In this document: positions 1-64,000 of the stretch, one piece after another
Position numbering within the stretch: the first letter of the stretch is position 1
Layout: each line of letters opens with the position of its first letter
Assembly: GCF_001447995.1 (NCBI RefSeq)
Contig: NZ_LDPE01000001.1
Location: 2,166,299-2,230,298, forward strand
Length of the DNA stretch: 64,000 nt
Reading direction: 5' to 3'
Origin: Maribacter dokdonensis DSW-8
Lineage (GTDB): Bacteria; Bacteroidota; Bacteroidia; Flavobacteriales; Flavobacteriaceae
Position numbers and translations under genes: made by a program
The notes under the pieces: model-generated
Databases searched by the model: none
The model's input: the letters and a program-made list of their open reading frames with translations, nothing else
Told to the model about the DNA's origin: nothing

Positions 1-1025
1 ACTTGGTGTAAAGGCGATGAAAGCAATAAGCGCGATTTGTTGTTCTTGATCAATTGATATACGGCTTGCAAACTATGTTTTCCCAACAAACCAACATATC
101 TAACAAAAGCCGCATTCAGTTGGTTACCCATGAGCCAAAGCAACCGTTGATAAAATTGACCTTCAAAGGCATCATCTCTCTGAAACAATTTCATGAGATC
201 ACATTCCGGTATAAAATAGGCAGATGTCTTTGTATTGGTAATCGCAGAGCAAATATCTTTTTCCCTTAAAAGACAAGACCACCCAAAAACAAACCCAGAG
301 TTTTTTATAGAGCGTTGTTTAATTTCAATGGTATTTTCAATTCTTTTTATAGTAACCTCGCCATGAATTAGAATAAATAACCCGTTGCTAGATCCGTCTT
401 GCACATACAACACCTCATCTGGTTCATATTCACGCCTTTCTGCCAAACCGGCCAGTGCCATTAAATTTTTCTCCTCAAAAAAATCTAAAAACGGAGAACG
501 TCTCATCAATGAGACTATTTCTTCTTGTTCCGTTACCGGGGAAATAAAAAATTGCCTATCCTCTACAAAAGGCTGAAACCTTACCGGGCTCAACAATTCC
601 GTTTGTTTCAATAATGCAGTACGCAAAACGTGATATAACTTGGCACCTATGTTTTTCAACAGAACGTTTTGGTGCCCCTTTTTTAAGTATACATCAAGAT
701 CGTTAAAAGGAATTTCAAAGAATGAAGCTTTTGCAGACGCCACCGTTGCTTTATAAGTAAAGCGTTTAGGCGTGTTAAATCCGTTTAAACCAATAGTTGA
801 AAACGGTTCTGAATTTTGGCAAACCAAAATATCGCTCTCTGGGCTATCTAAAGAAATATAGTAATTGACGCTTCCTTCAATAAGCCATCTAAAAGTGTTT
901 ACCTTTTTGTGAATATAACTAATAGCATACCCTTTTTCGTATGTTTTTATTACTCCTTTTGGGAAGTATTCCTTAAGTTTTTCAGTACTTATTTCTTGTC
1001 TTAAAAGTCTAGTTTGGTGTGTCAT
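1..1025 (-). CDS. Cyclic-nucleotide-binding (cNBD) protein, C-terminus cut by window edge
   Basis: An open frame reads on the minus strand from ATG at 1025 to base 1 without a stop, giving 341 residues of an incomplete protein that begins MTHQTRLLRQEIS. Two consecutive cNMP-binding-type beta-roll domains can be read: residues about 15-135 (containing 'WLIEGSVNYYI' and a phosphate-cassette-like stretch) and about 180-295 (containing 'LFILIHGEVTIKRI' and 'GFVFGWSCLL'). No helix-turn-helix has appeared by the cut, so this need not be a Crp/Fnr regulator. The tandem cNBD arrangement suggests a larger effector whose output domain lies outside the window. A cyclase gene at 40641 could supply the ligand, but that link is only inference. 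Confidence 0.75.
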   Translation of the reverse strand, partial: MTHQTRLLRQEISTEKLKEYFPKGVIKTYEKGYAISYIHKKVNTFRWLIEGSVNYYISLDSPESDILVCQNSEPFSTIGLNGFNTPKRFTYKATVASAKASFFEIPFNDLDVYLKKGHQNVLLKNIGAKLYHVLRTALLKQTELLSPVRFQPFVEDRQFFISPVTEQEEIVSLMRRSPFLDFFEEKNLMALAGLAERREYEPDEVLYVQDGSSNGLFILIHGEVTIKRIENTIEIKQRSIKNSGFVFGWSCLLREKDICSAITNTKTSAYFIPECDLMKLFQRDDAFEGQFYQRLLWLMGNQLNAAFVRYVGLLGKHSLQAVYQLIKNNKSRLLLSSPLHQ

Positions 1026-1227
1026 GCGCCTTCTAACTTAACCAGATTAAACCTAAAAAAGAAACCCTACACACATTAAAATCAATTTATCATTTTAAGA
1101 AAATAATATTGGTCAAAACCATAAAAATGGCACCCTTAAAATTAGAATTACCAAATTAAATTTTCCCACTCACTTTTTACAAAGGCTTTTGTTATCTTAC
1201 CTACTCAACAACTAATTTGACCACACC

Positions 1228-4200
1228 ATGAAAACCATCAAATTTCTATTTGTGCTATTGATGATTGCACCTATGACCTTACAATCTCAACGTAGAAAAA
1301 GTAAAATCACCCAACCATCAATTACATTAAATGACTCTGTTTTTACAGGATTAAAATGGAGAAATATTGGTCCATTTAGAGGAGGTAGAAGTGTAGCATC
1401 AACCGGTGTGGTTGGTCAACCCATGGTGTATTATATGGGAACCGTTGGTGGTGGAATTTGGAAAACCACGGATGATGGAATCACATGGAAAAATGTTTCG
1501 GACGGATTCCTAAAAACGGTAACCGTTGGCGCCATATCTGTATCTGAAAGTAATCCGAATATTGTAATTGCCGGCATGGGAGAACATGCGGCAAGAGGTG
1601 TGATGACCTCTATGGGAGATGGTGTTTACAAATCTACCGATGCGGGTAAAACTTGGAAACACATAGGGCTAGACAAAACACGGCACATTTCTGATGTCAT
1701 TATTGACCCTACAGACCCAAACATCATTTTTGTTTCGGCACAAGGTGCACAATATGGACCTTCTACTGAAAGAGGCATTTATAAATCTACCGATGGCGGT
1801 GATACTTGGAAAAATGTACTTTTCCTAGATAATACTACTGGAGCATCTGGTCTTACAATGGATATGACCAACCCAACCATACTATATGCCGCTATGTGGC
1901 AACACAGACGATATCCCTGGACAATGGAATCTGGTGGAAAAAACTCAGGTATCTATAAATCTACCGACAGTGGTGAAACTTGGCAGCAATTAACCGAGGG
2001 GTTACCAAAAGAAATGGGTAAAATTGGTATTTCTGTATCTAGGGCCAACCCTGAACGTGTATTTGCAGTGATCGAGGCAGAAGGAGAAAAAGGCGGAGTA
2101 TACCGTTCTGATGATGCCGGTAAAAAATGGAAATTGATCAATAAAGACCGTATTAATATTGCCCGGTCTTGGTACTATATGGAAATTTTTGCAGACCCCC
2201 AGAATGAAGATATTGTCTATGTGCTAAATGCACCGGTCACAAAATCAATAGATGGCGGTACATCTTTTTCACCGTTGCCAACACCACATGGCGATAATCA
2301 TGACTTATGGATAGACCCTTTGAACAACAAGCGCATGGTAAACTCTAACGATGGTGGTTCTAACGTTTCTAATAACGGTGGAAAGAGTTGGAGTACGCAA
2401 CAAAATCAAAATACCGCTCAATTTTATAGGGTGATAACGGACAATTTGGTACCGTACAATGTCTATGGCGGGCAACAAGATAATTCTACCGTTGCCATTG
2501 CGTCAAGAACAAACGATAACGGAATAGATTGGAAAGATTGGTACGCAGTTGCAGGTGGAGAAAGCGCCTTTTTAGCTTTTGACCCAGACGACCCAAAATT
2601 AATTTATGGTGGCACATACCAAGGAAATATTGACAAGTGGAACGCAAGTACCAAAGAGTCAAAACCCATTAAAGAATACCCGGAATTAGGTTTAAGTATA
2701 TCACCAGAAAATGCAAAATACCGTTATAATTGGAATGCCCCAATTATTACCTCTCCACATGACAGAAAAACAATTTACCACGGCGGCAATGTAGTTTTTA
2801 AATCAACCGACGAAGGTCAAAGCTGGTCAGTTATTAGTCCTGATTTGACCCGTAATGAAAAAGATAAGCACGGACTTGGCGGTAGACCCTTTACCAATGA
2901 AGCCGCAGGAGGTGAAATTTATAACACACTTACCTATTTGACAGAATCTCCACATGAAGAAGGCGTAATTTGGTCAGGTAGTGATGATGGTTTGGTACAT
3001 GTAACCAAAGATGGTGGTGCCAATTGGTCAAATGTTACTCCTACAGACGCCATGGAAGGGATTATTAATAGTATTGAAGTATCTCCACATGATCCGGCAA
3101 CAGCTTACATCGTTTTAATGCGTTATAAGTCGATGGATTTCAAAAATTACATTTACAAGACTACGGACTATGGTACTACTTGGACAAAAATCACCAATGG
3201 CATTACCGGTGACAACACCTTTACCAGAGTGGTTCGTGAAGATAAAAAGGTAAAAGGTCTACTATATGCGGGTACCGAAACGGGCTTGTTTGTTTCTTTA
3301 GATGATGGCATGCATTGGCAACCTTTACAGTTAAATTTACCTTTAACCCCTATTAACGACCTTATTATTCAAGATAATGATTTGGTTGCTGCAACGGCCG
3401 GTCGTTCATTCTGGATCTTGGATGATTTAGCCGCTTTACAAAATGCCAGTGCACCAAAACAGGCATTGAACATTTTTAAACCCAAAGACACCTATTTATT
3501 CATTGGAGGATATAGCGAAAAACCTGTGTCAGGCTTAGGAAGCAACCCCAAAAGCGGCGTTACTTTTGATTATTACCTGAACGAAGCACAAGATAGCACT
3601 GAGCTAAAATTAGAAGTTTTAAAAGATGGAGATGTAATACGAACGATTACCAATAAAAAAGACAAAAAGTTTAGTTCTTGGCCAGGCGGACCATCAAAAC
3701 CAGCCGTATTGCCTTCTAAAAAAGGATATAACCGTTTTACTTGGGATTTTAAAAGAGACCCACTACCCGCAGTTGACAAAGTATTTGTACTGGGCGGATT
3801 AGATGGTTCTATTGTTGGCCCAGGAGATTACCAACTTAGACTTATATTAGAAAATGAAACCGCAGAAACCTTGGTAAGTATTTTACCTCTCCCCAACATT
3901 AAAGCGACCATGGCAGATTATGAAGAGCAACAAAATATGTTGAAAACCATAGAAGCTACCGTAATAGAAATACATACTGCAGTGAATGATATGCTATCAG
4001 CAAAATCTCAATTAAAACAGTATAATCAATTACTTGAAGACCACACAAAAGCAGAAGCACTTTTAAAACAAGGCGATTCTTTGATCAAACGAATTTCATC
4101 TTGGGAAGAAAATCTTATTCAGCCCAACCAAAAAACCTTTCAAGATGTTATAAATTTCGAAAATAAACTAAACGCGCAATTATTGAATTTAAGAGGATAT

Positions 4201-4383
4201 ATTGACGTAGCAGAACCCAGAGTTACAATGGGCGCAAAAGAAAGATTGCGTGATTTACTTGCTATATGGGGCAGTTTTAAAACAGAACATAATGCTATCA
4301 TCAATACAGAAATGAAGGCATATAATACCCTATTCCAAAGTTTAGAAATCCCTGCAATTATATTACCGCAAGCACAAAATTAA
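1228..4383 (+). CDS. Secreted BNR/VPS10 (sortilin-like) beta-propeller protein
   Basis: The 1051-residue product has a signal peptide (about residues 1-20, ending TLQSQ) followed by two sets of propeller blades with many Asp-box/BNR-like motifs such as '[11 protein letters not shown]', '[11 protein letters not shown]', '[11 protein letters not shown]' and '[11 protein letters not shown]'. The region to about residue 770 therefore folds as a WD40/YVTN or VPS10/sortilin-type propeller, and residues 780-1050 form a beta-rich plus helical tail. Homologues in Bacteroidota are usually named glycosyl hydrolase or sialidase-like protein, but Asp boxes alone do not prove hydrolase activity. There is no type IX sorting tail, so it is probably periplasmic or outer-membrane associated. 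The next gene starts seven bases after its stop. Confidence 0.85.
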
Positions 4384-4390
4384 AATTGAG

Positions 4391-4963
4391 TTGGAAAAAC
4401 TAATACTAGACCAGACTTTTAAAGGCGAAAATTATACCATTTCCCGTTTGCCACGTGCAGAATATGAAAATTGCATTTTTGAAAGATGCGATTTTTCCAA
4501 AGGATACTTGGACAACCAAATCTTTTTGGAGTGCGAGTTTATAGATTGTAACTTAAGTAATGTGAATTTGGTGAACACGACTTTTAAAGAAGTCAAATTT
4601 TCACATTGCAAACTTATGGGTTTAGCATTCCACACATGTAACAGTTTTTTAATGGACTTCTCCTTTTATGATTGTAATTTAAATTTTTCCATATTTACCG
4701 AATTAAAATTAATTGGTCAGGTATTTAAAGCCTGTAACCTTTCAGAAGCAGATTTTAGTGACTGTGATCTAAGTAATTCCAAGTTCGTAGATTGTAATTT
4801 AGAACGTACCATCTTTTCAAGAACCAATTTACAAAAGGCAGATTTTAGCACAGCAACCCATTTTAACATAGACCCAGAAAACAACATGGTAAAAGGCGCC
4901 ATCTTTTCCAGTGACATGCTAGAAGGTCTATTGCATAAGTATAAATTGAAGATATTGAAGTAA
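4391..4963 (+). CDS. Pentapeptide repeat protein
   Basis: The 190-residue protein is built of A(D/N)LXX/C(D/N)F-type pentapeptides, for example 'CIFERCDFSKGYL', 'CEFIDCNLSNVNL', 'ADFSDCDLSNSKF' and 'CNLERTIFSRTNL', which fold as a right-handed quadrilateral beta-helix. The start is TTG at 4391, seven bases after the stop of the propeller gene; no ATG fits the conserved N-terminus (MEKLILDQTFKGENY). It has no signal peptide and is cytoplasmic. The pattern resembles the Qnr branch of the family, but chromosomal pentapeptide proteins like this are widespread in Bacteroidota, and a role in quinolone protection cannot be read from the sequence. Confidence 0.88.
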   Translation: MEKLILDQTFKGENYTISRLPRAEYENCIFERCDFSKGYLDNQIFLECEFIDCNLSNVNLVNTTFKEVKFSHCKLMGLAFHTCNSFLMDFSFYDCNLNFSIFTELKLIGQVFKACNLSEADFSDCDLSNSKFVDCNLERTIFSRTNLQKADFSTATHFNIDPENNMVKGAIFSSDMLEGLLHKYKLKILK

Positions 4964-4980
4964 TTTTAAATTATAAGTAT

Positions 4981-5172
4981 ATGTATGAATATCAATTTGT
5001 TAAAATAAACCTTGGAGGTATTTTTACCGCAAAGCCCAGCTCAAATTATAAAGAAATTATATCATCTAAAGCAAAGGAAGGGTGGCGATTTGTTCAAATT
5101 TTCGCACCAGCGACCTCAGGGTATGGATCCGCATCTTATTTTGAATTGATTTTTGAAAAAAAGGTAGACTAG
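4981..5172 (+). CDS. DUF4177 family small protein
   Basis: The 63-residue cytoplasmic protein has the DUF4177 layout: an N-terminal strand 'YEYQFVKINL', a helix in which the gene product is aligned as 'YKEIISSKAKEGWRFVQIF', and a last strand 'YFELIFEKK'. The family has no assigned function. It lies 17 bases after the pentapeptide gene on the same strand, so the two probably share a transcript. It faces the convergent dehydrogenase-like gene, whose stop is at 5230. Confidence 0.8.
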   Translation: MYEYQFVKINLGGIFTAKPSSNYKEIISSKAKEGWRFVQIFAPATSGYGSASYFELIFEKKVD

Positions 5173-5229
5173 CATGGTCATTCATTTTGAACACTCTAAC
5201 TGTCCAAATCGTAAAGTGATAGACGCTAA

Positions 5230-6504
5230 TTATTCAATTGCCGAAACCCTCCAAATAACACCACCGTCATCATCATTTACCAAAAGAGATCCATCTGGGG
5301 CAACGGTAACTCCAACTGGTCTACCATACACTTCACCAGCTGCTTCATCAGCAATAAAACCAGTTAAAAAATCAACAGGTTTTTGGGGTTTTCCGTTTTG
5401 AAAAGGGACGAATACCACCTTATAACCAGCAAATTCCGCTCGGTTCCATGAACCATGTTGACCAACAAATGCTCCATTTTTATACTTCTCAGGAAATTGT
5501 GAAGCGGTATAAAACGTAAGCCCTAAAGAAGCGGTATGACTACCCAAAGGCACATCGGGAACTATAGTCATATCTACAAGGTTTTGGTGCGGATCATCTT
5601 CCCATCTTGGATCATTTATATCTCCATAATAACTATAAGGCCATCCATACCATCCTCCTTTTTTTACACTGGTTAGATAATCGGGCACTAAATTATTACC
5701 AATCTTATCACGTTCGTTAACAGCCGTCCATAATTCACCAGTAACCGGGTTCCAATCCATCCCCACCGGATTACGTATACCACTTGCGTATATTATTTCA
5801 TCAGACCCATCTGTATTTACCTCTAAAATGGCAGCACGTCTTTCCTCTTTATCCATACCCTGCTCCCCTACATTACTTGCCGATCCAACCGAGATGTATA
5901 ACTTATTTCCTTCCTTATTCGCTATTACATTACGGGTCCAATGGTTATTATAGCCACTTGCAGACAAAGCAACTATTTTTTCTCCTTCCCCTTCAAGCTT
6001 GTTCTGACCTTCCTTGTAGGCATACCTATAAAGCCCATCTGTATTAGCGATATAGAAATATCCATCCAAAACCAACATCCCCAAATTTTGATTCAGTTGA
6101 TCTTTAAACACATATCTTTCATCTATTACACCATCCATGTCGTTATCACGTAATAATGTAATCCTATCAGCGCTATTTTTTGTGTTAGATTCTGCGACAA
6201 AAATGTCATTATTAGGTGCAACATACGTCCACCTCGGATGATCCAAATCTTGAGCAAATATTGCAACTTCAAAACCCGTTGGGGCTTTGGGCAATTTGTT
6301 TGATGGCCACGCTATAATTTTACTGTTTTTAGTAACCGATTCAGATGAATATGGAGGCACCAATTCCAAAGGTCCAATAGCGGTTTCCACAACCGATGAT
6401 CCCGTATTTCGCCATTTTTCTTTTGAATTTTCAGTCAACTGTTTTTTACTACTACAGCTCATTAAAATTGTAGTGGACGCTAGTATATATAGAATTGTTT
6501 TCAT
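5230..6504 (-). CDS. Sorbosone dehydrogenase-like PQQ/soluble glucose dehydrogenase family lipoprotein
   Basis: The 424-residue product starts with a lipoprotein signal (lipobox 'ILMSC', Cys at about 16). From about residue 70 on it shows the six-bladed propeller of the PQQ-dependent soluble glucose/sorbosone dehydrogenase family: 'FEVAIFAQDLDHPRWTYVAP' near the start, 'YASGIRNPVGMDWNP' with the conserved Arg-Asn-Pro segment, 'GGWYGWPYSYYG', 'GQHGSWNR' with a conserved His, and 'VYGRPVGVTVAPDGSLLVNDD' at the end. The family oxidises sugars or aldoses in the periplasm using PQQ; the actual substrate here is unknown. It is a single gene read away from the upstream small genes. Confidence 0.85.
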   Translation of the reverse strand: MKTILYILASTTILMSCSSKKQLTENSKEKWRNTGSSVVETAIGPLELVPPYSSESVTKNSKIIAWPSNKLPKAPTGFEVAIFAQDLDHPRWTYVAPNNDIFVAESNTKNSADRITLLRDNDMDGVIDERYVFKDQLNQNLGMLVLDGYFYIANTDGLYRYAYKEGQNKLEGEGEKIVALSASGYNNHWTRNVIANKEGNKLYISVGSASNVGEQGMDKEERRAAILEVNTDGSDEIIYASGIRNPVGMDWNPVTGELWTAVNERDKIGNNLVPDYLTSVKKGGWYGWPYSYYGDINDPRWEDDPHQNLVDMTIVPDVPLGSHTASLGLTFYTASQFPEKYKNGAFVGQHGSWNRAEFAGYKVVFVPFQNGKPQKPVDFLTGFIADEAAGEVYGRPVGVTVAPDGSLLVNDDDGGVIWRVSAIE

Positions 6505-6738
6505 AGTATTGGTTTACTCTCAAAATTATAGCAACCGTATTAAAAAGTCTACCAAATACACCTGTTTACAAATACTTTAACAGATTTTTACATAAAGTTT
6601 AAAATATTGATTATTAAGACTCTAAATAGATAAAATTCAATTTTTTAAGATTAACAATATCCATTTTAATTGAGTAAAGAATCATATTAATTTGAGCCCA
6701 AATTTTAAATAATTAACTTTCTTTCATAATTAAGATTG

Positions 6739-6957
6739 ATGACCAAAGAAATAAAAACAAAAATCATTCAAGTTTGCGATGCTAAAATTGCAGCAAAAGG
6801 AGAAAACGTAGGGCTGTCTTTCTATGCCTTTTTTAAAAATAAAAATGACCATCCAGAACTATTGATGGAAGTTGCCCAATGGTGGATATTAGAAAACAAG
6901 TTAGACCATTTTGAGAAGGCGATAAAGATAAGGGATATGATAAAATCTTTAAATTAA
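6739..6957 (+). CDS. DUF6500 family small protein
   Basis: The product has 72 residues (MTKEIKTKIIQVCDAK...). I set the start at ATG 6739, because the adjacent TTG at 6736 only adds one residue. It is helical and cytoplasmic, with a 'GENVGLSFYAFFKNKNDHPE' segment and an 'AQWWI' motif that match what I remember of DUF6500. No function is known. The next gene starts six bases after its stop, so the two are likely co-transcribed. Confidence 0.65.
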   Translation: MTKEIKTKIIQVCDAKIAAKGENVGLSFYAFFKNKNDHPELLMEVAQWWILENKLDHFEKAIKIRDMIKSLN

Positions 6958-6963
6958 CCTGCA

Positions 6964-7530
6964 ATGAAAAACAGTTTTTACGTGCTATTTCTACTGTCAT
7001 TTCTAACTAGTTGCCAGCAACAAAATGTCAACCGTACCGCAGTAGTTAAATCATATTACAGTGCTTTTGATTCAGGAAATTACAACGCTTTAAAAGCAAT
7101 TACCAATGATAGTGTTACAATAATTTCTGGCGACTTTACAACAAACTATGATAAAGAAGCTTTTTATGAATTCTATAAATGGGATTCCATTTTTAAACCT
7201 ACATACAACACTATTAAAATAGAAGAAGAGAACAATACTGTTTTAGTTACCGTTGCTCAAAAAAATAAAAGAAACAGTTTTTTACAAAACAACCCTCTAA
7301 AATTTAAGGTCAGGGTTTCATTTACCAGTGGAAAAATCTCCAAATTAGAAGAACTTGAATATATCAATGTTAATTGGAATGAATGGAACCAACAAAAAAA
7401 TGCCTTAGTAGAATGGGTACAACTGAATCACCCTGAATTAAATGGTTTTGTGAATGACATGACCATGAAGGGAGCTATGGATTATTTGAAAGCGATTGAA
7501 TTGTATGAGAAAAAGGAATTATTGAACTAA
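6964..7530 (+). CDS. NTF2-like (SnoaL-type) lipoprotein
   Basis: The 188-residue product has a lipoprotein signal ('LLSFLTSC', Cys at about 17). The rest looks like one cone-shaped NTF2/SnoaL fold: an early helix 'VVKSYYSAFDSGNYNALKAITNDSVTI', then alternating strands up to about residue 130, with a helical tail to the end. Such domains bind small ligands or act as enzymes or scaffolds, and nothing here fixes the role. It sits in a run of small plus-strand genes between 6739 and 8825. Confidence 0.65.
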   Translation: MKNSFYVLFLLSFLTSCQQQNVNRTAVVKSYYSAFDSGNYNALKAITNDSVTIISGDFTTNYDKEAFYEFYKWDSIFKPTYNTIKIEEENNTVLVTVAQKNKRNSFLQNNPLKFKVRVSFTSGKISKLEELEYINVNWNEWNQQKNALVEWVQLNHPELNGFVNDMTMKGAMDYLKAIELYEKKELLN

Positions 7531-7554
7531 GTTACTTTTATTTGAAAACGTGAA

Positions 7555-7935
7555 ATGAACAAAATACACCATACCGCTATCATTTGCTCTAATTACAAAA
7601 TTTCCAAGAAATTCTACACCCATGTTTTAGGCTTAGAAATAATTCGTGAGGAGTATCGCCAAGAACGACAGTCTTATAAATTAGATTTAGCTTTGAACGG
7701 AGATTATATTATTGAGTTGTTTTCTTTCCCTAATCCACCAAAGAGACCTTCAAGGCCAGAAGCATGTGGTCTACGGCACTTGGCTTTTGAAGTAGATGAT
7801 TTAGAAAAGATAATTGCCCATTGTAAATCCTACAACGTCATTGCAGAACCTATTAGAATTGATGAGTTCACCAACAAACGATTTACTTTTATTGCAGACC
7901 CTGACAACCTTCCTATAGAATTTTACGAAAAGTAA
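7555..7935 (+). CDS. gloA2: VOC-family glyoxalase I-like metalloprotein (YaeR/SMU1112c type)
   Basis: The 126-residue protein is a single vicinal-oxygen-chelate domain. The expected metal ligands are visible: His near the N-terminus in 'IHHTAIIC', Glu in 'DYIIELFSF', His in 'CGLRHLAFEVDD' and Glu in 'NLPIEFYE'. Length and the 'PPKRPSRPEACGLRHLAF' segment match the YaeR/SMU1112c group of glyoxalase I-like proteins. Family members bind divalent metal, but their substrate is mostly not established. The symbol follows common database usage and is tentative. Confidence 0.85.
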   Translation: MNKIHHTAIICSNYKISKKFYTHVLGLEIIREEYRQERQSYKLDLALNGDYIIELFSFPNPPKRPSRPEACGLRHLAFEVDDLEKIIAHCKSYNVIAEPIRIDEFTNKRFTFIADPDNLPIEFYEK

Positions 7936-7986
7936 ACCTATCCGTTTGTAAACGTTTAATTTGTATATTGTTACAAATACCGAAGT

Positions 7987-8478
7987 ATGAAAATTCTACT
8001 ATTACTCCTTCTATCGACCACTGCTATGGTCCATGCACAGAACACCATATCCTTTGAGCCTGAAATGACAAGTCCCAAAGCCAAATTAAGTCAGATAGAA
8101 TGGCTGGCAGGTCATTGGAAAGGGGAAGCATTTGGTGGCATTGCTGAAGAAATATGGAGTCCACCTACAGATGGTAGCATGATGTTTTCTTTCCGACTAA
8201 TTGATAAAGGCGCTGTAAGTTTTTATGAATTCGGACACATTATCGAGGTAGATGATACATTATTATTACAGCTAAAACACTTTGATGGTGATTTGGGCGG
8301 TTGGGAACAAAAAGATGAAACCGTAGATTTTATATTGGTAAAAGTCGAAGAGAATAAATTTTACTTTGACGATTTTACTATTGAACGTATTTCTGATACA
8401 GAGATAAACATGTATGTGGAAGTCAGTGAAGAAGAAGGCACATCAAATGAAATAACTTTCAACTATCACAGACAATGA
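7987..8478 (+). CDS. DUF6265 family secreted protein
   Basis: The 163-residue product has a cleavable signal peptide (to about residue 18, 'AMVHAQ'). The mature part contains 'QIEWLAGHWKGEAFGGIAEE', 'GSMMFSFRLI' and 'LKHFDGDLGGWE', which fit the DUF6265 beta-barrel (lipocalin- or THAP4-like in shape). No catalytic residues can be named. Its last four bases (ATGA) overlap the start of the zinc-ribbon gene, so the two are translationally coupled. Confidence 0.75.
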   Translation: MKILLLLLLSTTAMVHAQNTISFEPEMTSPKAKLSQIEWLAGHWKGEAFGGIAEEIWSPPTDGSMMFSFRLIDKGAVSFYEFGHIIEVDDTLLLQLKHFDGDLGGWEQKDETVDFILVKVEENKFYFDDFTIERISDTEINMYVEVSEEEGTSNEITFNYHRQ

Positions 8479-8825
8479 AAAGAGAATGTTTAGAATGCGG
8501 TTCAGAAGTTATTGGTAGAATAGATAAGAAATTCTGCAATGATTATTGCCGCAACATATATAACAACAAAGTAAACCCTGCTAGCAAGCAGCTTATAAGA
8601 AATATCAATAATAGGCTACGTAAAAATTACCGAGTACTGGATAGTTTTCAATTAAAGGATGGAAAAACCAAAACCACGGGCACACGCTTGATCGATAAAG
8701 GATTTGACTTCAATTATGTTACCAATTTATATACCACCAAAAAAGGTACTACCTATTACTTTCTTTATGATTTAGGATACCTCCCATTGGATAATGATTT
8801 CTATATGATAGTAAAGAGAGAATAG
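8475..8825 (+). CDS. Small zinc-ribbon protein
   Basis: The 116-residue protein opens with a CxxC...CxxxC arrangement ('CLECGSEVIG' and 'FCNDYCRN'), a treble-clef/zinc-ribbon like those in DUF2116-type or MYM-type small proteins. The rest is basic (for example 'NINNRLRKNYRVLDSF') with a C-terminal half rich in Tyr and Lys. It may bind nucleic acid, but this is not shown. The gene overlaps DUF6265 by four bases and is followed by a hairpin-rich repeat at 8830-8925. Confidence 0.65.
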   Translation: MKRECLECGSEVIGRIDKKFCNDYCRNIYNNKVNPASKQLIRNINNRLRKNYRVLDSFQLKDGKTKTTGTRLIDKGFDFNYVTNLYTTKKGTTYYFLYDLGYLPLDNDFYMIVKRE

Positions 8826-8829
8826 CAAG

Positions 8830-8925
8830 CCCCTTAGCCCCCAAAGGGGAATATTATTGATATAAAAAAGGTTTCCTAATAGGAAACCTTCATGTATTTT
8901 AAGCTCCCCTTTGGGGTTGGGGGCT
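8830..8925. repeat. Nested palindromic repeat (REP-like)
   Basis: Bases 8836-8850 (AGCCCCCAAAGGGGA) and 8905-8924 (starting TCCCCTTTGGGG) form a long outer inverted repeat; 12 bases pair without a mismatch and a small insertion follows. The inner arm is a perfect hairpin at 8868-8890. Each arm is itself palindromic around AAAGGGG/CCCCTTT. GC-rich elements of this look recur between genes in Bacteroidota genomes, but only one copy is in this window. Confidence 0.55.
8868..8890. terminator. Bidirectional intrinsic terminator
   Basis: AAGGTTTCCTA (8868-8878) and its exact complement (8880-8890) make an 11-base inverted repeat, flanked by A-runs on the left and TATTTT on the right. It lies between the convergent zinc-ribbon and CBS genes and can end both transcripts. 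Confidence 0.6.
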
Positions 8926-8929
8926 AGCT

Positions 8930-9394
8930 CTATTTCCAATTATGACCACTTAATTTTAGGGCGGCCACAACAATGTCTTTTCTACTAATTTGCCCTACTA
9001 AGATATCATTACGCATTACAGGTAATCTTCTTCTGTTGTGCTGGGCAAAAATACCCGCAGCATCAAAAATGGAGATATCATGCGGGATAGTTTCCACCGT
9101 TTTGGTCATAAACTTCTCAACACTTTTATCTAGAATAGGCTGATTGAAATACCTACTTTCAGAAATTTGTTTCATACAATCGGCTTCAGAAATGATACCT
9201 ACTAGAAAACCGTTGCCGTCTAAAACAGGTCCACCAGAAATGCGATGTTTGGCAAATTTCTCCATAACGTCTAAAATTGAATCATCTGGCGAAAAAGTGA
9301 TTAACTTAGTGGTCATGTAATCGGCCACAAGAATTGGTGCTTCAAATTCTTTTTTAAATACCTTTCTAACGCCTTGAAAGCTTTTGATTCCCAT
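8930..9394 (-). CDS. Two-CBS-domain protein
   Basis: The 154-residue cytoplasmic protein consists of a CBS pair (Bateman module). The first CBS starts at about residue 24 ('VADYMTTKLITFSPDDSILDVMEKF') and the second at about 90 ('VEKFMTKTVETIPHDISIFDAAGIF'); each ends with a 'GxxxGxIS' segment ('LVGIISEADC', 'LVGQISRKDI'). CBS pairs bind adenine nucleotides and usually regulate a partner protein. No effector domain is fused here. It is monocistronic, with its own promoter region at 9395-9514 shared with the divergent peptidase gene. Confidence 0.85.
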   Translation of the reverse strand: MGIKSFQGVRKVFKKEFEAPILVADYMTTKLITFSPDDSILDVMEKFAKHRISGGPVLDGNGFLVGIISEADCMKQISESRYFNQPILDKSVEKFMTKTVETIPHDISIFDAAGIFAQHNRRRLPVMRNDILVGQISRKDIVVAALKLSGHNWK

Positions 9395-9514
9395 GATAGT
9401 ATGTTTAGAGGTTGATTACTAAAGATAATAAATAAAATGAAATTTGCTAATAATTTTCGATGTATGTCAATTAATACTCAAAATTTTAATACATTTTAAA
9501 AGAATATCGCAATT

Positions 9515-11800
9515 ATGAAAAAAACACCAACCGTATTAACCCTACTACTTATTATTCTTGCCACTTATTGGAGTTTTAGAGTGCTTTTACCTCAATATAC
9601 GGAAGGGGAAACCGTTGCTGAGACTCAGTTTTCAACAGACAGAGCCTTAGTACATGTAAAAGAAATATCTAAAGAACCACATGGTGTTGGTTTTCCTGCA
9701 CATACCACGGTACGTAATTATATAACAGAGCAACTACGATCGTTAGGGTTAGAAACTACATTACAAGAGGGCTATACGGCCGGGGATTGGGGCAACCTAA
9801 GCAAAGCCGAAAATATACTTGCTAGAATTAAAGGCACCGAATCTGGAAAAGCACTTTTGTTATTGAGCCACTATGATAGCAATCCTCATTCATCATTAGG
9901 TGCCAGTGATGCTGCAAGTGGAGTTGCCACTATCATAGAAGGTATACGTGCATTTTTAAAAACCAACACACCACCCAAAAACGATATTATAATTTTAATT
10001 TCAGATGCCGAAGAATTAGGGCTCAACGGAGCAGACCTTTTTGTTGATAAGCATGAATGGTTAAAAGATGTGGGCCTAGTGCTCAATTTTGAGGCTCGCG
10101 GTAGTGGTGGACCAAGCTATATGCTCATGGAAACCAATAGGGGAAACAGCAGGTTAATTTCTGAATTTATAGCCGCTAAACCTGATTACCCCGTAGCAAA
10201 TTCATTGGCATACAGTATATACAAAATGTTACCTAATGACACTGACCTAACCGTATTTAGGGAAGATGGCGATGTTGAGGGCTTTAATTTTGCGTTTATA
10301 GATGATCATTTTGACTATCATACCCAAATTGATAATTATGAAAGACTAGATAGAAATACGCTTGCACACCAAGGTAGTTACTTAATGCCCTTACTAAAGC
10401 ATTTTAGCAACACTGACCTCACGAATTTGAAAAGTTTAGATGACAATGTCTATTTTAACGTTCCCTTTTTTAAGATGGTTTCTTATCCGTTTAGTTGGAT
10501 CATGCCAATGTTGATATTTGCCATTCTCATTTTTATCTTATTATTGATTTTAGGATTCAAGAAAAAAGTATTGAATGCCAAAGATGTATTCAAAGGATTT
10601 CTACCTGTACTATTAACCTTAGTTGTCAATGGCATTGTTGGGTATTACAGTTGGCAATTTTTAAAATGGGTGTATCCTGGATATACTGATATTCTTCATG
10701 ATTTTACATACAACGGTCATGCCTATATCTTTGCATTCGCCCTATTCTCACTTAGCACATGCTTTTATGCATATTATAGATTTAGAGTGATCAAGACAGC
10801 TAATCTGTTAGTTGCCCCGTTTATTATCTGGATAATTATTTGTGGCTTGGTAGCGGTATATTTAAAAGGAGCCGCATTTTTTATTGTGCCTTTATATAGT
10901 TTTTTGGTTGCATTTTATGTTCATATCAATCAGAAAAATCCGGATCCGTTTTTATTGTTGTTCTTAGGTATACCGGCACTGTTCATATTTGCTCCGTTCG
11001 TACAAATGTTTCCTGTTGGCCTAGGGCTTAAAATGATGGTTGCATCTACCCTATTTACTACACTCATCTTCTTTTTGTTACTGCCATTAATATCAAAATA
11101 CAGAAAAAAGGGTGCTTTGGCATTTTTAAGTTTTCTGTTGTTCGCCGGTTTTATGGTATCGGCCCATATGGATTCTGGGTTTACTAAAGATAAACCTAAA
11201 CCAACAAGTTTATTGTATGTATTAAATGCAGATGACAATACCGCTATGTGGGCAACCTATGAGCATAAATTATCTGATTGGACCGCACAATACATCATAG
11301 ATAAGCTTGGCGTACCACCACAAATAAACGAAACCATTAGTAGTAAATATGGAACTGATTTCACCTATACATATGAAGCTCCACTTAAAAACATTCCAAA
11401 ACCTACTATTGAGGTACAGTTAGACACTGTAATCAACAATGTACGTTCTATACGATTATGCATCACGCCCAATAGACCAATAAATCGTTTGGAAGTTTTC
11501 ACTAATCCAGTTGACATCCTAAAGGCAGATGTGAACGGTATTCAATTGTCTCACCATTTTCTACAAAACAGAAATAGTGGTAGATTGATTACCAACTACA
11601 TCAGTGATAAAAATTTTACCGATATTAATTTAGAATTTCCGGCAGACTCCCCTTTAGAACTGACATTTTACGAAGCCTCTAATGATTTATTAAACAATGA
11701 ATTATTCTCTATACCTGAACGTAGAGAAGATCAAATACCAATGCCTTTTGTGTTGAACGATGCAATAGTAACCGTACAAAAATTAAAATTTGGTCAATAA
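9515..11800 (+). CDS. M28 family metallopeptidase with C-terminal membrane domain
   Basis: The 761-residue protein has an N-terminal membrane anchor (residues 7-24), an M28 aminopeptidase domain (about 40-330) and then about eight transmembrane segments (350-570) before a C-terminal extramembrane domain. Two-zinc ligands are visible: H119 ('SHYDSN'), D132 ('SDAASG'), the E166-E167 pair ('SDAEELG'), E193 ('NFEARG') and H268 ('YHTQID'). The layout is like the ER-type Fxna/ERMP1 peptidases. It probably trims peptides on the outer face of the inner membrane. Its stop overlaps the TTG start of the next gene by 11 bases. Confidence 0.88.
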   Translation: MKKTPTVLTLLLIILATYWSFRVLLPQYTEGETVAETQFSTDRALVHVKEISKEPHGVGFPAHTTVRNYITEQLRSLGLETTLQEGYTAGDWGNLSKAENILARIKGTESGKALLLLSHYDSNPHSSLGASDAASGVATIIEGIRAFLKTNTPPKNDIIILISDAEELGLNGADLFVDKHEWLKDVGLVLNFEARGSGGPSYMLMETNRGNSRLISEFIAAKPDYPVANSLAYSIYKMLPNDTDLTVFREDGDVEGFNFAFIDDHFDYHTQIDNYERLDRNTLAHQGSYLMPLLKHFSNTDLTNLKSLDDNVYFNVPFFKMVSYPFSWIMPMLIFAILIFILLLILGFKKKVLNAKDVFKGFLPVLLTLVVNGIVGYYSWQFLKWVYPGYTDILHDFTYNGHAYIFAFALFSLSTCFYAYYRFRVIKTANLLVAPFIIWIIICGLVAVYLKGAAFFIVPLYSFLVAFYVHINQKNPDPFLLLFLGIPALFIFAPFVQMFPVGLGLKMMVASTLFTTLIFFLLLPLISKYRKKGALAFLSFLLFAGFMVSAHMDSGFTKDKPKPTSLLYVLNADDNTAMWATYEHKLSDWTAQYIIDKLGVPPQINETISSKYGTDFTYTYEAPLKNIPKPTIEVQLDTVINNVRSIRLCITPNRPINRLEVFTNPVDILKADVNGIQLSHHFLQNRNSGRLITNYISDKNFTDINLEFPADSPLELTFYEASNDLLNNELFSIPERREDQIPMPFVLNDAIVTVQKLKFGQ

Positions 11801-12596
11801 AATAGGAATAATAGGTTGTGGTTGGCTTGGGTTGCCCCTAGCCGAAAGTTTAGTGAACGGCGGATTTGAAGTAAGGGGAACTACCACTTCTAAGAACAAA
11901 ATGGCCGTTTTAGAGGAAAAAGGCATCCAACCATTTCAAATTTCCATTTCCGAGAAGGAAATCAATGGAGATATCCATGCTTTCCTTTCATCCATAGAAG
12001 TCCTAATTATAAATATTCCGCCTAAACTGCGTGGCAAAGGTCCCAAGGAAAGCTATATTGATAAAATAAAACTACTGTACCTGGCCATTAAAAAGTCTGA
12101 CGTAAAAAATATCATATTCGCCAGCAGCACCGCTATATATGGTGATGCAAAAGGTATCGTGACCGAAGAAACCAAGCCCCTACCTACTACAGCATCTGGC
12201 ATACTACTACTGCAGTGTGAAAACCTACTGAAAAACGACAACGAACTGAATACCGTTATTATTAGATTTGGTGGATTAATAGGTCCTGATAGGCACCCGG
12301 TAACGATGCTATCCGGCAGGCAAAATCTCAGTAACGGAGATGCCCCTATCAATTTAATTCATTTGGATGATTGTATCGGTATTATTAAAACGATTATTGA
12401 ACATAAGCATTTTAACGATGTATTGAATGCCGTTTATCCAGAGCATCCTACTAAAAAAGAATACTATACCCAAGCAGCCATAAAGAGAGGCTTGGAACCA
12501 CCCACATACCATTCCACCGGCAAAAACCTTAAATTAATTCAATTTTGTAAGATTTTTCTTATTAACAATTATCATTTTCTTACCCCGCTAAATTAA
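11790..12596 (+). CDS. NAD(P)-dependent SDR epimerase-like protein (YeeZ type)
   Basis: The 268-residue cytoplasmic protein starts at TTG 11790, directly giving the nucleotide-binding strand 'KIGIIGCGWLGLPLAESL' (GxGxxG). It keeps the extended-SDR order: 'FASSTAIYGDAKG' with a Ser and Tyr region, 'IIRFGGLIGPDRHPV' and 'NLIHLDDCIGII'. The usual catalytic YxxxK is not clear, as is common in the YeeZ-like atypical SDR group. Translation is coupled to the M28 peptidase by an 11-base overlap. Substrate unknown. Confidence 0.78.
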   Translation: MVNKIGIIGCGWLGLPLAESLVNGGFEVRGTTTSKNKMAVLEEKGIQPFQISISEKEINGDIHAFLSSIEVLIINIPPKLRGKGPKESYIDKIKLLYLAIKKSDVKNIIFASSTAIYGDAKGIVTEETKPLPTTASGILLLQCENLLKNDNELNTVIIRFGGLIGPDRHPVTMLSGRQNLSNGDAPINLIHLDDCIGIIKTIIEHKHFNDVLNAVYPEHPTKKEYYTQAAIKRGLEPPTYHSTGKNLKLIQFCKIFLINNYHFLTPLN

Positions 12597-12688
12597 CCAT
12601 TTACAACACTAGAATATCCTTTCACAACAAAACCTGAAAATCAGCGTTAATATAATGTTGACTTTCAACTACTTATCGACGTAATACA

Positions 12689-12696
12689 TACCTTTG
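12689..12696 (+). promoter_or_regulatory. Candidate Bacteroidota -7 box (TAnnTTTG)
   Basis: TACCTTTG at 12689-12696 matches the TAnnTTTG consensus of the primary sigma factor in Bacteroidota exactly and lies 25 bases before the ATG of the gene at 12722. A TTG at 12658 is farther upstream than the usual spacing, so only the -7 element is convincing. Confidence 0.5.
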
Positions 12697-12721
12697 TTTA
12701 ACAATATAAAACCATAATGTT

Positions 12722-13096
12722 ATGAAGAAAGATAAATTACGGGAGAGGGTTTTAGTTGAATTAGAGAAGCTCATCTCCCTAAGTTGTAAGAACCCAACAG
12801 GTTCTAAAAAATATGAAGATTTGCATGTGGCACTTTTAAAAAAGCATTACAGTGCTACCAATGTAACCATAGACTATCACCGTCATAGAATTCAAATGGA
12901 GGTTATAGAAGATGTTAGTCTATATGACCCTAAAACGGTAAATACATATTTACCTACATTCTACACGAATCTATTATTCAACAATCTATGTAATTTCTTG
13001 ATTTCATGTGTAGAAAAAGACAATAAAAGTATTGGTTTTTACACCCAACTTTTAAACTCTTTCAAAGGTTCAAAAAACCAATTAGAGTTAGCTTAA
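12722..13096 (+). CDS. Conserved hypothetical small protein
   Basis: I do not recognise this 124-residue protein. It has no signal peptide or membrane segment; the sequence looks helical at both ends with a short strand region ('ATNVTIDYHRHRIQMEVIE') in the middle. It is a single gene with an exact -7 box upstream and a strong terminator at 13119-13148, so it is probably expressed alone. Cytoplasmic location is inferred from the lack of targeting signals. Confidence 0.6.
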   Translation: MKKDKLRERVLVELEKLISLSCKNPTGSKKYEDLHVALLKKHYSATNVTIDYHRHRIQMEVIEDVSLYDPKTVNTYLPTFYTNLLFNNLCNFLISCVEKDNKSIGFYTQLLNSFKGSKNQLELA

Positions 13097-13118
13097 AAAA
13101 CCCTATTCGTTGTAAATT

Positions 13119-13147
13119 AAAGACGCCAGAACAGGCGTCTTTTTTTG
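13119..13147 (+). terminator. Intrinsic terminator
   Basis: AAAGACGCC (13119-13127), a six-base loop and GGCGTCTTT (13134-13142) form a perfect stem that runs into a T-tract, after the gene ending at 13096. Confidence 0.85.
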
Positions 13148-13193
13148 TTTGGAACATTTAAACCTTTCCTTAACAAGATCATACAGAATAATT

Positions 13194-13205
13194 TAATAGT
13201 TTAGC
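13194..13205 (+). promoter_or_regulatory. Candidate -7 region, TAATAGTTTAGC
   Basis: The 12-mer TAATAGTTTAGC lies 22 bases before the ATG at 13228. The same 12-mer occurs at 24195-24206 before a small ORF, and a one-base variant at 43145-43156 before the MFS gene. TAGTTTAG differs by one base from TAnnTTTG. No clear TTG at -33 is seen here. Confidence 0.4.
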
Positions 13206-13227
13206 GCACTTTAAAAGAATCAGATAA

Positions 13228-13932
13228 ATGAAAAAATCAGTTTTAATATTAGTAGCGGCCATTTTACTATCGGGCAGCTATGGATATGCACAGACCAAAT
13301 CAGAATTACTTAAACATTACGAAGCATTTTATGACCAAATGAGGTTACAAGGTGATGTAGATGGTGTAATTAATGCACTAACTCACCTAAACGTGCTATC
13401 ACCATCAAAAGAAAGAAATGATACCCTAGCCTATATTTATGCCAATGACAACCAACATTTACAGGCATTGAATATTATAGGGATTGAAAAACTGGATTCA
13501 GATTCCAACTTGGCCATACAGGTAAAAGCGGTTTCTTTAAAAGCTTTGAACCAACCAAAAAGGGCGTTAGAGCAATTTGAAGCATTATATGCCAGAGAGC
13601 CAAATGCCTACCTTGCTTATGAACTAGCAGACCTTAAGGTACAAACAGGAGATAATGTAGGCGCAATGAAACATGTTGAATATGGTATTGCAAATGCCAA
13701 AGACGATATGAAATATGCATTTTATGAGCGTCAGCAACCATACGAAGTACCTTTAAAAGCCGCCTTTATTCATGTAAAGGCACTTATACAGTACAATATG
13801 GACAAAACTAATATTGACCAAGCTATAGCTACTTTAGACGAAGCTTTGGCCATTGACCCCAATTTTAATTTGGCCAGCTTAAGCAAGCAAGCATTGACTT
13901 CGCGAAAAGAAGCACCTACCGAGAAAAAATAA
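13228..13932 (+). CDS. Secreted TPR protein
   Basis: The 234-residue product has a signal peptide (to about residue 21, 'SYGYAQ') and then an all-helical protein with tetratricopeptide-like repeats: 'ALNIIGIEKLDSDSNLAIQ', 'ALEQFEALYAREPNAYLAYEL' and a clear last repeat 'AIATLDEALAIDPNFNLASL'. Such periplasmic TPR proteins act as protein-binding scaffolds. No partner is indicated, as it is flanked by terminators on both sides and is probably monocistronic. Confidence 0.75.
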   Translation: MKKSVLILVAAILLSGSYGYAQTKSELLKHYEAFYDQMRLQGDVDGVINALTHLNVLSPSKERNDTLAYIYANDNQHLQALNIIGIEKLDSDSNLAIQVKAVSLKALNQPKRALEQFEALYAREPNAYLAYELADLKVQTGDNVGAMKHVEYGIANAKDDMKYAFYERQQPYEVPLKAAFIHVKALIQYNMDKTNIDQAIATLDEALAIDPNFNLASLSKQALTSRKEAPTEKK

Positions 13933-13946
13933 TGTCACTTAAGTTT

Positions 13947-13982
13947 AAAAAAAAGGCGAATCACTTGATTCGCCTTTTTTTT
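13947..13982. terminator. Bidirectional terminator
   Basis: A perfect 17-base inverted repeat (13947-13963 and 13966-13982) with core GGCGAATCA carries an A-run on the left and a T-run on the right. It separates convergent genes ending at 13932 and 13984 and serves both. Confidence 0.85.
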
Positions 13983-13983
13983 A

Positions 13984-14475
13984 TTAATTTGTTTTTAGCA
14001 TTTCTAAAAGAGTATTGTCCGTTTCTTTTTTCAGCTCTACCAACTCATCTACCAAATCATTAGGTACCGCAATAGACAGCACATAATGTGCTACCTTCCA
14101 TTGTCCATCTATCTTTTTCAATACTCCCGATCCACGGCAAATTTTCATTTGTGTATCTAAAAGTTCATCGAACCATGCGAAATCGGCTTCCTTATTTATA
14201 TAAATATTACGCTCAACCGCAGTAAAATTCCAAGCTTTTCCTTTATCAAAATAAGGTTTTGAAAAACTCATAAACGCATCTCTTTGCCAATTTTCGGTAG
14301 CATCGGTACCTATAAATACAGCATCATTGGTCATTAAATCAAAATAGGCGTCAAAGTCTGCAGAACCTGCCGCTGCATGCCAGCTGTTCAAAGTTTCGGT
14401 AATTTGTGCTTTCTCATTATTCTGTGAAAAAATAAATGAGGAGAACAGTAATATAAATAGGCTAATTTTCTTCAT
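13984..14475 (-). CDS. Secreted NTF2/SnoaL-like protein (DUF4440 type)
   Basis: The product has 163 residues from ATG 14475 (MKKISLFILLFSSFIFSQ), which gives a proper signal peptide; a longer frame from 14538 would bury it and overlap the upstream gene far more. The mature part is one NTF2-like domain: 'AQITETLNSWHAAAGSADFDAYFDLMTNDAVFI', then 'GTDATENWQRDAFMSF' and 'VLKKIDGQWKVAHYVLSI', the usual order of calcium/calmodulin kinase II association-like or DUF4440 proteins. It overlaps the preceding lipoprotein gene by 14 bases, so the two are coupled. Confidence 0.75.
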   Translation of the reverse strand: MKKISLFILLFSSFIFSQNNEKAQITETLNSWHAAAGSADFDAYFDLMTNDAVFIGTDATENWQRDAFMSFSKPYFDKGKAWNFTAVERNIYINKEADFAWFDELLDTQMKICRGSGVLKKIDGQWKVAHYVLSIAVPNDLVDELVELKKETDNTLLEMLKTN

Positions 14476-14962
14476 TCTTAAGTAGTTCTTCTGGCAACGT
14501 ATTGTTGACCACAACGTTAAATTGATTTCTAAGATCATTATAGGCCTTTATCATCTGAATCATAGATTCCGTAGGATTTTGTCTATACTCCAAATCGCCC
14601 TTGGTTTTTAAAACAAAGGTCTTGAACAGTTTCTGCCTACCCTTAATTTGTTGGATATTGAATTTTTCGGGGTATTCGCTTTCTTCTAGTTTTTTTTGAT
14701 TTTCTATAATCTCATCGATCACAAGTTCAAAATCTTCTATGTAATCAGAGGAATACATTTTGTCAAAACTTTTATCCAAGGCGTTATATTCCAACCAATC
14801 TTTTAAAATAGCATGGGCTTTGGTATCTAAGCCAATTTTTACGGGCAGGCTGTCTTTTGTAGACTGCCAAAGAGATTCATGTACAACCGTGGTTTCCTTT
14901 GCTTCCTCTTTGCAAGAGGCAACTAGGACTATGAGTGATAAAAAAAAGATAATTTTGGACAT
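14462..14962 (-). CDS. Hypothetical lipoprotein
   Basis: The 166-residue protein has a lipobox ('LVASC', Cys at about 17) and a mature part that is entirely helical and charged, with no domain I recognise. Its stop lies inside the start region of the NTF2-like gene (14-base overlap), so they form a two-gene unit exported to the periplasm or outer membrane. A role as partner of the NTF2-like protein is only inferred from this coupling. Confidence 0.65.
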   Translation of the reverse strand: MSKIIFFLSLIVLVASCKEEAKETTVVHESLWQSTKDSLPVKIGLDTKAHAILKDWLEYNALDKSFDKMYSSDYIEDFELVIDEIIENQKKLEESEYPEKFNIQQIKGRQKLFKTFVLKTKGDLEYRQNPTESMIQMIKAYNDLRNQFNVVVNNTLPEELLKNEEN

Positions 14963-15025
14963 AAGCGAATGTACAAATTTTAAGAAAAGGTATCTTTATC
15001 TCAAATTCATTTAACGAAAAATTTA

Positions 15026-15973
15026 ATGCCGAAATATATTTTGATTATTGGGGCCTGTGGTCAAATTGGAACAGAACTAACCTTAACCCTTAGGGAGAAA
15101 TACGGTAGTGAGTATGTAATTGCCAGTGATATTAGGGAAGGTAATGAAGATTTAATGCAATCTGGACCATTTGAAATATTAGATGCCACTAATTATGACG
15201 CGCTTGAAGAGGTCATTGCCTATTACGAAATTTCAGAAGTGTATTTAATGGCCGCTATGCTTAGTGCAACGGCAGAGAAATTTCCGATGCGTGCATGGAA
15301 TTTGAACATGAATACCCTTTTCAATGTATTGAATTTGGCAAAGGAGAAAAAAATAGATAAAATCTTTTGGCCGTCTAGTATCGCCGTTTTTGGTCCGAAT
15401 ACACCAAAAGACGATACTCCGCAAAATACCATAATGGAGCCAAGTACGGTTTATGGTATTAGTAAGCAAAGCGGTGAACGATGGTGCGAGTATTATTTCA
15501 AAAAATTTGACGTAGATGTAAGAAGCATTAGATACCCAGGCCTTATTAGCTGGAAAACCATGCCAGGTGGCGGAACAACTGATTATGCCGTAGAAATATA
15601 CCATAAAGCACTTTCAGAAGGCTCATACACCTGTTTCTTGGAAGAAGACACTAAATTACCTATGATGTTCATGGACGATGCCATACGTGCCACATTACAG
15701 ATCATGGAAGCCCCATCTGAGAACATCAAAGAGCGTTCTGCCTATAATTTGGCAGCAATGAGCTTTACGCCCAAAGAAATGGCCAAAAATATAAAAGCTG
15801 TGATCCCTGAATTTGAAATGGCCTATGAACCGGATTTTAGGCAAGAAATTGCCAACTCTTGGCCAAGCAGTATAGATGATAGCAGTGCCCAAAAAGATTG
15901 GAATTGGAAGGCAGAATTTGACCTTGAAAAAACTACCGAAACAATGTTGGAAAATTTGAAGAACAGGGTTTAG
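15026..15973 (+). CDS. tdh: L-threonine 3-dehydrogenase, SDR type
   Basis: The 315-residue enzyme belongs to the short-chain (UDP-galactose epimerase-like) type of threonine dehydrogenase, not the zinc type of E. coli. It shows the NAD-binding 'GACGQIG' (residues 9-15), Asp35 at the end of the second strand, 'WPSSIAVFGP' with the catalytic Ser/Thr region, and the Y143-xxx-K147 pair in 'TVYGISK'. The 'YPGLISWKTMPGGGTTDYA' segment is typical of this type. It oxidises L-threonine to 2-amino-3-ketobutyrate in the cytoplasm. A long hairpin overlaps its stop codon. Confidence 0.88.
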   Translation: MPKYILIIGACGQIGTELTLTLREKYGSEYVIASDIREGNEDLMQSGPFEILDATNYDALEEVIAYYEISEVYLMAAMLSATAEKFPMRAWNLNMNTLFNVLNLAKEKKIDKIFWPSSIAVFGPNTPKDDTPQNTIMEPSTVYGISKQSGERWCEYYFKKFDVDVRSIRYPGLISWKTMPGGGTTDYAVEIYHKALSEGSYTCFLEEDTKLPMMFMDDAIRATLQIMEAPSENIKERSAYNLAAMSFTPKEMAKNIKAVIPEFEMAYEPDFRQEIANSWPSSIDDSSAQKDWNWKAEFDLEKTTETMLENLKNRV

Positions 15974-15988
15974 CCTGTTCTTCAAATT
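15953..15988. terminator. Hairpin overlapping the tdh stop codon
   Basis: A perfect 15-base inverted repeat (15953-15967 and 15974-15988, core GAAGAACAGG) has the tdh stop codon TAG in its six-base loop. It lies between the convergent tdh and RimB-RimK genes. The T-run after it is short, so termination is likely but not certain. Confidence 0.55.
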
Positions 15989-15993
15989 AATAT

Positions 15994-17364
15994 TTAGTTA
16001 ATAAACTTCAATCGCTTTTCAATTGCCATGATCATGGCATTGGCGATATCTTTACCTGTAGCATTTTCAATACCCTCTAAACCTGGTGATGAGTTAACTT
16101 CCAATAGTAACGGTCCTTTGTTAGATCGTATGATATCTACGCCCGCAACGGCAAGGTTCAATACTTTAGCGGCTTTTAAAGCCAACTTCTTTTCATCAGC
16201 CGTAATCTTAACGATTGATGCCGTACCACCTTGGTGAATATTGGCCCTGAACTCCCCCTTTTGGGCTTGGCGCTGCATACTGGCCACTACTCTGCCGTTC
16301 ACCACAAAACAACGGATATCTTGTCCGTTTGCTTCTTTAATAAACTCTTGTACCAATATGTTCGTGTTAACGCTCTTAAAGGCATTGATTACACTTTCAG
16401 CGGCCTTATTGGTTTCGGCAAGAACAACACCCTTACCTTGCGTACTTTCCAAAAGTTTAATGATCAATGGTGCACCGTTGACCATTTTGATCAAGTCTTT
16501 GGTATCCATAGGTGATTTTGCAAAACCGGTGATAGGAATGTGGATATCATAGTTTGAGAACAACTGTGATGCGAACAATTTATCTCTGGATTGTGTAATA
16601 GCCTCTGCCGAATTCTGACAGTATACACCAAGATTGTTAAACTGACGGATCAATGCGCAACCGTAAAATGTTACGGATGGCTTTATTCTTGGAATAACCG
16701 CATCATAATCTTTAAGAATAATACCACCCCGATATCTAATTTCGGGCGAATGGGCATCAAGCTTCATATAGGCTTGCTCAACATTTAAGAAATGTATTTC
16801 ATGACCCCTTGCCTCTGCGGCTTCCATGATTCTCTTATTACTGTACAAATTTGGATTACTGGCCAAAAGTGCAATCTTTAGTCCCGATTTTTCTTTAAAA
16901 TAAGGAGCGTAAAACTTATTGACCTCTTGATCTTCAAACGATCCTAATTGATAGTTTACCGCAGGGTTTACAATAAAGCGCTCATTTAAAGCCTCTCTAC
17001 CTAAAAGCATACGGAACTCCATAGTATCTCTATTGGCCAAGGTCAATTCAATATCAAATGTAGCATCACCTAAGGTAACCGGTGTTTTTATCACCAGACG
17101 TTCTTCTGATATACCCGATGAACTTTTAACCATACGACGGGCAATCAACCTTGCTTGGCACTCAATGGCAATACTCCGGTTTTCTTGAAGCGGACTAACC
17201 TCAAATTTTACCCATTCCTGACCTCCTTTTGATACTATTTTTAAATTAGTAGCTTGTATGGAAGATGTTTTTGCTCCAGAGTCTACCCTGGCTTTAATTG
17301 CCGGTATACCCAGGTCATTGAATACACACCACTCTTCACTACCTATTATTTTTAAATTATCCAA
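15994..17364 (-). CDS. RimB-like aspartic protease fused to RimK-type ATP-grasp ligase
   Basis: The 456-residue protein joins two domains that are separate genes in other bacteria. Residues 1-150 are a retropepsin-like RimB (DUF785) domain with the '[11 protein letters not shown]' active motif (D28-S29-G30). Residues 163-456 are a RimK/LysX ATP-grasp domain with '[21 protein letters not shown]' at the start, '[17 protein letters not shown]' for ATP binding and '[14 protein letters not shown]' for metal. In proteobacteria RimK adds glutamates to ribosomal protein S6 and RimB trims them; the fusion suggests a self-contained writer and eraser. The target here is not shown. It lies 40 bases after the GNAT-nitrilase gene. 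Confidence 0.87.
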
Positions 17365-17404
17365 TTCTGTTTGTTTTTGACTCCTTTTTAAAATAGGAGC
17401 TTTC

Positions 17405-18931
17405 TTATTTCTTTTTTAACTCAAATAAATCTGTTCTTCTATCGCGAAGATTACGTACTGCACCAAACTGATTTAGTTCACGTAATAAACTAATATCAAC
17501 ATCGGCAATTAAGATCATTTCTGTATTCGGTGTTGCCTCCGCTTTGATCCCGTTTGTTGGAAAAGAGAAATCGCACGGTGTAAAAACCATAGACTGAGCA
17601 AACTGAATATCCATATTCTGAACATTTGGCAAGTTACCTACACTACCTGCAATAGCAACATAACATTCATTTTCAATTGCTCTAGCCTGCGCACAATTAC
17701 GCACTCTAGAATAACCATTTTGGGTATCTGTCAAGAAAGGAACGAACAAAATATCCATACCTTCATCTGCAAGCAGTCTACTAAGTTCAGGAAACTCAGA
17801 ATCATAGCACACCAACACCCCAATTTTACCACAATCAGTATCAAAAGCCTTTAATTGATTACCGCCTTGCATTCCCCATACCTTGGCTTCATCTGGTGTT
17901 ACGTGAAGTTTTTCATAGCGCTCCATACTACCATCCCTTCTACATAAATACCCCACATTGTACAAGCGACCATCGATCATTTCCGGCATACTACCTGTAA
18001 TGATATTAATGTTGTACGATATGGAAAACTCAGAGAATTTTTGGGCAATTGCCTGTGTATGCTTTGCCAATTCACGAATAGCATCTGGTGTAGACATGTG
18101 ATTGTTAACCGCCATTAAAGGTGCGTTGAAAAACTCAGGAAACAATGCAAAGTCTGATCGGTAACCAGAAACGGCATCAATAAAATACTCTGCCTGCTCC
18201 AACAATTCATCTAGATCCTTGTACGGTCTCATTTGCCATTGAATCAACCCTAATCTAATTACGGTTTTTTTAGTAGCGGCTTTTTTAGACGGTTTTTGGT
18301 AATAGATATTATCCCACTCCATCAAAATAGCAAAATCTTGAGAAGCCTTATCACCATCTAAATACCCTTTCATTACCTTGGCAGGATGAAAATCATTACT
18401 GATCTGAAAATTCAGTACAGGATCTTGAATCTCTTTTCTACGGACCTTATCAATGTATTCTTTGGGTGATAGTTTTGATGCATAGGCATGGTAATTTGGC
18501 ATTCTACCACCAAAAACAATGCTTTTTAAGTTTAACTTTTCACAAAGCTCTTTTCTATAATCATATAAACGACGCCCTAAACGAAGACCTCTAAAGCTTG
18601 GCTTTATAAACACCTCTATACCATAAAGCACATCACCCTCATTATCATGGGTGTCAAAAGAGTATTTGCCCGTAATTTGTTCATAGGTATGATTGTCATC
18701 AAAAGCATCATAATCTACGACAATAGAAAGGGCTACCCCTGCAAGTTGGCCATTGATCTTAATAACGACCTGACCCTCAGGAAATTTTTCAATCAACGAT
18801 TTTATATGTTTCTCTTTCCAATATGAACCCGGCATATTGGTGTAGGCAGAAATCATAGCAGTTTTAAGTTCTTGATAATCATCAAGGTCCAAAAACTTTA
18901 ATTCAATATTTTCAATTTCATCAATTTTCAT
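17405..18931 (-). CDS. GNAT acetyltransferase-carbon-nitrogen hydrolase fusion
   Basis: The 508-residue protein has an N-terminal GNAT domain (about 10-200) with the acetyl-CoA loop '[11 protein letters not shown]' at 114-124 and a C-terminal nitrilase-superfamily domain (about 224-500). The hydrolase triad is complete: E266 ('FPEFFNAP'), K341 ('[10 protein letters not shown]') and C375 ('VCYDSEFPE'). The fusion is a known arrangement with unknown substrate. The nitrilase part belongs to the amidase-like branch that also contains N-carbamoylputrescine amidase, and the gene follows a polyamine operon, so an amine or amide substrate is a reasonable guess. The 194-base gap before it holds three hairpins. 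Confidence 0.88.
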
Positions 18932-18984
18932 ATACCTGTTGTAAGCACAACGATATTTAGTTTATAGTTTTAATGGTAGTCCAT

Positions 18985-19080
18985 TTTGGGACAGTCCCAA
19001 AGGGCATTCGGAAATTGTAATCGTAACATCTCGCATTGCGAGAAAGACTTGGTTTTCCGGTCTACAGAAAATAGACCGGA
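18985..19080. other. Cluster of three perfect hairpins
   Basis: Within the 194-base gap between two minus-strand genes are three perfect inverted repeats: 18985-19001 (TTTGGGAC/GTCCCAAA, one-base centre), 19029-19043 (TCTCGC/GCGAGA, loop ATT) and 19056-19080 (TCCGGTCTA/TAGACCGGA, loop of seven). None is followed by a T-run on the minus strand, so they do not look like simple terminators. They may form a structured leader of the GNAT-nitrilase mRNA or a small RNA. Confidence 0.5.
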
Positions 19081-19125
19081 TGTATTATTCTCTATAGTGC
19101 AGGAGCAACTTGAGCGATAGAAAAA

Positions 19126-19449
19126 CTAATCTTCATCATCGCCATCAACCATATCCTCAGGATTTGGTTCTACAACGGCAGTTGGATCATCATCATCAAA
19201 ATCTTCATAATCATCCTCGTCATAATTCTCCATTGTATACTCAAGCTTAGCACTGATTTTTACTAAATACTTAGTGTCTTCGGTCAATACCTCAACAGCT
19301 TCTATACGCTCTCCTTGAGCATTTCTAAAGGAGATAATATTACGGTCATCATACCCATCTGGGTATCTTTCTACCAACAGTTTCAACACTTCTGGCGTCA
19401 ATTTTTTAAAGTCGACTATGACTCTTTTTAAATGTGCGTTCTTGTCCAT
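19126..19449 (-). CDS. Small protein with acidic C-terminal tail
   Basis: I know no named family for this 107-residue protein. Residues 1-72 look like a small alpha/beta domain ('LKRVIVDFKKLTPEVLKLLVE', 'RIEAVEVLTEDTKYLVKI'); from residue 74 on nearly every second residue is Asp or Glu. There is no signal peptide. Its ATG lies two bases after the stop of the deoxyhypusine-synthase-like gene, so it is the last member of the polyamine operon. The polyanionic tail could bind polycations such as polyamines or basic proteins, which is a guess from charge and context. Confidence 0.7.
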   Translation of the reverse strand: MDKNAHLKRVIVDFKKLTPEVLKLLVERYPDGYDDRNIISFRNAQGERIEAVEVLTEDTKYLVKISAKLEYTMENYDEDDYEDFDDDDPTAVVEPNPEDMVDGDDED

Positions 19450-19451
19450 AA

Positions 19452-20429
19452 TTACATGTCTAATAGGTAAGCAAAAATTAAGGGCGCAACAATTGTCGCA
19501 TCACTTTCAATTATATATTTGGGTGTATTGATATCTAATTTTCCCCAGGTAATTTTTTCATTTGGTACAGCACCCGAGTATGAACCATAACTTGTTGTAC
19601 TGTCGCTAATTTGGCAGAAATAGCTCCAGAACGGCGTATCTGTACGTTCCATATCTTGATACAGCATTGGTACAACACAAATAGGAAAATCTCCGGCGAT
19701 ACCACCACCAATTTGGAAGAACCCAATACCGTTTTCAGAATTTTCCGTATACCAGTCTGCCAAGAAGGTCATGTATTCAATACCAGATTTCATGGTACTT
19801 GCCTTTAGTTCACCTTTCATTACATATGACGCAAAAATGTTACCCATGGTACTATCTTCCCAACCTGGGCAAATAATAGGCAGGTTCTTTTCTGCAGCAG
19901 CGTACATCCAAGAATCTTTAAGGTCTATTTCATAATATTCCTCTAGCACTCCGGAAAGTAACATTTTATACATGAACTCATGTGGCAAATAACGTTCGCC
20001 CTTATCATCTGCATCTTTCCAAATTTTGAAAATATGCTCTTGCAATCTTCTAAAAGCTTCCTCTTCTGGAATACAGGTATCGGTAACCCTATTCAAGCCT
20101 TTTTCCAACAGGTCCCACTCGTCTTGCGGAGTCAAATCTCTATAATTAGGTACACGCTTGTAATGAGAATGCGCCACCAAATTCATAATATCCTCTTCTA
20201 AATTGGCACCGGTACAGGAAATGATCTGTACCTTATCTTGGCGTATAACCTCTGCAAAGATCTTACCTAATTCAGCAGTAGACATAGCACCGGCCAAAGA
20301 AACCAACATTTTGGCACCGTTGTCCAGCTGTTCTTCATACCCTTTGGCAGCATCTACCAAAGCAGCCGCATTAAAGTGTAAATAATATTTTTCTATGAAA
20401 TTGGTGATTGCACCTTTAGTCTTCGTCAT
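19452..20429 (-). CDS. Deoxyhypusine synthase-like enzyme
   Basis: I take ATG 20429 (MTKTKGAITNF), giving 325 residues; the frame extends to 20483, but that extension lies inside agmatinase. Residues aligned to deoxyhypusine synthase include the NAD-binding 'SCTGANLEED' and the C-terminal 'SGAVPNEKITWGKL', which keeps the WGK lysine (K297) that forms the enzyme imine. However, the 'KHHIANANL' segment that holds a spermidine-binding His in the eukaryotic enzyme reads 'GDFPICVVP' here, and the Asp of 'SDSGA' is Tyr. Bacteria lack eIF5A, so the substrate must differ; aminobutyl or similar transfer between small amines (as in homospermidine synthesis) is likely. It overlaps agmatinase by 14 bases. 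Confidence 0.82.
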   Translation of the reverse strand: MTKTKGAITNFIEKYYLHFNAAALVDAAKGYEEQLDNGAKMLVSLAGAMSTAELGKIFAEVIRQDKVQIISCTGANLEEDIMNLVAHSHYKRVPNYRDLTPQDEWDLLEKGLNRVTDTCIPEEEAFRRLQEHIFKIWKDADDKGERYLPHEFMYKMLLSGVLEEYYEIDLKDSWMYAAAEKNLPIICPGWEDSTMGNIFASYVMKGELKASTMKSGIEYMTFLADWYTENSENGIGFFQIGGGIAGDFPICVVPMLYQDMERTDTPFWSYFCQISDSTTSYGSYSGAVPNEKITWGKLDINTPKYIIESDATIVAPLIFAYLLDM

Positions 20430-21354
20430 CTTCGAATCTTGAATTTGTATTTGCTTTATAATCAATATCAAAAGTATTGTCATACTCTTGATCTATGTCT
20501 TGCCCTGCAAATTTATAGCTGAGCATTTTGTAATATAATTTAGCCGCCAAAAAGTCTGACGATTTATCATTTTTGTTAGGGCAAAGTTCAACAATGTCAA
20601 AACCTACCACGTTCTTATCTTCAAAAACCTGCTTTAAAAACTCCAAGGTCTCGTACCAAAGTAGTCCTCCTGGTTCTGGTGTACCGGTAGAAGGCATAAT
20701 GGACGGATCAAAAGCATCAAGGTCCAATGTTATAAAGACATTTTCGGTCATTGCTTCTATAACCTTATCTGACCAATATTCATCAGCAACCATATCATGG
20801 GCAAAAAAAGTTTTTTCCTCATCCATTACGGTCTTTTCAATCACATCCATAGAACGAATACCTACCTGAACCAAATTGGTAGTCTGGCTAGCTTCGTATA
20901 CGGCACAGGCATGGTTATACTTTGTGCCTTCATAAGATTCCCTAAGATCCGCATGAGCATCTATCTGCAATACCGTTAAATTATCAAAACACTCGTTAAA
21001 GGCTCTAATAGAACCAATAGATATTGAATGTTCACCGCCAAAAAGGGTTACAAACTTGTTACGTTTAATAAAATCTTTGGTAATGTTATGTACCTCATTT
21101 ACCATTGCCTCTGGAGAACTATTCTCTGTAATTGGCTCGGTTAAATGAATACCTTGCTTGTAAACTTCAGAATCGGTTTCAATATCATACAATTCCATGT
21201 TTTCCGAAGCTTCCAAGAAAGCTTCAGGACCTTTGTCCGCTCCTTTACCCCAAGTACTTGTTCCGTCATAAGGAACAGGTATCAAGATAATTTTGGATTT
21301 TTCTAGTTGTGCGAATTCATCGGAAATACCGGCATAATTCTTAGATGTACTCAT
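20416..21354 (-). CDS. speB: Agmatinase (ureohydrolase)
   Basis: The 312-residue enzyme has the full two-manganese site of the arginase/agmatinase family: H109 in 'GGEHSISIG', D132, H134 and D136 in 'QIDAHADLR', and D211 and D213 in 'LDLDAFDPSIMP', followed by 'GTPEPGGL'. It hydrolyses agmatine to putrescine and urea. Agmatinase rather than arginase is chosen because the preceding gene is arginine decarboxylase, which makes agmatine; sequence alone leaves some doubt. It is 93 bases downstream of that gene and overlaps the next one. Confidence 0.85.
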   Translation of the reverse strand: MSTSKNYAGISDEFAQLEKSKIILIPVPYDGTSTWGKGADKGPEAFLEASENMELYDIETDSEVYKQGIHLTEPITENSSPEAMVNEVHNITKDFIKRNKFVTLFGGEHSISIGSIRAFNECFDNLTVLQIDAHADLRESYEGTKYNHACAVYEASQTTNLVQVGIRSMDVIEKTVMDEEKTFFAHDMVADEYWSDKVIEAMTENVFITLDLDAFDPSIMPSTGTPEPGGLLWYETLEFLKQVFEDKNVVGFDIVELCPNKNDKSSDFLAAKLYYKMLSYKFAGQDIDQEYDNTFDIDYKANTNSRFEDDED

Positions 21355-21447
21355 GATATATTAGCTATTGTTAAGTGGTTTTTTAGTAATATTTTCAATT
21401 TTATATACGTATTTCTATTTCTATCGGTCTTTGTTACCGGATTATTT

Positions 21448-22860
21448 TTATTCATTTTCTGGCTCTACCTCATACCCCAGAATATTTAGCAGGTCTTCTG
21501 CTTTTTGCTGGGACCTAAAGAGTTTGTAAGTGAAGTTACCGTTTTCATCCTTATCAATCAATATATGCTTTGGCTGTGGAATTAAACAGTGCTGTAAACC
21601 ACCATAACCGCCAATGGTCTCTTGATAGGCTCCAGTATTGAAAAAACCTATATACAACGGTTTTTCCCTTTTATACTTAGGCAAATAAATAGCATTCATG
21701 TTCTGCTCACTATTATAATAATCATCACTATCACATGTTAGTCCGCCCAACAATACACGCTCATACTCATCATTCCACCTATTGATCGGTAACATGATAA
21801 ATCTTTTATTGATTGCCCAAGTATCTGGCAACGTGGTTATAAAAGAAGAATCTATCATATTCCACTTTTCACGATCATTCTGTTGTTTTTGATATAAGAT
21901 CTCATAAATGGCACCACCACTCTCACCTACAGTAAAGCTACCGAATTCGGTAAAAATATGAGGAACGGGCACATCTGCTTCTGAGCAAGTGATATTGATC
22001 TGATTTAAAATTTCATTGATCATGTATTGGTAATCATACTCAAAAGCCAGGGTGTTCTTTATAGGGAAGCCGCCACCAATATTTAAACTGTCCAATGATG
22101 GGCAAATCTTCTTTAAACGAACATAAACCTTAAGACATTTTACAAGCTCATTCCAGTAATAAGCATTGTCACGAATACCGGTATTAATGAAGAAGTGAAG
22201 CATTTTAAGCTCTACCTTATCATTATCCTTGATCTGGTTCTCATAGAAAGGAACAATATTCTTATAGCCAATACCCAAACGAGAAGTATAAAATTCAAAT
22301 TTAGGCTCTTCTTCCGATGCTATACGAATACCTACTTTAAAGGTGTCATTGATAGCATCTGAAAGTAAATCTATTTCTTCATAATTATCTATAATGGGAA
22401 TACAGTTCTGGTGTCCATTATTTATTAAGCGTGCAATATTATCAATGTACTTCTCACGCTTAAATCCGTTACAGATAACAAAAGTGTCATTGCTTAATTT
22501 ACCATCTGCTTTAAGTTTTTCAATGATATTGATATCAAAGGCAGAAGAGGTTTCCATATGAATATTGTTCTTTAAAGCTTCATGCATTATATGCTGAAAA
22601 TGCGAGCTTTTAGTACAGTAACAATAGTGATATTTACCCTTGTAATTATTTTTTTCTATAGCATTTGCAAACCAGTTTTTTGCCCTAAGAATATTCTCTG
22701 AAATTTTAGGCAAGTAAGTAAATTTCAACGGGCTGCCATATTGCTTTACCAGCTCATTTAGAGGTATGCCGTGAAATTGTAGGTGTTCACCATCTAGATT
22801 GAACTCTTCTTGGGGGAAATAGTAAGTTTGATCAATTAGATCAATGTATTTGGTATTCAT
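21448..22860 (-). CDS. speA: Biosynthetic arginine decarboxylase (short form)
   Basis: The 470-residue enzyme is a fold III (alanine-racemase-like) PLP decarboxylase. The PLP lysine is K84 in 'YCTKSSHF', the glycine loop is 'LNIGGGFPIK', and the C-terminal catalytic cysteine sits in 'GLTCDSDDYY'. It is shorter than E. coli SpeA (658 residues), which is usual for Flavobacteriaceae. It makes agmatine from arginine in the cytoplasm and heads the operon with agmatinase, the deoxyhypusine-synthase-like gene and the acidic protein. Its 469-base upstream gap holds several hairpins. Confidence 0.9.
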   Translation of the reverse strand: MNTKYIDLIDQTYYFPQEEFNLDGEHLQFHGIPLNELVKQYGSPLKFTYLPKISENILRAKNWFANAIEKNNYKGKYHYCYCTKSSHFQHIMHEALKNNIHMETSSAFDINIIEKLKADGKLSNDTFVICNGFKREKYIDNIARLINNGHQNCIPIIDNYEEIDLLSDAINDTFKVGIRIASEEEPKFEFYTSRLGIGYKNIVPFYENQIKDNDKVELKMLHFFINTGIRDNAYYWNELVKCLKVYVRLKKICPSLDSLNIGGGFPIKNTLAFEYDYQYMINEILNQINITCSEADVPVPHIFTEFGSFTVGESGGAIYEILYQKQQNDREKWNMIDSSFITTLPDTWAINKRFIMLPINRWNDEYERVLLGGLTCDSDDYYNSEQNMNAIYLPKYKREKPLYIGFFNTGAYQETIGGYGGLQHCLIPQPKHILIDKDENGNFTYKLFRSQQKAEDLLNILGYEVEPENE

Positions 22861-23329
22861 GAAATTGAATTATAATGAAATTTGATATTTGTTAAATATA
22901 GTAACTAGCCCAAAGACTTAAAGTTAAGAAAACGTAACCATGTTGAATAGTGTATCACACCAAAATTTGCCTCTGCGTAGTAGGAATAAAGAAGTAATCA
23001 TGCTGACTTTGCATGATAGTAGAAAATGAATTGGAAGTTTGCTTTACTAATCGGCAACCTATCTTATAAGCCATTTGTGGGAAATACTTCCAATTTCCCT
23101 CAAACCCGAACATAGAATAACGATACATAATGTTCAGCTAAAAGCTTGAAATCTCCAACACACAAAGTTGTATATTAGGACATGACAAATGAAATCAAAA
23201 AAAATGAAAAAACAAGCGTTTTCATTTTTTTTACGACAATTAACATTTTTTTCAATTTTCATACTAAAAATAATTACCAACTTTACGATAACTGATTAAT
23301 TTTCAAATTTTTACAAACACACAACACCA
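22861..23329. other. Hairpin-rich gap between speA and the divergent secreted-protein gene
   Basis: This 469-base gap separates divergent starts and should hold both promoters. I see a 7-base stem at 22997-23003/23011-23017 (ATCATGC/GCATGAT), a 10-base inverted repeat 23029-23038/23086-23095 (AATTGGAAGT/ACTTCCAATT) that could fold in the speA leader, and a perfect 14-base AT-rich hairpin at 23197-23210/23219-23232. A 37-codon ATG frame at 23182-23295 has low-complexity content and I do not count it as a gene. Confidence 0.5.
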
Positions 23330-24064
23330 ATGAAAAAAATTAATTTAAAACTGATTTCTGCAAGTATTTTACTGCTTTTGACTTCAAGCTTGGTTGTATA
23401 CGGGCAAATTCCGACCGGAATTTACACTGACACCGTACAAAACAACGGATCAAAAACAGTGCATCAAGTAAAAATAAACGGTGACTATTTTATCTATAAC
23501 CAGTATGAAGTTGACCCTGCAAAATTCATTAAGACTGTAGGAGGATTTTTTAAAATAGAGAACACCTCACCTCAAAATACCTTAGTAGTCCAATTGGAGT
23601 TTAACTCAGACTACGAAAAAGATGCCTTAAAACAACTTACCATACCTTTTAAAATGGATGGTGAAAAACTGCAACTGCACTGGAACCAAAAGTTAGCATT
23701 AGAGCCCAATACCCCAGCTGCCCAAGATTTAGATGGCGCTTGGCTCTTTGCCACTAGAGGACCAGATAAAGGTCAAGAAAGACGCGGCGAAGAAAATTCT
23801 AGAAAAACATTGAAGTTATTAATTGACAATACATTTCAATGGATAGCGTATGACACTGAATCTTTTAGGTTTTCTGGTACAGGTGGTGGTAGCTACACCG
23901 CATTAGATGGTATATACACAGAACATATTGAATTCTTCTCAAAAGATGATACCAGAGTTGGGGCACAATTGAATTTTAATTATAACATAAAAGGAAAAGA
24001 TTGGCACCACACGGGTAAGAACAGTAAAGGTGAACCTATGTATGAAATATGGAGCAAAAGATAA
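23330..24064 (+). CDS. Secreted hypothetical protein, two-domain
   Basis: The 244-residue product has a signal peptide (to about residue 26, 'VVYGQ'). The mature protein looks like two similar beta-rich units, about 27-130 and 135-244; the second has 'DLDGAWLFATRGPDKGQERRGEENSRKTLKLL' and 'FRFSGTGGGSYTALDGIYTEHIEFFS', reminiscent of lipocalin/THAP4-like barrels. I recognise it as a conserved flavobacterial secreted protein without known function. It is transcribed alone, divergently from speA. Confidence 0.7.
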   Translation: MKKINLKLISASILLLLTSSLVVYGQIPTGIYTDTVQNNGSKTVHQVKINGDYFIYNQYEVDPAKFIKTVGGFFKIENTSPQNTLVVQLEFNSDYEKDALKQLTIPFKMDGEKLQLHWNQKLALEPNTPAAQDLDGAWLFATRGPDKGQERRGEENSRKTLKLLIDNTFQWIAYDTESFRFSGTGGGSYTALDGIYTEHIEFFSKDDTRVGAQLNFNYNIKGKDWHHTGKNSKGEPMYEIWSKR

Positions 24065-24194
24065 ATAACCAGAATTTTAACCCAAACAAAGCACATTAAT
24101 TTGTTGATAATTAGCACGTTCAATACTTAAAACTTAAAAAAACACTACCGTTTATCGAAAATAACATTAGATGACCATTACCCTTTCTTAGTTT

Positions 24195-24206
24195 TAATAG
24201 TTTAGC
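24195..24206 (+). promoter_or_regulatory. Candidate -7 region, TAATAGTTTAGC
   Basis: This is identical in 12 bases to the site at 13194 and lies 15 bases before the ATG of the 30-residue membrane peptide at 24222. That supports transcription of the small gene, although such a short leader would be unusual. Confidence 0.4.
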
Positions 24207-24221
24207 AGAAAATTCCTACTC

Positions 24222-24314
24222 ATGTCTAACTACATTAACCTTTTCGGATTTTTTGCTATTTGTTTGATAATTGCCTTTTTATGGGTATTCTTTTTTACCG
24301 AAAACAAAAATTGA
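24222..24314 (+). CDS. 30-residue single-span membrane peptide
   Basis: A short ATG frame encodes a 30-residue peptide that is almost only a transmembrane helix (starting MSNYINLFGFF, with 'CLIIAFLWVFFF' in the middle) and ends with the charged 'TENKN'. It has a promoter-like 12-mer just before it and a strong terminator 41 bases after it, which is what a real small gene would show. Many bacteria carry such peptides as subunits or modulators of membrane complexes. The partner is unknown, and the call rests on structure and context only. Confidence 0.45.
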   Translation: MSNYINLFGFFAICLIIAFLWVFFFTENKN

Positions 24315-24355
24315 ACCCGAAGGGTTTAATGGTTATGACCAATATTTATGGCATA

Positions 24356-24384
24356 AAAAAGCCGATTTCAACAATCGGCTTTTT
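24356..24384 (+). terminator. Intrinsic terminator
   Basis: A perfect 12-base stem AAAAAGCCGATT/AATCGGCTTTTT (24356-24367, 24373-24384) with a five-base loop ends in T. It follows the 30-residue peptide gene. Confidence 0.85.
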
Positions 24385-24610
24385 CAAACTAACTCAAACT
24401 AAGAACGTATCCCTTTATTAGGGCGCTGCAAAATTAGGGATCATTGTTTTCTACAAGGTCATTTGTACGTAAACATACTGTTATGAAATTGATACAACAA
24501 TCAAAAAAGCCTTACATTTAATTTTCACGTTTAATATTTCTTATATCTTTTTGTGTCCAAAAAATATATTCTAATATTTTGATTATTAATTTAATATAAA
24601 TATTAATAAG

Positions 24611-27514
24611 ATGAGGAAACTATTAACGATACTACTATTTTTCGTCCTCCAGGTTTCCCTTGCGCAGAATTCCGTGAACACTAAAAGTTATCATGAAAGC
24701 TTTAAGGAGTTAATTTTTAAGAATCCGGATTCAGCTTTGTATTACATTAAAAAATTAAAGCTTGAAAAAGATGTAACAAATTCATTCTTTTCATCTTATT
24801 ATTATCATCAGAATCTAGGTCAATATTACTTCTTCACAGCTAAATTAGATTCATCTGAATGGCATTATAAGAAAGCTTATGATATCAGTATATTGAAAGG
24901 AATCGACTCTTTAATTATTGACAGTAATATTTGGTTGGCAAACCATGAATACTTTAAAGGTGAATCAAAAAATTCAATTTTGAGATATGAGAACATACTT
25001 GAACATTCAAAAAAAGCCAATTATTTAGAAGGCATAGCCTCCGCCTACTCCAGGTTCGCAGGTGTTGAACCTGACTTGAACAAAAAAATGAATCTTTATT
25101 TAAAAATAGATTCTCTTTATACAAATAACAACACCCAGTCTTCCTTGTTAGCTCGTGTTAAAGGATATATTGCAGAAATTTATTTAGACGCAAAAGGAAA
25201 CAATGATTTAGCCAAGAACTATATAGAACAATGTTTTACCATATCAAAAGAAGTTGATTATCCACCAGGTGAGTATGAAGCCAATAGACTTTTAATTAAA
25301 CTTGCCGTACAAGAAAATAATTTTAATGAAGCCATTCAATTATATAAACACCTATTAAATCAGGGTAACAAAATTGGAGACCCCACGGCAATTTCTGTTT
25401 CTACAATAGGTCTTGCCAAAATGTATTTCAAAAAAAAGGAGTTTGACAAAACAGAAAAATACCTGACCAACGTAGGATATTTAATAGAGAAACCAGAAGC
25501 TTCCACTTTAGCAGGAATAGTTCACTTGCATTGGGCAGAACTTTTTATTGCACTCAATGAACCTAAGAAAGCTTTGTTCCATTTAGAAAAAGCCCGAATG
25601 TATCCCGATGTTACTGATCTTTTAGGTTTTAAGAAGGAACTAAATAGGGTAGAAATTAATTATTATGATTTAGTGAGTGATTATGCAAACGCATACCAGA
25701 CTAAACTAGCTTACGACGAACAAGTCAAGTATCTCAATCAGCAAGAAAACGCCAACGGTTTTATATTAAATCAACAATTACGCTTTAAGGAGCAACAACA
25801 ACAAGAAGTAGCCCTTTTAAAAGCACAGTACGAACTGACCGATACGTTACAAAAAGCACATCGTAATTTTCTATTCGGAATCATAGCCTTTACTTCTTTA
25901 ATTGCCCTGTTAATCTTTGTTCTATATCGTAACAGAATAAAAGTGAATAACAAATTAAAAGAAGTTGACGCCTTAAAAACCGAATTCTTTACGAATATAT
26001 CTCATGAATTTAGAACTCCTTTAACTTTAATCTCGGCACCAATTCAAGAAGCACTGACCAATGCAAAACTCAGCAATGATCAAAGAAAGCATTTAGAGAT
26101 TGCTCAAAAAAGTACAGTAAGACTATCTTCTTTAGTAGATCAACTACTAGAATTATCTAAAATTGATAGCGGCAATAGAAAATTACGTGTACAACAAGGG
26201 TATGCCACCCAACTGATTGCAGCTTGGAGCGAGTCTTTTTCATTTCTTGCCTTGCAGAAGAATATAGATTTTAATCTTCAAATTTCAGATACCGATAAAC
26301 TGTGTTGGTTTGACCATAGTGCTGTAGAGAACATCGCCATAAATTTATTGAGTAATGCCATAAAATATACGCCAGAGAGAGGTACCATTCTTCTTAATAC
26401 GAAAATTGTTCAAAACCATTTGAATATTTCAATAAAGAATACCGGTAATGGCATTTCAACTAGCCAGATGAAAACCATTTTCAATAGGTTTTATCAGACA
26501 AGTGACCATAACGAAGGTGTAGGTATTGGTTTATCACTTGTAAAAGAACTTACTGAACTACATAGTGGCAAAATAAACGTGAGTAGCGATAAACTAAACT
26601 GGACACTTTTCAATGTATCACTATGTATAGATAAGAAAAAGCTTAAGAATATTGAGGTTATTAAAAGTATTGAGCCTAGAAATTCAAAAATTACTACAAC
26701 TACTGAATCTACAACTACTCAAGAAGAAATTTTAACTAAGAAAAATCTCCCCCTTTTACTTATAGTGGAGGACAATAAAAATGTAAGAACCTTACTTCAT
26801 AGTATCTTTAAAAACATATATAGTGTAATACAGGCATCTGATGGTGAAGAAGGTATTCAAATAGCACTTAATAAAATACCCGATATCATTATTTCAGACT
26901 TGATGATGCCTAAAAAAGATGGTCTAGAGCTTACAAAAACCTTAAAGAATGATGAACGTACCAGTCATATTCCCATTATACTTTTAACGGCAAAAGCTGG
27001 TGACGATCATGAATTAACGGGTATAGAATTTGGTGCGGATGATTATATTACAAAACCATTTAGTCAAAAAATACTAGAGCGTAAAACCGCTTCTTTGGTA
27101 GCGCTTAGAAAAAAGTTACAATTAAGGTACAGTCAAGAAATAATTCTTAGACCAAAAGAAATTGCGATATCGTCTGTAGATGAAAAATTCTTGAACAAAC
27201 TTCAAAAAATTCTTGATAACAAACTCATAGACCCCGCCTTTAACGCAGCTGATTTTAGTACTGCCATTCACATGAGCAGAATGCAACTCCACAGAAAATT
27301 AAAAGCACTTACAGGTCTCGCCACTACAGAATTCATACGTTCTCAACGTTTAAAACTAGCTACACAAATGCTAAAAAAACCTGGTATAAATATATCAGAA
27401 GTCGGTTATAGCGTTGGTTTCAACAATCACGCATATTTCAGCAAATGCTTTAAAGAAGTATATCATTGCACTCCCTCGGAATATATTTCTTCGCACAACA
27501 TCAAAACACAATAA
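24611..27514 (+). CDS. TPR-sensor hybrid histidine kinase/response regulator/AraC regulator
   Basis: The 967-residue protein combines a whole signalling path. After a signal peptide (to about 18), residues 30-405 form TPR-like helices in the periplasm; a transmembrane helix lies at about 419-438. The cytoplasmic part has HisKA with H465 ('ISHEFRTPLTLI'), HATPase ('NLLSNAIKYTPERG', 'GVGIGLSLVKEL'), a receiver with phosphoacceptor D763 ('SDLMMPKKDG') and Lys in 'TKPFS', and a C-terminal AraC helix-turn-helix pair ('MSRMQLHRKLKALTG', 'GFNNHAYFSKCFKE'). It differs from sugar-sensing HTCS proteins by having TPRs instead of a two-propeller sensor. The neighbouring envelope-protein locus downstream may be a target. 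Confidence 0.9.
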   Translation: MRKLLTILLFFVLQVSLAQNSVNTKSYHESFKELIFKNPDSALYYIKKLKLEKDVTNSFFSSYYYHQNLGQYYFFTAKLDSSEWHYKKAYDISILKGIDSLIIDSNIWLANHEYFKGESKNSILRYENILEHSKKANYLEGIASAYSRFAGVEPDLNKKMNLYLKIDSLYTNNNTQSSLLARVKGYIAEIYLDAKGNNDLAKNYIEQCFTISKEVDYPPGEYEANRLLIKLAVQENNFNEAIQLYKHLLNQGNKIGDPTAISVSTIGLAKMYFKKKEFDKTEKYLTNVGYLIEKPEASTLAGIVHLHWAELFIALNEPKKALFHLEKARMYPDVTDLLGFKKELNRVEINYYDLVSDYANAYQTKLAYDEQVKYLNQQENANGFILNQQLRFKEQQQQEVALLKAQYELTDTLQKAHRNFLFGIIAFTSLIALLIFVLYRNRIKVNNKLKEVDALKTEFFTNISHEFRTPLTLISAPIQEALTNAKLSNDQRKHLEIAQKSTVRLSSLVDQLLELSKIDSGNRKLRVQQGYATQLIAAWSESFSFLALQKNIDFNLQISDTDKLCWFDHSAVENIAINLLSNAIKYTPERGTILLNTKIVQNHLNISIKNTGNGISTSQMKTIFNRFYQTSDHNEGVGIGLSLVKELTELHSGKINVSSDKLNWTLFNVSLCIDKKKLKNIEVIKSIEPRNSKITTTTESTTTQEEILTKKNLPLLLIVEDNKNVRTLLHSIFKNIYSVIQASDGEEGIQIALNKIPDIIISDLMMPKKDGLELTKTLKNDERTSHIPIILLTAKAGDDHELTGIEFGADDYITKPFSQKILERKTASLVALRKKLQLRYSQEIILRPKEIAISSVDEKFLNKLQKILDNKLIDPAFNAADFSTAIHMSRMQLHRKLKALTGLATTEFIRSQRLKLATQMLKKPGINISEVGYSVGFNNHAYFSKCFKEVYHCTPSEYISSHNIKTQ

Positions 27515-27643
27515 CAGACTATATACCAATTGGTTACATATTACATAGTAATTGTTACATACAATGTAGCACCATTAAAACACCTGCATTAATTTCATAT
27601 TCAATAAAACTCGTGTATTTCAAAATGCAAAGTCAAACTGACT

Positions 27644-27817
27644 ATGAAGAAAGACGATAATAATCTTAGAGGCTCAATTTACAGTTTACCTGAAAAGCAG
27701 ATTTACTTGAATATTAACCATTTAAAAGAAGGGCTTTACGTATTAAAGATTATTCATAACAATAAGGTGATCAAAAAAATATCGTTCCAAAAAAAGATTG
27801 ATGTTAACCTTTTCTAA
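27644..27817 (+). CDS. 57-residue protein resembling a type IX sorting tail
   Basis: The ATG frame at 27644 encodes MKKDDNNLRGSIYSLPEKQ... and then 'LNINHLKEGLYVLKIIHNNK' and 'VIKKISFQKK'. This last part looks like the final strands of the type A sorting domain of type IX secreted proteins (the GxYxLKI...KKIxxxK pattern), but there is no signal peptide and no cargo domain before it. The frame is open back only to 27608. It is either a remnant of a lost secreted protein or a small stand-alone protein. Its end overlaps a candidate ECF promoter at 27802. Confidence 0.45.
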   Translation: MKKDDNNLRGSIYSLPEKQIYLNINHLKEGLYVLKIIHNNKVIKKISFQKKIDVNLF

Positions 27818-27831
27818 AATCGTGTCATTAA
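27802..27831 (+). promoter_or_regulatory. Candidate ECF sigma promoter, site 1
   Basis: TGTTAACCTTTTC at 27802-27814 is identical in 13 bases to sites at 33699 and 39225. It is followed after 11 bases by CATTAA (27826). The ATG of the DUF4412 gene is 43 bases after the 13-mer. It lies within the 3' end of the 57-residue frame. Confidence 0.5.
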
Positions 27832-27857
27832 AAGACAAACGACAAAAAAAGAACATC

Positions 27858-28676
27858 ATGAGAACATGTAAACTAATAGCGATTTTGTTTGTATTCAGTG
27901 TAACTACCAATGCTAACGCACAATTTTTAAAAAAACTTAAAGAACGTGCCCAGGAAGCTGCAGCACAAACTATAGAGAGAAAAGTAGCTGAAAAAACAGA
28001 GCGTGAAACAGAAAAATCTTTCGACACCATCTTTAATAATAAAGGTAGAATATTTAAAAGTAAAAAAACTGAAAAACTTGAGATTTATACATTTAGTCAC
28101 GAGTATGTAATGGAAATTGAGAGTGATGGAAGCACGACCGACATCACCTACTATTTAACCAATGAAGATGAATATATAGGCAGCTCTTTTAATATGAAAG
28201 ATGCTTCTGAATTCGTAACCGTAATGGATTTACCCAATGAGGCTATACACACTTTCATGAATATGGGCGGACAGCGAACAACAAATTCCGTGAAATTAGA
28301 TCTAGAAGATGCGCCAGAACTGAATATGGACAGTAATGATTATTCGGTATCTAACACAGGCCAAACCAAAGATATTATAGGATATGAGTGTGATGAATAT
28401 CAAGTTACCGGTCCACAAATATCTGGTACTGTTTGGATAACACAAGATGCAGATATTTCATTTCATACCGCATACTCAAGTTTACGAACAAAGAAATTTA
28501 AAAACATAAAAAAAGGAATTGACCCATCATGGTTAAGTATAATAGACGGTTTGGTACTTGAAATGGATATGATCGATTATTCGCAGAAAAATGCGAAGCC
28601 AGTTCATATGATCTGTACACAACTGATAGAGAAAGACTTTAGCATTAACACTTTAGATTATGAAAAATTATTTTAA
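27858..28676 (+). CDS. DUF4412 secreted protein
   Basis: The product has 272 residues from ATG 27858, whose sequence MRTCKLIAILFVFSVTTNAN makes a signal peptide; a longer frame from 27798 would hide it. The mature part begins with a charged helix ('LKKLKERAQEAAAQTIERK'), then has the beta-rich DUF4412 domain with 'DIIGYECDEYQVTG' and 'VWITQDADISFH', which is the hallmark pattern of the family (a short conserved 'GY.C..Y' followed by a 'WiT..l' strand). Function is unknown. It is first in a four-gene tandem to 32699 and has ECF-like promoter site 1 upstream. Confidence 0.8.
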   Translation: MRTCKLIAILFVFSVTTNANAQFLKKLKERAQEAAAQTIERKVAEKTERETEKSFDTIFNNKGRIFKSKKTEKLEIYTFSHEYVMEIESDGSTTDITYYLTNEDEYIGSSFNMKDASEFVTVMDLPNEAIHTFMNMGGQRTTNSVKLDLEDAPELNMDSNDYSVSNTGQTKDIIGYECDEYQVTGPQISGTVWITQDADISFHTAYSSLRTKKFKNIKKGIDPSWLSIIDGLVLEMDMIDYSQKNAKPVHMICTQLIEKDFSINTLDYEKLF

Positions 28677-28686
28677 AACATTCAGC

Positions 28687-29307
28687 ATGAGACACAAATT
28701 AGCTCTTTTTTTTATTTCACTTTTAATTGCCTGTAACGACACCCCTAAAAAACAAGATACAAGCGAACCAAATACCAAACAGGTTATATCAGAAAAAGAA
28801 GAAAGCAGTTCAAATACCTCAGGCGATTACAGTTCTCTATATAATAATGACAATTGTGATATGAGTATCGCCGAATTGGCAGAAGTGCTCAAAGTACCGG
28901 AATCAAACCTTAATATACTGGACAAAATCGGTGAAAACAAGTGTTCTTTTGATTTGAAAGGGTTTGGCACAAATACTTTAGATGGTGACTCAAGAATAAC
29001 ATGGAGGTCTACACCTAGTTCAAAAAAACAGAACAAAAAAGAAATTGCCAGTTATTTGGAACGTAAAGAAGCTGGGTTAAAGATTATGGGAATGGATATA
29101 GAGATGGCAGAAACGGGCGATTCTTATATAGCACAACAACCCGCTCATGGAAGAATAATCATTTACAATGAAAATTATGATCAGGCATTATTAATGCACT
29201 ATGGAATTAAAAGTGCAAATACAGACCGCACCAAAGAGCAACATGAAGAGCTACGCCTTAAAATGACCGATTTGGCGAACTATTTATTGCAAAAACATAG
29301 AAAATAA
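28687..29307 (+). CDS. Hypothetical lipoprotein
   Basis: The 206-residue product starts at ATG 28687 (MRHKLALFFISLLIAC), giving a lipobox with Cys16; an ATG at 28660 would add nine residues and overlap the upstream gene by 17 bases, and cannot be excluded. After a Ser/Thr/Lys/Glu-rich linker the protein has a domain with 'CDMSIAELAEVLKVPESNLNIL' and two Cys in the region, with no family I can name. It is the second gene of the operon starting at 27858. Confidence 0.65.
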   Translation: MRHKLALFFISLLIACNDTPKKQDTSEPNTKQVISEKEESSSNTSGDYSSLYNNDNCDMSIAELAEVLKVPESNLNILDKIGENKCSFDLKGFGTNTLDGDSRITWRSTPSSKKQNKKEIASYLERKEAGLKIMGMDIEMAETGDSYIAQQPAHGRIIIYNENYDQALLMHYGIKSANTDRTKEQHEELRLKMTDLANYLLQKHRK

Positions 29308-29314
29308 TACGGTT

Positions 29315-30883
29315 ATGAGAACTATACTAATTTTAATTCTACTTGCATTTAGTAACTTAAGTAATGCCCAATTAACAGACTTCTTCGGCAAAACTATTGT
29401 ACATGAAATAAAACTTAACAAGTTAGATGACGGTACTTACGCTGGTGCCATGGAATGGACTACAGGTGGTGCAGATTCTTTACAAAGATTTATCATTAAC
29501 GGTTTAGATGTTAAAACACCTGTTATGGTAAGGATAATCTCAAAAGCTCCAGACCATAATATTGACTTAAGTTTTCATAAAGAGAGTTGGGAAAAAGTTG
29601 AATCGAAAGTTTCTACCAATGGGGAGAAATTTGTCGATAAAGTTTTTAGAACTATGAACACTGCTGGTATTGGAGTAAGTTCTGAGGTTGCAGAAATACC
29701 ATATTTAATTACTGTAAAGACTGGCTTACAATTTCCGTCAACACAATCCTTAATACGTTTTACCGATGATATTGAAGAGTACAATCAATATGTACAAACA
29801 CTAGGGGTATCTGGTAACATAATTTCCCTTGAGTCTCAAAAAGATTCAGAAGCTCCCGAAATCTCATTAATAAACAAAGTAGATAAAGAGAACAATTTAA
29901 TGTACATCATTATTGGGCTTTTAATAGCCATTATCATTTTATTCGTTTTGTTCATTTTTAAAAAACAAAAAACAAAAAAACTGTCCATTATAACTATTGG
30001 CATATGCTCTTTTGCAAACACCTATGCTCAATCTAGTCAACCAAGACCAATTCCTATATCTGATAAAGAGCCAGCGGTATTTATAGAGTATAGGTCAGAG
30101 AATGTAAGCAATCAAGTGCCTATTAATTATACAAGTCCAAATCACCGTCCTGCAGAAGACCGCACAGTACATTTAGAAGGGGATGATGGAACAACTCACG
30201 TAGTTAGACTAGAACCTAATCAAGGTTCCTTAGAATTATCAGGTGACGCCGCTGCCGCTGTTGAAAGAAGAATAAGAGAGGCAGATGAGCAGTTTAACGA
30301 AGATTATGGCGCTAATTCGCCTGGTGAACCAACAGAAAGTGATGCTAGAATATTACCTGATGATTTAATTCACGAAGAATTGGCAAGACTAAGAAACCAA
30401 GTTCGAAGATTACAAGCACAGGTAGATCTATTATCACAACAAGATCAACATCAAGAAGATGAAGGTGAAGATGAGGAACCCCCGATACTTGTATACTGTG
30501 AGGTTAAACAAGATTGCAAGAATTGTGCAATGAAGCCATTTAATAGATTTAGAAAAAGACATACCTATTTTATGCAATTACAGCGTTTTTATTATAGAAA
30601 ACGATCAGATCTTAATGCTGCAATTACTAGTGCTGATGCACTAGCCTCTGTTCCGGGCGCAGGCCTTGGATGGTCAAATATTAAATTATACCAAGTTCGA
30701 CCAGCTATGGAAAAATTAAAATTAGAATACGACAAAAAATTTAATCAATACATAAGTGATATGACCCTAGATATTCATGCTATCGAAGGTTGCCTAGCAA
30801 CACATTCGCAGACTACAAGTCTATTTAAAACTCAGGCTACACTTATGTTAGCCAATATGCGAACTTCAAGAATTACTTTTTAA
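29315..30883 (+). CDS. Membrane protein with two different halves
   Basis: I do not recognise this 522-residue protein. It has a signal peptide (to about 18, 'LSNAQ'), a periplasmic beta-rich domain (19-185) and a transmembrane helix (about 193-213). A second hydrophobic segment ('LSIITIGICSFANTYAQ', about 222-238) looks like a further signal peptide, after which come an acidic linker, a coiled coil ('LARLRNQVRRLQAQVDLLSQQ', in two parts around 360-380) and a basic, Cys-containing C-terminal domain (395-522). It may be two secreted proteins fused into one frame. It lies seven bases after the lipoprotein gene. Confidence 0.65.
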   Translation: MRTILILILLAFSNLSNAQLTDFFGKTIVHEIKLNKLDDGTYAGAMEWTTGGADSLQRFIINGLDVKTPVMVRIISKAPDHNIDLSFHKESWEKVESKVSTNGEKFVDKVFRTMNTAGIGVSSEVAEIPYLITVKTGLQFPSTQSLIRFTDDIEEYNQYVQTLGVSGNIISLESQKDSEAPEISLINKVDKENNLMYIIIGLLIAIIILFVLFIFKKQKTKKLSIITIGICSFANTYAQSSQPRPIPISDKEPAVFIEYRSENVSNQVPINYTSPNHRPAEDRTVHLEGDDGTTHVVRLEPNQGSLELSGDAAAAVERRIREADEQFNEDYGANSPGEPTESDARILPDDLIHEELARLRNQVRRLQAQVDLLSQQDQHQEDEGEDEEPPILVYCEVKQDCKNCAMKPFNRFRKRHTYFMQLQRFYYRKRSDLNAAITSADALASVPGAGLGWSNIKLYQVRPAMEKLKLEYDKKFNQYISDMTLDIHAIEGCLATHSQTTSLFKTQATLMLANMRTSRITF

Positions 30884-30893
30884 TTGAAATGAT

Positions 30894-32699
30894 ATGAAAA
30901 AAATAATTCTATTTATCACAGTAGCTGTATTCATTGCATCCTGCAGCGAAAATCCTAAAAATAAAATTTCAGATGAAAATTTAGAAATTGAATCTGACGA
31001 AAGTGGTGATAAAACACAACTTTCATCAGATGAATTTGAAAAGTCAATGGAGCAATTAGGGGGACTCTTTAGTATAGACAGTGAGGATGAAAGCTCTAAT
31101 AGTGAATTGCCAGAAGTAGAAGCACTGGAAAAACTACTACAAATGAGCGGCATGGAAGACCAAGGTACTAAGAAGGCATTTCAAGATTTGTTAACTAAAG
31201 ATGTCTCTTCATCAGGTATGTTTTCAACCGAAGCAATTATCTCACTTTTAGAGCAAAGTGGCGTTTCTCGTACTGAACTGCAAAAACTCATCAATAATCC
31301 AGACAGTCTTCAAGCCTTGGTGCAAGAAGTAGAAGCAAAAAGGAAGCTAGAAAAACAAAATGAACCAAAACCAAAAGCGAGAATCAATAAAGAACAACTA
31401 ACTTCAAAAAATACCCCTACTGGAGTTTCTTTGGAAGAGGCCATATTAATCGTTCAAGCTGAATCAGGACCAGAGGCAACAATGGCAAAACTTAAAACAA
31501 TCGATTCATTGGCGGGCACCAATGTTATGGAAAAATTGGATTTGACCGAAGCGGAATATGTCATGAGAGATATAGAGCGAAAACACGAAACTCCGCCCAC
31601 CGCGAAGGAAGAAGAGGAAATGGAGTTGCTTAACAAGCTATCAGGGCAACTACATAGTGACAAAGAAGCGAAACAATTGCTGATAGATCTTAAAAAGACT
31701 GAAAGTGAAATTGCTTCCGGTAGTCTTAAAGCAAGTCCTGCATATCAGCGGACCATAGAAGGCAAAGCAAAAATCGTTCAGATTTATAAGAATGATCTAG
31801 AAAGAAAGGCAAAAGCCGCAAAACACAAATTTCAAAAACTGAACCCGGACCTTTATTTTGGGGAGGAGTCGGAAGCAACTTATTTGGGCCATAGGAGAAA
31901 GGCCGTATATCTGCCCCTGGGCAAACTCTCGTTTGCAGATGCCGTTGTAAAAGCAAATCATCCCTTGTTAAAAACACAAGAAGTGAAAAATGTACTGGGC
32001 GAACCAGATGTATGGCAAGGTTTTGACATGGAAGATATTACGGGAATTCATAGCCTTGGACTGGGTGGTACCATTACTGTACAATTTACAGATAATGCAT
32101 TGACCGATGTCAATGGACCTGACCTTTATATTTTTGAAATCGGTCAGATTGAACCTACCGATTTGGAAATATCCAAAGATGGAAAAAATTGGATTCATGT
32201 AGGTAAAATTGATGGCGGTGTTGCCGAAGTAGATATTTCATCCTTTGTAAAACATGGCGAACTATTTTACTATGTACGCCTAACCGATTTAAAAATGGAA
32301 AGTGGTCTGCCAGGTGCTGATGTTGATGCCATTGCTGCAATTGGAGCAGCTATGCGCCTTAATCTCGACAGTAAAGTACTATTTGAGACCGGAAAATCTA
32401 TCTTAAAACCAGAAGGAATAGTTGCTTTGAAAGAATTGGCACATAACATCGCCGTGCTTAAGAAAGGGAATGTAATTGTAGAGGGCCATACCGATGATGT
32501 GGGCAGTGCAGAAAGCAATCAAAGACTTTCTTTGGAAAGAGCCAAAAGTGTTTCTAACGAACTAAAAAAAATGATTTCAGGAAGTAGTTTTCGTTGGAAA
32601 GAAATGGGATTAGGCGAATCCAAGCCTTTGGTTGAAAATGATACAGAAGAAAATAGATCAAAAAACAGACGCGTGGAAGTTTTAGTATTACCGAATTAA
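30894..32699 (+). CDS. OmpA-family lipoprotein with embedded beta-sandwich domain
   Basis: The 601-residue product has a lipobox ('VFIASC', Cys17), a long acidic helical region (20-300), a beta-sandwich-like domain (about 340-490, with 'GLGLGGTITVQFTDN' style motif split as 'LGLGGTITVQF' and 'DVNGPDLYIFEIG') and a C-terminal OmpA domain (495-601) with 'LFETGKSILKPEGI', 'VEGHTDDVG' and 'NRRVEVLVL'. The OmpA part should bind peptidoglycan and anchor the outer-membrane lipoprotein; the middle domain resembles galactose-binding-like folds in exported proteins. It is the last gene of the operon that starts at 27858. Confidence 0.82.
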   Translation: MKKIILFITVAVFIASCSENPKNKISDENLEIESDESGDKTQLSSDEFEKSMEQLGGLFSIDSEDESSNSELPEVEALEKLLQMSGMEDQGTKKAFQDLLTKDVSSSGMFSTEAIISLLEQSGVSRTELQKLINNPDSLQALVQEVEAKRKLEKQNEPKPKARINKEQLTSKNTPTGVSLEEAILIVQAESGPEATMAKLKTIDSLAGTNVMEKLDLTEAEYVMRDIERKHETPPTAKEEEEMELLNKLSGQLHSDKEAKQLLIDLKKTESEIASGSLKASPAYQRTIEGKAKIVQIYKNDLERKAKAAKHKFQKLNPDLYFGEESEATYLGHRRKAVYLPLGKLSFADAVVKANHPLLKTQEVKNVLGEPDVWQGFDMEDITGIHSLGLGGTITVQFTDNALTDVNGPDLYIFEIGQIEPTDLEISKDGKNWIHVGKIDGGVAEVDISSFVKHGELFYYVRLTDLKMESGLPGADVDAIAAIGAAMRLNLDSKVLFETGKSILKPEGIVALKELAHNIAVLKKGNVIVEGHTDDVGSAESNQRLSLERAKSVSNELKKMISGSSFRWKEMGLGESKPLVENDTEENRSKNRRVEVLVLPN

Positions 32700-33205
32700 T
32701 TGCTCAAGCACTTTCGAAGGAAAAGAAATTCTATTTGCTAATCTTAACTTTTGTTATTGGAGCAAATCAGGCAAATTCCCAATCAATACTAATAATTTGA
32801 TAGGCGCTTGAGAATTATTGGAAATATCTTCTAAGGTTAAACAGAACAATATATTACTTAGCCTTAACTGTAGATATATGAGCTACAATGATAATTATAT
32901 ACACATTCTACCATTTATAACTTAAAGAAAATATCAAAGCCAAGAATCTATATAAGTGATTATTGTAGAAGATAAAAATATAAGCAACCGCTCATTTAAG
33001 TCAAGAATATGGAACATTATATACCAGACATGAATGGTATTTGATGGCTTTAAAGGCCGTTGTAAAAGAAAACTTAATCAAAAAAACTGATAATTTTTTA
33101 ATAAGAATTTTCTATAGCAATAAATTCTTCCTAATAAAAAACTTGTAATACGTTAACCAACTAATTGGAAAGTCTATAACTTTTTCGAATTTCTAGCAAA
33201 CTTGT
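32700..33205. other. 506-base gap, mostly empty
   Basis: No convincing open frame, RNA gene or strong terminator is visible on either strand. A partial match to the local ECF-type motif, GTTAACC at 33152-33158 with CTATAA 15 bases later, lies before the lipocalin-like gene at 33206. The rest is AT-rich and may hold remnants of a decayed gene. Confidence 0.4.
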
Positions 33206-33613
33206 ATGAATAAAATACTTCCATTTTTATTAACTGTTATATGGGTAGGCATCTGTGCCTGTTCATACTCCCAATCTACCCAAGAAGCTTTGTTAGGTAA
33301 ATGGCAATTAGTAAGTAGCAGTGGAGGCATTACTGGAAAAGGGTTCCCCATAAAAAAGAATGCTATAATAGAGTTTACTGCAGACTATCAATACTTAAGT
33401 TTTGAGCAAGATTCCTTAGAACAAAAATCCACATATTATCTTACAAAATCTCTTTCAAAATATCGCAAAAAAGATAGTTTAAACATCTTACTAATAGGGT
33501 ACGGAGATTTTAAGAAATACGAATTGTATATAACTAAAACCAGATTGATATTACGCGAACCATATACCGATGGTTTCACTCGTGTTTATATTCGAGAACT
33601 CAAAAAGAAATGA
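33206..33613 (+). CDS. Lipocalin-like exported protein
   Basis: The 135-residue product starts with a signal sequence (to about residue 22; 'ICACSYSQ' could be a lipobox or a normal cleavage site). The mature part begins 'EALLGKWQLVSSSGG' and continues with alternating strands such as 'AIIEFTADYQYLSF' and 'KYELYITKTRLILRE', the pattern of the small lipocalin-like proteins common in Bacteroidota. It may bind a small hydrophobic molecule. A weak ECF-type promoter match lies 48 bases before the start. Confidence 0.7.
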   Translation: MNKILPFLLTVIWVGICACSYSQSTQEALLGKWQLVSSSGGITGKGFPIKKNAIIEFTADYQYLSFEQDSLEQKSTYYLTKSLSKYRKKDSLNILLIGYGDFKKYELYITKTRLILREPYTDGFTRVYIRELKKK

Positions 33614-33698
33614 AACTTTCCTTTGTACATATTTTTAAAAGTTAATTAGATATGACCTTAATTATCTATAAATAAAGTTTAAAAAAGACAATTAAATC

Positions 33699-33729
33699 TG
33701 TTAACCTTTTCATATTTCAAACATAAAAG
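33699..33729 (+). promoter_or_regulatory. Candidate ECF sigma promoter, site 2
   Basis: TGTTAACCTTTTC at 33699-33711 is followed after exactly 10 bases by CATAAAAGG (33722). The start codon of the secreted protein at 33766 is 54 bases after the 13-mer. Spacing between GTTAACC and CATAAA is 15 bases, in the range for ECF promoters. Confidence 0.55.
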
Positions 33730-33765
33730 GGAAATAATAATTAATAATCATTTAAACAAAAAATT

Positions 33766-34311
33766 ATGAAAACAATTTTAAGTGTAATTGCAATCGTTAA
33801 TATGGTCGTTTCATTACAGGCCAATGATGTAAAAATTCATCATAAATATGTGAAAGAAAATACAGCGATAAAAACAATGAATCCTGTAAATATTTCAAGC
33901 ATAATAGATGATGTATTGAGTAAGAAGGGTTCGTACAATATGACCGGTTCTTTAACTATTTTAGATACTTCCAAATCTGGAAACGAAGTTCAAGCCCTAG
34001 ATCTTTCATTTCGTAATAGTCCTGTTATTGCTTATAAAGGACGAGATTATATTCAGGCAAATCCTCAGGCCCTCAGAAATGATAACAATAGAAAAAACGA
34101 GGTTCGTGTATATGTACACCACGATACTAAGGGTAACGTGAACACCAAAAACGTAAAACTAAATTGGAAAAGTGGGTCAACAGGCGAAATTGTCGGTATT
34201 TTAAATAACGTTTCGGTATTATACCAAAAAAATAGCATTCTAATTACGGGTTCTTTCCAGAAAAACGGCTATATCGTAGGTGTAAGTCTTGCCATATCTA
34301 AAGTAGCCTAA
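33766..34311 (+). CDS. Secreted hypothetical protein, possible paralogue of 39906 gene
   Basis: The 181-residue product has a signal peptide (to about 19, 'VSLQAN'). The mature protein is beta-rich with 'GSYNMTGSLTILD', 'KNVKLNWKSGSTGEI' and 'NSILITGSFQKNGYIVGVSLAI'. Length, order of strands and the C-terminal 'I/FITGSxxx' segment resemble the protein at 39906, so the two may be distant paralogues. No function is known. It carries the clear promoter site 2 and is probably controlled by the ECF sigma factor encoded at 38598. Confidence 0.65.
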   Translation: MKTILSVIAIVNMVVSLQANDVKIHHKYVKENTAIKTMNPVNISSIIDDVLSKKGSYNMTGSLTILDTSKSGNEVQALDLSFRNSPVIAYKGRDYIQANPQALRNDNNRKNEVRVYVHHDTKGNVNTKNVKLNWKSGSTGEIVGILNNVSVLYQKNSILITGSFQKNGYIVGVSLAISKVA

Positions 34312-34523
34312 AATTAAATAAGGACTTAGCATTCAATTATTTAATTGAAGTTTACAATTTAATCCGTGTACGGTATTTATGAAAAAAAATTGTTACATTC
34401 TTTACAGCACGTGTTACATATGTAGTAGGTCTTAAAAGCTAAACAATATATTTTTGATAATACCTTACCCTCGTTAAAAACTGAATGCTAAGCCTTTAAA
34501 TAAAACTTTAAATTTACTACATC

Positions 34524-35096
34524 ATGAAATCAAAACTATTATTAATTATAATGTGCAGTGTGGTTTTGTGCGCCTGCGATAAAGATTTTACAGGAACCAT
34601 TACAAACAAAGAGAAAATAGAACTAACCAGCGAAAATTTTATTTATGAAGGTGACCTAGAAAAATATTATATAAATAATGAAATTCAACTTATAGATACT
34701 AAGTTAGAGAAAGCCACAGAAGAAGAAGCTGAAGAATTACTAATTGTAAAAGATGAATTGAAACAACGTTATGCCCAAATCTTGAGTTTTGATGAAGTAA
34801 CAAAAAGATGGCCAATACCTTGTGACATGCCAAATGGTAAATGCGTTCCAGTAAGGTTTGAATACTTTATATTCAGCAGTAAATTTTCTCAAATAAAATG
34901 TACCATAAGTAGCATTAATGGAGAAGTATTAACAACTATAGACAAATTGACCCCATTACCGGGGGAACCACATTTACAATATTTGGAAATCAATGCCAAG
35001 GGTTTTGGTGATCAAATTAATATTCAAATTGAAAAAACTGATGAATTTGGAGATACTTTAAACTATGAACAAAGCTTAGGTTTTTTAAAGATTTAG
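34524..35096 (+). CDS. Hypothetical lipoprotein
   Basis: The 190-residue protein has a lipobox ('VVLCAC', Cys at about 18), a charged helical stretch ('IDTKLEKATEEEAEELLIVKD', in two turns around 50-70) and a beta-rich C-terminal half with two Cys close together ('PCDMPNGKCVP'). I know no family for it. It is 37 bases upstream of the TPR-CHAT gene on the same strand, so it may be co-expressed with it and could be a partner or a substrate, but there is no direct evidence. Confidence 0.6.
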   Translation: MKSKLLLIIMCSVVLCACDKDFTGTITNKEKIELTSENFIYEGDLEKYYINNEIQLIDTKLEKATEEEAEELLIVKDELKQRYAQILSFDEVTKRWPIPCDMPNGKCVPVRFEYFIFSSKFSQIKCTISSINGEVLTTIDKLTPLPGEPHLQYLEINAKGFGDQINIQIEKTDEFGDTLNYEQSLGFLKI

Positions 35097-35133
35097 TATT
35101 TTAATGTAATGGCTCCAAAATTCAAGAAGCCCT

Positions 35134-37884
35134 ATGCCTGTGTTGAAGAAAATATTTTACCTAATTTGCTTTTGTCCCATTTGTTTGTGGTCACAACAAT
35201 TAACACTTTCAAAAATAGATTCGTTAAATGAAAAAGCAGAACAGTTCTATTATTCCGAAAAAGATTCTGCCTACTTCTATTTTGACCAGGTCAAAGAAAT
35301 TGCAAAAATGATTAATAGCGACTCTATACTTATAGAGTCGCTATTTAATTCTACGGGAGTTTCTAGTTATCATTACGATTTAATTAGAATGAGCGCCAAT
35401 CTTAACCAACTAGATTCTCTAATTTCCGGTACAACTATTTTAAATACAGACAACTCAAATATCCTGTTGTATTACAAAGGTGATTATCATCTAAAATTAT
35501 TAGAATACTCCCAATCACGAGAAGCCTTTGAAAAGATTATTAAGAACAATAATTCATTAACTACAAAAAGTGAAACCATTACAAGTTTAGCCTCTGCTGC
35601 TTATAGCTTCCTCGGCAAACTTTATATGATAGAGGGTAAATATGACGAAGCCAAGTCAGTATACAGAAAAAACATAAGAGATATCCAAAAATCAGAAAAC
35701 ATTGATTTAGAAGCGTTAACAGGTAATTATAATTTGCTTGCAGAAGTATTAATAAAAGAAAAAAAATATAAAGAAGCGAACACCTATTTGCTTAAGGCAT
35801 ATGCTTATAACAAAAAAGAAGAAAATATTAATTCTGCGATTTCTAATGCATTTCATATTGCCGAAAACTATGGTTATCAATTACAAAAAGATAGTGCCCT
35901 TTTATTTTTAAATGATTCTAAAAAATTATTTGAAAACAAACCTATATTTCAGGTAAAATACCATTTAAAAAAAGCAATTATCCATAAAAATAATTGGGAA
36001 TATGAAATTGCCATAATTGAAATTGATTCAGCTATAAATAGTATCAAACAAAATTTTGAAAAACAAAAAAACGCTGACTTAGAAATTGCTTACAATGAAA
36101 AAGGGCTGCTTCAAAACCTATTGGGTTTTCACGAAAAGGCATTAATAAATTTCGATTTAGCACTTCAAACATCCTTAGATAAAAAGGATAAGGATCCAAA
36201 CGCCCTAAAACTATTTAAAAACAAGGCTACGACTTTAAATTTAAACAGAGATATTGAATCTTACTTAAAGGCAACTGCGGTGGCAAAACAGGCAACAATT
36301 TTTCTTAATCATATAAAACCAAGTTTTAAAAATTCTACCGATAAATTATTTTTAATAGAAAATGCTTATCCAATTTTCGAAACCGGAATAGCATCATCTC
36401 AAAACTTATATAATTCATCTAACGATGATATCTATATAGATGAAGCTTTTCAATTCTCTGAAAATAGTAAATCCGTCTTATTGCTAGAAGCTCTATTATC
36501 TTCCAAAGCCACAGAGTTTGCTAAAATTCCAAAAGAAATATTGTTACGAGAAACTCAATTAAAAGCAGAAATTACACATATTGAAAAAGAAATCGCCGTT
36601 TCAGAAAATTTAGAAGAAGGAATAGAAGACCAGCTATTTAGCCTTAGGCAAGAACTTCGTAATATGGTAGTAGATATAGAAACCAATTACCCGGCATACT
36701 ACAACTTAAAGTACAACAATAAAATACTAACATTACCAGAAGTACAAAATAACCTAACAAAGAATGAACTCTTCATTTCCTACTTCTATGGTAACCAAAA
36801 TATTTATACAATTGCTATTTCTAAGAATGATAAGTACTTTCATAGTATCAAAATCACGGATGAACTTGAAAATCATATTAGTGAACTTCATGCAATGCTC
36901 TCGAATTCTAAATCAAACCTAGATTCACTTTCCAAACTGAGCCATAAACTGTATCAAAAACTATTAAGTCCAATTTTAGAATTACATCCACAAGAAAAAA
37001 TCATACTTGCCCCAGATGGCTTGTTAAACTATATCCCTTTTGGCAGTCTGGTTTCCAATGAGACAGAGCATCGCTACTTGATAGAAGATAGAACCATCAG
37101 TTATGTGAACTCAGCTACATTATGGTCTCAATTAAATAACAAAGAGCAAAACAGTGCTAACCTACTAGCATTTGCGCCTAGTTTCGATACTAATATACCT
37201 TCAGACGGCACTCGTTCTCAAGTATTGGGCAATTTACCGCACAACAGAAACGAAGTTCAGCAGATATTGACATCTTTTACCGGTAAGTCCTTTATCAATG
37301 ACCAAGCTACACTTCAAAATTTCACTGCTACATTGCCGGATTATTCGGTCTTACATTTGGCAACACATGCTGTTTTTGATGATAAAAATCCCGAATATTC
37401 TTATTTAGCCTTTACTCCAAAATCAGAATCTGACGACTTGCTTTTTGTAAAAGACCTATATAATTTAACCTTAAATGCCAGTCTCGTTACCTTAAGTGGG
37501 TGCGAAAGTGGCATTGGTGAACTTAAACGTGGCGAAGGTTTTTTAAGCCTTGCCAGAGGTTTTTTCTACAGTGGCGCAGCAAGCATATCAAGTACATTAT
37601 GGAAAGTGAACGACAATTCATCTTCGGAGCTTATGGGAGAGTTTTATGAGAATTTAGCTAATGGAAAACCAAAAGATACATCATTAAGGGAAGCTAAACT
37701 ATCCTTCTTACAAAAGAACAAAGAGAACGGACTTGCACACCCCTACTATTGGTCAGGTTATATCATTCAAGGAAACACCGAGCCCTTAATTACCTCTCCG
37801 CATTGGCAATGGTATGTGTTTGCTGTAATAGCGGTTCTTCTTATTTTCTTGAACAGAAAAAGACTAGTTCAACTTTTCAAGTAA
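35134..37884 (+). CDS. Exported TPR-CHAT caspase-like peptidase
   Basis: The 916-residue protein begins with a signal peptide (to about 21, 'CLWSQ'), continues with TPR helices (30-420), a linker coiled region (450-530), and a CHAT (caspase HetF associated with TPR) domain at about 600-880. The catalytic dyad is present: H745 in 'HLATHAVFD' and C790 in 'LSGCESGIG'. A transmembrane helix (893-911) followed by basic residues anchors the C-terminus, placing TPR and CHAT parts in the periplasm. Its 3' end overlaps the convergent anti-sigma gene by 21 bases. By analogy with TPR-CHAT proteases that free sigma factors it could cleave the anti-sigma protein encoded next to it. Confidence 0.87.
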   Translation: MPVLKKIFYLICFCPICLWSQQLTLSKIDSLNEKAEQFYYSEKDSAYFYFDQVKEIAKMINSDSILIESLFNSTGVSSYHYDLIRMSANLNQLDSLISGTTILNTDNSNILLYYKGDYHLKLLEYSQSREAFEKIIKNNNSLTTKSETITSLASAAYSFLGKLYMIEGKYDEAKSVYRKNIRDIQKSENIDLEALTGNYNLLAEVLIKEKKYKEANTYLLKAYAYNKKEENINSAISNAFHIAENYGYQLQKDSALLFLNDSKKLFENKPIFQVKYHLKKAIIHKNNWEYEIAIIEIDSAINSIKQNFEKQKNADLEIAYNEKGLLQNLLGFHEKALINFDLALQTSLDKKDKDPNALKLFKNKATTLNLNRDIESYLKATAVAKQATIFLNHIKPSFKNSTDKLFLIENAYPIFETGIASSQNLYNSSNDDIYIDEAFQFSENSKSVLLLEALLSSKATEFAKIPKEILLRETQLKAEITHIEKEIAVSENLEEGIEDQLFSLRQELRNMVVDIETNYPAYYNLKYNNKILTLPEVQNNLTKNELFISYFYGNQNIYTIAISKNDKYFHSIKITDELENHISELHAMLSNSKSNLDSLSKLSHKLYQKLLSPILELHPQEKIILAPDGLLNYIPFGSLVSNETEHRYLIEDRTISYVNSATLWSQLNNKEQNSANLLAFAPSFDTNIPSDGTRSQVLGNLPHNRNEVQQILTSFTGKSFINDQATLQNFTATLPDYSVLHLATHAVFDDKNPEYSYLAFTPKSESDDLLFVKDLYNLTLNASLVTLSGCESGIGELKRGEGFLSLARGFFYSGAASISSTLWKVNDNSSSELMGEFYENLANGKPKDTSLREAKLSFLQKNKENGLAHPYYWSGYIIQGNTEPLITSPHWQWYVFAVIAVLLIFLNRKRLVQLFK

Positions 37885-38601
37885 TTCTGTTGCTTCATTC
37901 TTCTTATATGTTCCCATTTTTATAAGTTGCTCCAATAATTTTTCAGCTTCTTCTTCCTGTTCTAATTTTAGGTTCGCGAGCGCTGCATACCAATAGCCCT
38001 CATCTTTATACTCGCTATTTATTAATATAATTTCTTGGAATTTATCTGTGGCTTTTAAATAATCTCCCTTGGCAAGATAAGCTTGACCTAAATAAAAATC
38101 TACATAATCTAGTCTGGTCTTTTCCTTTAACTCAGTGAGGTAGGCAATAGCAGTTTCAAAATCATCAGTTTCGTAAGCTTCAAAGGCTAAGCGCTCCAAT
38201 GACTTATCAGTAGCATCGCCACGTGTAATTGTATATACCGTATTAGGGTATTTCTCATAATTGGAAGCATACAATTCTTCTGTTCCATGAAACATATAAG
38301 AATTAAATACAAACCAACTTAAACCTATTAATAAGGCAATACTAGCAGCTATTCTTAATGGTTTCCAGAAATTTTGTTGATTCTGGCTAGGTGCACCGCT
38401 TAATTCAGATTCAAAACCTTGTAGCTTTTTCTTAAGACTGTCATTTTCAATTTTTCGTACAACAGATTTTACATTCTTTTCAAATTCAAACTGCATTTTA
38501 AATTCTGCATCACTTTCTAAAAACTGGTTGAAATTGACCTTCTCATCTGCGGTCAATGAACCTTCAAAATATTTTAATAATAATTGTTCTTTATCCATCA
38601 T
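37864..38601 (-). CDS. Anti-sigma-like membrane protein with periplasmic TPRs
   Basis: The 245-residue protein has a cytoplasmic N-terminal helical region (1-80: 'LLLKYFEGSLTADEKVNFNQFL', a pattern shared by Bacteroidota anti-sigma factors), one transmembrane helix (82-102) and a periplasmic part with three or four TPR units ('AIAYLTELKEKTRLDYVDFYLGQ', 'ATDKFQEIILINSEYKDEGYWYA', in sequence). It is encoded directly after the sigma factor with a four-base ATGA overlap, the usual sigma/anti-sigma arrangement. Its last 21 bases overlap the end of the TPR-CHAT gene. The role as anti-sigma factor is inferred from layout, as no zinc motif is present. Confidence 0.75.
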   Translation of the reverse strand: MMDKEQLLLKYFEGSLTADEKVNFNQFLESDAEFKMQFEFEKNVKSVVRKIENDSLKKKLQGFESELSGAPSQNQQNFWKPLRIAASIALLIGLSWFVFNSYMFHGTEELYASNYEKYPNTVYTITRGDATDKSLERLAFEAYETDDFETAIAYLTELKEKTRLDYVDFYLGQAYLAKGDYLKATDKFQEIILINSEYKDEGYWYAALANLKLEQEEEAEKLLEQLIKMGTYKKNEATELLEKLN

Positions 38602-39170
38602 AATTTGGGGGCATTTTTAATGGCTTCCTTTAATGTTTTTAAACATCTGGATTTCTGACTTTTTACCACATTTTCACTGTTATAATTACCTTCGGTCATA
38701 ATTTCTTTGATGTTATACTGTTGGTAATAGAATAGCTTTAATATTTTTTGACATTTTTCTCCTAAAGCATCAAAGTACTTTTTTAATAATTTTTGTTCAG
38801 TTGACAAAGCATAATTGTCAATATCAAAAGCTTCGATTTCGTCATCTATTTCTTCTACGTTGTTCAATAATAATTCATTGTTCGTATGCTTATTTCTGTT
38901 TCGTAATCGCTCCATAATCTTATACTTACCTATACTAATTAGATACGTACTTAAAGAGCTTTTTAAAATCGTTAATTTTCCATTCTGAATATTCTCATAC
39001 AGTGCAACATACGCATCTTGGTAAGCATCTAAAACCTCTTCATCTGCCAGGGAATACCTTCTTGCAAAATTCAAGAATAATTCACGATTCTCTTCATATA
39101 CCTTTTTAAAAGCAGATTCAGAACCTTCTTTAAGTGCTTGTAATAAAGTTTCATCTGAATGATTTTCCAT
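38598..39170 (-). CDS. ECF-type RNA polymerase sigma factor
   Basis: The 190-residue protein has sigma region 2 (about 15-85, with 'FLNFARRYSLADEEVLDAYQDAYVALYENI') and region 4 (about 128-185, with 'LGEKCQKILKLFYYQQYNIKEI' followed by a helix-turn-helix 'NSENVVKSQKSRCLKTLKEA'). The order and lack of other regions make it an extracytoplasmic-function sigma factor. It is divergent from the secreted protein gene at 39280, whose upstream DNA carries the strongest candidate promoter, and precedes the anti-sigma gene. It probably reads the three TGTTAACCTTTTC sites of this locus. Confidence 0.87.
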   Translation of the reverse strand: MENHSDETLLQALKEGSESAFKKVYEENRELFLNFARRYSLADEEVLDAYQDAYVALYENIQNGKLTILKSSLSTYLISIGKYKIMERLRNRNKHTNNELLLNNVEEIDDEIEAFDIDNYALSTEQKLLKKYFDALGEKCQKILKLFYYQQYNIKEIMTEGNYNSENVVKSQKSRCLKTLKEAIKNAPKL

Positions 39171-39224
39171 TTAATGCATTTACGGATAAATAGTTAACAC
39201 TTAAAAGTAAAGAATTAAAGTGAA

Positions 39225-39255
39225 TGTTAACCTTTTCTTGCTATTAGCATGAATA
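39225..39255 (+). promoter_or_regulatory. Candidate ECF sigma promoter, site 3
   Basis: TGTTAACCTTTTC at 39225-39237 is followed after exactly 10 bases by CATGAATAG (39248). The ATG at 39280 is 42 bases after the 13-mer. The site lies in the gap between the divergent sigma factor gene and the secreted-protein gene, where an autoregulated ECF promoter is expected. Confidence 0.55.
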
Positions 39256-39279
39256 GTTGCAACCAAAAACTAAATCAAA

Positions 39280-39876
39280 ATGAAAATAGTAACCTTCTTA
39301 TTTATATGTACAGCATCAATTATCATGAATGCGCAACTAGTACTTGATGATTTTACCACTGGTGAAATCAACCATTTGACATTTACCGATATGAATGAAA
39401 ATAGAAAACTACAAACAGGCAATCACATCATAGGTCAGCACCGGCAGGTTTTTGCAAAGCTCAATCAAAACCCTTTTGAACACAACATGCAATTAAGTAT
39501 AAAAAAAGGGCTACTCGTCATGAGCTACGGTTATGACACCAGGGGTACAACTTATTTAAATTACGGAGTCAATAAAAATGGAAATGCGCCACTAAATATA
39601 GATGCCAGCAAATACAAGTCTTTAAAAGTAGAATTTGAGGCTAAAAGTACGGTAAACGGTATAAACTTGAATCTTTTTACAAATACCACTTATGCTGCAT
39701 ACGGCAAACATGTACCGGCTCGCGAAGGAAAGTTCGTCTTTACCATTCCGTTTTCAGAAATAAAGCCAACCGGCGATGATTTTACATTTTCCGATATTGA
39801 TTTTATAAGGTTACAATTCGATTCAAGAAGTAAAACCGGTTGTAACATGGCAATATCAAAAATTTGGTTCGAATAA
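39280..39876 (+). CDS. Secreted hypothetical protein, carbohydrate-binding-like fold
   Basis: The 198-residue product has a signal peptide (to about 19, 'IIMNAQ') and a beta-sandwich pattern: 'LVLDDFTTGEINHLTF', 'KYKSLKVEFEAKS', 'GKFVFTIPFSEIKP' and 'DIDFIRLQFDSRS', ending in 'KIWFE'. This resembles CIA30/CBM11-like galactose-binding folds, though no binding residues can be named. It begins 29 bases before the next gene's start after its stop and has ECF-like promoter site 3, so both genes probably form one induced transcript. Confidence 0.65.
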   Translation: MKIVTFLFICTASIIMNAQLVLDDFTTGEINHLTFTDMNENRKLQTGNHIIGQHRQVFAKLNQNPFEHNMQLSIKKGLLVMSYGYDTRGTTYLNYGVNKNGNAPLNIDASKYKSLKVEFEAKSTVNGINLNLFTNTTYAAYGKHVPAREGKFVFTIPFSEIKPTGDDFTFSDIDFIRLQFDSRSKTGCNMAISKIWFE

Positions 39877-39905
39877 ATATTTAATAAACTATAAAAACAG
39901 AAATT

Positions 39906-40454
39906 ATGAAAAATTACAAGAAAACCATTTTATTAGGGGTATTCGCATTAACAGTATGTTCTTTCAAAGTTACCAAGGCAGCAGACAACCCAGAAGTAAT
40001 GAAATCATCTGTTACTTGCGAAAATTTAGCGTACGACAATGCCGTTTTTGAACGGTTAGTGTCCAAAATAAATGAGGGATACATTTTTAACGCGCATATA
40101 AGCTCATCAACAGTTAAAAAAGATGGTAACGTAGAATTACCCTTTACAACATTTGGCTCAGGACCTTTAAACTTGAAAAAAGGAGATATCGTAACAGTTG
40201 ATAATGTAAAAACCGCTTTTAATGACCGAAACAATTTTCAAAGTAAAAAGACTGTTGAAAGCTTATCGATTACATCTTCTGGAAGCAATGTGAAAGTAAA
40301 AATGAACTTTCATACCTGGAGTCAGAACGTAGAACTTTCTAATGTAAAAATCACAAAAGAAAGGTTTGGATACTTTATCACCGGATCACAGTCAAATAGT
40401 ACCAAAACAGTATATTATACTATTACCATTTCTCACAGAGGAAAACTTATTTAA
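39906..40454 (+). CDS. Secreted hypothetical protein, possible paralogue of 33766 gene
   Basis: The 182-residue product has a signal peptide (to about 25, 'VTKAAD'). The mature protein is beta-rich, with 'IFNAHISSSTVKKDGN', 'NVKVKMNFHTWSQNVEL' and 'GYFITGSQSNSTKTVYYTITI'. It resembles the 33766 product in length and strand order. It follows the 39280 gene by 29 bases and ends before a terminator, closing a two-gene operon under promoter site 3. Function is unknown. Confidence 0.65.
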   Translation: MKNYKKTILLGVFALTVCSFKVTKAADNPEVMKSSVTCENLAYDNAVFERLVSKINEGYIFNAHISSSTVKKDGNVELPFTTFGSGPLNLKKGDIVTVDNVKTAFNDRNNFQSKKTVESLSITSSGSNVKVKMNFHTWSQNVELSNVKITKERFGYFITGSQSNSTKTVYYTITISHRGKLI

Positions 40455-40478
40455 TATTTAATTTGCCTAGTATATATC

Positions 40479-40507
40479 AAAAACCGAGGTAGTTCTCTCG
40501 GTTTTTT
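40479..40507 (+). terminator. Intrinsic terminator
   Basis: AAACCGAG (40481-40488), an eight-base loop and CTCGGTTT (40497-40504) are followed by T residues. It ends the 39280-39906 operon. Confidence 0.8.
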
Positions 40508-40640
40508 TATGCTTTAAAACTTAATAAACTTTGTCAATTTTTATATCAACTTCACATTAAAAACAACTTAAAACAACACAAATCTTCCTTTTCTTAAATT
40601 CTTTGCTATTTTAGTTATAACCAAGAGAATAATAACGGGT

Positions 40641-41729
40641 ATGGGTTTGTCTCCTAAATCAAAGAGAAGATTACAACGTATTTTACCATTTGGTGTAATA
40701 TGGTGCGTAATTGGTCTTTTTGTTTTATTTATTCAAGAAGCAGCTACCGGCAATAAAAACATAAACCCAAATGCAGCAATTACACTAACTCCTAAGGTAT
40801 TTGTATTTGCTATGACCTCGGTTACGCTAATTGGTTTGTTGATGGGAACTATAGAAGTACTTTGGTTAGGTAATTTGTTCAACAATAAAAGCTTTTACAA
40901 GAAAATACTTTACAAACTAAGTTTGTATTCATTTCTACTGCTGATTACCATTATAATTGTATATCCAATAGCCGCTTCTATAGAATTGGGCTTACCAGTA
41001 TTTCATCAATTGGTATTACAAAAGTTATCTAATTTTTTAATAAGCCTAGACTTTTTAAGTACCATGGTTTCCATTGCAGTAAGCCTATTTGCAGGACTCT
41101 TCTATTCGGAAATTAGTCAGAATGTGGGTGATGCCGTACTCAAGAACTTTTTTACCGGAAAATACCACAAGCCCATTCAAGAAAAGCGCATATTTCTTTT
41201 TTGCGATATGAAGTCGTCTACCACCATTGCAGAACATTTGGGGCATATTGAATATTTTAAAATGCTTAAAGCGTACTATGCAGATTTTACCAATGCCATA
41301 ATCAATCATTCTGGTTCGGTTTATCAATACGTAGGCGATGAAATCATCATCTCTTGGAAGTATGAGGAAGGAATAAAAAACAACAACTGGATCAATTGCT
41401 TTTTAGCCATGAAACAAGACTTGCATAATAAGGCGGAATGGTACAACAACAATTTTGGTGTAGCGCCCACTTTTAAATCTGGCTTTCACGTTGGCGAAGT
41501 AACAACCGGCGAAATAGGTACGCTAAAAAAAGAAATTATATTTACCGGTGATGTTTTAAATACAACCGCAAGAATTCAAGGGCTCTGTAACACTTATAAC
41601 GTTGACATTTTAATCTCTGAAAAGCTCATTAAAGAACTAAAACCAGAGGAAAGCTTGAAAATTATGTCACAAGGTATCGCCGAATTAAAGGGTAAGGAGG
41701 AAAAAATGGAACTTTTTACTTTAGTCTAA
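40641..41729 (+). CDS. Membrane class III adenylate/guanylate cyclase
   Basis: The 362-residue protein has four transmembrane helices (about 14-34, 50-72, 88-112 and 130-150) and a cytoplasmic cyclase domain (about 178-355). Catalytic features are visible: the metal Asp in 'LFCDMKSSTTIAEHLG', a second Asp in 'YVGDEIIISW', the Asn and Arg of 'LNTTARIQG', and the 'SGFHVGEVTTGEIG' strand. It makes cAMP or cGMP; nucleotide choice cannot be fixed by eye. The acetyltransferase gene follows 29 bases later. A tandem cNBD protein starts at the other end of the window. Confidence 0.87.
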   Translation: MGLSPKSKRRLQRILPFGVIWCVIGLFVLFIQEAATGNKNINPNAAITLTPKVFVFAMTSVTLIGLLMGTIEVLWLGNLFNNKSFYKKILYKLSLYSFLLLITIIIVYPIAASIELGLPVFHQLVLQKLSNFLISLDFLSTMVSIAVSLFAGLFYSEISQNVGDAVLKNFFTGKYHKPIQEKRIFLFCDMKSSTTIAEHLGHIEYFKMLKAYYADFTNAIINHSGSVYQYVGDEIIISWKYEEGIKNNNWINCFLAMKQDLHNKAEWYNNNFGVAPTFKSGFHVGEVTTGEIGTLKKEIIFTGDVLNTTARIQGLCNTYNVDILISEKLIKELKPEESLKIMSQGIAELKGKEEKMELFTLV

Positions 41730-41758
41730 ATTACCTATCTCAATTAAAGAAACATTTT

Positions 41759-42379
41759 ATGAATATCCCTGATAAAAACACCCTATTTCCATTAGAAAAC
41801 TATAAGAGATTGTGTTTTCTAAAAAACATTATTAAAAACCCGAATATTATTGTAGGTGATTATACCTATTATGATGATTTTGAAGACGTAGCCAATTTTG
41901 AAAAAAATGTAAAATATCATTTTGATTTTGTTGGCGATAAACTAATCATTGGAAAGTTCTGCATGATTGCTTCAAATGTCACCTTTATTATGAACGGAGC
42001 CAATCATTTAAGCAATTCCATTTCAGCTTACCCATTTGCTATTTTTGGAAAGGATTGGCAACATGCCATGGATGGAAAAAACTACCCTACCAAAGGTAAT
42101 ACCGTAATAGGCAATGATGTGTGGATCGGCTACAACGCCACCATTATGCCCGGAGTAAATATTGGTGATGGGGCCATAATTGCAAGTAATGCAACCGTAA
42201 CAAAAGATGTACTGCCATACTCCATTGTTGGCGGAAATCCTGCCAAGCTTATTAAGAAGCGATTCTCGGATAAAGAAATTGCTAACCTTTTAGAATTGAA
42301 ATGGTGGAACTGGCCTATAGAGCAGATTACCGCAAATGTGCATCATCTTACAGGTGAAAATTTAGAAGAGCTAAATTAA
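41759..42379 (+). CDS. Vat/CatB-type hexapeptide acetyltransferase
   Basis: The 206-residue protein is a left-handed beta-helix acetyltransferase of the xenobiotic (XAT) branch: 'IVGDYTYYDDFEDVANFEKNV' near the N-terminus, the loop 'MNGANHLSNSISAYPFAIFG' (with the catalytic His of 'GANH'), then hexapeptide repeats 'VIGNDVWIGYNATIMPGVNIGDGAIIASNATV' in register, and the tail 'VGGNPAKLIKKRFSD' and 'LLELKWWNWP'. Relatives acetylate streptogramin A or chloramphenicol, but most chromosomal members have unknown substrates. It ends one base before the convergent RidA gene. Confidence 0.85.
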   Translation: MNIPDKNTLFPLENYKRLCFLKNIIKNPNIIVGDYTYYDDFEDVANFEKNVKYHFDFVGDKLIIGKFCMIASNVTFIMNGANHLSNSISAYPFAIFGKDWQHAMDGKNYPTKGNTVIGNDVWIGYNATIMPGVNIGDGAIIASNATVTKDVLPYSIVGGNPAKLIKKRFSDKEIANLLELKWWNWPIEQITANVHHLTGENLEELN

Positions 42380-42952
42380 TTACTCGTAAACCTCAACAAC
42401 CATTTCTATCTCTACAGCCATACCAACAGGTAAAGATACCATACCAACCGCGGCACGCGCATGTTTGCCATTTTCACCAAAAACTTCGACCATTAAATCT
42501 GAAAAACCATTGATTACTTTAGAATGATCTGTAAAATCCGGAGAAGCATTCACCATACCGTGTGCACTAACTATTCGTTTTACTTTGTTCAGGTTGCCCA
42601 GTTCGGCTTTTAAAACGGAAAGTTGATTAATACCCGCTTCTCTTGCCGCTTGGTAGCCCTGCTCTACGGTTAAACTATCGCCCAATTTACCTATCATGTA
42701 CTCACCATTAGCTTGTTTTGGTCCTTTACCGGCTAAAAACAATAAATTTCCAGCTCTTACAACGTGTTGGTAGTTTGCAATGGGAACACCCTGATCTCTA
42801 AGTTCTATACCTAAACTATCTAACTTGGCTTCTGGGTTATAATTAGAATTTGCTGTTTCTTGAATTAATTCTTCCCGTTGTTGAGTTTCTTTGGTTTTAT
42901 CTGCACAACTGATCAACAAAAAAGTTAGAACGATATATATAAAATGTTTCAT
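42380..42952 (-). CDS. Exported RidA-family lipoprotein
   Basis: The 190-residue protein carries a lipoprotein signal ('FLLISC', Cys at about 16) before a complete RidA/YjgF domain (about 45-190). Typical features are 'YQHVVRAGNLLFLAGKGP', the Arg in 'KHARAAVGMVSLPVG' that binds the carboxylate in deaminating members, and 'VEIEMVVEVYE' at the end. RidA proteins normally hydrolyse reactive imines in the cytoplasm, so export is unusual. The 'GxxSLP' pattern suggests the ligand site is intact. It is divergent from the MFS gene. Confidence 0.85.
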   Translation of the reverse strand: MKHFIYIVLTFLLISCADKTKETQQREELIQETANSNYNPEAKLDSLGIELRDQGVPIANYQHVVRAGNLLFLAGKGPKQANGEYMIGKLGDSLTVEQGYQAAREAGINQLSVLKAELGNLNKVKRIVSAHGMVNASPDFTDHSKVINGFSDLMVEVFGENGKHARAAVGMVSLPVGMAVEIEMVVEVYE

Positions 42953-43144
42953 TACAGGTCAGTTTATTTGAAATTATTATGGTTACAAGTTACCTAATAC
43001 TTCATTATCAACATAATACCTTAAAATTCACTTGCCATTGTATTGCATAAAAAACACTAAATATTAAACAAATACTATTTTTTGTGTATTCTGTCGTAGT
43101 TAAGGTATCATTTTACTAAAAAAGCATTGATATTATTTCATTTT

Positions 43145-43156
43145 TATTAGTTTAGC
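43145..43156 (+). promoter_or_regulatory. Candidate promoter, TATTAGTTTAGC
   Basis: This site is a one-base variant of the 12-mer at 13194 and 24195 and lies 36 bases before the ATG at 43192. A TTG lies about 18-20 bases upstream (near 43123), a reasonable spacing for a primary sigma promoter of Bacteroidota. Confidence 0.45.
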
Positions 43157-43191
43157 AAATTAACCAAAACAACAACTAAATCAATTTAAAT

Positions 43192-44436
43192 ATGGAAAGT
43201 TCTACAGCGACTTCTAAGGTAAATGCGAATAGGCTCTTTTATGCCAGTTGCTTTGCCCTAATTACAACGGCATTCTCATTTGCCATAGCAGCAGGTATTT
43301 TAGATCAATTAAAAACGGAACTGGCATTAAGTGCAAGTCAAGCCGGTTTGATTACCTCTATGTGGTTTTTAGGTTTCCCCATAGCTATGGTAATCGGTGG
43401 TTTGATCTACCATAAAGTAGGGGGCAAAGTAATTATGCAATTTGCCTTCTTTGCGCATTCAATCGGTATTTTACTTTTAATATTCTCTGGCAACTATATA
43501 GGTCTTTTGATAGCCAACTTGCTTATAGGTCTTGGTAACGGTTGTACCGAAGCGGCATGTAACCCAATGATTGCAGATGCGTACAAGGGAAACAGAATGA
43601 GCACAATGCTTAACCGTTTTCACATGTGGTTTCCTGGTGGAATAGCCGTTGGTAGTTTACTTTCTGGTTTTATGACGGATTTTGGTATTACAGGACAAAG
43701 TCAAGTATGGTTATTATTAATACCTGCGATAATTTATGCCTTTTTATTTTACGGACAAACTTGGCCTAAGGCTAAGATAGAGGAAGCGGCAACTATTAGC
43801 GGAAACCTGAAAGGCATGTTCACTCCCTTATTTTTATTCATAGGAGTTTGTATGGCATTAACTGCCATATCAGAATTTGGTCCTAACCAATGGGTAGGTC
43901 TAATTCTTTCTAAAAGTGGAGCAGAACCAACGCTAATATTAGCATTGACTGCCGGATTGATGGCCGTTGCAAGATTCTTTGGCGGTAGTATGGTTGCTCA
44001 GTTCAACCAAACGGGTGTGCTTTTGGGTTCTGCCGTACTTGCTACTTTAGGCATTTATCTTTTTAGTACACAAACTGGAACTATGGCTTACGTAGCCGCT
44101 ATAATCTTTGCTCTGGGTGTTGCCTATTTCTGGCCTAATATGATTGGCTTAACCGCTACCAAAACTCCAAAAACCGGAGCTTTGGGCATGTCTATTATTG
44201 GTGCGATAGGAATGTTCTCTACATCAATTTTTCAACCAATCATTGGTGGTTGGATCGATGCAGATAGAGCTGCTGCCGAAGCCCAAGGGTTTACAGGTGA
44301 TGAATTAGAATTGGTTTCCGGTCAAGAAACGTTAAGTACCATGGTACTGTTTCCTGCAATTCTAATTGTTTTGTTCACTATTCTATATTTCTGGTTAAGA
44401 AGTAAAGAAAGTAAAGGAGAAATTGCAACGGCATAA
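43192..44436 (+). CDS. Major facilitator superfamily transporter
   Basis: The 414-residue integral membrane protein has twelve predicted transmembrane helices. The cytoplasmic loop after helix 2 carries 'GGLIYHKVGGKVIMQ', a diverged MFS signature, and 'GLGNGCTEAACNPMIADAYKGNR' lies in helix 4 and the following loop. This pattern resembles sugar:proton or FucP-like transporters in Bacteroidota, though the substrate is not clear. It is a single gene closed by a terminator at 44457. Confidence 0.87.
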   Translation: MESSTATSKVNANRLFYASCFALITTAFSFAIAAGILDQLKTELALSASQAGLITSMWFLGFPIAMVIGGLIYHKVGGKVIMQFAFFAHSIGILLLIFSGNYIGLLIANLLIGLGNGCTEAACNPMIADAYKGNRMSTMLNRFHMWFPGGIAVGSLLSGFMTDFGITGQSQVWLLLIPAIIYAFLFYGQTWPKAKIEEAATISGNLKGMFTPLFLFIGVCMALTAISEFGPNQWVGLILSKSGAEPTLILALTAGLMAVARFFGGSMVAQFNQTGVLLGSAVLATLGIYLFSTQTGTMAYVAAIIFALGVAYFWPNMIGLTATKTPKTGALGMSIIGAIGMFSTSIFQPIIGGWIDADRAAAEAQGFTGDELELVSGQETLSTMVLFPAILIVLFTILYFWLRSKESKGEIATA

Positions 44437-44456
44437 TTATGCCGATTAAAATAAAG

Positions 44457-44490
44457 AAAGCCGAGCAATAGATTTGCTCGGCTTTTTTTT
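44457..44490 (+). terminator. Intrinsic terminator
   Basis: AAAGCCGAGCAA (44457-44468), a five-base loop and TTGCTCGGCTTT (44474-44485) form a perfect 12-base stem running into a T-tract. It lies between convergent MFS and mutase genes and may serve both. Confidence 0.88.
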
Positions 44491-44506
44491 ATTCGATTTT
44501 TTAAAC

Positions 44507-46669
44507 TTATTCCAAAAGTAGCTCTAACAATTGAATGGCTGCATCACTAATCTTCGTTCCCGGACCAAATACGGCAGTAGCCCCCGCTTCCTTCAAAAAG
44601 TCATAATCTTGTTTTGGCACCACTCCCCCAACAATGACCATAATGTCTTCACGGCCGTAGCTTTTTAGTTCCTTAATAACTTCGGGTACTAGTGTTTTAT
44701 GTCCGCCAGCAAGTGATGAAATTCCTAAAACATGTACATCGTTTTCTACCGCCTGTTTTGCGGTTTCTTTTGGTGTTTGAAAAAGCGGACCTATATCTAC
44801 ATCGAACCCTAGGTCAGCATAACCGGTTGCCACCACTTTAGCCCCACGATCATGACCGTCCTGTCCCATTTTAGCTACCATTATACGTGGTCTACGACCA
44901 TCTTGCTCGGCAAACCGATCGGCTAGCTCCTGCGCTTTTTTAAAGCTTTTATCTTCTTTGATTTCTCTTGAATACACCCCTGTAAATGAATTTATAATAG
45001 CTTTATGTCTGCCAAAAGCCTCTTCTAAAGCACTACTGATTTCACCTAAAGTTGCTCTTTCCCTTGCAGCAGATACCGCTAAAGCTAGCAAATTTTCTTC
45101 CGAATCACTATCATCTAATTTATTCTTTGCAGCGATAGTTAGTTCTTTCAGCTTTTTGGCAACCACTGCGGTATTTCTATTTGCCTTAACTTCTTCTAAT
45201 CGTTGTAACTGCTGTCTTCGTACTTCTTTATTATCGACCTCCAAAATCTGAAGCTCATCTTCTTCTGTCAATTGATACTTATTGACCCCAACGATTACAT
45301 CTTGTTCGCTATCTATACGCGCTTGTTTTCTTGCTGCGGCTTCTTCAATTCTGGTTTTAGGTATTCCAGTTTCTATAGCTTTGGTCATGCCGCCAAGATT
45401 CTCTACTTCTTGCATCAACTCCCACGCCTTGTGCACCAAATCATGTGTTAGTTTCTCTACATAATAACTACCTGCCCAAGGGTCAACGGTTTTGGTCACG
45501 TTTGTTTCATGCTGCAAGTATAATTGTGTTTCCCTAGCTATACGTGCAGAGAAATCCGTAGGTAAGGCAATTGCCTCATCCAATGCATTGGTATGTAAAC
45601 TTTGTGTACCGCCAAAAACGGCAGCCGCTGCCTCTATAGTAGTCCTTGCCACATTATTGAAAGGATCTTGCTCCGTTAAGCTCCAACCACTGGTTTGACA
45701 ATGTGTTCTCAGCATCAATGATTTTTCGTTCTTTGGATCAAATTCTTTCACCACCTTTGCCCACAACATTCTGGCAGCACGCATTTTGGCTATTTCCATA
45801 AAATGGTTCATACCAATTCCCCAGAAAAAAGAAAGTCTAGGCGCAAAATCATCAATCTTCAAACCTGCTTTTAAGCCAGTTCTAATGTACTCCAAACCGT
45901 CTGACAACGTATATGCCAATTCTAAATGGGCAGGTGCACCAGCTTCGTGCATATGGTAACCAGAAATACTTATACTATTGAACTTGGGCATATATTTACT
46001 GGTATACTCAAAAATATCAGCAACCAATTGCATAGATGGTTTTGGTGGATAGATATACGTATTACGCACCATAAACTCCTTGAGAATATCATTCTGTATA
46101 GTTCCAGATAACTTTTCTAAAGAAACTCCTTGTTCTTCTGCCGCTACAATATAAAATGCCATTATAGGCAGCACGGCACCGTTCATGGTCATGGATACTG
46201 ACATTTCATTCAAAGGAATACCTTTAAAAAGTACCTTCATGTCCTCAACCGTATCTATGGCAACACCCGCCTTACCTACATCGCCAACAACACGTTCATG
46301 ATCACTATCATATCCTCTGTGTGTAGGAAGATCAAAGGCGACCGACAAACCTTTTTGACCTGCTTTTAAATTTTTTCTATAGAATTCATTGCTCTCCTCT
46401 GCAGTGGAAAAACCGGCGTATTGCCTTATGGTCCAAGGTCTTTGTACATACATGGTTACATAAGGCCCTCTAAGAAACGGCGGTAAGCCCGCTGCAAAGT
46501 TTAAATGCTCTACCTCATCTAAATCTTGTTTGGCATATCTATTTTTCAACGGAATACTTTCGGCCGTAGTAAACAAGGTTTCGTCCAAATCATTACTAAT
46601 GGCATTTTGTTGCTTACCATTATCAGGAAAAGTGTCTAGTTGTATATGTTGCAAGTCTTTTCTACTCAT
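44507..46669 (-). CDS. scpA: Methylmalonyl-CoA mutase, large (catalytic) subunit
   Basis: The 720-residue protein has the TIM-barrel substrate domain ('[18 protein letters not shown]' near residue 75, and '[27 protein letters not shown]' in parts following) and a C-terminal B12-binding domain with the base-off signature '[20 protein letters not shown]' near 596-615. It interconverts (R)-methylmalonyl-CoA and succinyl-CoA using adenosylcobalamin, with the small subunit encoded just upstream (8-base overlap). It supports propionate or branched-chain amino acid use. No B12 riboswitch is seen nearby. Confidence 0.93.
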
Positions 46670-48035
46670 GTGATAAACGGTTTTGCTCTAATTCCTCTGC
46701 CAATCTTTTTTCTATAATAGGGGTAATCAAGGTTTTTCTTGGGTTCTTTTTCACGAACGGATATAATTCTAGTGCTTCACCCATTTTATCCGCTTCATTT
46801 TGAAATACATTGCTACCCACTAATACTAGCTTTTTCGCATTAAATTTCTCTTGTTGTTTACGGGCGCTATCGGCAATTTTATTTTGTATGGTATGATTTT
46901 TTAATTGCTTTAAAAAGCCCCCGTCTTTTTCAATCGATTTGAATAAAAGCAAAGCCTTCTCTGCCAATTGATGCGTAATAGTTTCAATGTAATAACTACC
47001 TTCAGTTGCATTTTCCACCTTATCAAAATAGCTTTCTTCTTTTAATAAAATAAGTTGATTCAAGGCGATACGATTGGCAAAATCATTATCTTTTTTATAA
47101 ACAGCGTTATAATTCAAATTAAAAACAACATCAGAACCGCCCAATACGGCAGACATACATTCTGTAGTAGTTCTTAGCATATTTACATTAAAATCATAAA
47201 TGGTCTTATTACGTTTTGATGGCTGTGACACTATGGAGCAGGGAATGGTAATACCATAAGCTTTGGACAAAACATTCCATAGGTTTCTTAAGGCTTTTAA
47301 CTTTGCGATTTCAAAAAAATAATTACCAGCTACCGAAACCTTGAAATCTATACTTTTTAATAGTCCTAAATTTTCACCTTGCTTCAGTACATTCAAATAC
47401 TCGTTCGCATGAGACATTGCATAAGCCAATTGTTGTACAATGTCTGCACCGGCATTTTCATAAAGCGAAACATCTACACTTAATATAGTTTCGGTATCCA
47501 ATGTAAATAGTTCCTCGACGAGTGACATATCCGAAGACATATTTTCATACCAATTTCCAGACCTTGCCAAATGACCTATGGGGTCAATCTGCCAATGGAT
47601 TTTATTTGCATTTGATACTTTATCAAGGATCTGTTTTATATAAATTTTGGACAAAAATTGCAGTTCGAAGCATACTTTGACCCTGTTTAAATCAATATTG
47701 TTCAAAATGATAACTGCATCTACGTTCTCCGACGGTACAATAAACTGCAGAGCCTCTGCACCTTTTTCTAGATACCTGAGCGCTTTTTCATTAGCCATTA
47801 TGGCATTACCGGCATAAATATTTTGCCCTATTTTCCACGTAGAATTTTGCACCTGTTGAATAGTAATATGCTCTAGATCTTCTGCATGATAAAATGGTTT
47901 TACTTTAATACCTTCAGGTGAATTCCACACTACCTCTTCATTGTAGTCTTTACCTTTTAAATTGTACTGTATCTTTTGTTTCCATTCTTTTTCAGAAATA
48001 TCCCTGAAACTATCAAATAAGGTTTCACCCTTCAT
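46662..48035 (-). CDS. mutA: Methylmalonyl-CoA mutase, small subunit
   Basis: The 457-residue protein aligns with the mutase barrel but lacks the B12-binding motif DxHxxG, as expected for the non-catalytic subunit of heterodimeric enzymes. Visible features are '[18 protein letters not shown]' near the N-terminus, '[18 protein letters not shown]' and '[26 protein letters not shown]', as in part of the substrate-domain sequence. It is shorter than the Propionibacterium subunit, which is normal for Flavobacteriia. It is the first gene of a two-gene operon with the large subunit. Confidence 0.9.
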
Positions 48036-48146
48036 AGCAAGACGTAGTTTAATTAAACAACATATTCCATTAATGCGCCTGTGAATATAAATTCAGCGCA
48101 TTCTCTCAAAGATACAATAAGTAAATCGTGTTTATATAGAGCTAAG

Positions 48147-48956
48147 TTAATCTGCCAATTCTGTAGCATTTAGGTTACGCACATCGCCAGTCTCTATTCT
48201 TGACAACTCTTTTAGTTTGTCTTTCTCAAACAACGCCGGTAAGTCTTTTAATGGCGTGCCAACAGGTGCCTCCCAATTAATATAATCCTGGAATCTAATA
48301 CCGTCAATGGTCCTAGGGTTATAAGCACTTCTAAAACGCACACCGCCATCATTTACACTGTAGCTGTAAGCCAAGTAATTTATATAATGAGATTTTTTAT
48401 TTACCCAATACATGAATATATCATCATAATCGATACCGCCACCATCTTTACCAAAAGTAACGCGTACTACATCATAATCTTCCCCTTTGATTACGGTTTC
48501 ACCAACGCTTTCCTTATGTACCGCTTTATCATTAAGCTTATAAGGCAAAGTAGCAAAATAGATTACTGAATTCAATGCATTGCTATATACGGTACTATCC
48601 TTTTCAGATAGATGTACCGGATCATCATTGACCTTTCTACCAAATGATCCATTTACAATGTTGTCTTCAATTCTATTCCCTAAGCTATCCTTGAAATTTA
48701 CACGATAAGTATAGCCATTCTTATTATTGAACATGTACATTTTATCCCTAAAAACAAACTCATAGTTGGCCGTATCATAAAGTTCTCCACCATGCGCTTT
48801 AATAGCATGCTTTATAATGTCCTCAGCACTTTCAACCGTGGTCCTCGAGGTTGCATCTTCTAAAGGTCCATTGTTTTTACCTGAGTCATTACCATTTTTG
48901 CAACTTAATATGATCAAAAAAATAAGAGTAAATGCTGCTTTAACTGTTTTATTCAT
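48147..48956 (-). CDS. DUF6503 family lipoprotein
   Basis: The product has 269 residues from ATG 48956 (MNKTVKAAFTLIFLIILSC), giving a proper lipobox with Cys19; an ATG at 48980 would add eight polar residues. The mature part begins 'IIKHAIKAHGGELYDTANYEF', typical of DUF6503, and continues with strands such as 'NGYTYRVNFKDSLGN' and 'RVTFGKDGGGIDYDD', a curved sheet like LolA-type lipoprotein carriers. Function unknown. It is transcribed alone. Confidence 0.75.
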   Translation of the reverse strand: MNKTVKAAFTLIFLIILSCKNGNDSGKNNGPLEDATSRTTVESAEDIIKHAIKAHGGELYDTANYEFVFRDKMYMFNNKNGYTYRVNFKDSLGNRIEDNIVNGSFGRKVNDDPVHLSEKDSTVYSNALNSVIYFATLPYKLNDKAVHKESVGETVIKGEDYDVVRVTFGKDGGGIDYDDIFMYWVNKKSHYINYLAYSYSVNDGGVRFRSAYNPRTIDGIRFQDYINWEAPVGTPLKDLPALFEKDKLKELSRIETGDVRNLNATELAD

Positions 48957-49224
48957 ATCTATATATTTCACGGGAATCAAATTTGTAATATTATTTCTAA
49001 TGGACCATTAAAACAAAATAGTCGAAAGAGAATACAACTACTAACGTACCAAAGTTATCATATTAATAAATGGAGATTCTCTTTAGGAATCATAATAAAT
49101 GTTAACAACACTTTATAAACCTGAATTTCACAAAAAAACCGAACAACTACCAAGGGTATGATAATTATTCGGCTTTAAATGTCACTGCCAGAACAAAAGT
49201 AGGCAAGACATAAAATTTAACTGA

Positions 49225-49377
49225 TTATTGATTTACGATAAAGGCATGTATTACTCCTGGCAACCATGCAAGTAAAGTCAATAAAATACTTATTAATAAT
49301 GTTGTACCAATACCGTGTTTCATAAAAACGGCCAATGGTGGTAAAAGTATATTCAATATTATTGTTAGTAAAGACAT
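49225..49377 (-). CDS. YqaE/Pmp3 family small membrane protein
   Basis: A 50-residue frame on the minus strand (start ATG 49377, stop at 49225) encodes two transmembrane helices: 'LTIILNILLPPLAVFM' and 'LLISILLTLLAWLPGVIHAF', joined by the 'KHGIG' turn. The 'LPPLAVF' and 'WLPGVIHAF' motifs identify the Pmp3/YqaE/UPF0057 family, which in other organisms responds to salt or membrane-potential stress. It stands alone in an AT-rich gap between larger genes. Confidence 0.88.
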   Translation of the reverse strand: MSLLTIILNILLPPLAVFMKHGIGTTLLISILLTLLAWLPGVIHAFIVNQ

Positions 49378-49469
49378 TTTTTTTAGTTTTTAGGTTCCAT
49401 CAAAACTAAGATTATCATACAGTCTTTATTAACTACATTAACTTGAATGATGACCTAAAAAACAAAAAC

Positions 49470-49886
49470 TTATTCTTTTCTTTCCGCCAACAAGCCTTCA
49501 ATTATCGTTTTTAACCTACCAAGACCTATTGGTTTTACAATGTAGTCAGATATAGCACTTATTCTTTTAGCCCTTTCTATATCTACGGGATCAAGAGAAG
49601 ATGACACCATGTAAATTGTTATTTTCTTACCCACCCTTGGTTTTATTTTCACGTATTCTTCCATGAATTGAAAACCATCCATGACAGGCATATCAATATC
49701 CAAGAAAATAACATCAGGAAATACAGAATCTTGATCTAAGTTATCCAACATAAAATCAATAGCTTCTTCACCATCGGAAAAGACCATAATTTCTAAAGGT
49801 AATTTAGTAGACTCCAAGGTTTTGACCATGGTAAACTGATAAATAGAATCATCATCTACAATACAGGTCTTTAAAATATTTTTCAT
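49470..49886 (-). CDS. Single-domain response regulator
   Basis: The 138-residue protein is a receiver domain with no output domain. It has the acidic pocket 'IVDDDSIYQ' (10-16), the phosphoacceptor D63 in 'FLDIDMPVMDG', the Ser/Thr in 'YMVSSSLD' and Lys in 'YIVKPIG'. It resembles Rcp1/CheY-like regulators that pair with PAS or phytochrome kinases. The gene begins seven bases after the stop of the PAS kinase gene, which is its probable partner. Confidence 0.9.
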   Translation of the reverse strand: MKNILKTCIVDDDSIYQFTMVKTLESTKLPLEIMVFSDGEEAIDFMLDNLDQDSVFPDVIFLDIDMPVMDGFQFMEEYVKIKPRVGKKITIYMVSSSLDPVDIERAKRISAISDYIVKPIGLGRLKTIIEGLLAERKE

Positions 49887-49893
49887 AGCAAGC

Positions 49894-52197
49894 TTAATTA
49901 AATTTTACAGTAAATGTGGTTCCTACATTTACCTCGCTAGTAGCGGAAATAGTACCGCCCATTGCTTCTATTTGAGTTTTGGTAAGGTACAAACCTACCC
50001 CCTTGGCATCTGGGTGTCTATGAAAAACCTTATTCAACCCAAAAAGTTTAGATCCATGCTTTTTAAGATCAATACCCAAGCCATTGTCTTTAAAAGTAAT
50101 GATATTAATTTCATTTTTCACCTCGGTCTTAATTTCAATATGTGGCGTTCTATCTTCGGCGCTATATTTAATGGCATTACCGATCAAGTTCAAAAATATA
50201 CTTTCCATATATATTTTATTATAGGATATATGGGTAAGTTGTGAAAAATCGGTATCTATCACTGCATTGGATTTTAAAATAGCTCCGCTTAAAATTTGGG
50301 AAGTATCTTTAAACACATCTTTAAAGTAAACTTTTTCTATATTCTCATTAGCATCACCCACCTTAGCTTTAAGCGCCTCTATCAACGTATTGAGCGTAGA
50401 GGAAAGGTGGTCTATTACGCTACTGAATTTATTGAATATATCTGTACGCTCCTCATCATTTTCAGCGTAAGAATAAATTTCCAATAAAGAATTAAGATTG
50501 GCAACCGGAGCTCTAAGATTATGCGAAGTTATATGGGTAAAATCTGCTAGTTGTTGGTTCTGTAATTTTAATTTTTGAGTAAAGCCCTCTAATTCTTGTT
50601 TAGCATTGATCAAACTTTGCTCCGTCATTTTGCTCTCGGTCACATCTTGACATGTACCAAAGAGTTCTATTGCTTCATCTTTTTCATTGACCAATACATT
50701 GGCCAGTAGCTGTATAAATTTTAATTTACCTGAATATGTAATTATACGATGAGTCAATTTTGTAAACACCTTTTTTGCAACAGCTTCTTCAAAATGATGG
50801 TTTACAATATCTTTATCCTCTGGGTGAACAATATTTAAATAAGTAGCAAAGTCTATAGGAAAAGGGTCTCCTTTGTATTCCACTATATTAAAAATATTCT
50901 CTGACCATTCTCCTGTATCTTCAAGAGGAAACCACTGCCAATGACCTGTTGAACTTATTTCCTCTGCAATGTTCAACAGTTCATTCTTTCTCCGTAATTT
51001 ATTCTTAACCTCCTTAATTTTAGTGATGTCGGTAACAACTGCAATAAAACCGTCATTTAAACCTTCGCTGCTATTAATTGCCGTAATTGATGTAAGTGTA
51101 GAAAACAAAGAACCATCTTTACGTCTAAACGTCCATTGTCTTGTATCATTAATGTTTTCATTACGATAATTATAATTAGGATCATCTATAAAAGATTCGC
51201 CTTTAAACGATCTAGTAATATCATTTCTAAATTCTTCAAGCTCCTCTTCCAAAAGGTATACGCTGGGGTGTTTTAAACCCACCAACTCCTCTGCCGAATA
51301 ACCCAATAATTTCTCTGCCCCCTTGTTAAAACGATTAATTATGCCTTCTGCATTAGTTGAAATAACGGCTACCGCATTTGAATTAAAAATTGCTTCTAAT
51401 TCTGCATGGGCAACATTTAAAAGCTTTTCTGAGTTTTTTGACGATGTAATATCTTCTGTTATCCCTAATATTTTTGAAGCAACACCATTACTCCTCTCTA
51501 TTTTTCCAACAACCTTCACCCATCTTTTGTTACCTTTTAAGGTTGTAAGAAACAAGGTGAGATTAACTGGCGTTCCCATTTCTTGAGCATTTTTTAATGC
51601 CAATAAAATACTATTACGGCTATCTTCGTCTTCAAAAAAAGTTAATCCAGAAGCTATAGTTGGCTCGTAATCCAATGGGGCTTCATGAATTTCATATACC
51701 ATATTACTCCAAGTCACTTTATCTTTTATAAGATCAATTTCCCAAGTACCAATTCTAGCAATGTCACTAGTATCTCTTAATATGGTGTTATATTGTTTTT
51801 CTTTTAACTCTTTTTCCTTCCGCTCGGTTATATCCCCAGTATGCATTAAGAGTCCGCCTATTCTACCATCAGCAAGATACCAAGGCCTAACATCCCAATA
51901 AATCCATTGAATAGTACCATCCGACCGATAGAAGGGTGCTTCATCACATATATCTATGGCACCTTGCAAACATTTTTGATGTTTGGCTTTCCAATCATCA
52001 CCTATTTCTGGGAAAATATCATAATGGGATCTACCTATAATAGTTTCTTTTTCTAGTTTAAAATCTCGAATCCATTGTTTGGACGCTGCTAAATAGACCA
52101 TGTTAGTATCTAACATAGCTATTGCCGTTGGCGTCTGTTCAATAAAAATTTGGTGATGCTTTTCCAGGTATTCGATGTTATTTGGATACTGATTCAA
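49894..52197 (-). CDS. Multi-PAS sensor histidine kinase
   Basis: The 767-residue protein is soluble, with no membrane segment. It has four PAS/PAC units (about 10-130, 140-255, 265-400 and 410-525; PAC ends such as 'MHTGDITERKEKE', 'GITEDITSSKNSE' and 'TCQDVTESK'), a HisKA-like domain with H559 in 'HITSHNLRAPVANL', and a HATPase domain with 'NLIGNAIKYSAEDR', 'FKDNGLGIDL' and 'GVGLYLTKTQIEAMGG'. The SHNLRAP form of the His box is typical of Bacteroidota PAS kinases paired with a single receiver, as found directly downstream. The signal it senses is not apparent. Confidence 0.9.
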   Translation of the reverse strand: MNQYPNNIEYLEKHHQIFIEQTPTAIAMLDTNMVYLAASKQWIRDFKLEKETIIGRSHYDIFPEIGDDWKAKHQKCLQGAIDICDEAPFYRSDGTIQWIYWDVRPWYLADGRIGGLLMHTGDITERKEKELKEKQYNTILRDTSDIARIGTWEIDLIKDKVTWSNMVYEIHEAPLDYEPTIASGLTFFEDEDSRNSILLALKNAQEMGTPVNLTLFLTTLKGNKRWVKVVGKIERSNGVASKILGITEDITSSKNSEKLLNVAHAELEAIFNSNAVAVISTNAEGIINRFNKGAEKLLGYSAEELVGLKHPSVYLLEEELEEFRNDITRSFKGESFIDDPNYNYRNENINDTRQWTFRRKDGSLFSTLTSITAINSSEGLNDGFIAVVTDITKIKEVKNKLRRKNELLNIAEEISSTGHWQWFPLEDTGEWSENIFNIVEYKGDPFPIDFATYLNIVHPEDKDIVNHHFEEAVAKKVFTKLTHRIITYSGKLKFIQLLANVLVNEKDEAIELFGTCQDVTESKMTEQSLINAKQELEGFTQKLKLQNQQLADFTHITSHNLRAPVANLNSLLEIYSYAENDEERTDIFNKFSSVIDHLSSTLNTLIEALKAKVGDANENIEKVYFKDVFKDTSQILSGAILKSNAVIDTDFSQLTHISYNKIYMESIFLNLIGNAIKYSAEDRTPHIEIKTEVKNEINIITFKDNGLGIDLKKHGSKLFGLNKVFHRHPDAKGVGLYLTKTQIEAMGGTISATSEVNVGTTFTVKFN

Positions 52198-52461
52198 TTT
52201 AATAATTTTAACAAGTATTTATATTAAAAATAGTAATAATTTACTGATATAAAATAGAATACAATTTTTCGAATTCAAAAATCAAGGACTTTTGCAGAAA
52301 ACAACAGGTTGTATATCTGATATTTTTGGTTAGATATTATTGAAATCATCCTTATAGCATAAACCCCTTTAAATAAAATAGTTACAACAAATTAAATGTA
52401 TTCTCAAAAAATGCTTGTTAAATTATTTAAATCTCAAAAACCTATTGCGATTATTTTACTA

Positions 52462-52498
52462 ATCACATTTTGTGATATTTATGTTTTTCTTACCTTGT
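52462..52498 (+). promoter_or_regulatory. Palindrome and candidate promoter before the TonB receptor
   Basis: ATCACATTTTGTGAT (52462-52476) is a perfect 6-base inverted repeat around TTT. A TTG at 52470-52472 sits inside it, and 18 bases later TACCTTG (52491-52497) resembles a shortened TAnnTTTG box. The arrangement could be an operator overlapping the -33 box, 20-56 bases before the ATG at 52518. The 319-base gap also contains the promoter of the divergent PAS kinase, which I cannot place. Confidence 0.4.
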
Positions 52499-52517
52499 AG
52501 GAATCCAACTAACTACC

Positions 52518-55364
52518 ATGACCAAACAACCAAACAATAACTGTTTGTTATTGACAATTATTAAATCGAAAAAAAAATTTAGTAAGAATCTTTATGACCA
52601 TTTATTCTTTATAATTTTTATTTTTCTACTCCCTCTTACATCAATTTACGCACAAAATAATACGAATATCAGTGGCGAATACTCTTCAATACCCTTAAAA
52701 GATGTCATTACCCATATTGAGAGCCAAACCAATTATAAGTTCTATTTTTTAGAGGAATGGACACAGGGTATTAAAGTGATTAAAACCTTTAATAATGAGG
52801 AATTATCTTCTGTATTAGAGACTATATTAGAAGACACCTCTTTAAATTTTCATATTTTAAATACCAATCGTATAATTCTATTAGAAAACGGTTTGGTTTA
52901 TGATGAATTACCCAAAGGATTTTTTGGACCCGAAGAAGCATCCGAAGAAAAAAATAGTACTCGTATAACAAACAACAGTCCTCCACCTGTATTTTACAAT
53001 ACCGATAATCCAAGTAAAAAAACCTACCAGGTTACCAAAATAGGAAAAAGTGACCTTGACAACTTGAGAGAAACCTATCTGTTAACGGGAAGAGCAATAA
53101 ATTCTAGTACCGGAAATCCCATTCAAGATCTAGCAATACGTACCAAAGGGTCAAATCTAATTACCGTAACCGATGCTAATGGTAATTATTCTTTAGAATT
53201 ACCAGCAGGACATAATGTTTTAAGTATCCGCGCAATGGGCATTGCATCTACTGAACGTGAAATTATAATGTTCAATAACGGCAATTTAGATTTACTCATG
53301 GAAGAGGGTCTTCAGCAATTAGATGAAGTAGTTGTAGAAGCAGATGCTTTCAAAAATGTAGAAGAAGCAATTACGGGTAGTGAGCAAATAGATTCAGAAG
53401 AATCTAAAAACATACCGTTGGTATTGGGAGAACGCGACATATTATCTGTTGCCAAGGCTTTGCCAGGTATATCCTCTGCAGGTGAAGGTGCCATGGGGCT
53501 AAATGTTCGTGGGGGCAAAACGGATCAAAATCTTGTACTGTTAGATGATGCCGTTATATATAACCCGCAGCACTTTTTTGGTATTTTCCAGGCACTGAAC
53601 CCATTTACAACCAAGGGGGTTGACATTTATAAAGGTGCAATACCCGTAGAATTTGGCGGCAGACTCTCTTCGGTTTTTGACATTAGAACAAAAAACGGAA
53701 ATGAAGAAAAACTGTCAGGTGAAGGATCCGTGGGACCTGTTACCGCAAATTTAGCTTTAGAAATTCCGTTAGAAAAAGAAAAATCATCATTGATCGTTGG
53801 TGGAAGAGCAGCTTATGCAGATTGGATTTTAAGATCTTTAGATGAAGAATCTCTGAATAATAGCAATGCGTCCTTTTTTGACGGTATCATTAAATACCAT
53901 AATAAAGTAAACGAAAAAAATGATGTTAAAGCTACTGCTTATTATAGTAGAGATGCTTTTAGTATTACGTCTGACTCTTTATATAAATATAATAACAGAC
54001 TATTTTCGCTTCGTTGGAATCATAATATAAATGATAAAACCAATACGGCCCTTATTCTTAACAATAGCAATTACGGATTTGGAATTGATTTTGACGGGGA
54101 AACCAATACCGATTTCAACTTAGATTATGGTATAAACGAAACTGAAATAAAATATAAGTTACGCACCTCTTTAAATACTAAAAACACACTAGATTATGGT
54201 GCATCTGCCAAATACTATTCTGTAAACCCTGGCAGTATAGAGCCGGATGGTAACGAGTCTGATATTGCACCACGATCCATTGATAATGAGCAAGCTGTAG
54301 AAGGTGCCCTCTTTATTGGCGATGAACTTACTTTAAATGAAAAACTATCCGTAAACCTAGGTGTACGCTATGCATTTTTTGCCGCTCTAGGTAAAGCCAC
54401 CCAAAGAACCTATGAAGACGGAATGCCAAAAAACGAATCTACCGTTCAAGATACCATATCATATTCAAGTGGTGAGAATATTAAAACCTATGGTGGACCA
54501 GAAGTTAGATTATCCGCTAGATATTTATTTACACCTGATTTTTCTGTAAAAGCCAGTTTAAACAACTCCTATCAATTTCTACACACGCTATCTAATAACA
54601 CCACGGTATCACCTATAGATACATGGAAACTTTCCGATTTAAATATAGCTCCACAAAAAGGCTACCAAGCCTCTCTAGGGTTTTATAAAAACTTTAAAGA
54701 AAATGAGTACGAATTAAGTATTGAAGGATATTACAAAAAAATGGAAGATGTGCTCGATTTTAAAACTGGCGCCAACCTCTTCTTGAACGAAAATGTTGAG
54801 ACACAAGTACTACAGGGAGATGGGAAAGCGTACGGAGTAGAATTTCTTTTGAAAAAGAAGAGCGGTGATTTAAACGGCTGGTTAAGTTACACCTACTCTA
54901 GATCTCTGTATCGTTTTGACAGTGAGTTCAGCGAAGAGCGCATAAATAACGGTGATTTCTTTCCCTCTAATTTTGATAAACCGCACGATGTAAGTGTCAT
55001 TACCAACTATCGTTTTACTAGGCGTTATAGCATTTCTGCCAACTTTGTTTACCAAACCGGCAGACCTATTACGTACCCTATTGGAACATTTAGGTTTAAC
55101 AACGCAGACTTTGTTGCTTTTAGTGATAGAAATAAATTTAGAATTCCAGATTTCTATCGTCTAGACCTAGGTTTAAATATTGAAGGCAACCATAAGAAAA
55201 ATAAATTGGCACATAGCTTTGTGACCATTTCAGTTTATAATGTTTTAGGTAGAAACAACCCATATTCGGTATTTTTTGTAACCGATGACGGTGAGGTAAA
55301 GGCGCTACAAAGTTCTATTTTCTCTATTCCTATTCCATCGATCACTTATAATTTCAAATTTTAA
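52518..55364 (+). CDS. TonB-dependent receptor with STN and carboxypeptidase-like domains
   Basis: The 948-residue outer-membrane protein has an unusually long N-terminus (signal hydrophobic segment at about 28-45, 'LPLTSIYAQ'), an STN/secretin domain (46-125: 'YSSIPLKDVITHIESQTNYKFYF' in part), a carboxypeptidase-regulatory beta-sandwich (about 190-270), a plug (about 285-400 with 'LSVAKALPGISSAGEGAMGLNVRGG') and a barrel ending 'SITYNFKF'. The STN domain could signal through an anti-sigma factor, but no FecR-like gene is adjacent. It is followed two bases later by two DUF4249 genes, a repeated pairing in Bacteroidota. The cargo is unknown. Confidence 0.87.
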   Translation: MTKQPNNNCLLLTIIKSKKKFSKNLYDHLFFIIFIFLLPLTSIYAQNNTNISGEYSSIPLKDVITHIESQTNYKFYFLEEWTQGIKVIKTFNNEELSSVLETILEDTSLNFHILNTNRIILLENGLVYDELPKGFFGPEEASEEKNSTRITNNSPPPVFYNTDNPSKKTYQVTKIGKSDLDNLRETYLLTGRAINSSTGNPIQDLAIRTKGSNLITVTDANGNYSLELPAGHNVLSIRAMGIASTEREIIMFNNGNLDLLMEEGLQQLDEVVVEADAFKNVEEAITGSEQIDSEESKNIPLVLGERDILSVAKALPGISSAGEGAMGLNVRGGKTDQNLVLLDDAVIYNPQHFFGIFQALNPFTTKGVDIYKGAIPVEFGGRLSSVFDIRTKNGNEEKLSGEGSVGPVTANLALEIPLEKEKSSLIVGGRAAYADWILRSLDEESLNNSNASFFDGIIKYHNKVNEKNDVKATAYYSRDAFSITSDSLYKYNNRLFSLRWNHNINDKTNTALILNNSNYGFGIDFDGETNTDFNLDYGINETEIKYKLRTSLNTKNTLDYGASAKYYSVNPGSIEPDGNESDIAPRSIDNEQAVEGALFIGDELTLNEKLSVNLGVRYAFFAALGKATQRTYEDGMPKNESTVQDTISYSSGENIKTYGGPEVRLSARYLFTPDFSVKASLNNSYQFLHTLSNNTTVSPIDTWKLSDLNIAPQKGYQASLGFYKNFKENEYELSIEGYYKKMEDVLDFKTGANLFLNENVETQVLQGDGKAYGVEFLLKKKSGDLNGWLSYTYSRSLYRFDSEFSEERINNGDFFPSNFDKPHDVSVITNYRFTRRYSISANFVYQTGRPITYPIGTFRFNNADFVAFSDRNKFRIPDFYRLDLGLNIEGNHKKNKLAHSFVTISVYNVLGRNNPYSVFFVTDDGEVKALQSSIFSIPIPSITYNFKF

Positions 55365-55375
55365 AAGTGCTCAAA

Positions 55376-56665
55376 ATGAAAAAAGAACTAAAATGGGCAG
55401 TTATCTTTTATACATCACTACAAATTAGTGGTTGTATTGAAGAATTTGAACCAGAAAACATCACTGAAATTTTAGATGGAGCATTAGTAGTCGATGCCAG
55501 AATAACAGACGAAAACAAACAGCAAACTATTCTTTTGACAAGAACTTTCTCATTTGACGAAACTGACCCAACTCCTGAAATAGGGGCGCAAGTTAGTATA
55601 ATAGATGAATTGGGGAGCACCATAGATTTCATAGAAAACAAGCCTGGAAATTATAGCACTATAGAAGCAATTAATTTGGAACAGGGTAGAGCATACACGT
55701 TACAGATTATAACCACAGATGATGTTATTTATCAGTCGAACAAAACGACTTTACCCTCTAAAATTGAATTAGCGGAACTTAAGACACAACGTAAATTCAA
55801 TAATTCTGAAATTGACGGAGTTTCAATTATGGTGAGTAATTCAAATAATTCTTCTTCAGCCAATTATTTTAGATATGAATATGAAGAGACCTATAAAGTA
55901 ATTGCACCAGATTACAATCCGTTCGATTGGGATCAAGTTGATTATGATTTCTTTTGTGAAGATGATGATGGTTGGGAAGTTACGGTAGCCGTACGGGATG
56001 AACCAGCCAATATTTGCTTTGCCAGCAATAAATCTAACCATCTTATTCTAGCTTCAACAAGTAATTTAACTACAAATGATCTAGATGATTTTGAAATTAG
56101 GTTTGTAAGTAACAAAAATTATGCAATATCACATCGCTATAGTATTTTAGTAAAACAGTATCATCATGATATTAATGCCGCAGCTTTCTTTAATTCGTTA
56201 GAAGATTTTTCAAGTTCAGAAAGTATTTTCAGCAATGTACAGACCGGTATGCTAAAATCAAATGTAAGCGCCAAGAATTCTGAGGACGCAATTGTATTTG
56301 GCTACTTTGAACTAAGCTCATATAGTGAAAAAAGAATATTTTTCAACTATGAAGACTTCTATCCTAATGAGCCATTGCCCCCTTATATAATTTCTTGCGA
56401 TTTTATTCGTGAACCAGCACTCTACCCTGACGGTTTTCACTCAACAGTAATTGATGGAAAAGTTATAGTTGACCGCGGATCAAATTCACCTTTAATAGAG
56501 GGAATCATAGCAGGTCAAATAGGATATATTGTCGATAATGAAAACTTTTTTGAACCTGATGCCAATGGAGAACTATCCCGTGCTCCTTTTATAGTAAAAC
56601 CATTAGGCTGTGTAGATTGTAGAACATTTGGCAGTAATAAAACACCTAATTTTTGGATAGAATAA
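55376..56665 (+). CDS. DUF4249 lipoprotein, first copy
   Basis: The product has 429 residues from ATG 55376 (MKKELKWAVIFYTSLQISGC), giving a lipobox with Cys20; a GTG at 55367 would add three residues. The mature protein starts with 'LVVDARITDENKQQTILLTR', the first strand pair of DUF4249, and contains 'RYEYEETYKVIAPDYNPFDWD' in the middle and 'CVDCRTFGSNKTPNFWIE' at the end. The family is found beside TonB receptors and is thought to act like a surface-exposed or periplasmic partner in uptake, without proof. The following gene is a diverged copy. Confidence 0.85.
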   Translation: MKKELKWAVIFYTSLQISGCIEEFEPENITEILDGALVVDARITDENKQQTILLTRTFSFDETDPTPEIGAQVSIIDELGSTIDFIENKPGNYSTIEAINLEQGRAYTLQIITTDDVIYQSNKTTLPSKIELAELKTQRKFNNSEIDGVSIMVSNSNNSSSANYFRYEYEETYKVIAPDYNPFDWDQVDYDFFCEDDDGWEVTVAVRDEPANICFASNKSNHLILASTSNLTTNDLDDFEIRFVSNKNYAISHRYSILVKQYHHDINAAAFFNSLEDFSSSESIFSNVQTGMLKSNVSAKNSEDAIVFGYFELSSYSEKRIFFNYEDFYPNEPLPPYIISCDFIREPALYPDGFHSTVIDGKVIVDRGSNSPLIEGIIAGQIGYIVDNENFFEPDANGELSRAPFIVKPLGCVDCRTFGSNKTPNFWIE

Positions 56666-56666
56666 G

Positions 56667-57965
56667 ATGAGAAAAATTACTTTAATAATATTACCGCTTC
56701 TGTTATTCATCAATTGTATTGAAGAAGTTGATTTAGGAATAGAAGCAGATGACGAAGTGCTTAAAATATTGATCGTAGAGGCAACTCTTACCAATGAACT
56801 AAAAAACCACACCGTAGCATTGAGCAGAATGGATACGTTGGTAGACCTTGGTATTGATTCCGTATACAACCCTTACACCCCCATTAGAGATATTAATAGA
56901 GACTTGGTACGTTATGAAACCAATGCTACAGTTTCCATTGAAAACAGTAATGGCACTACATATTCCTTTAATGAATCTAGCCCGGGAATTTATGAATCGG
57001 ATATTCAGTTTGCCGCAGAAATGGGTAGCTCTTATCTGCTGAACATTGTTACATCAGATGGCAAAAAGTATACTTCTACCGATATGGAAATAGAGGGCTT
57101 GGCAAGCATTTCAAATATATATGCAGAAAAAACAACTAGTGAGTCCGGTGCCGAGGGCATTGGCATTTTTGTAGATAATACAATTGAAACAGGTAGCGTA
57201 CAAAACTTACGCTATACTTATGATGAAACATATAAGATCATAGCCCCAAATTGGTCACCCAACGAATTTAAATTAACCAATTATGATCCTTGTGCGTTGC
57301 CCGAAGTAACCTATGACCTAGAAATTGTTGAACGGGAAGAGGAGCAACAAGTATGCTATGGTAACAATCTTTCCAATACTATAATTCAAACTCAACAGAG
57401 CAGTATCAATACCGACGTTCAAAAATTCATGGTCAGGTTTTTAGATGAAGAGAATTTCATAATTAGCCATAGATACAGTATTGAAGTATCTCAGTTAGTT
57501 TCTGGTTCTGCATCGTACAGTTTTTATGACCAACTGAACAATTTTAGCCAAACCGGTAATATATTTTCACAAATACAACCTGGTTTTTTAGAAGGTAATT
57601 TATCATCGGAAGATGGTAGACAAGGTACTGTCATTGGTTTCTTTGATGTGGTTTCGGTTTCAAAAAGTAGGCTGTTTTTCAATTACACAGATTTTTATCC
57701 TAATGAAGAATTACCACCATACCCTTTTAACTGTAATGAACTGACCGCCCCGGAGTCTCACGTATCTTTTTGTTTTAGTGGAATGAGAGGGCCTAACCCT
57801 TGCCCACAATCTATAATTCAACAAGTAGACCTAGATTTAATAAGTTATGTGAAGCCTAATTTCAATGACGGTCAATGTGACGGCCCCCACATCTTTGTTC
57901 CCAAAGTTTGTGGAGATTGTACCGTTTTAGGCAGTAATATACAACCAGATTTTTGGGTAGAATAA
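56667..57965 (+). CDS. DUF4249 lipoprotein, second copy
   Basis: The 432-residue protein repeats the layout of its neighbour: lipobox with Cys at about 16 ('LLLFINC'), 'ILIVEATLTNELKNHTVALSR', 'YTYDETYKIIAPNWSPNE' and a C-terminal 'CGDCTVLGSNIQPDFWVE' that matches the neighbour's end residue by residue in spacing. The pair clearly arose by tandem duplication and then diverged widely, which suggests two proteins that work together or have different ligands. It starts one base after the stop of the first copy. Confidence 0.85.
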   Translation: MRKITLIILPLLLFINCIEEVDLGIEADDEVLKILIVEATLTNELKNHTVALSRMDTLVDLGIDSVYNPYTPIRDINRDLVRYETNATVSIENSNGTTYSFNESSPGIYESDIQFAAEMGSSYLLNIVTSDGKKYTSTDMEIEGLASISNIYAEKTTSESGAEGIGIFVDNTIETGSVQNLRYTYDETYKIIAPNWSPNEFKLTNYDPCALPEVTYDLEIVEREEEQQVCYGNNLSNTIIQTQQSSINTDVQKFMVRFLDEENFIISHRYSIEVSQLVSGSASYSFYDQLNNFSQTGNIFSQIQPGFLEGNLSSEDGRQGTVIGFFDVVSVSKSRLFFNYTDFYPNEELPPYPFNCNELTAPESHVSFCFSGMRGPNPCPQSIIQQVDLDLISYVKPNFNDGQCDGPHIFVPKVCGDCTVLGSNIQPDFWVE

Positions 57966-57974
57966 ACACCGATT

Positions 57975-59753
57975 ATGAAAACAAATCAAATATTTGCCAT
58001 TATTGCCCTCTTGACAACGTACATAGGTCACGCCCAATATGTCATCAAGGATGGTTCCGATCTATTGAATCTTAAAAAGGTGCCACAAGAAAAAGCATAT
58101 GTAGATCATAATGGATCATTATCGTTTTCCGGGGAATACCTGTATTATGCTATACACTGCTTTAATGCACAAACCAATAAACCCACCAATGTGAGTACCA
58201 TAGGTTATGTAGCATTGGTAAATGAAGCTAAGGAATTCATTTTTGAACATAAGATAAAGTTGGATAAAGGCCATGGTTATGGCGACTTTTTCATTACGAC
58301 TGATATACCTTCTGGCAGATATAAACTTTTAGGCTATACCCAATGGATGAAAAACTCTGGTCTATCACAAGTTTTTAAAGACGATATCATCATTATCAAC
58401 CCATATTTAGCTGACCAATCTGCGCTATTGAATTCAACCACGCCGGAAACTTCACCTAATTCTGTGGATAATGTATCGGTTTCAGACTCGTCTATCATTA
58501 TTATGAAAACCCAAAAAGCTTCTTTTTTACCACGGGAAAAAGTACACCTATCCATTAAAAACTACAAAGGAGTTCTAGGGCATGGTTCATATACCGTAAA
58601 AGTGAAAAGGAAAGAAGAAATAGATATGCCATCTACACTAAATTCAGTTATGTATGGAAATGCCTATTTCAATGCCGATAAAGAGATAAAACAATCCATT
58701 GGCGATAGTGTATTTTTACCTGAACAACGTGGAGAACTTATATACGGAACGGTGAAAAATGCTGAAACGGAAACACCCACAGAAAACCTTCCTGTTATTA
58801 TTTCAATACCTGGAAAAGAATCATTATTAAAATTCTCAAAAACCGACCAAAGCGGAAATTTCTATTCTTATATACGCAAGGACCGTAAAGATCCAATGGC
58901 AGTAATACAGGTTGAAGACCAAAATGAAATGTATGCCATAGAAAAAGGAACCCCAAGTCATATTGACCTTAGCAACCTGACATTCTCAAATTTCAGTTTA
59001 TCAAAAGCACAAGCAGAATATATTAAGAATAGAAGTGTTTTGAACCAGATAGAGAATCAATTTTTTAGTTCAAAACCTGATTCCATTATACAAAGCAACC
59101 CTATAGATATTTTTAATGGCGGCATACCAGAAGTTATTGTTTTAGATGATTATACACGTTTTAAAACACTTGAGGAAACCTTGGTAGAAGTTGTAAAGTT
59201 TGCAGGATTTAGAAAAGCGAATACTAGTGATGCGTATATAAGGATTGGACAAGATTTTAAGTCTTATGACGAAGAATATAACGACTTCCCAGCTATAGTT
59301 TTAATAGATGGTGTATTTATACCTCATCATGAACAAATAAGATCATACGATGCCCGCAATATTGAAAAAATTAGTTTAACAAGGGATCAATTTCGTTTAG
59401 GTCAAAAAGAATATCAAGGGATACTTTCCATAGAAACTTTTGAAGGTGATTTTTTGGAAAATTATAATCCTAAAAATAGTTTAGTTGTACCGTTTGAACA
59501 GCCCGTACCCAAAAAGAACTACTTTGTACAATCTTATACAACTGAAAATAATTCTTTTGAAAGGATTCCAGATTATAGAAGAATGTTATTTTGGAAACCA
59601 AATGTAAACATTACCGAATCAGATTATAATTATGAGTTCTATACATCTGATCTTGAAGGCACTTTTGAAATTATCTTAAACGGTTTTACTTCATATGGCA
59701 AACCATTACATGTGGTAAAGGAAATAGAAGTTACTACCAAGAATTTAAACTAA
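57975..59753 (+). CDS. Secreted protein with MG2-like N-terminus and plug-like C-terminus
   Basis: The 592-residue product has a signal peptide (to about 20, 'IGHAQ'). Residues 25-140 resemble an MG2-like domain of alpha-2-macroglobulin-type proteins ('LSFSGEYLYYAIHCFNAQTN', 'GHGYGDFFITTDIPSGRYKLLGY', in parts). Residues 235-310 are a carboxypeptidase-regulatory-like sandwich, and 430-500 contain a TonB plug-like stretch with 'LIDGVFI', 'DARNIEKISL' and 'YQGILSIETF'. No barrel follows. It is the last gene of the receptor-DUF4249 operon and may dock on the receptor. Confidence 0.7.
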   Translation: MKTNQIFAIIALLTTYIGHAQYVIKDGSDLLNLKKVPQEKAYVDHNGSLSFSGEYLYYAIHCFNAQTNKPTNVSTIGYVALVNEAKEFIFEHKIKLDKGHGYGDFFITTDIPSGRYKLLGYTQWMKNSGLSQVFKDDIIIINPYLADQSALLNSTTPETSPNSVDNVSVSDSSIIIMKTQKASFLPREKVHLSIKNYKGVLGHGSYTVKVKRKEEIDMPSTLNSVMYGNAYFNADKEIKQSIGDSVFLPEQRGELIYGTVKNAETETPTENLPVIISIPGKESLLKFSKTDQSGNFYSYIRKDRKDPMAVIQVEDQNEMYAIEKGTPSHIDLSNLTFSNFSLSKAQAEYIKNRSVLNQIENQFFSSKPDSIIQSNPIDIFNGGIPEVIVLDDYTRFKTLEETLVEVVKFAGFRKANTSDAYIRIGQDFKSYDEEYNDFPAIVLIDGVFIPHHEQIRSYDARNIEKISLTRDQFRLGQKEYQGILSIETFEGDFLENYNPKNSLVVPFEQPVPKKNYFVQSYTTENNSFERIPDYRRMLFWKPNVNITESDYNYEFYTSDLEGTFEIILNGFTSYGKPLHVVKEIEVTTKNLN

Positions 59754-59757
59754 GGAA

Positions 59758-61671
59758 CTATTCGATCAATATAAACTCTGAGCGTCTATTTAACTGATGG
59801 TCTCTGTCTGAACAAATGATTCCGTTTGCGCATTTGTTTATTAATTGGGTTTCCCCATAACCTTTACCGGATATTCGTTCAGGCTCTATACCTGCGGCTA
59901 TTATGTACTCCACTGTTCTTTTTGCCCTACGATCAGAAAGCCAAAGATTATAGTTATCCTCTTCCCTACTATCTGTATGTGAACCCACTTCTACCTTGAC
60001 TTCCGGTCTTTTTTTCATGTATGCAACTACCTTGTCCAAATTAGAAAAAGCATCATCACGTAAATAAGAACTGTTTAAATCAAAATAAATTGGTGCTAGC
60101 TTTAACACCTTTACCAAATCTGCCCCAATTACCGCCACTTTGCTACTTTCTTCCAATACCACACGGGCATTTGTTATACTCTTTTCATCTGGTGTAGTAA
60201 ACATGAACAACGAACCTTCTTCATAGCCTTCTAGATTCGCAATAATGGTATATTGACTTTCTTGGCAAGGTATCTCTAAAGTATATTTACCCTGAGCATT
60301 GGTAGTGGCTTCCCCTATATTTCCTCCAAAATTATTTTTTCCGTGTACGGTTGCAAACGGTAATGGTTTGTCTGAGTCTTTATCGACCGCGATACCTGTA
60401 ATGGTCACCATACAATCAATTGTCTTAAGAGCGTAAATATCATCTGCACCTAATCCTCCGTTTCGATCCGATGCAAAAAAACCTGAATTGGTCGTTTCAT
60501 CAAATATCATTGAAAAATCATCATTAGCACTATTAATTGGATTTCCTAAATTCTTGACCGCGCCTTGATTTGCCAAATCTATAGAAAAAATATCCAGTCC
60601 TCCCAAACCAGGATGTCCGTCAGAAGCAAAATATAAAACGTCCGATGCTGTAATAAACGGAAAAGTCTCTTTGCTCTCGGTATTGATTTTGGAACCTAAA
60701 TTTACCGGTGTTCCAAAACTTCCATCAGTATGAATATCCACTACAAAAATGTCCGATGCCCCTAGAGTTCCGGGCATATCAGAAGAAAAATACAATTTAT
60801 CACCTTTCTTATTCAATGCCGGATGCGCAACAGAATACAAATCACTGTTAAAGGGCAAATCTTCTATATTCCCCCATTTGCCATCCTTGAACGTACTTCT
60901 ATAAATTTTTAATCTGCTGATCCCTTTTTTGTCTCTATTAAAAGATCCTTTTTTATAATTATTCCTTGTAAAATACATGGTGTTACCATCTTGGGAAAAG
61001 CTGGTAGAAGATTCATTAGCTACCGATTTCAACTCATCTGAAAAATGAGTTGCCGTACTATATTCGCCTTGTTCCGGACGTGTTGTTTTATATAAATTCA
61101 AATAAGGTGTGGCACTACGCGAAGTGGTTTCTAAATCCCTAGCAGTAGAAAACACGATAAAATCTTTATGGAACGAAGGAGCAAAATCTGATTCTTTTGA
61201 ATTGACCGAGGTCAAATTCTCAATGGTATACTCATTTGAAGCGGTCATTAATTCATCAAAATAGCCTACACCTTTATCATACTTTAAAGCTCTTACATCA
61301 TTCTTTTTCGCTTTTTTGAACTTTCTCATCCAAACCTCGGAATCTTTGTAATTATTGATCGATTTTATAGATTGTGCATATCTGTACATGTAATCAGGAT
61401 CGATTGTTGAGCTATTGATCTCTAACAATTTTGCATACCAATAACTAGCTTCATCATACTTTGCCCTTAAATAAGCTTCATTACCCAAGTTTTTACATAT
61501 ATCTTCATTTGACATGCCTTTTTTACTCAACTCTTCATAGGTAGATTCTTTGCCCATGTACCCATAATGCTCAAAATTATCAGTACCTGAACTTTTATTG
61601 TCTCGCTGTGCGTAACACAGGCTAGCAATAAAAAGCAACGAAAAGAGAACTATATATGTTTTAACTTTCAT
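59758..61671 (-). CDS. OmpA-family protein with TPR, PD40 and carboxypeptidase-like domains
   Basis: The 637-residue outer-membrane protein has a signal peptide (to about 21, 'LCYAQ'), a TPR-like helical part (45-120), PD40/WD40-type strands (about 150-400, e.g. 'LYFSSDMPGTLGASDIFVVD' and 'LYFASDGHPGLGGLDIFSID'), a carboxypeptidase-regulatory domain (420-500) and a C-terminal OmpA domain (520-637) with 'IYFDLNSSYLRDDAFSNL', 'VEVGSHTDSR' and 'RRSEFIL'. This is the usual partner of PorP/SprF in type IX secretion or gliding loci, and the three genes here form one operon on the minus strand. Confidence 0.9.
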   Translation of the reverse strand: MKVKTYIVLFSLLFIASLCYAQRDNKSSGTDNFEHYGYMGKESTYEELSKKGMSNEDICKNLGNEAYLRAKYDEASYWYAKLLEINSSTIDPDYMYRYAQSIKSINNYKDSEVWMRKFKKAKKNDVRALKYDKGVGYFDELMTASNEYTIENLTSVNSKESDFAPSFHKDFIVFSTARDLETTSRSATPYLNLYKTTRPEQGEYSTATHFSDELKSVANESSTSFSQDGNTMYFTRNNYKKGSFNRDKKGISRLKIYRSTFKDGKWGNIEDLPFNSDLYSVAHPALNKKGDKLYFSSDMPGTLGASDIFVVDIHTDGSFGTPVNLGSKINTESKETFPFITASDVLYFASDGHPGLGGLDIFSIDLANQGAVKNLGNPINSANDDFSMIFDETTNSGFFASDRNGGLGADDIYALKTIDCMVTITGIAVDKDSDKPLPFATVHGKNNFGGNIGEATTNAQGKYTLEIPCQESQYTIIANLEGYEEGSLFMFTTPDEKSITNARVVLEESSKVAVIGADLVKVLKLAPIYFDLNSSYLRDDAFSNLDKVVAYMKKRPEVKVEVGSHTDSREEDNYNLWLSDRRAKRTVEYIIAAGIEPERISGKGYGETQLINKCANGIICSDRDHQLNRRSEFILIE

Positions 61672-61681
61672 TATCGGTTAT

Positions 61682-62632
61682 TTAAAAGAATCTAGGGGTC
61701 AAATCAATTTTATCTTTTTTAATGAACTCATATCTAAGAAACACCTCAAAAGAACCATTGTTAAACTTGGTGCCTCCCAGTTCAGATATATCACTATCAT
61801 AAGCCAGCCCTAGCATAAATTCCGGTGTCATTTGAAATCCGAACAACGCACTCAACGCGGCATCCCATCTATAAGCGGCACCCATTGAAAATTTATCGTT
61901 CAACAAAAAATTAGCCGAAATATCCGCTTGTAACGGTGCACCCGATGTTGCTTTTAATAGAAAAGCAGGTTTAAATTTTAAAGCCGATGACATTTCAAAA
62001 ACATACCCTGATATTAAATACCAGGTCATTCTATCTACAGATACAAGGTTATCATTACCATCAGCGCTATCAAAATGCTCTGTCTGCAAAAAATTAGGTA
62101 TGGACAAACCTGCATAAAATTGATCGTTATGGTAGTACAGACCTGCTCCAAAATTGGGAGTAAACTTTTTATAAAGATCACTATCGGTAATGGCAGTACC
62201 ACCGGCACTAAAATTTCTAAGATTGTTAAAATCTAAATTTAATAAGTGTCCGCCAGCCTTTAACCCAAATGACAATTTGTTATTATCAGAGGTCTTCAAT
62301 GTATACGAAAAAGCAGCGTCAATATATGTATTTTGATTGGTGTTGTTCCCTATTTCATCATGAACAATAGATAGACCAAGCCCCACTTTGTCAGAAGAAG
62401 GTCCGTGTACACTAAGTGTTTGTGTATTAGGAGCACCATCTCTACCTACCCATTGTGACCTGTGCAATGCAGATATACTTAATACCTCTCTAGATCCTGC
62501 ATACGCAGGGTTAACCGAGAATGTATTGTACATATACTGTGTATACTGTGCATCTTGCTGACCGAACATAAGATATTGACCACCTAAAACCATGGTAAAT
62601 ATCAAAAAGATTATTTGATAGATTTTCTTCAT
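61682..62632 (-). CDS. PorP/SprF family type IX secretion outer-membrane protein
   Basis: The 316-residue product has a signal peptide (to about 24, 'QYLMFGQ') and the classic family start 'DAQYTQYMYNTFSVNPAYAGSR' in its first mature residues (about 26-46), followed by 'LSALHRSQWVG' with an altered first residue and barrel strands to 'FLRYEFIKK'. PorP/SprF proteins assist the surface delivery of proteins with type B sorting domains, and the upstream gene encodes exactly such a protein. It lies ten bases upstream of the OmpA gene and three bases after the large surface protein. Confidence 0.92.
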   Translation of the reverse strand: MKKIYQIIFLIFTMVLGGQYLMFGQQDAQYTQYMYNTFSVNPAYAGSREVLSISALHRSQWVGRDGAPNTQTLSVHGPSSDKVGLGLSIVHDEIGNNTNQNTYIDAAFSYTLKTSDNNKLSFGLKAGGHLLNLDFNNLRNFSAGGTAITDSDLYKKFTPNFGAGLYYHNDQFYAGLSIPNFLQTEHFDSADGNDNLVSVDRMTWYLISGYVFEMSSALKFKPAFLLKATSGAPLQADISANFLLNDKFSMGAAYRWDAALSALFGFQMTPEFMLGLAYDSDISELGGTKFNNGSFEVFLRYEFIKKDKIDLTPRFF

Positions 62633-62635
62633 CTT

Positions 62636-64000
62636 TTACCTAATTACGTACAGATAACCGGTTAATATTTTTTGTCCCCCCCTTGCTGTATAGTATATAT
62701 CATAATAATAGGTACCAGAAGGTAGTTTCTCATTTCTGTTAATAGTGATTCTTCCGTCAGACAGACCACTAAAAGCATTGGGGCCATTTTCATAACCTTC
62801 TACTTCCCATACCAAAACACCATATCTATTATAGATTTTAACCGAATTTTCTGGAAACCTCTCAATATTGATAATCTCAAAGCTACCATTCATAGAATCT
62901 CCCGGTTTTACAAGATCCAGTTCTATATAGATGTCACAATTACTTCCAGATGGTGGTGTACCCCCTAAAGAATCACAAGGATCTAAAGGATCGGTACCAT
63001 CAATAGTTTCTTGCCCATCCATAATACCGTCTCCATCAGTATCCGGATTATTAGGGTCAGTACCTAAAGTCAGTTCTTCATCATTTGATAAACCATCGTT
63101 ATCAGTATCATTATTAAGTGGCTCATTATCAAAAATGATCAAGACCTCACCTATACCTATATTTCCTGCTATATCTTCAGCAGTAATCAACAAAGTCAAT
63201 TCGGGATTGACTATAGGGAAAATTCCATTTTCTGCTTGATCCGTTTCTGTATGAATTTCCCAAATACCATTGATATCAGTATTGATTACATACTGTAATA
63301 ACAAGCCTGTATCACCAACCTCAACCGTAATATTCAATATCTCATTCGGACTCCCTAAACCAAGTAAAATGGGGTATGTGTCCATTGTTTCAAAACTATC
63401 AACCAAAGGTGGATCTATATCAATGGTATACGGATGTTGTACTGATGATGAACCTGTATTGCCATCTAAAGTTATCGTGGTGACCGTACCTAGAATACTT
63501 AAATCATTGTCCTCCACTAAATCTGAACCCGCAACCGAGATATTAAAAAACCCGTTTGCATCTACAGGACCAGTATAATTGGTATGATGAATGGTCAAGG
63601 TTACTAGATCACCTTCAGAAAAATCACCTGTAACCCTTCCCGTAACATTAATCTGACCTTGAGATTCATTTTCGTTGACAATGTTATCTGAGGTTATATC
63701 ATCTATTGTAATTACCGGAAGCACTATAATTGTTTCTTGACAATCTACTACACCATTACCATTGCTATCGGTTTGATCAAATACCACAGTAACCATACTT
63801 GTATCGTTAATAGAACAAGGCAGTATGGAGGCTACGGTATATGTAAATGTGTTGTTACCATTATCGGTCCACGAACCACCAGTATCAGGAGATCCGCTTA
63901 ATTGAGCAAATAGGGCTGTATTGGTAATCGTATCACCTTCGCAAATATTCAATGTCCCATCAATGCCTGCATTTGGCTGTGCCTGCTCGGTTACGGTTAC
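62636..64000 (-). CDS. Large surface protein with type B (gliding motility-associated) sorting domain, N-terminus cut by window edge
   Basis: The frame is open from base 64000 to the stop at 62636, giving 454 C-terminal residues; the true start is outside the window, since the 'VTVTEQAQPNAGIDGT' reading runs through the edge. It has Ig-like beta repeats, an EF-hand or thrombospondin type 3-like calcium stretch ('DNDGLSNDEELTLGTDPNN', 'DTDGDGIMDGQETIDGTDP') and a terminal CHU_C domain with 'VKIYNRYGVLVWEVEGYEN', 'LPSGTYYYDIYY' and 'LTGYLYVIR'. The last domain directs type IX secretion and surface attachment, in keeping with the PorP/SprF and OmpA genes that follow. Confidence 0.9.
   Translation of the reverse strand, partial: VTVTEQAQPNAGIDGTLNICEGDTITNTALFAQLSGSPDTGGSWTDNGNNTFTYTVASILPCSINDTSMVTVVFDQTDSNGNGVVDCQETIIVLPVITIDDITSDNIVNENESQGQINVTGRVTGDFSEGDLVTLTIHHTNYTGPVDANGFFNISVAGSDLVEDNDLSILGTVTTITLDGNTGSSSVQHPYTIDIDPPLVDSFETMDTYPILLGLGSPNEILNITVEVGDTGLLLQYVINTDINGIWEIHTETDQAENGIFPIVNPELTLLITAEDIAGNIGIGEVLIIFDNEPLNNDTDNDGLSNDEELTLGTDPNNPDTDGDGIMDGQETIDGTDPLDPCDSLGGTPPSGSNCDIYIELDLVKPGDSMNGSFEIINIERFPENSVKIYNRYGVLVWEVEGYENGPNAFSGLSDGRITINRNEKLPSGTYYYDIYYTARGGQKILTGYLYVIR

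Follow-up and report, generated by a model that had tools for sequence, protein, structure and literature searches.

What governs the genes that share an identical 13-mer, TGTTAACCTTTTC, within a 64,000-nucleotide stretch of the Maribacter dokdonensis DSW-8 genome (hereafter the window)? A preliminary description had placed plus-strand copies of this 13-mer at 27802, 33699 and 39225, shortly before genes for secreted proteins, and had proposed that they mark promoters of an ECF sigma factor encoded nearby. An exact search of the window returned the same three positions on the same strand and no other mismatch-free copy. The second boxes and distances were likewise as described: CATTAA, CATAAA and CATGAA follow after 11, 10 and 10 bases, respectively, and the ATGs at 27858, 33766 and 39280 lie 43, 54 and 42 bases beyond the ends of the 13-mers. 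The observation is right, and its interpretation very probably so. Judging from its form and distribution, we hold with high confidence that the element TGTTAACC(TTTT)-N15/16-CATNAA is a promoter read by the ECF sigma factor encoded at 38598-39170, and that its sites make up one promoter regulon. The sigma factor would read its own neighbourhood (the run beginning at 27858, the gene at 33766, the pair at 39280-39906 and probably its own gene) as well as at least two distant places, with all targets coding for exported proteins. What the sequences show directly is the motif, its conservation and its co-occurrence with the sigma gene, the order of the genes, the intact catalytic residues and a predicted fold; transcription, sequestration, cleavage and feedback are inferred from these. 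The window contains the following features.

27802-27831, plus strand: putative promoter by motif match, TGTTAACC-N16-CATTAA, ahead of the 27858-32699 gene run
27858-32699, plus strand: run of four closely spaced genes, from spacing a probable operon of the 27802 promoter
27858-28676, plus strand: DUF4412 protein, first gene of this run
28660-29307, plus strand: lipoprotein-like gene of the run
29315-30883, plus strand: further gene of the run
30894-32699, plus strand: OmpA-domain protein of the run
33699-33727, plus strand: putative promoter by motif match, TGTTAACC-N15-CATAAA
33766-34311, plus strand: exported protein judged from sequence, family not assigned, first gene after the 33699 promoter
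34524-35096, plus strand: lipoprotein-like gene immediately 5′ of the CHAT gene
35134-37884, plus strand: TPR-CHAT protease (Pfam), with a signal-peptide-like start and a C-terminal membrane helix, both ends judged by inspection
37366-37368 (H745) and 37501-37503 (C790), plus strand: CHAT catalytic pair, from alignment
37864-38601, minus strand: membrane TPR protein, probable anti-sigma factor
38221-38223, minus strand: linker arginine R127 of the TPR protein, from alignment
38598-39170, minus strand: ECF sigma factor (Sigma70_r2, TIGR02937)
39171-39199, minus strand: the sigma gene's own motif, TGTTAACT-N15-CATTAA, with one -35 mismatch and the ATG immediately after
39225-39253, plus strand: putative promoter by motif match, TGTTAACC-N15-CATGAA, in the divergent gap
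39280-39876 and 39906-40454, plus strand: two exported proteins, judged from sequence, a probable operon of the 39225 promoter

The operon extents proposed earlier are plausible, as the genes overlap or lie close together. Around the sites themselves, conservation is evident: five orthologous Maribacter loci retain the 27802 site 54-56 bases ahead of the homologous gene; the 39280/39906 gene pair is kept in four orthologous loci (G016, G001, G015 and G004); and the lipoprotein-like gene at 34524 has eight relatives elsewhere with the motif immediately upstream. A partial copy reported at 33152 is present in the sequence, but as a further promoter we rejected it, since its second box departs from the pattern and the homologous genes of four orthologous loci (G016, G001, G004 and G006) have no such copy upstream.

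A first-order Markov model built from the window predicts 0.007 exact copies of the 13-mer for the two strands of the window and 0.5 for those of the 4.43-Mb genome; three and four were found. The fourth genomic copy (C9:74216) lies within a coding frame without a second box and was rejected as a promoter. The full form, TGTTAACC-N14-16-CATNAA, occurs six times in the genome compared with two for a reversed control pattern; many equally good genomic matches, which the preliminary description had named as evidence against a regulon, did not turn up. The looser GTTAACC-N14-17-CAT alone is unspecific, giving 27 matches, fewer than its reversed control (88), and was dropped as a search pattern. 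All six full sites precede genes with an exported-looking N terminus, as judged by inspection. The distant sites in the same genome are C3:134694, C3:135513 and C1:1165124. Both C3 sites precede lipoprotein genes with GPQGEQG-type repeats, and the one C3-site protein tested matches Pfam Collagen (E 8.7e-9); the C1 site, which is kept in G004, precedes a gene with an export-like start.

Across genomes, presence of the motif goes with that of the sigma gene. A sigma homologue of 50-100% identity is present in 11 of 60 relatives, counting G024, where the match lies on a short contig and spans residues 6-105 of 190. These 11 relatives hold 63 sites of the form TGTTAACC-N14-16-CATNAA (4-7 each), compared with 10 in the 26 congeners without the sigma gene (0-1 each) and 8 in 23 genomes of other families (0-2 each); for the 11 and 26 genomes the Mann-Whitney p is 3e-7, with the kinship of the genomes left uncorrected. 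When 149 family genomes were searched with TGTTAACCT-N13-15-CATNAA, the nine with a sigma match at E <= 1e-76 yielded 47 sites, at least one in each, the 13 with weaker sigma homologues yielded 6, and the 127 without a sigma match at 1e-30 yielded 16. Because weaker homologues mostly come without the motif, the promoter code is limited to one clade of the sigma family. At E <= 1e-10, 10 of 10 sigma-positive congeners have a member of the collagen-like family, as do 4 of the 26 sigma-negative ones. Proteins related to that encoded at 27858 by at least 62% identity occur in six genomes, every one sigma-positive, and weaker ones (30-47%) in both sigma-positive and sigma-negative genomes. At the homologues of these two families in sigma-negative congeners, a full site on the gene strand was found at none of 8 loci. 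In sigma-positive species, a full site lies within 300 bases upstream of 20 of 33 matches (6 of 9 for the 27858 protein and 14 of 24 for the collagen-like family, in which one G015 gene enters the list as two matches). Most of the 13 matches without a full site in that interval are either divergent homologues encoded well away from the sigma gene or genes later in a run.

An alignment of 13 sigma proteins, used as scan query, gave 242 loci, the best 80 of which we used; their record titles name Maribacter, Zobellia, Aquimarina, Lacinutrix, Bizionia, Arenibacter, Muriicola and others, and one Cytophaga sp. Because four of them (L095-L098) overlap G016:C2, G015:C31, G004:C9 and G006:C15, we do not sum counts from this set and from the relative genomes. 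With the second box written as [CT]ATNAA, the two-box motif occurs 319 times in the best 80 of 242 loci, against once for the reversed pattern, and at least once in 77 of the 80; L169, L173 and L174 have no full site. Including those of the window, 322 sites were examined: 286 are followed within 200 bases by an ATG frame of 50 codons or more, and for 215 such a frame begins 35-75 bases from the motif start, with the second box ending 8-46, mostly 22-36, bases before the ATG. The 184 of these 215 sites that have a spacer of 15 show TGTTAACCTTTT, about 11 free bases and CATWAA, with a T/A tract upstream. Proteins linked to sites passed an export test in 205 of 215 cases, compared with 750 of 1288 background frames of at least 120 codons from the same loci; the test is a crude hydropathy rule applied to ATG frames called by script, and the background includes regulon members and spurious frames. 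The largest target group in the best 80 of 242 loci consists of collagen-like lipoproteins (76 proteins in 47 loci), 63 of which have at least four consecutive G-X-Y triplets, and further families comprise kelch-type, DUF4412, OmpA-domain, subtilase and beta-barrel proteins. The proposal of an ECF regulon is thus supported: the motif accompanies the sigma gene from genome to genome and through the best 80 of 242 orthologous loci, and is missing at homologous genes where the sigma gene is absent. As far as sequence can indicate, this is probably a regulon of exported proteins, led by collagen-like lipoproteins in the best 80 of 242 loci.

The sigma protein matches Sigma70_r2 (32.5 bits; cut-off 24) and, over residues 20-183, TIGR02937 (64.8 bits; cut-off 42.9), and the profile of its family matches the SigW chain (E 1.7e-7). 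No Pfam match to a separate sigma region 4 was obtained at 1e-3, though TIGR02937 reaches residue 183. The pairing of TGTTAACC with CATNAA has the two-box promoter form, with AAC in the -35 box, that such a factor would recognise. The preliminary description had missed the one-mismatch copy ahead of the sigma gene at 39171-39199 on the minus strand. With up to one -35 mismatch, an own motif stands on the sigma strand in 70 of the best 80 of 242 loci (-35 box exact in 57, one mismatch in 13), in the window and in G001. Across all 73 entries with a site, among them also G016 on the same contig as L095, the -10 hexamer ends between one base before and one base after the start codon boundary. The start codon is ATG in 50 and GTG in 23; the search also covered start codons lying up to 60 bases further down, and no entry had its start there. 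Among the 70 own-motif loci from the best 80 of 242, an in-frame stop immediately precedes the start codon in 39, an in-frame start codon lies further upstream in 4, and an internal in-frame ATG, GTG or TTG occurs within codons 2-25 in 44, at scattered positions.

The first transcribed base usually lies 5-8 bases past the -10 box, which would put the 5′ end of sigma-directed RNA at about codons 2-4 of the sigma gene. Such RNA could not yield sigma factor from this start codon and would still carry the anti-sigma gene; with the start past the start codon, sigma output would not be raised in the usual way. The placing of the promoter on the start codon suggests self-limiting control. Because the sigma and TPR genes are so close, their translation may be coupled, which would weaken the idea that this transcript supplies anti-sigma factor. 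We put forward only tentatively that the own promoter limits sigma; if true, feedback through a promoter that sits exactly on its own sigma start codon in several genera would be of an unusual kind.

The sigma gene sits in a conserved three-gene cassette with the membrane TPR protein and the TPR-CHAT protease. In the best 80 of 242 loci, a TPR gene follows the sigma gene in all 80, starting -8 to +10 bases from the end of the sigma stop in 75, and a CHAT gene is near in 79 and convergently paired in 75. Across a sample of the phylum, 21 of 296 genomes have a sigma match at 1e-25; in the 1.5-kb flanks of 25 loci from this search, the TPR profile matched 20 times and the CHAT profile 8 times, so the sigma/TPR pair is more widespread than the visible CHAT neighbourhood. 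The TPR protein comprises about 80 residues, a single membrane helix and then the TPR domain, with a cytoplasmic N terminus; the helix was placed from hydropathy and a structure model that is poor and of low confidence around it. Domain searches named no curated domain that would be an N-terminal anti-sigma domain, and single hhalign runs against the N termini of other sigma partners gave 94, 59 and 10%, the partner at 94% perhaps belonging to the same family. The linker between helix and TPR domain belongs to the best-conserved parts of the protein: N120 and R127 each occur in 80 of 81 rows, and both are invariant in a set of 65 that includes the first 13. From layout and gene order, the TPR protein likely holds the sigma factor at the membrane.

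In the CHAT domain (Pfam E 2.8e-65), the catalytic H745 and C790 are kept in all 77 rows with letters there, one row being gapped. The predicted fold is nearest to Csx29 (first match) and also resembles separase, and the closest sequence match among solved chains is DdvA (PDB 8rot/8rw5; E 2.7e-4). We propose that the periplasmic protease cuts the TPR protein outside the membrane, starting its destruction and freeing the sigma factor, a step whose chances we see as evenly balanced. The cut might fall after the near-invariant R127: separases, gingipain-R and MALT-1 cleave after arginine according to PMC4626109, and together with the conservation of the linker this makes R127 a possible cut site, albeit one that we consider rather unlikely. 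The conserved linker may serve contact instead of cutting; in L119, the CHAT catalytic pair is intact and the arginine equivalent to R127 is absent. With protease and candidate substrate encoded side by side, the cassette makes the question of the protease substrate testable.

Which other explanations would account for these patterns? The motif might be the binding site of another regulator, such as the hybrid histidine kinase/AraC protein at 24611-27514, which contains a DNA-binding domain and is encoded next to the 27802 site. However, G016 and G015 lack its gene at this position and yet keep the 27802 site, and we rejected it as the motif reader. Any such regulator is very unlikely, given two boxes of fixed spacing and fixed direction ahead of ATGs and a motif whose presence follows the sigma gene. 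That the copies arose by chance or are remnants of a duplicated leader has a negligible probability. Window copies with up to two mismatches are indeed not in excess (6, compared with a shuffle mean of 4.5; 28 of 100 shuffles reach 6), but exact copies are far above expectation. The bases between the boxes differ, unrelated protein families follow and the sites recur in many genera. Both ideas are contradicted by the genome counts, by the counts from the best 80 of 242 loci and by the absence of sites at all 8 sigma-negative loci.

For the protease, the regulon could be real and CHAT nevertheless an output, or the partner of something else, with no switching of sigma, and we give this a substantial chance, somewhat short of even. 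Sigma/TPR pairs without a visible CHAT neighbour occur elsewhere, the intact protease of L119 faces a linker without the arginine, and in 25 of the best 80 of 242 loci the CHAT gene has a site no more than 2.5 kb upstream, so that CHAT may itself be a regulon member. Against this stand the convergent pairing kept in nearly all of those loci, the kept catalytic residues, and the origin of the best-matching solved proteins, Csx29 and DdvA, which are both parts of sigma/anti-sigma circuits. For the start-codon promoter, the main alternative to the self-limiting reading is an ordinary leaderless message with positive autoregulation, which is conceivable if somewhat doubtful. In every one of the 73 entries the -10 hexamer lies so close to the start codon boundary that transcription by the usual spacing would begin beyond that codon, and regulon genes carry the same boxes at the greater distances from the ATG given above. 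Leaderless messages do occur in flavobacteria, forming 5.5% of mapped mRNAs of F. psychrophilum (PMC9723704).

In the openly licensed literature, we recognised no description of this cassette or motif. In signalling of the RseA/DegS type, an envelope signal reaches an ECF sigma factor via cutting of a membrane anti-sigma factor, and in regulated proteolysis of such factors the cut outside the membrane comes first, followed by one inside. The circuit proposed here would work alike, with the difference that DegS is a serine protease and the candidate here a cysteine CHAT protease encoded next to the sigma gene. RseA/DegS-type regulated proteolysis is also named in PMC10028731, which describes the CASP/craspase system with its TPR-CHAT protease Csx29, inhibitor Csx30 and ECF-like CASP-sigma. 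As in that system, a TPR-CHAT protease, a candidate sigma inhibitor, an ECF sigma factor and sigma motifs share one locus. Unlike there, Pfam identified no Cas7-11, Csx30 or other CRISPR protein among 20 window proteins, protease and inhibitor appear on inspection to face the periplasm, and the inhibitor would be a membrane TPR protein instead of Csx30. Finding a TPR-CHAT protease together with a candidate membrane anti-sigma factor and an ECF sigma factor at a locus that has no CRISPR parts suggests that ordinary envelope signalling includes systems related to the craspase circuit. The combined reading, in which the start-codon promoter would be a conserved negative feedback, with bound polymerase blocking the basal sigma promoter, and CHAT would cut after R127 as a craspase counterpart without the CRISPR part, is improbable as a whole.

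Other comparisons concern single components. The ECF-type SM6 promoters of Flavobacterium psychrophilum, from the same family, have a CGT box at -10 and type IX secretion genes among their targets (PMC9723704), whereas the promoters described here have CATNAA and precede other exported proteins. The present analysis provides, for an ECF clade of many Flavobacteriaceae genera, a concrete promoter code along with a list of targets and a cassette that probably exerts control. DdvS/DdvA of Myxococcus xanthus pairs an ECF sigma factor with a membrane anti-sigma factor containing a CHAT domain (PMC4374960); DdvA thus unites anti-sigma factor and CHAT in one chain, whereas here they are two convergent genes, 35134-37884 and 37864-38601. 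Separase (PDB 5fc2 and others), a clan CD protease that acts on eukaryotic cohesin, has 16% identity to the CHAT domain here. In two loci, L112 and L121, the CHAT gene is divided between two frames.

Among the 80 ECF sigma factor loci L095–L174, an A-tract and a TTAAATTAG-like element are conserved about 11–27 bases 5′ of the sigma gene's own promoter. This upstream region is perhaps the basal promoter of the sigma gene. Upstream of two weaker paralogues of the cassette (sigma gene, membrane TPR gene and TPR-CHAT protease gene), L080 in genome G030 and L081 in G036, we found GTTAACCTTTTTG followed by a different second box, about AACTAA in these two examples only. This pair hints that the promoter codes have diverged. 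The fourth exact 13-mer of the Maribacter genome (G000 C9:74216; loci L004 and L083) lies within a coding frame and lacks a second box.

The promoter at 27802, ahead of the 27858-32699 genes, overlaps a small frame:

27645-27818, + strand, small frame, 3′ end containing the 27802 promoter

The tail encoded by this frame (GLYVLKIIHNNKVIKKISFQK) presumably resembles a type IX secretion sorting domain.

Two neighbouring genes were compared across related loci:

24611-27514, + strand, hybrid histidine kinase with an AraC-type domain
40641-41729, + strand, adenylate/guanylate cyclase-type protein, adjoining the regulon

A kinase gene of the 24611-27514 type is absent from the corresponding place in relatives G016 and G015; a relative of this kinase occurs near the CHAT gene in L121. 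Among five close orthologous loci, a cyclase-type relative stands at the corresponding place in G004 only. Within the cassette, the CHAT and TPR genes converge and share 21 bases at their 3′ ends (37864-37884); several orthologous loci show the same overlap.
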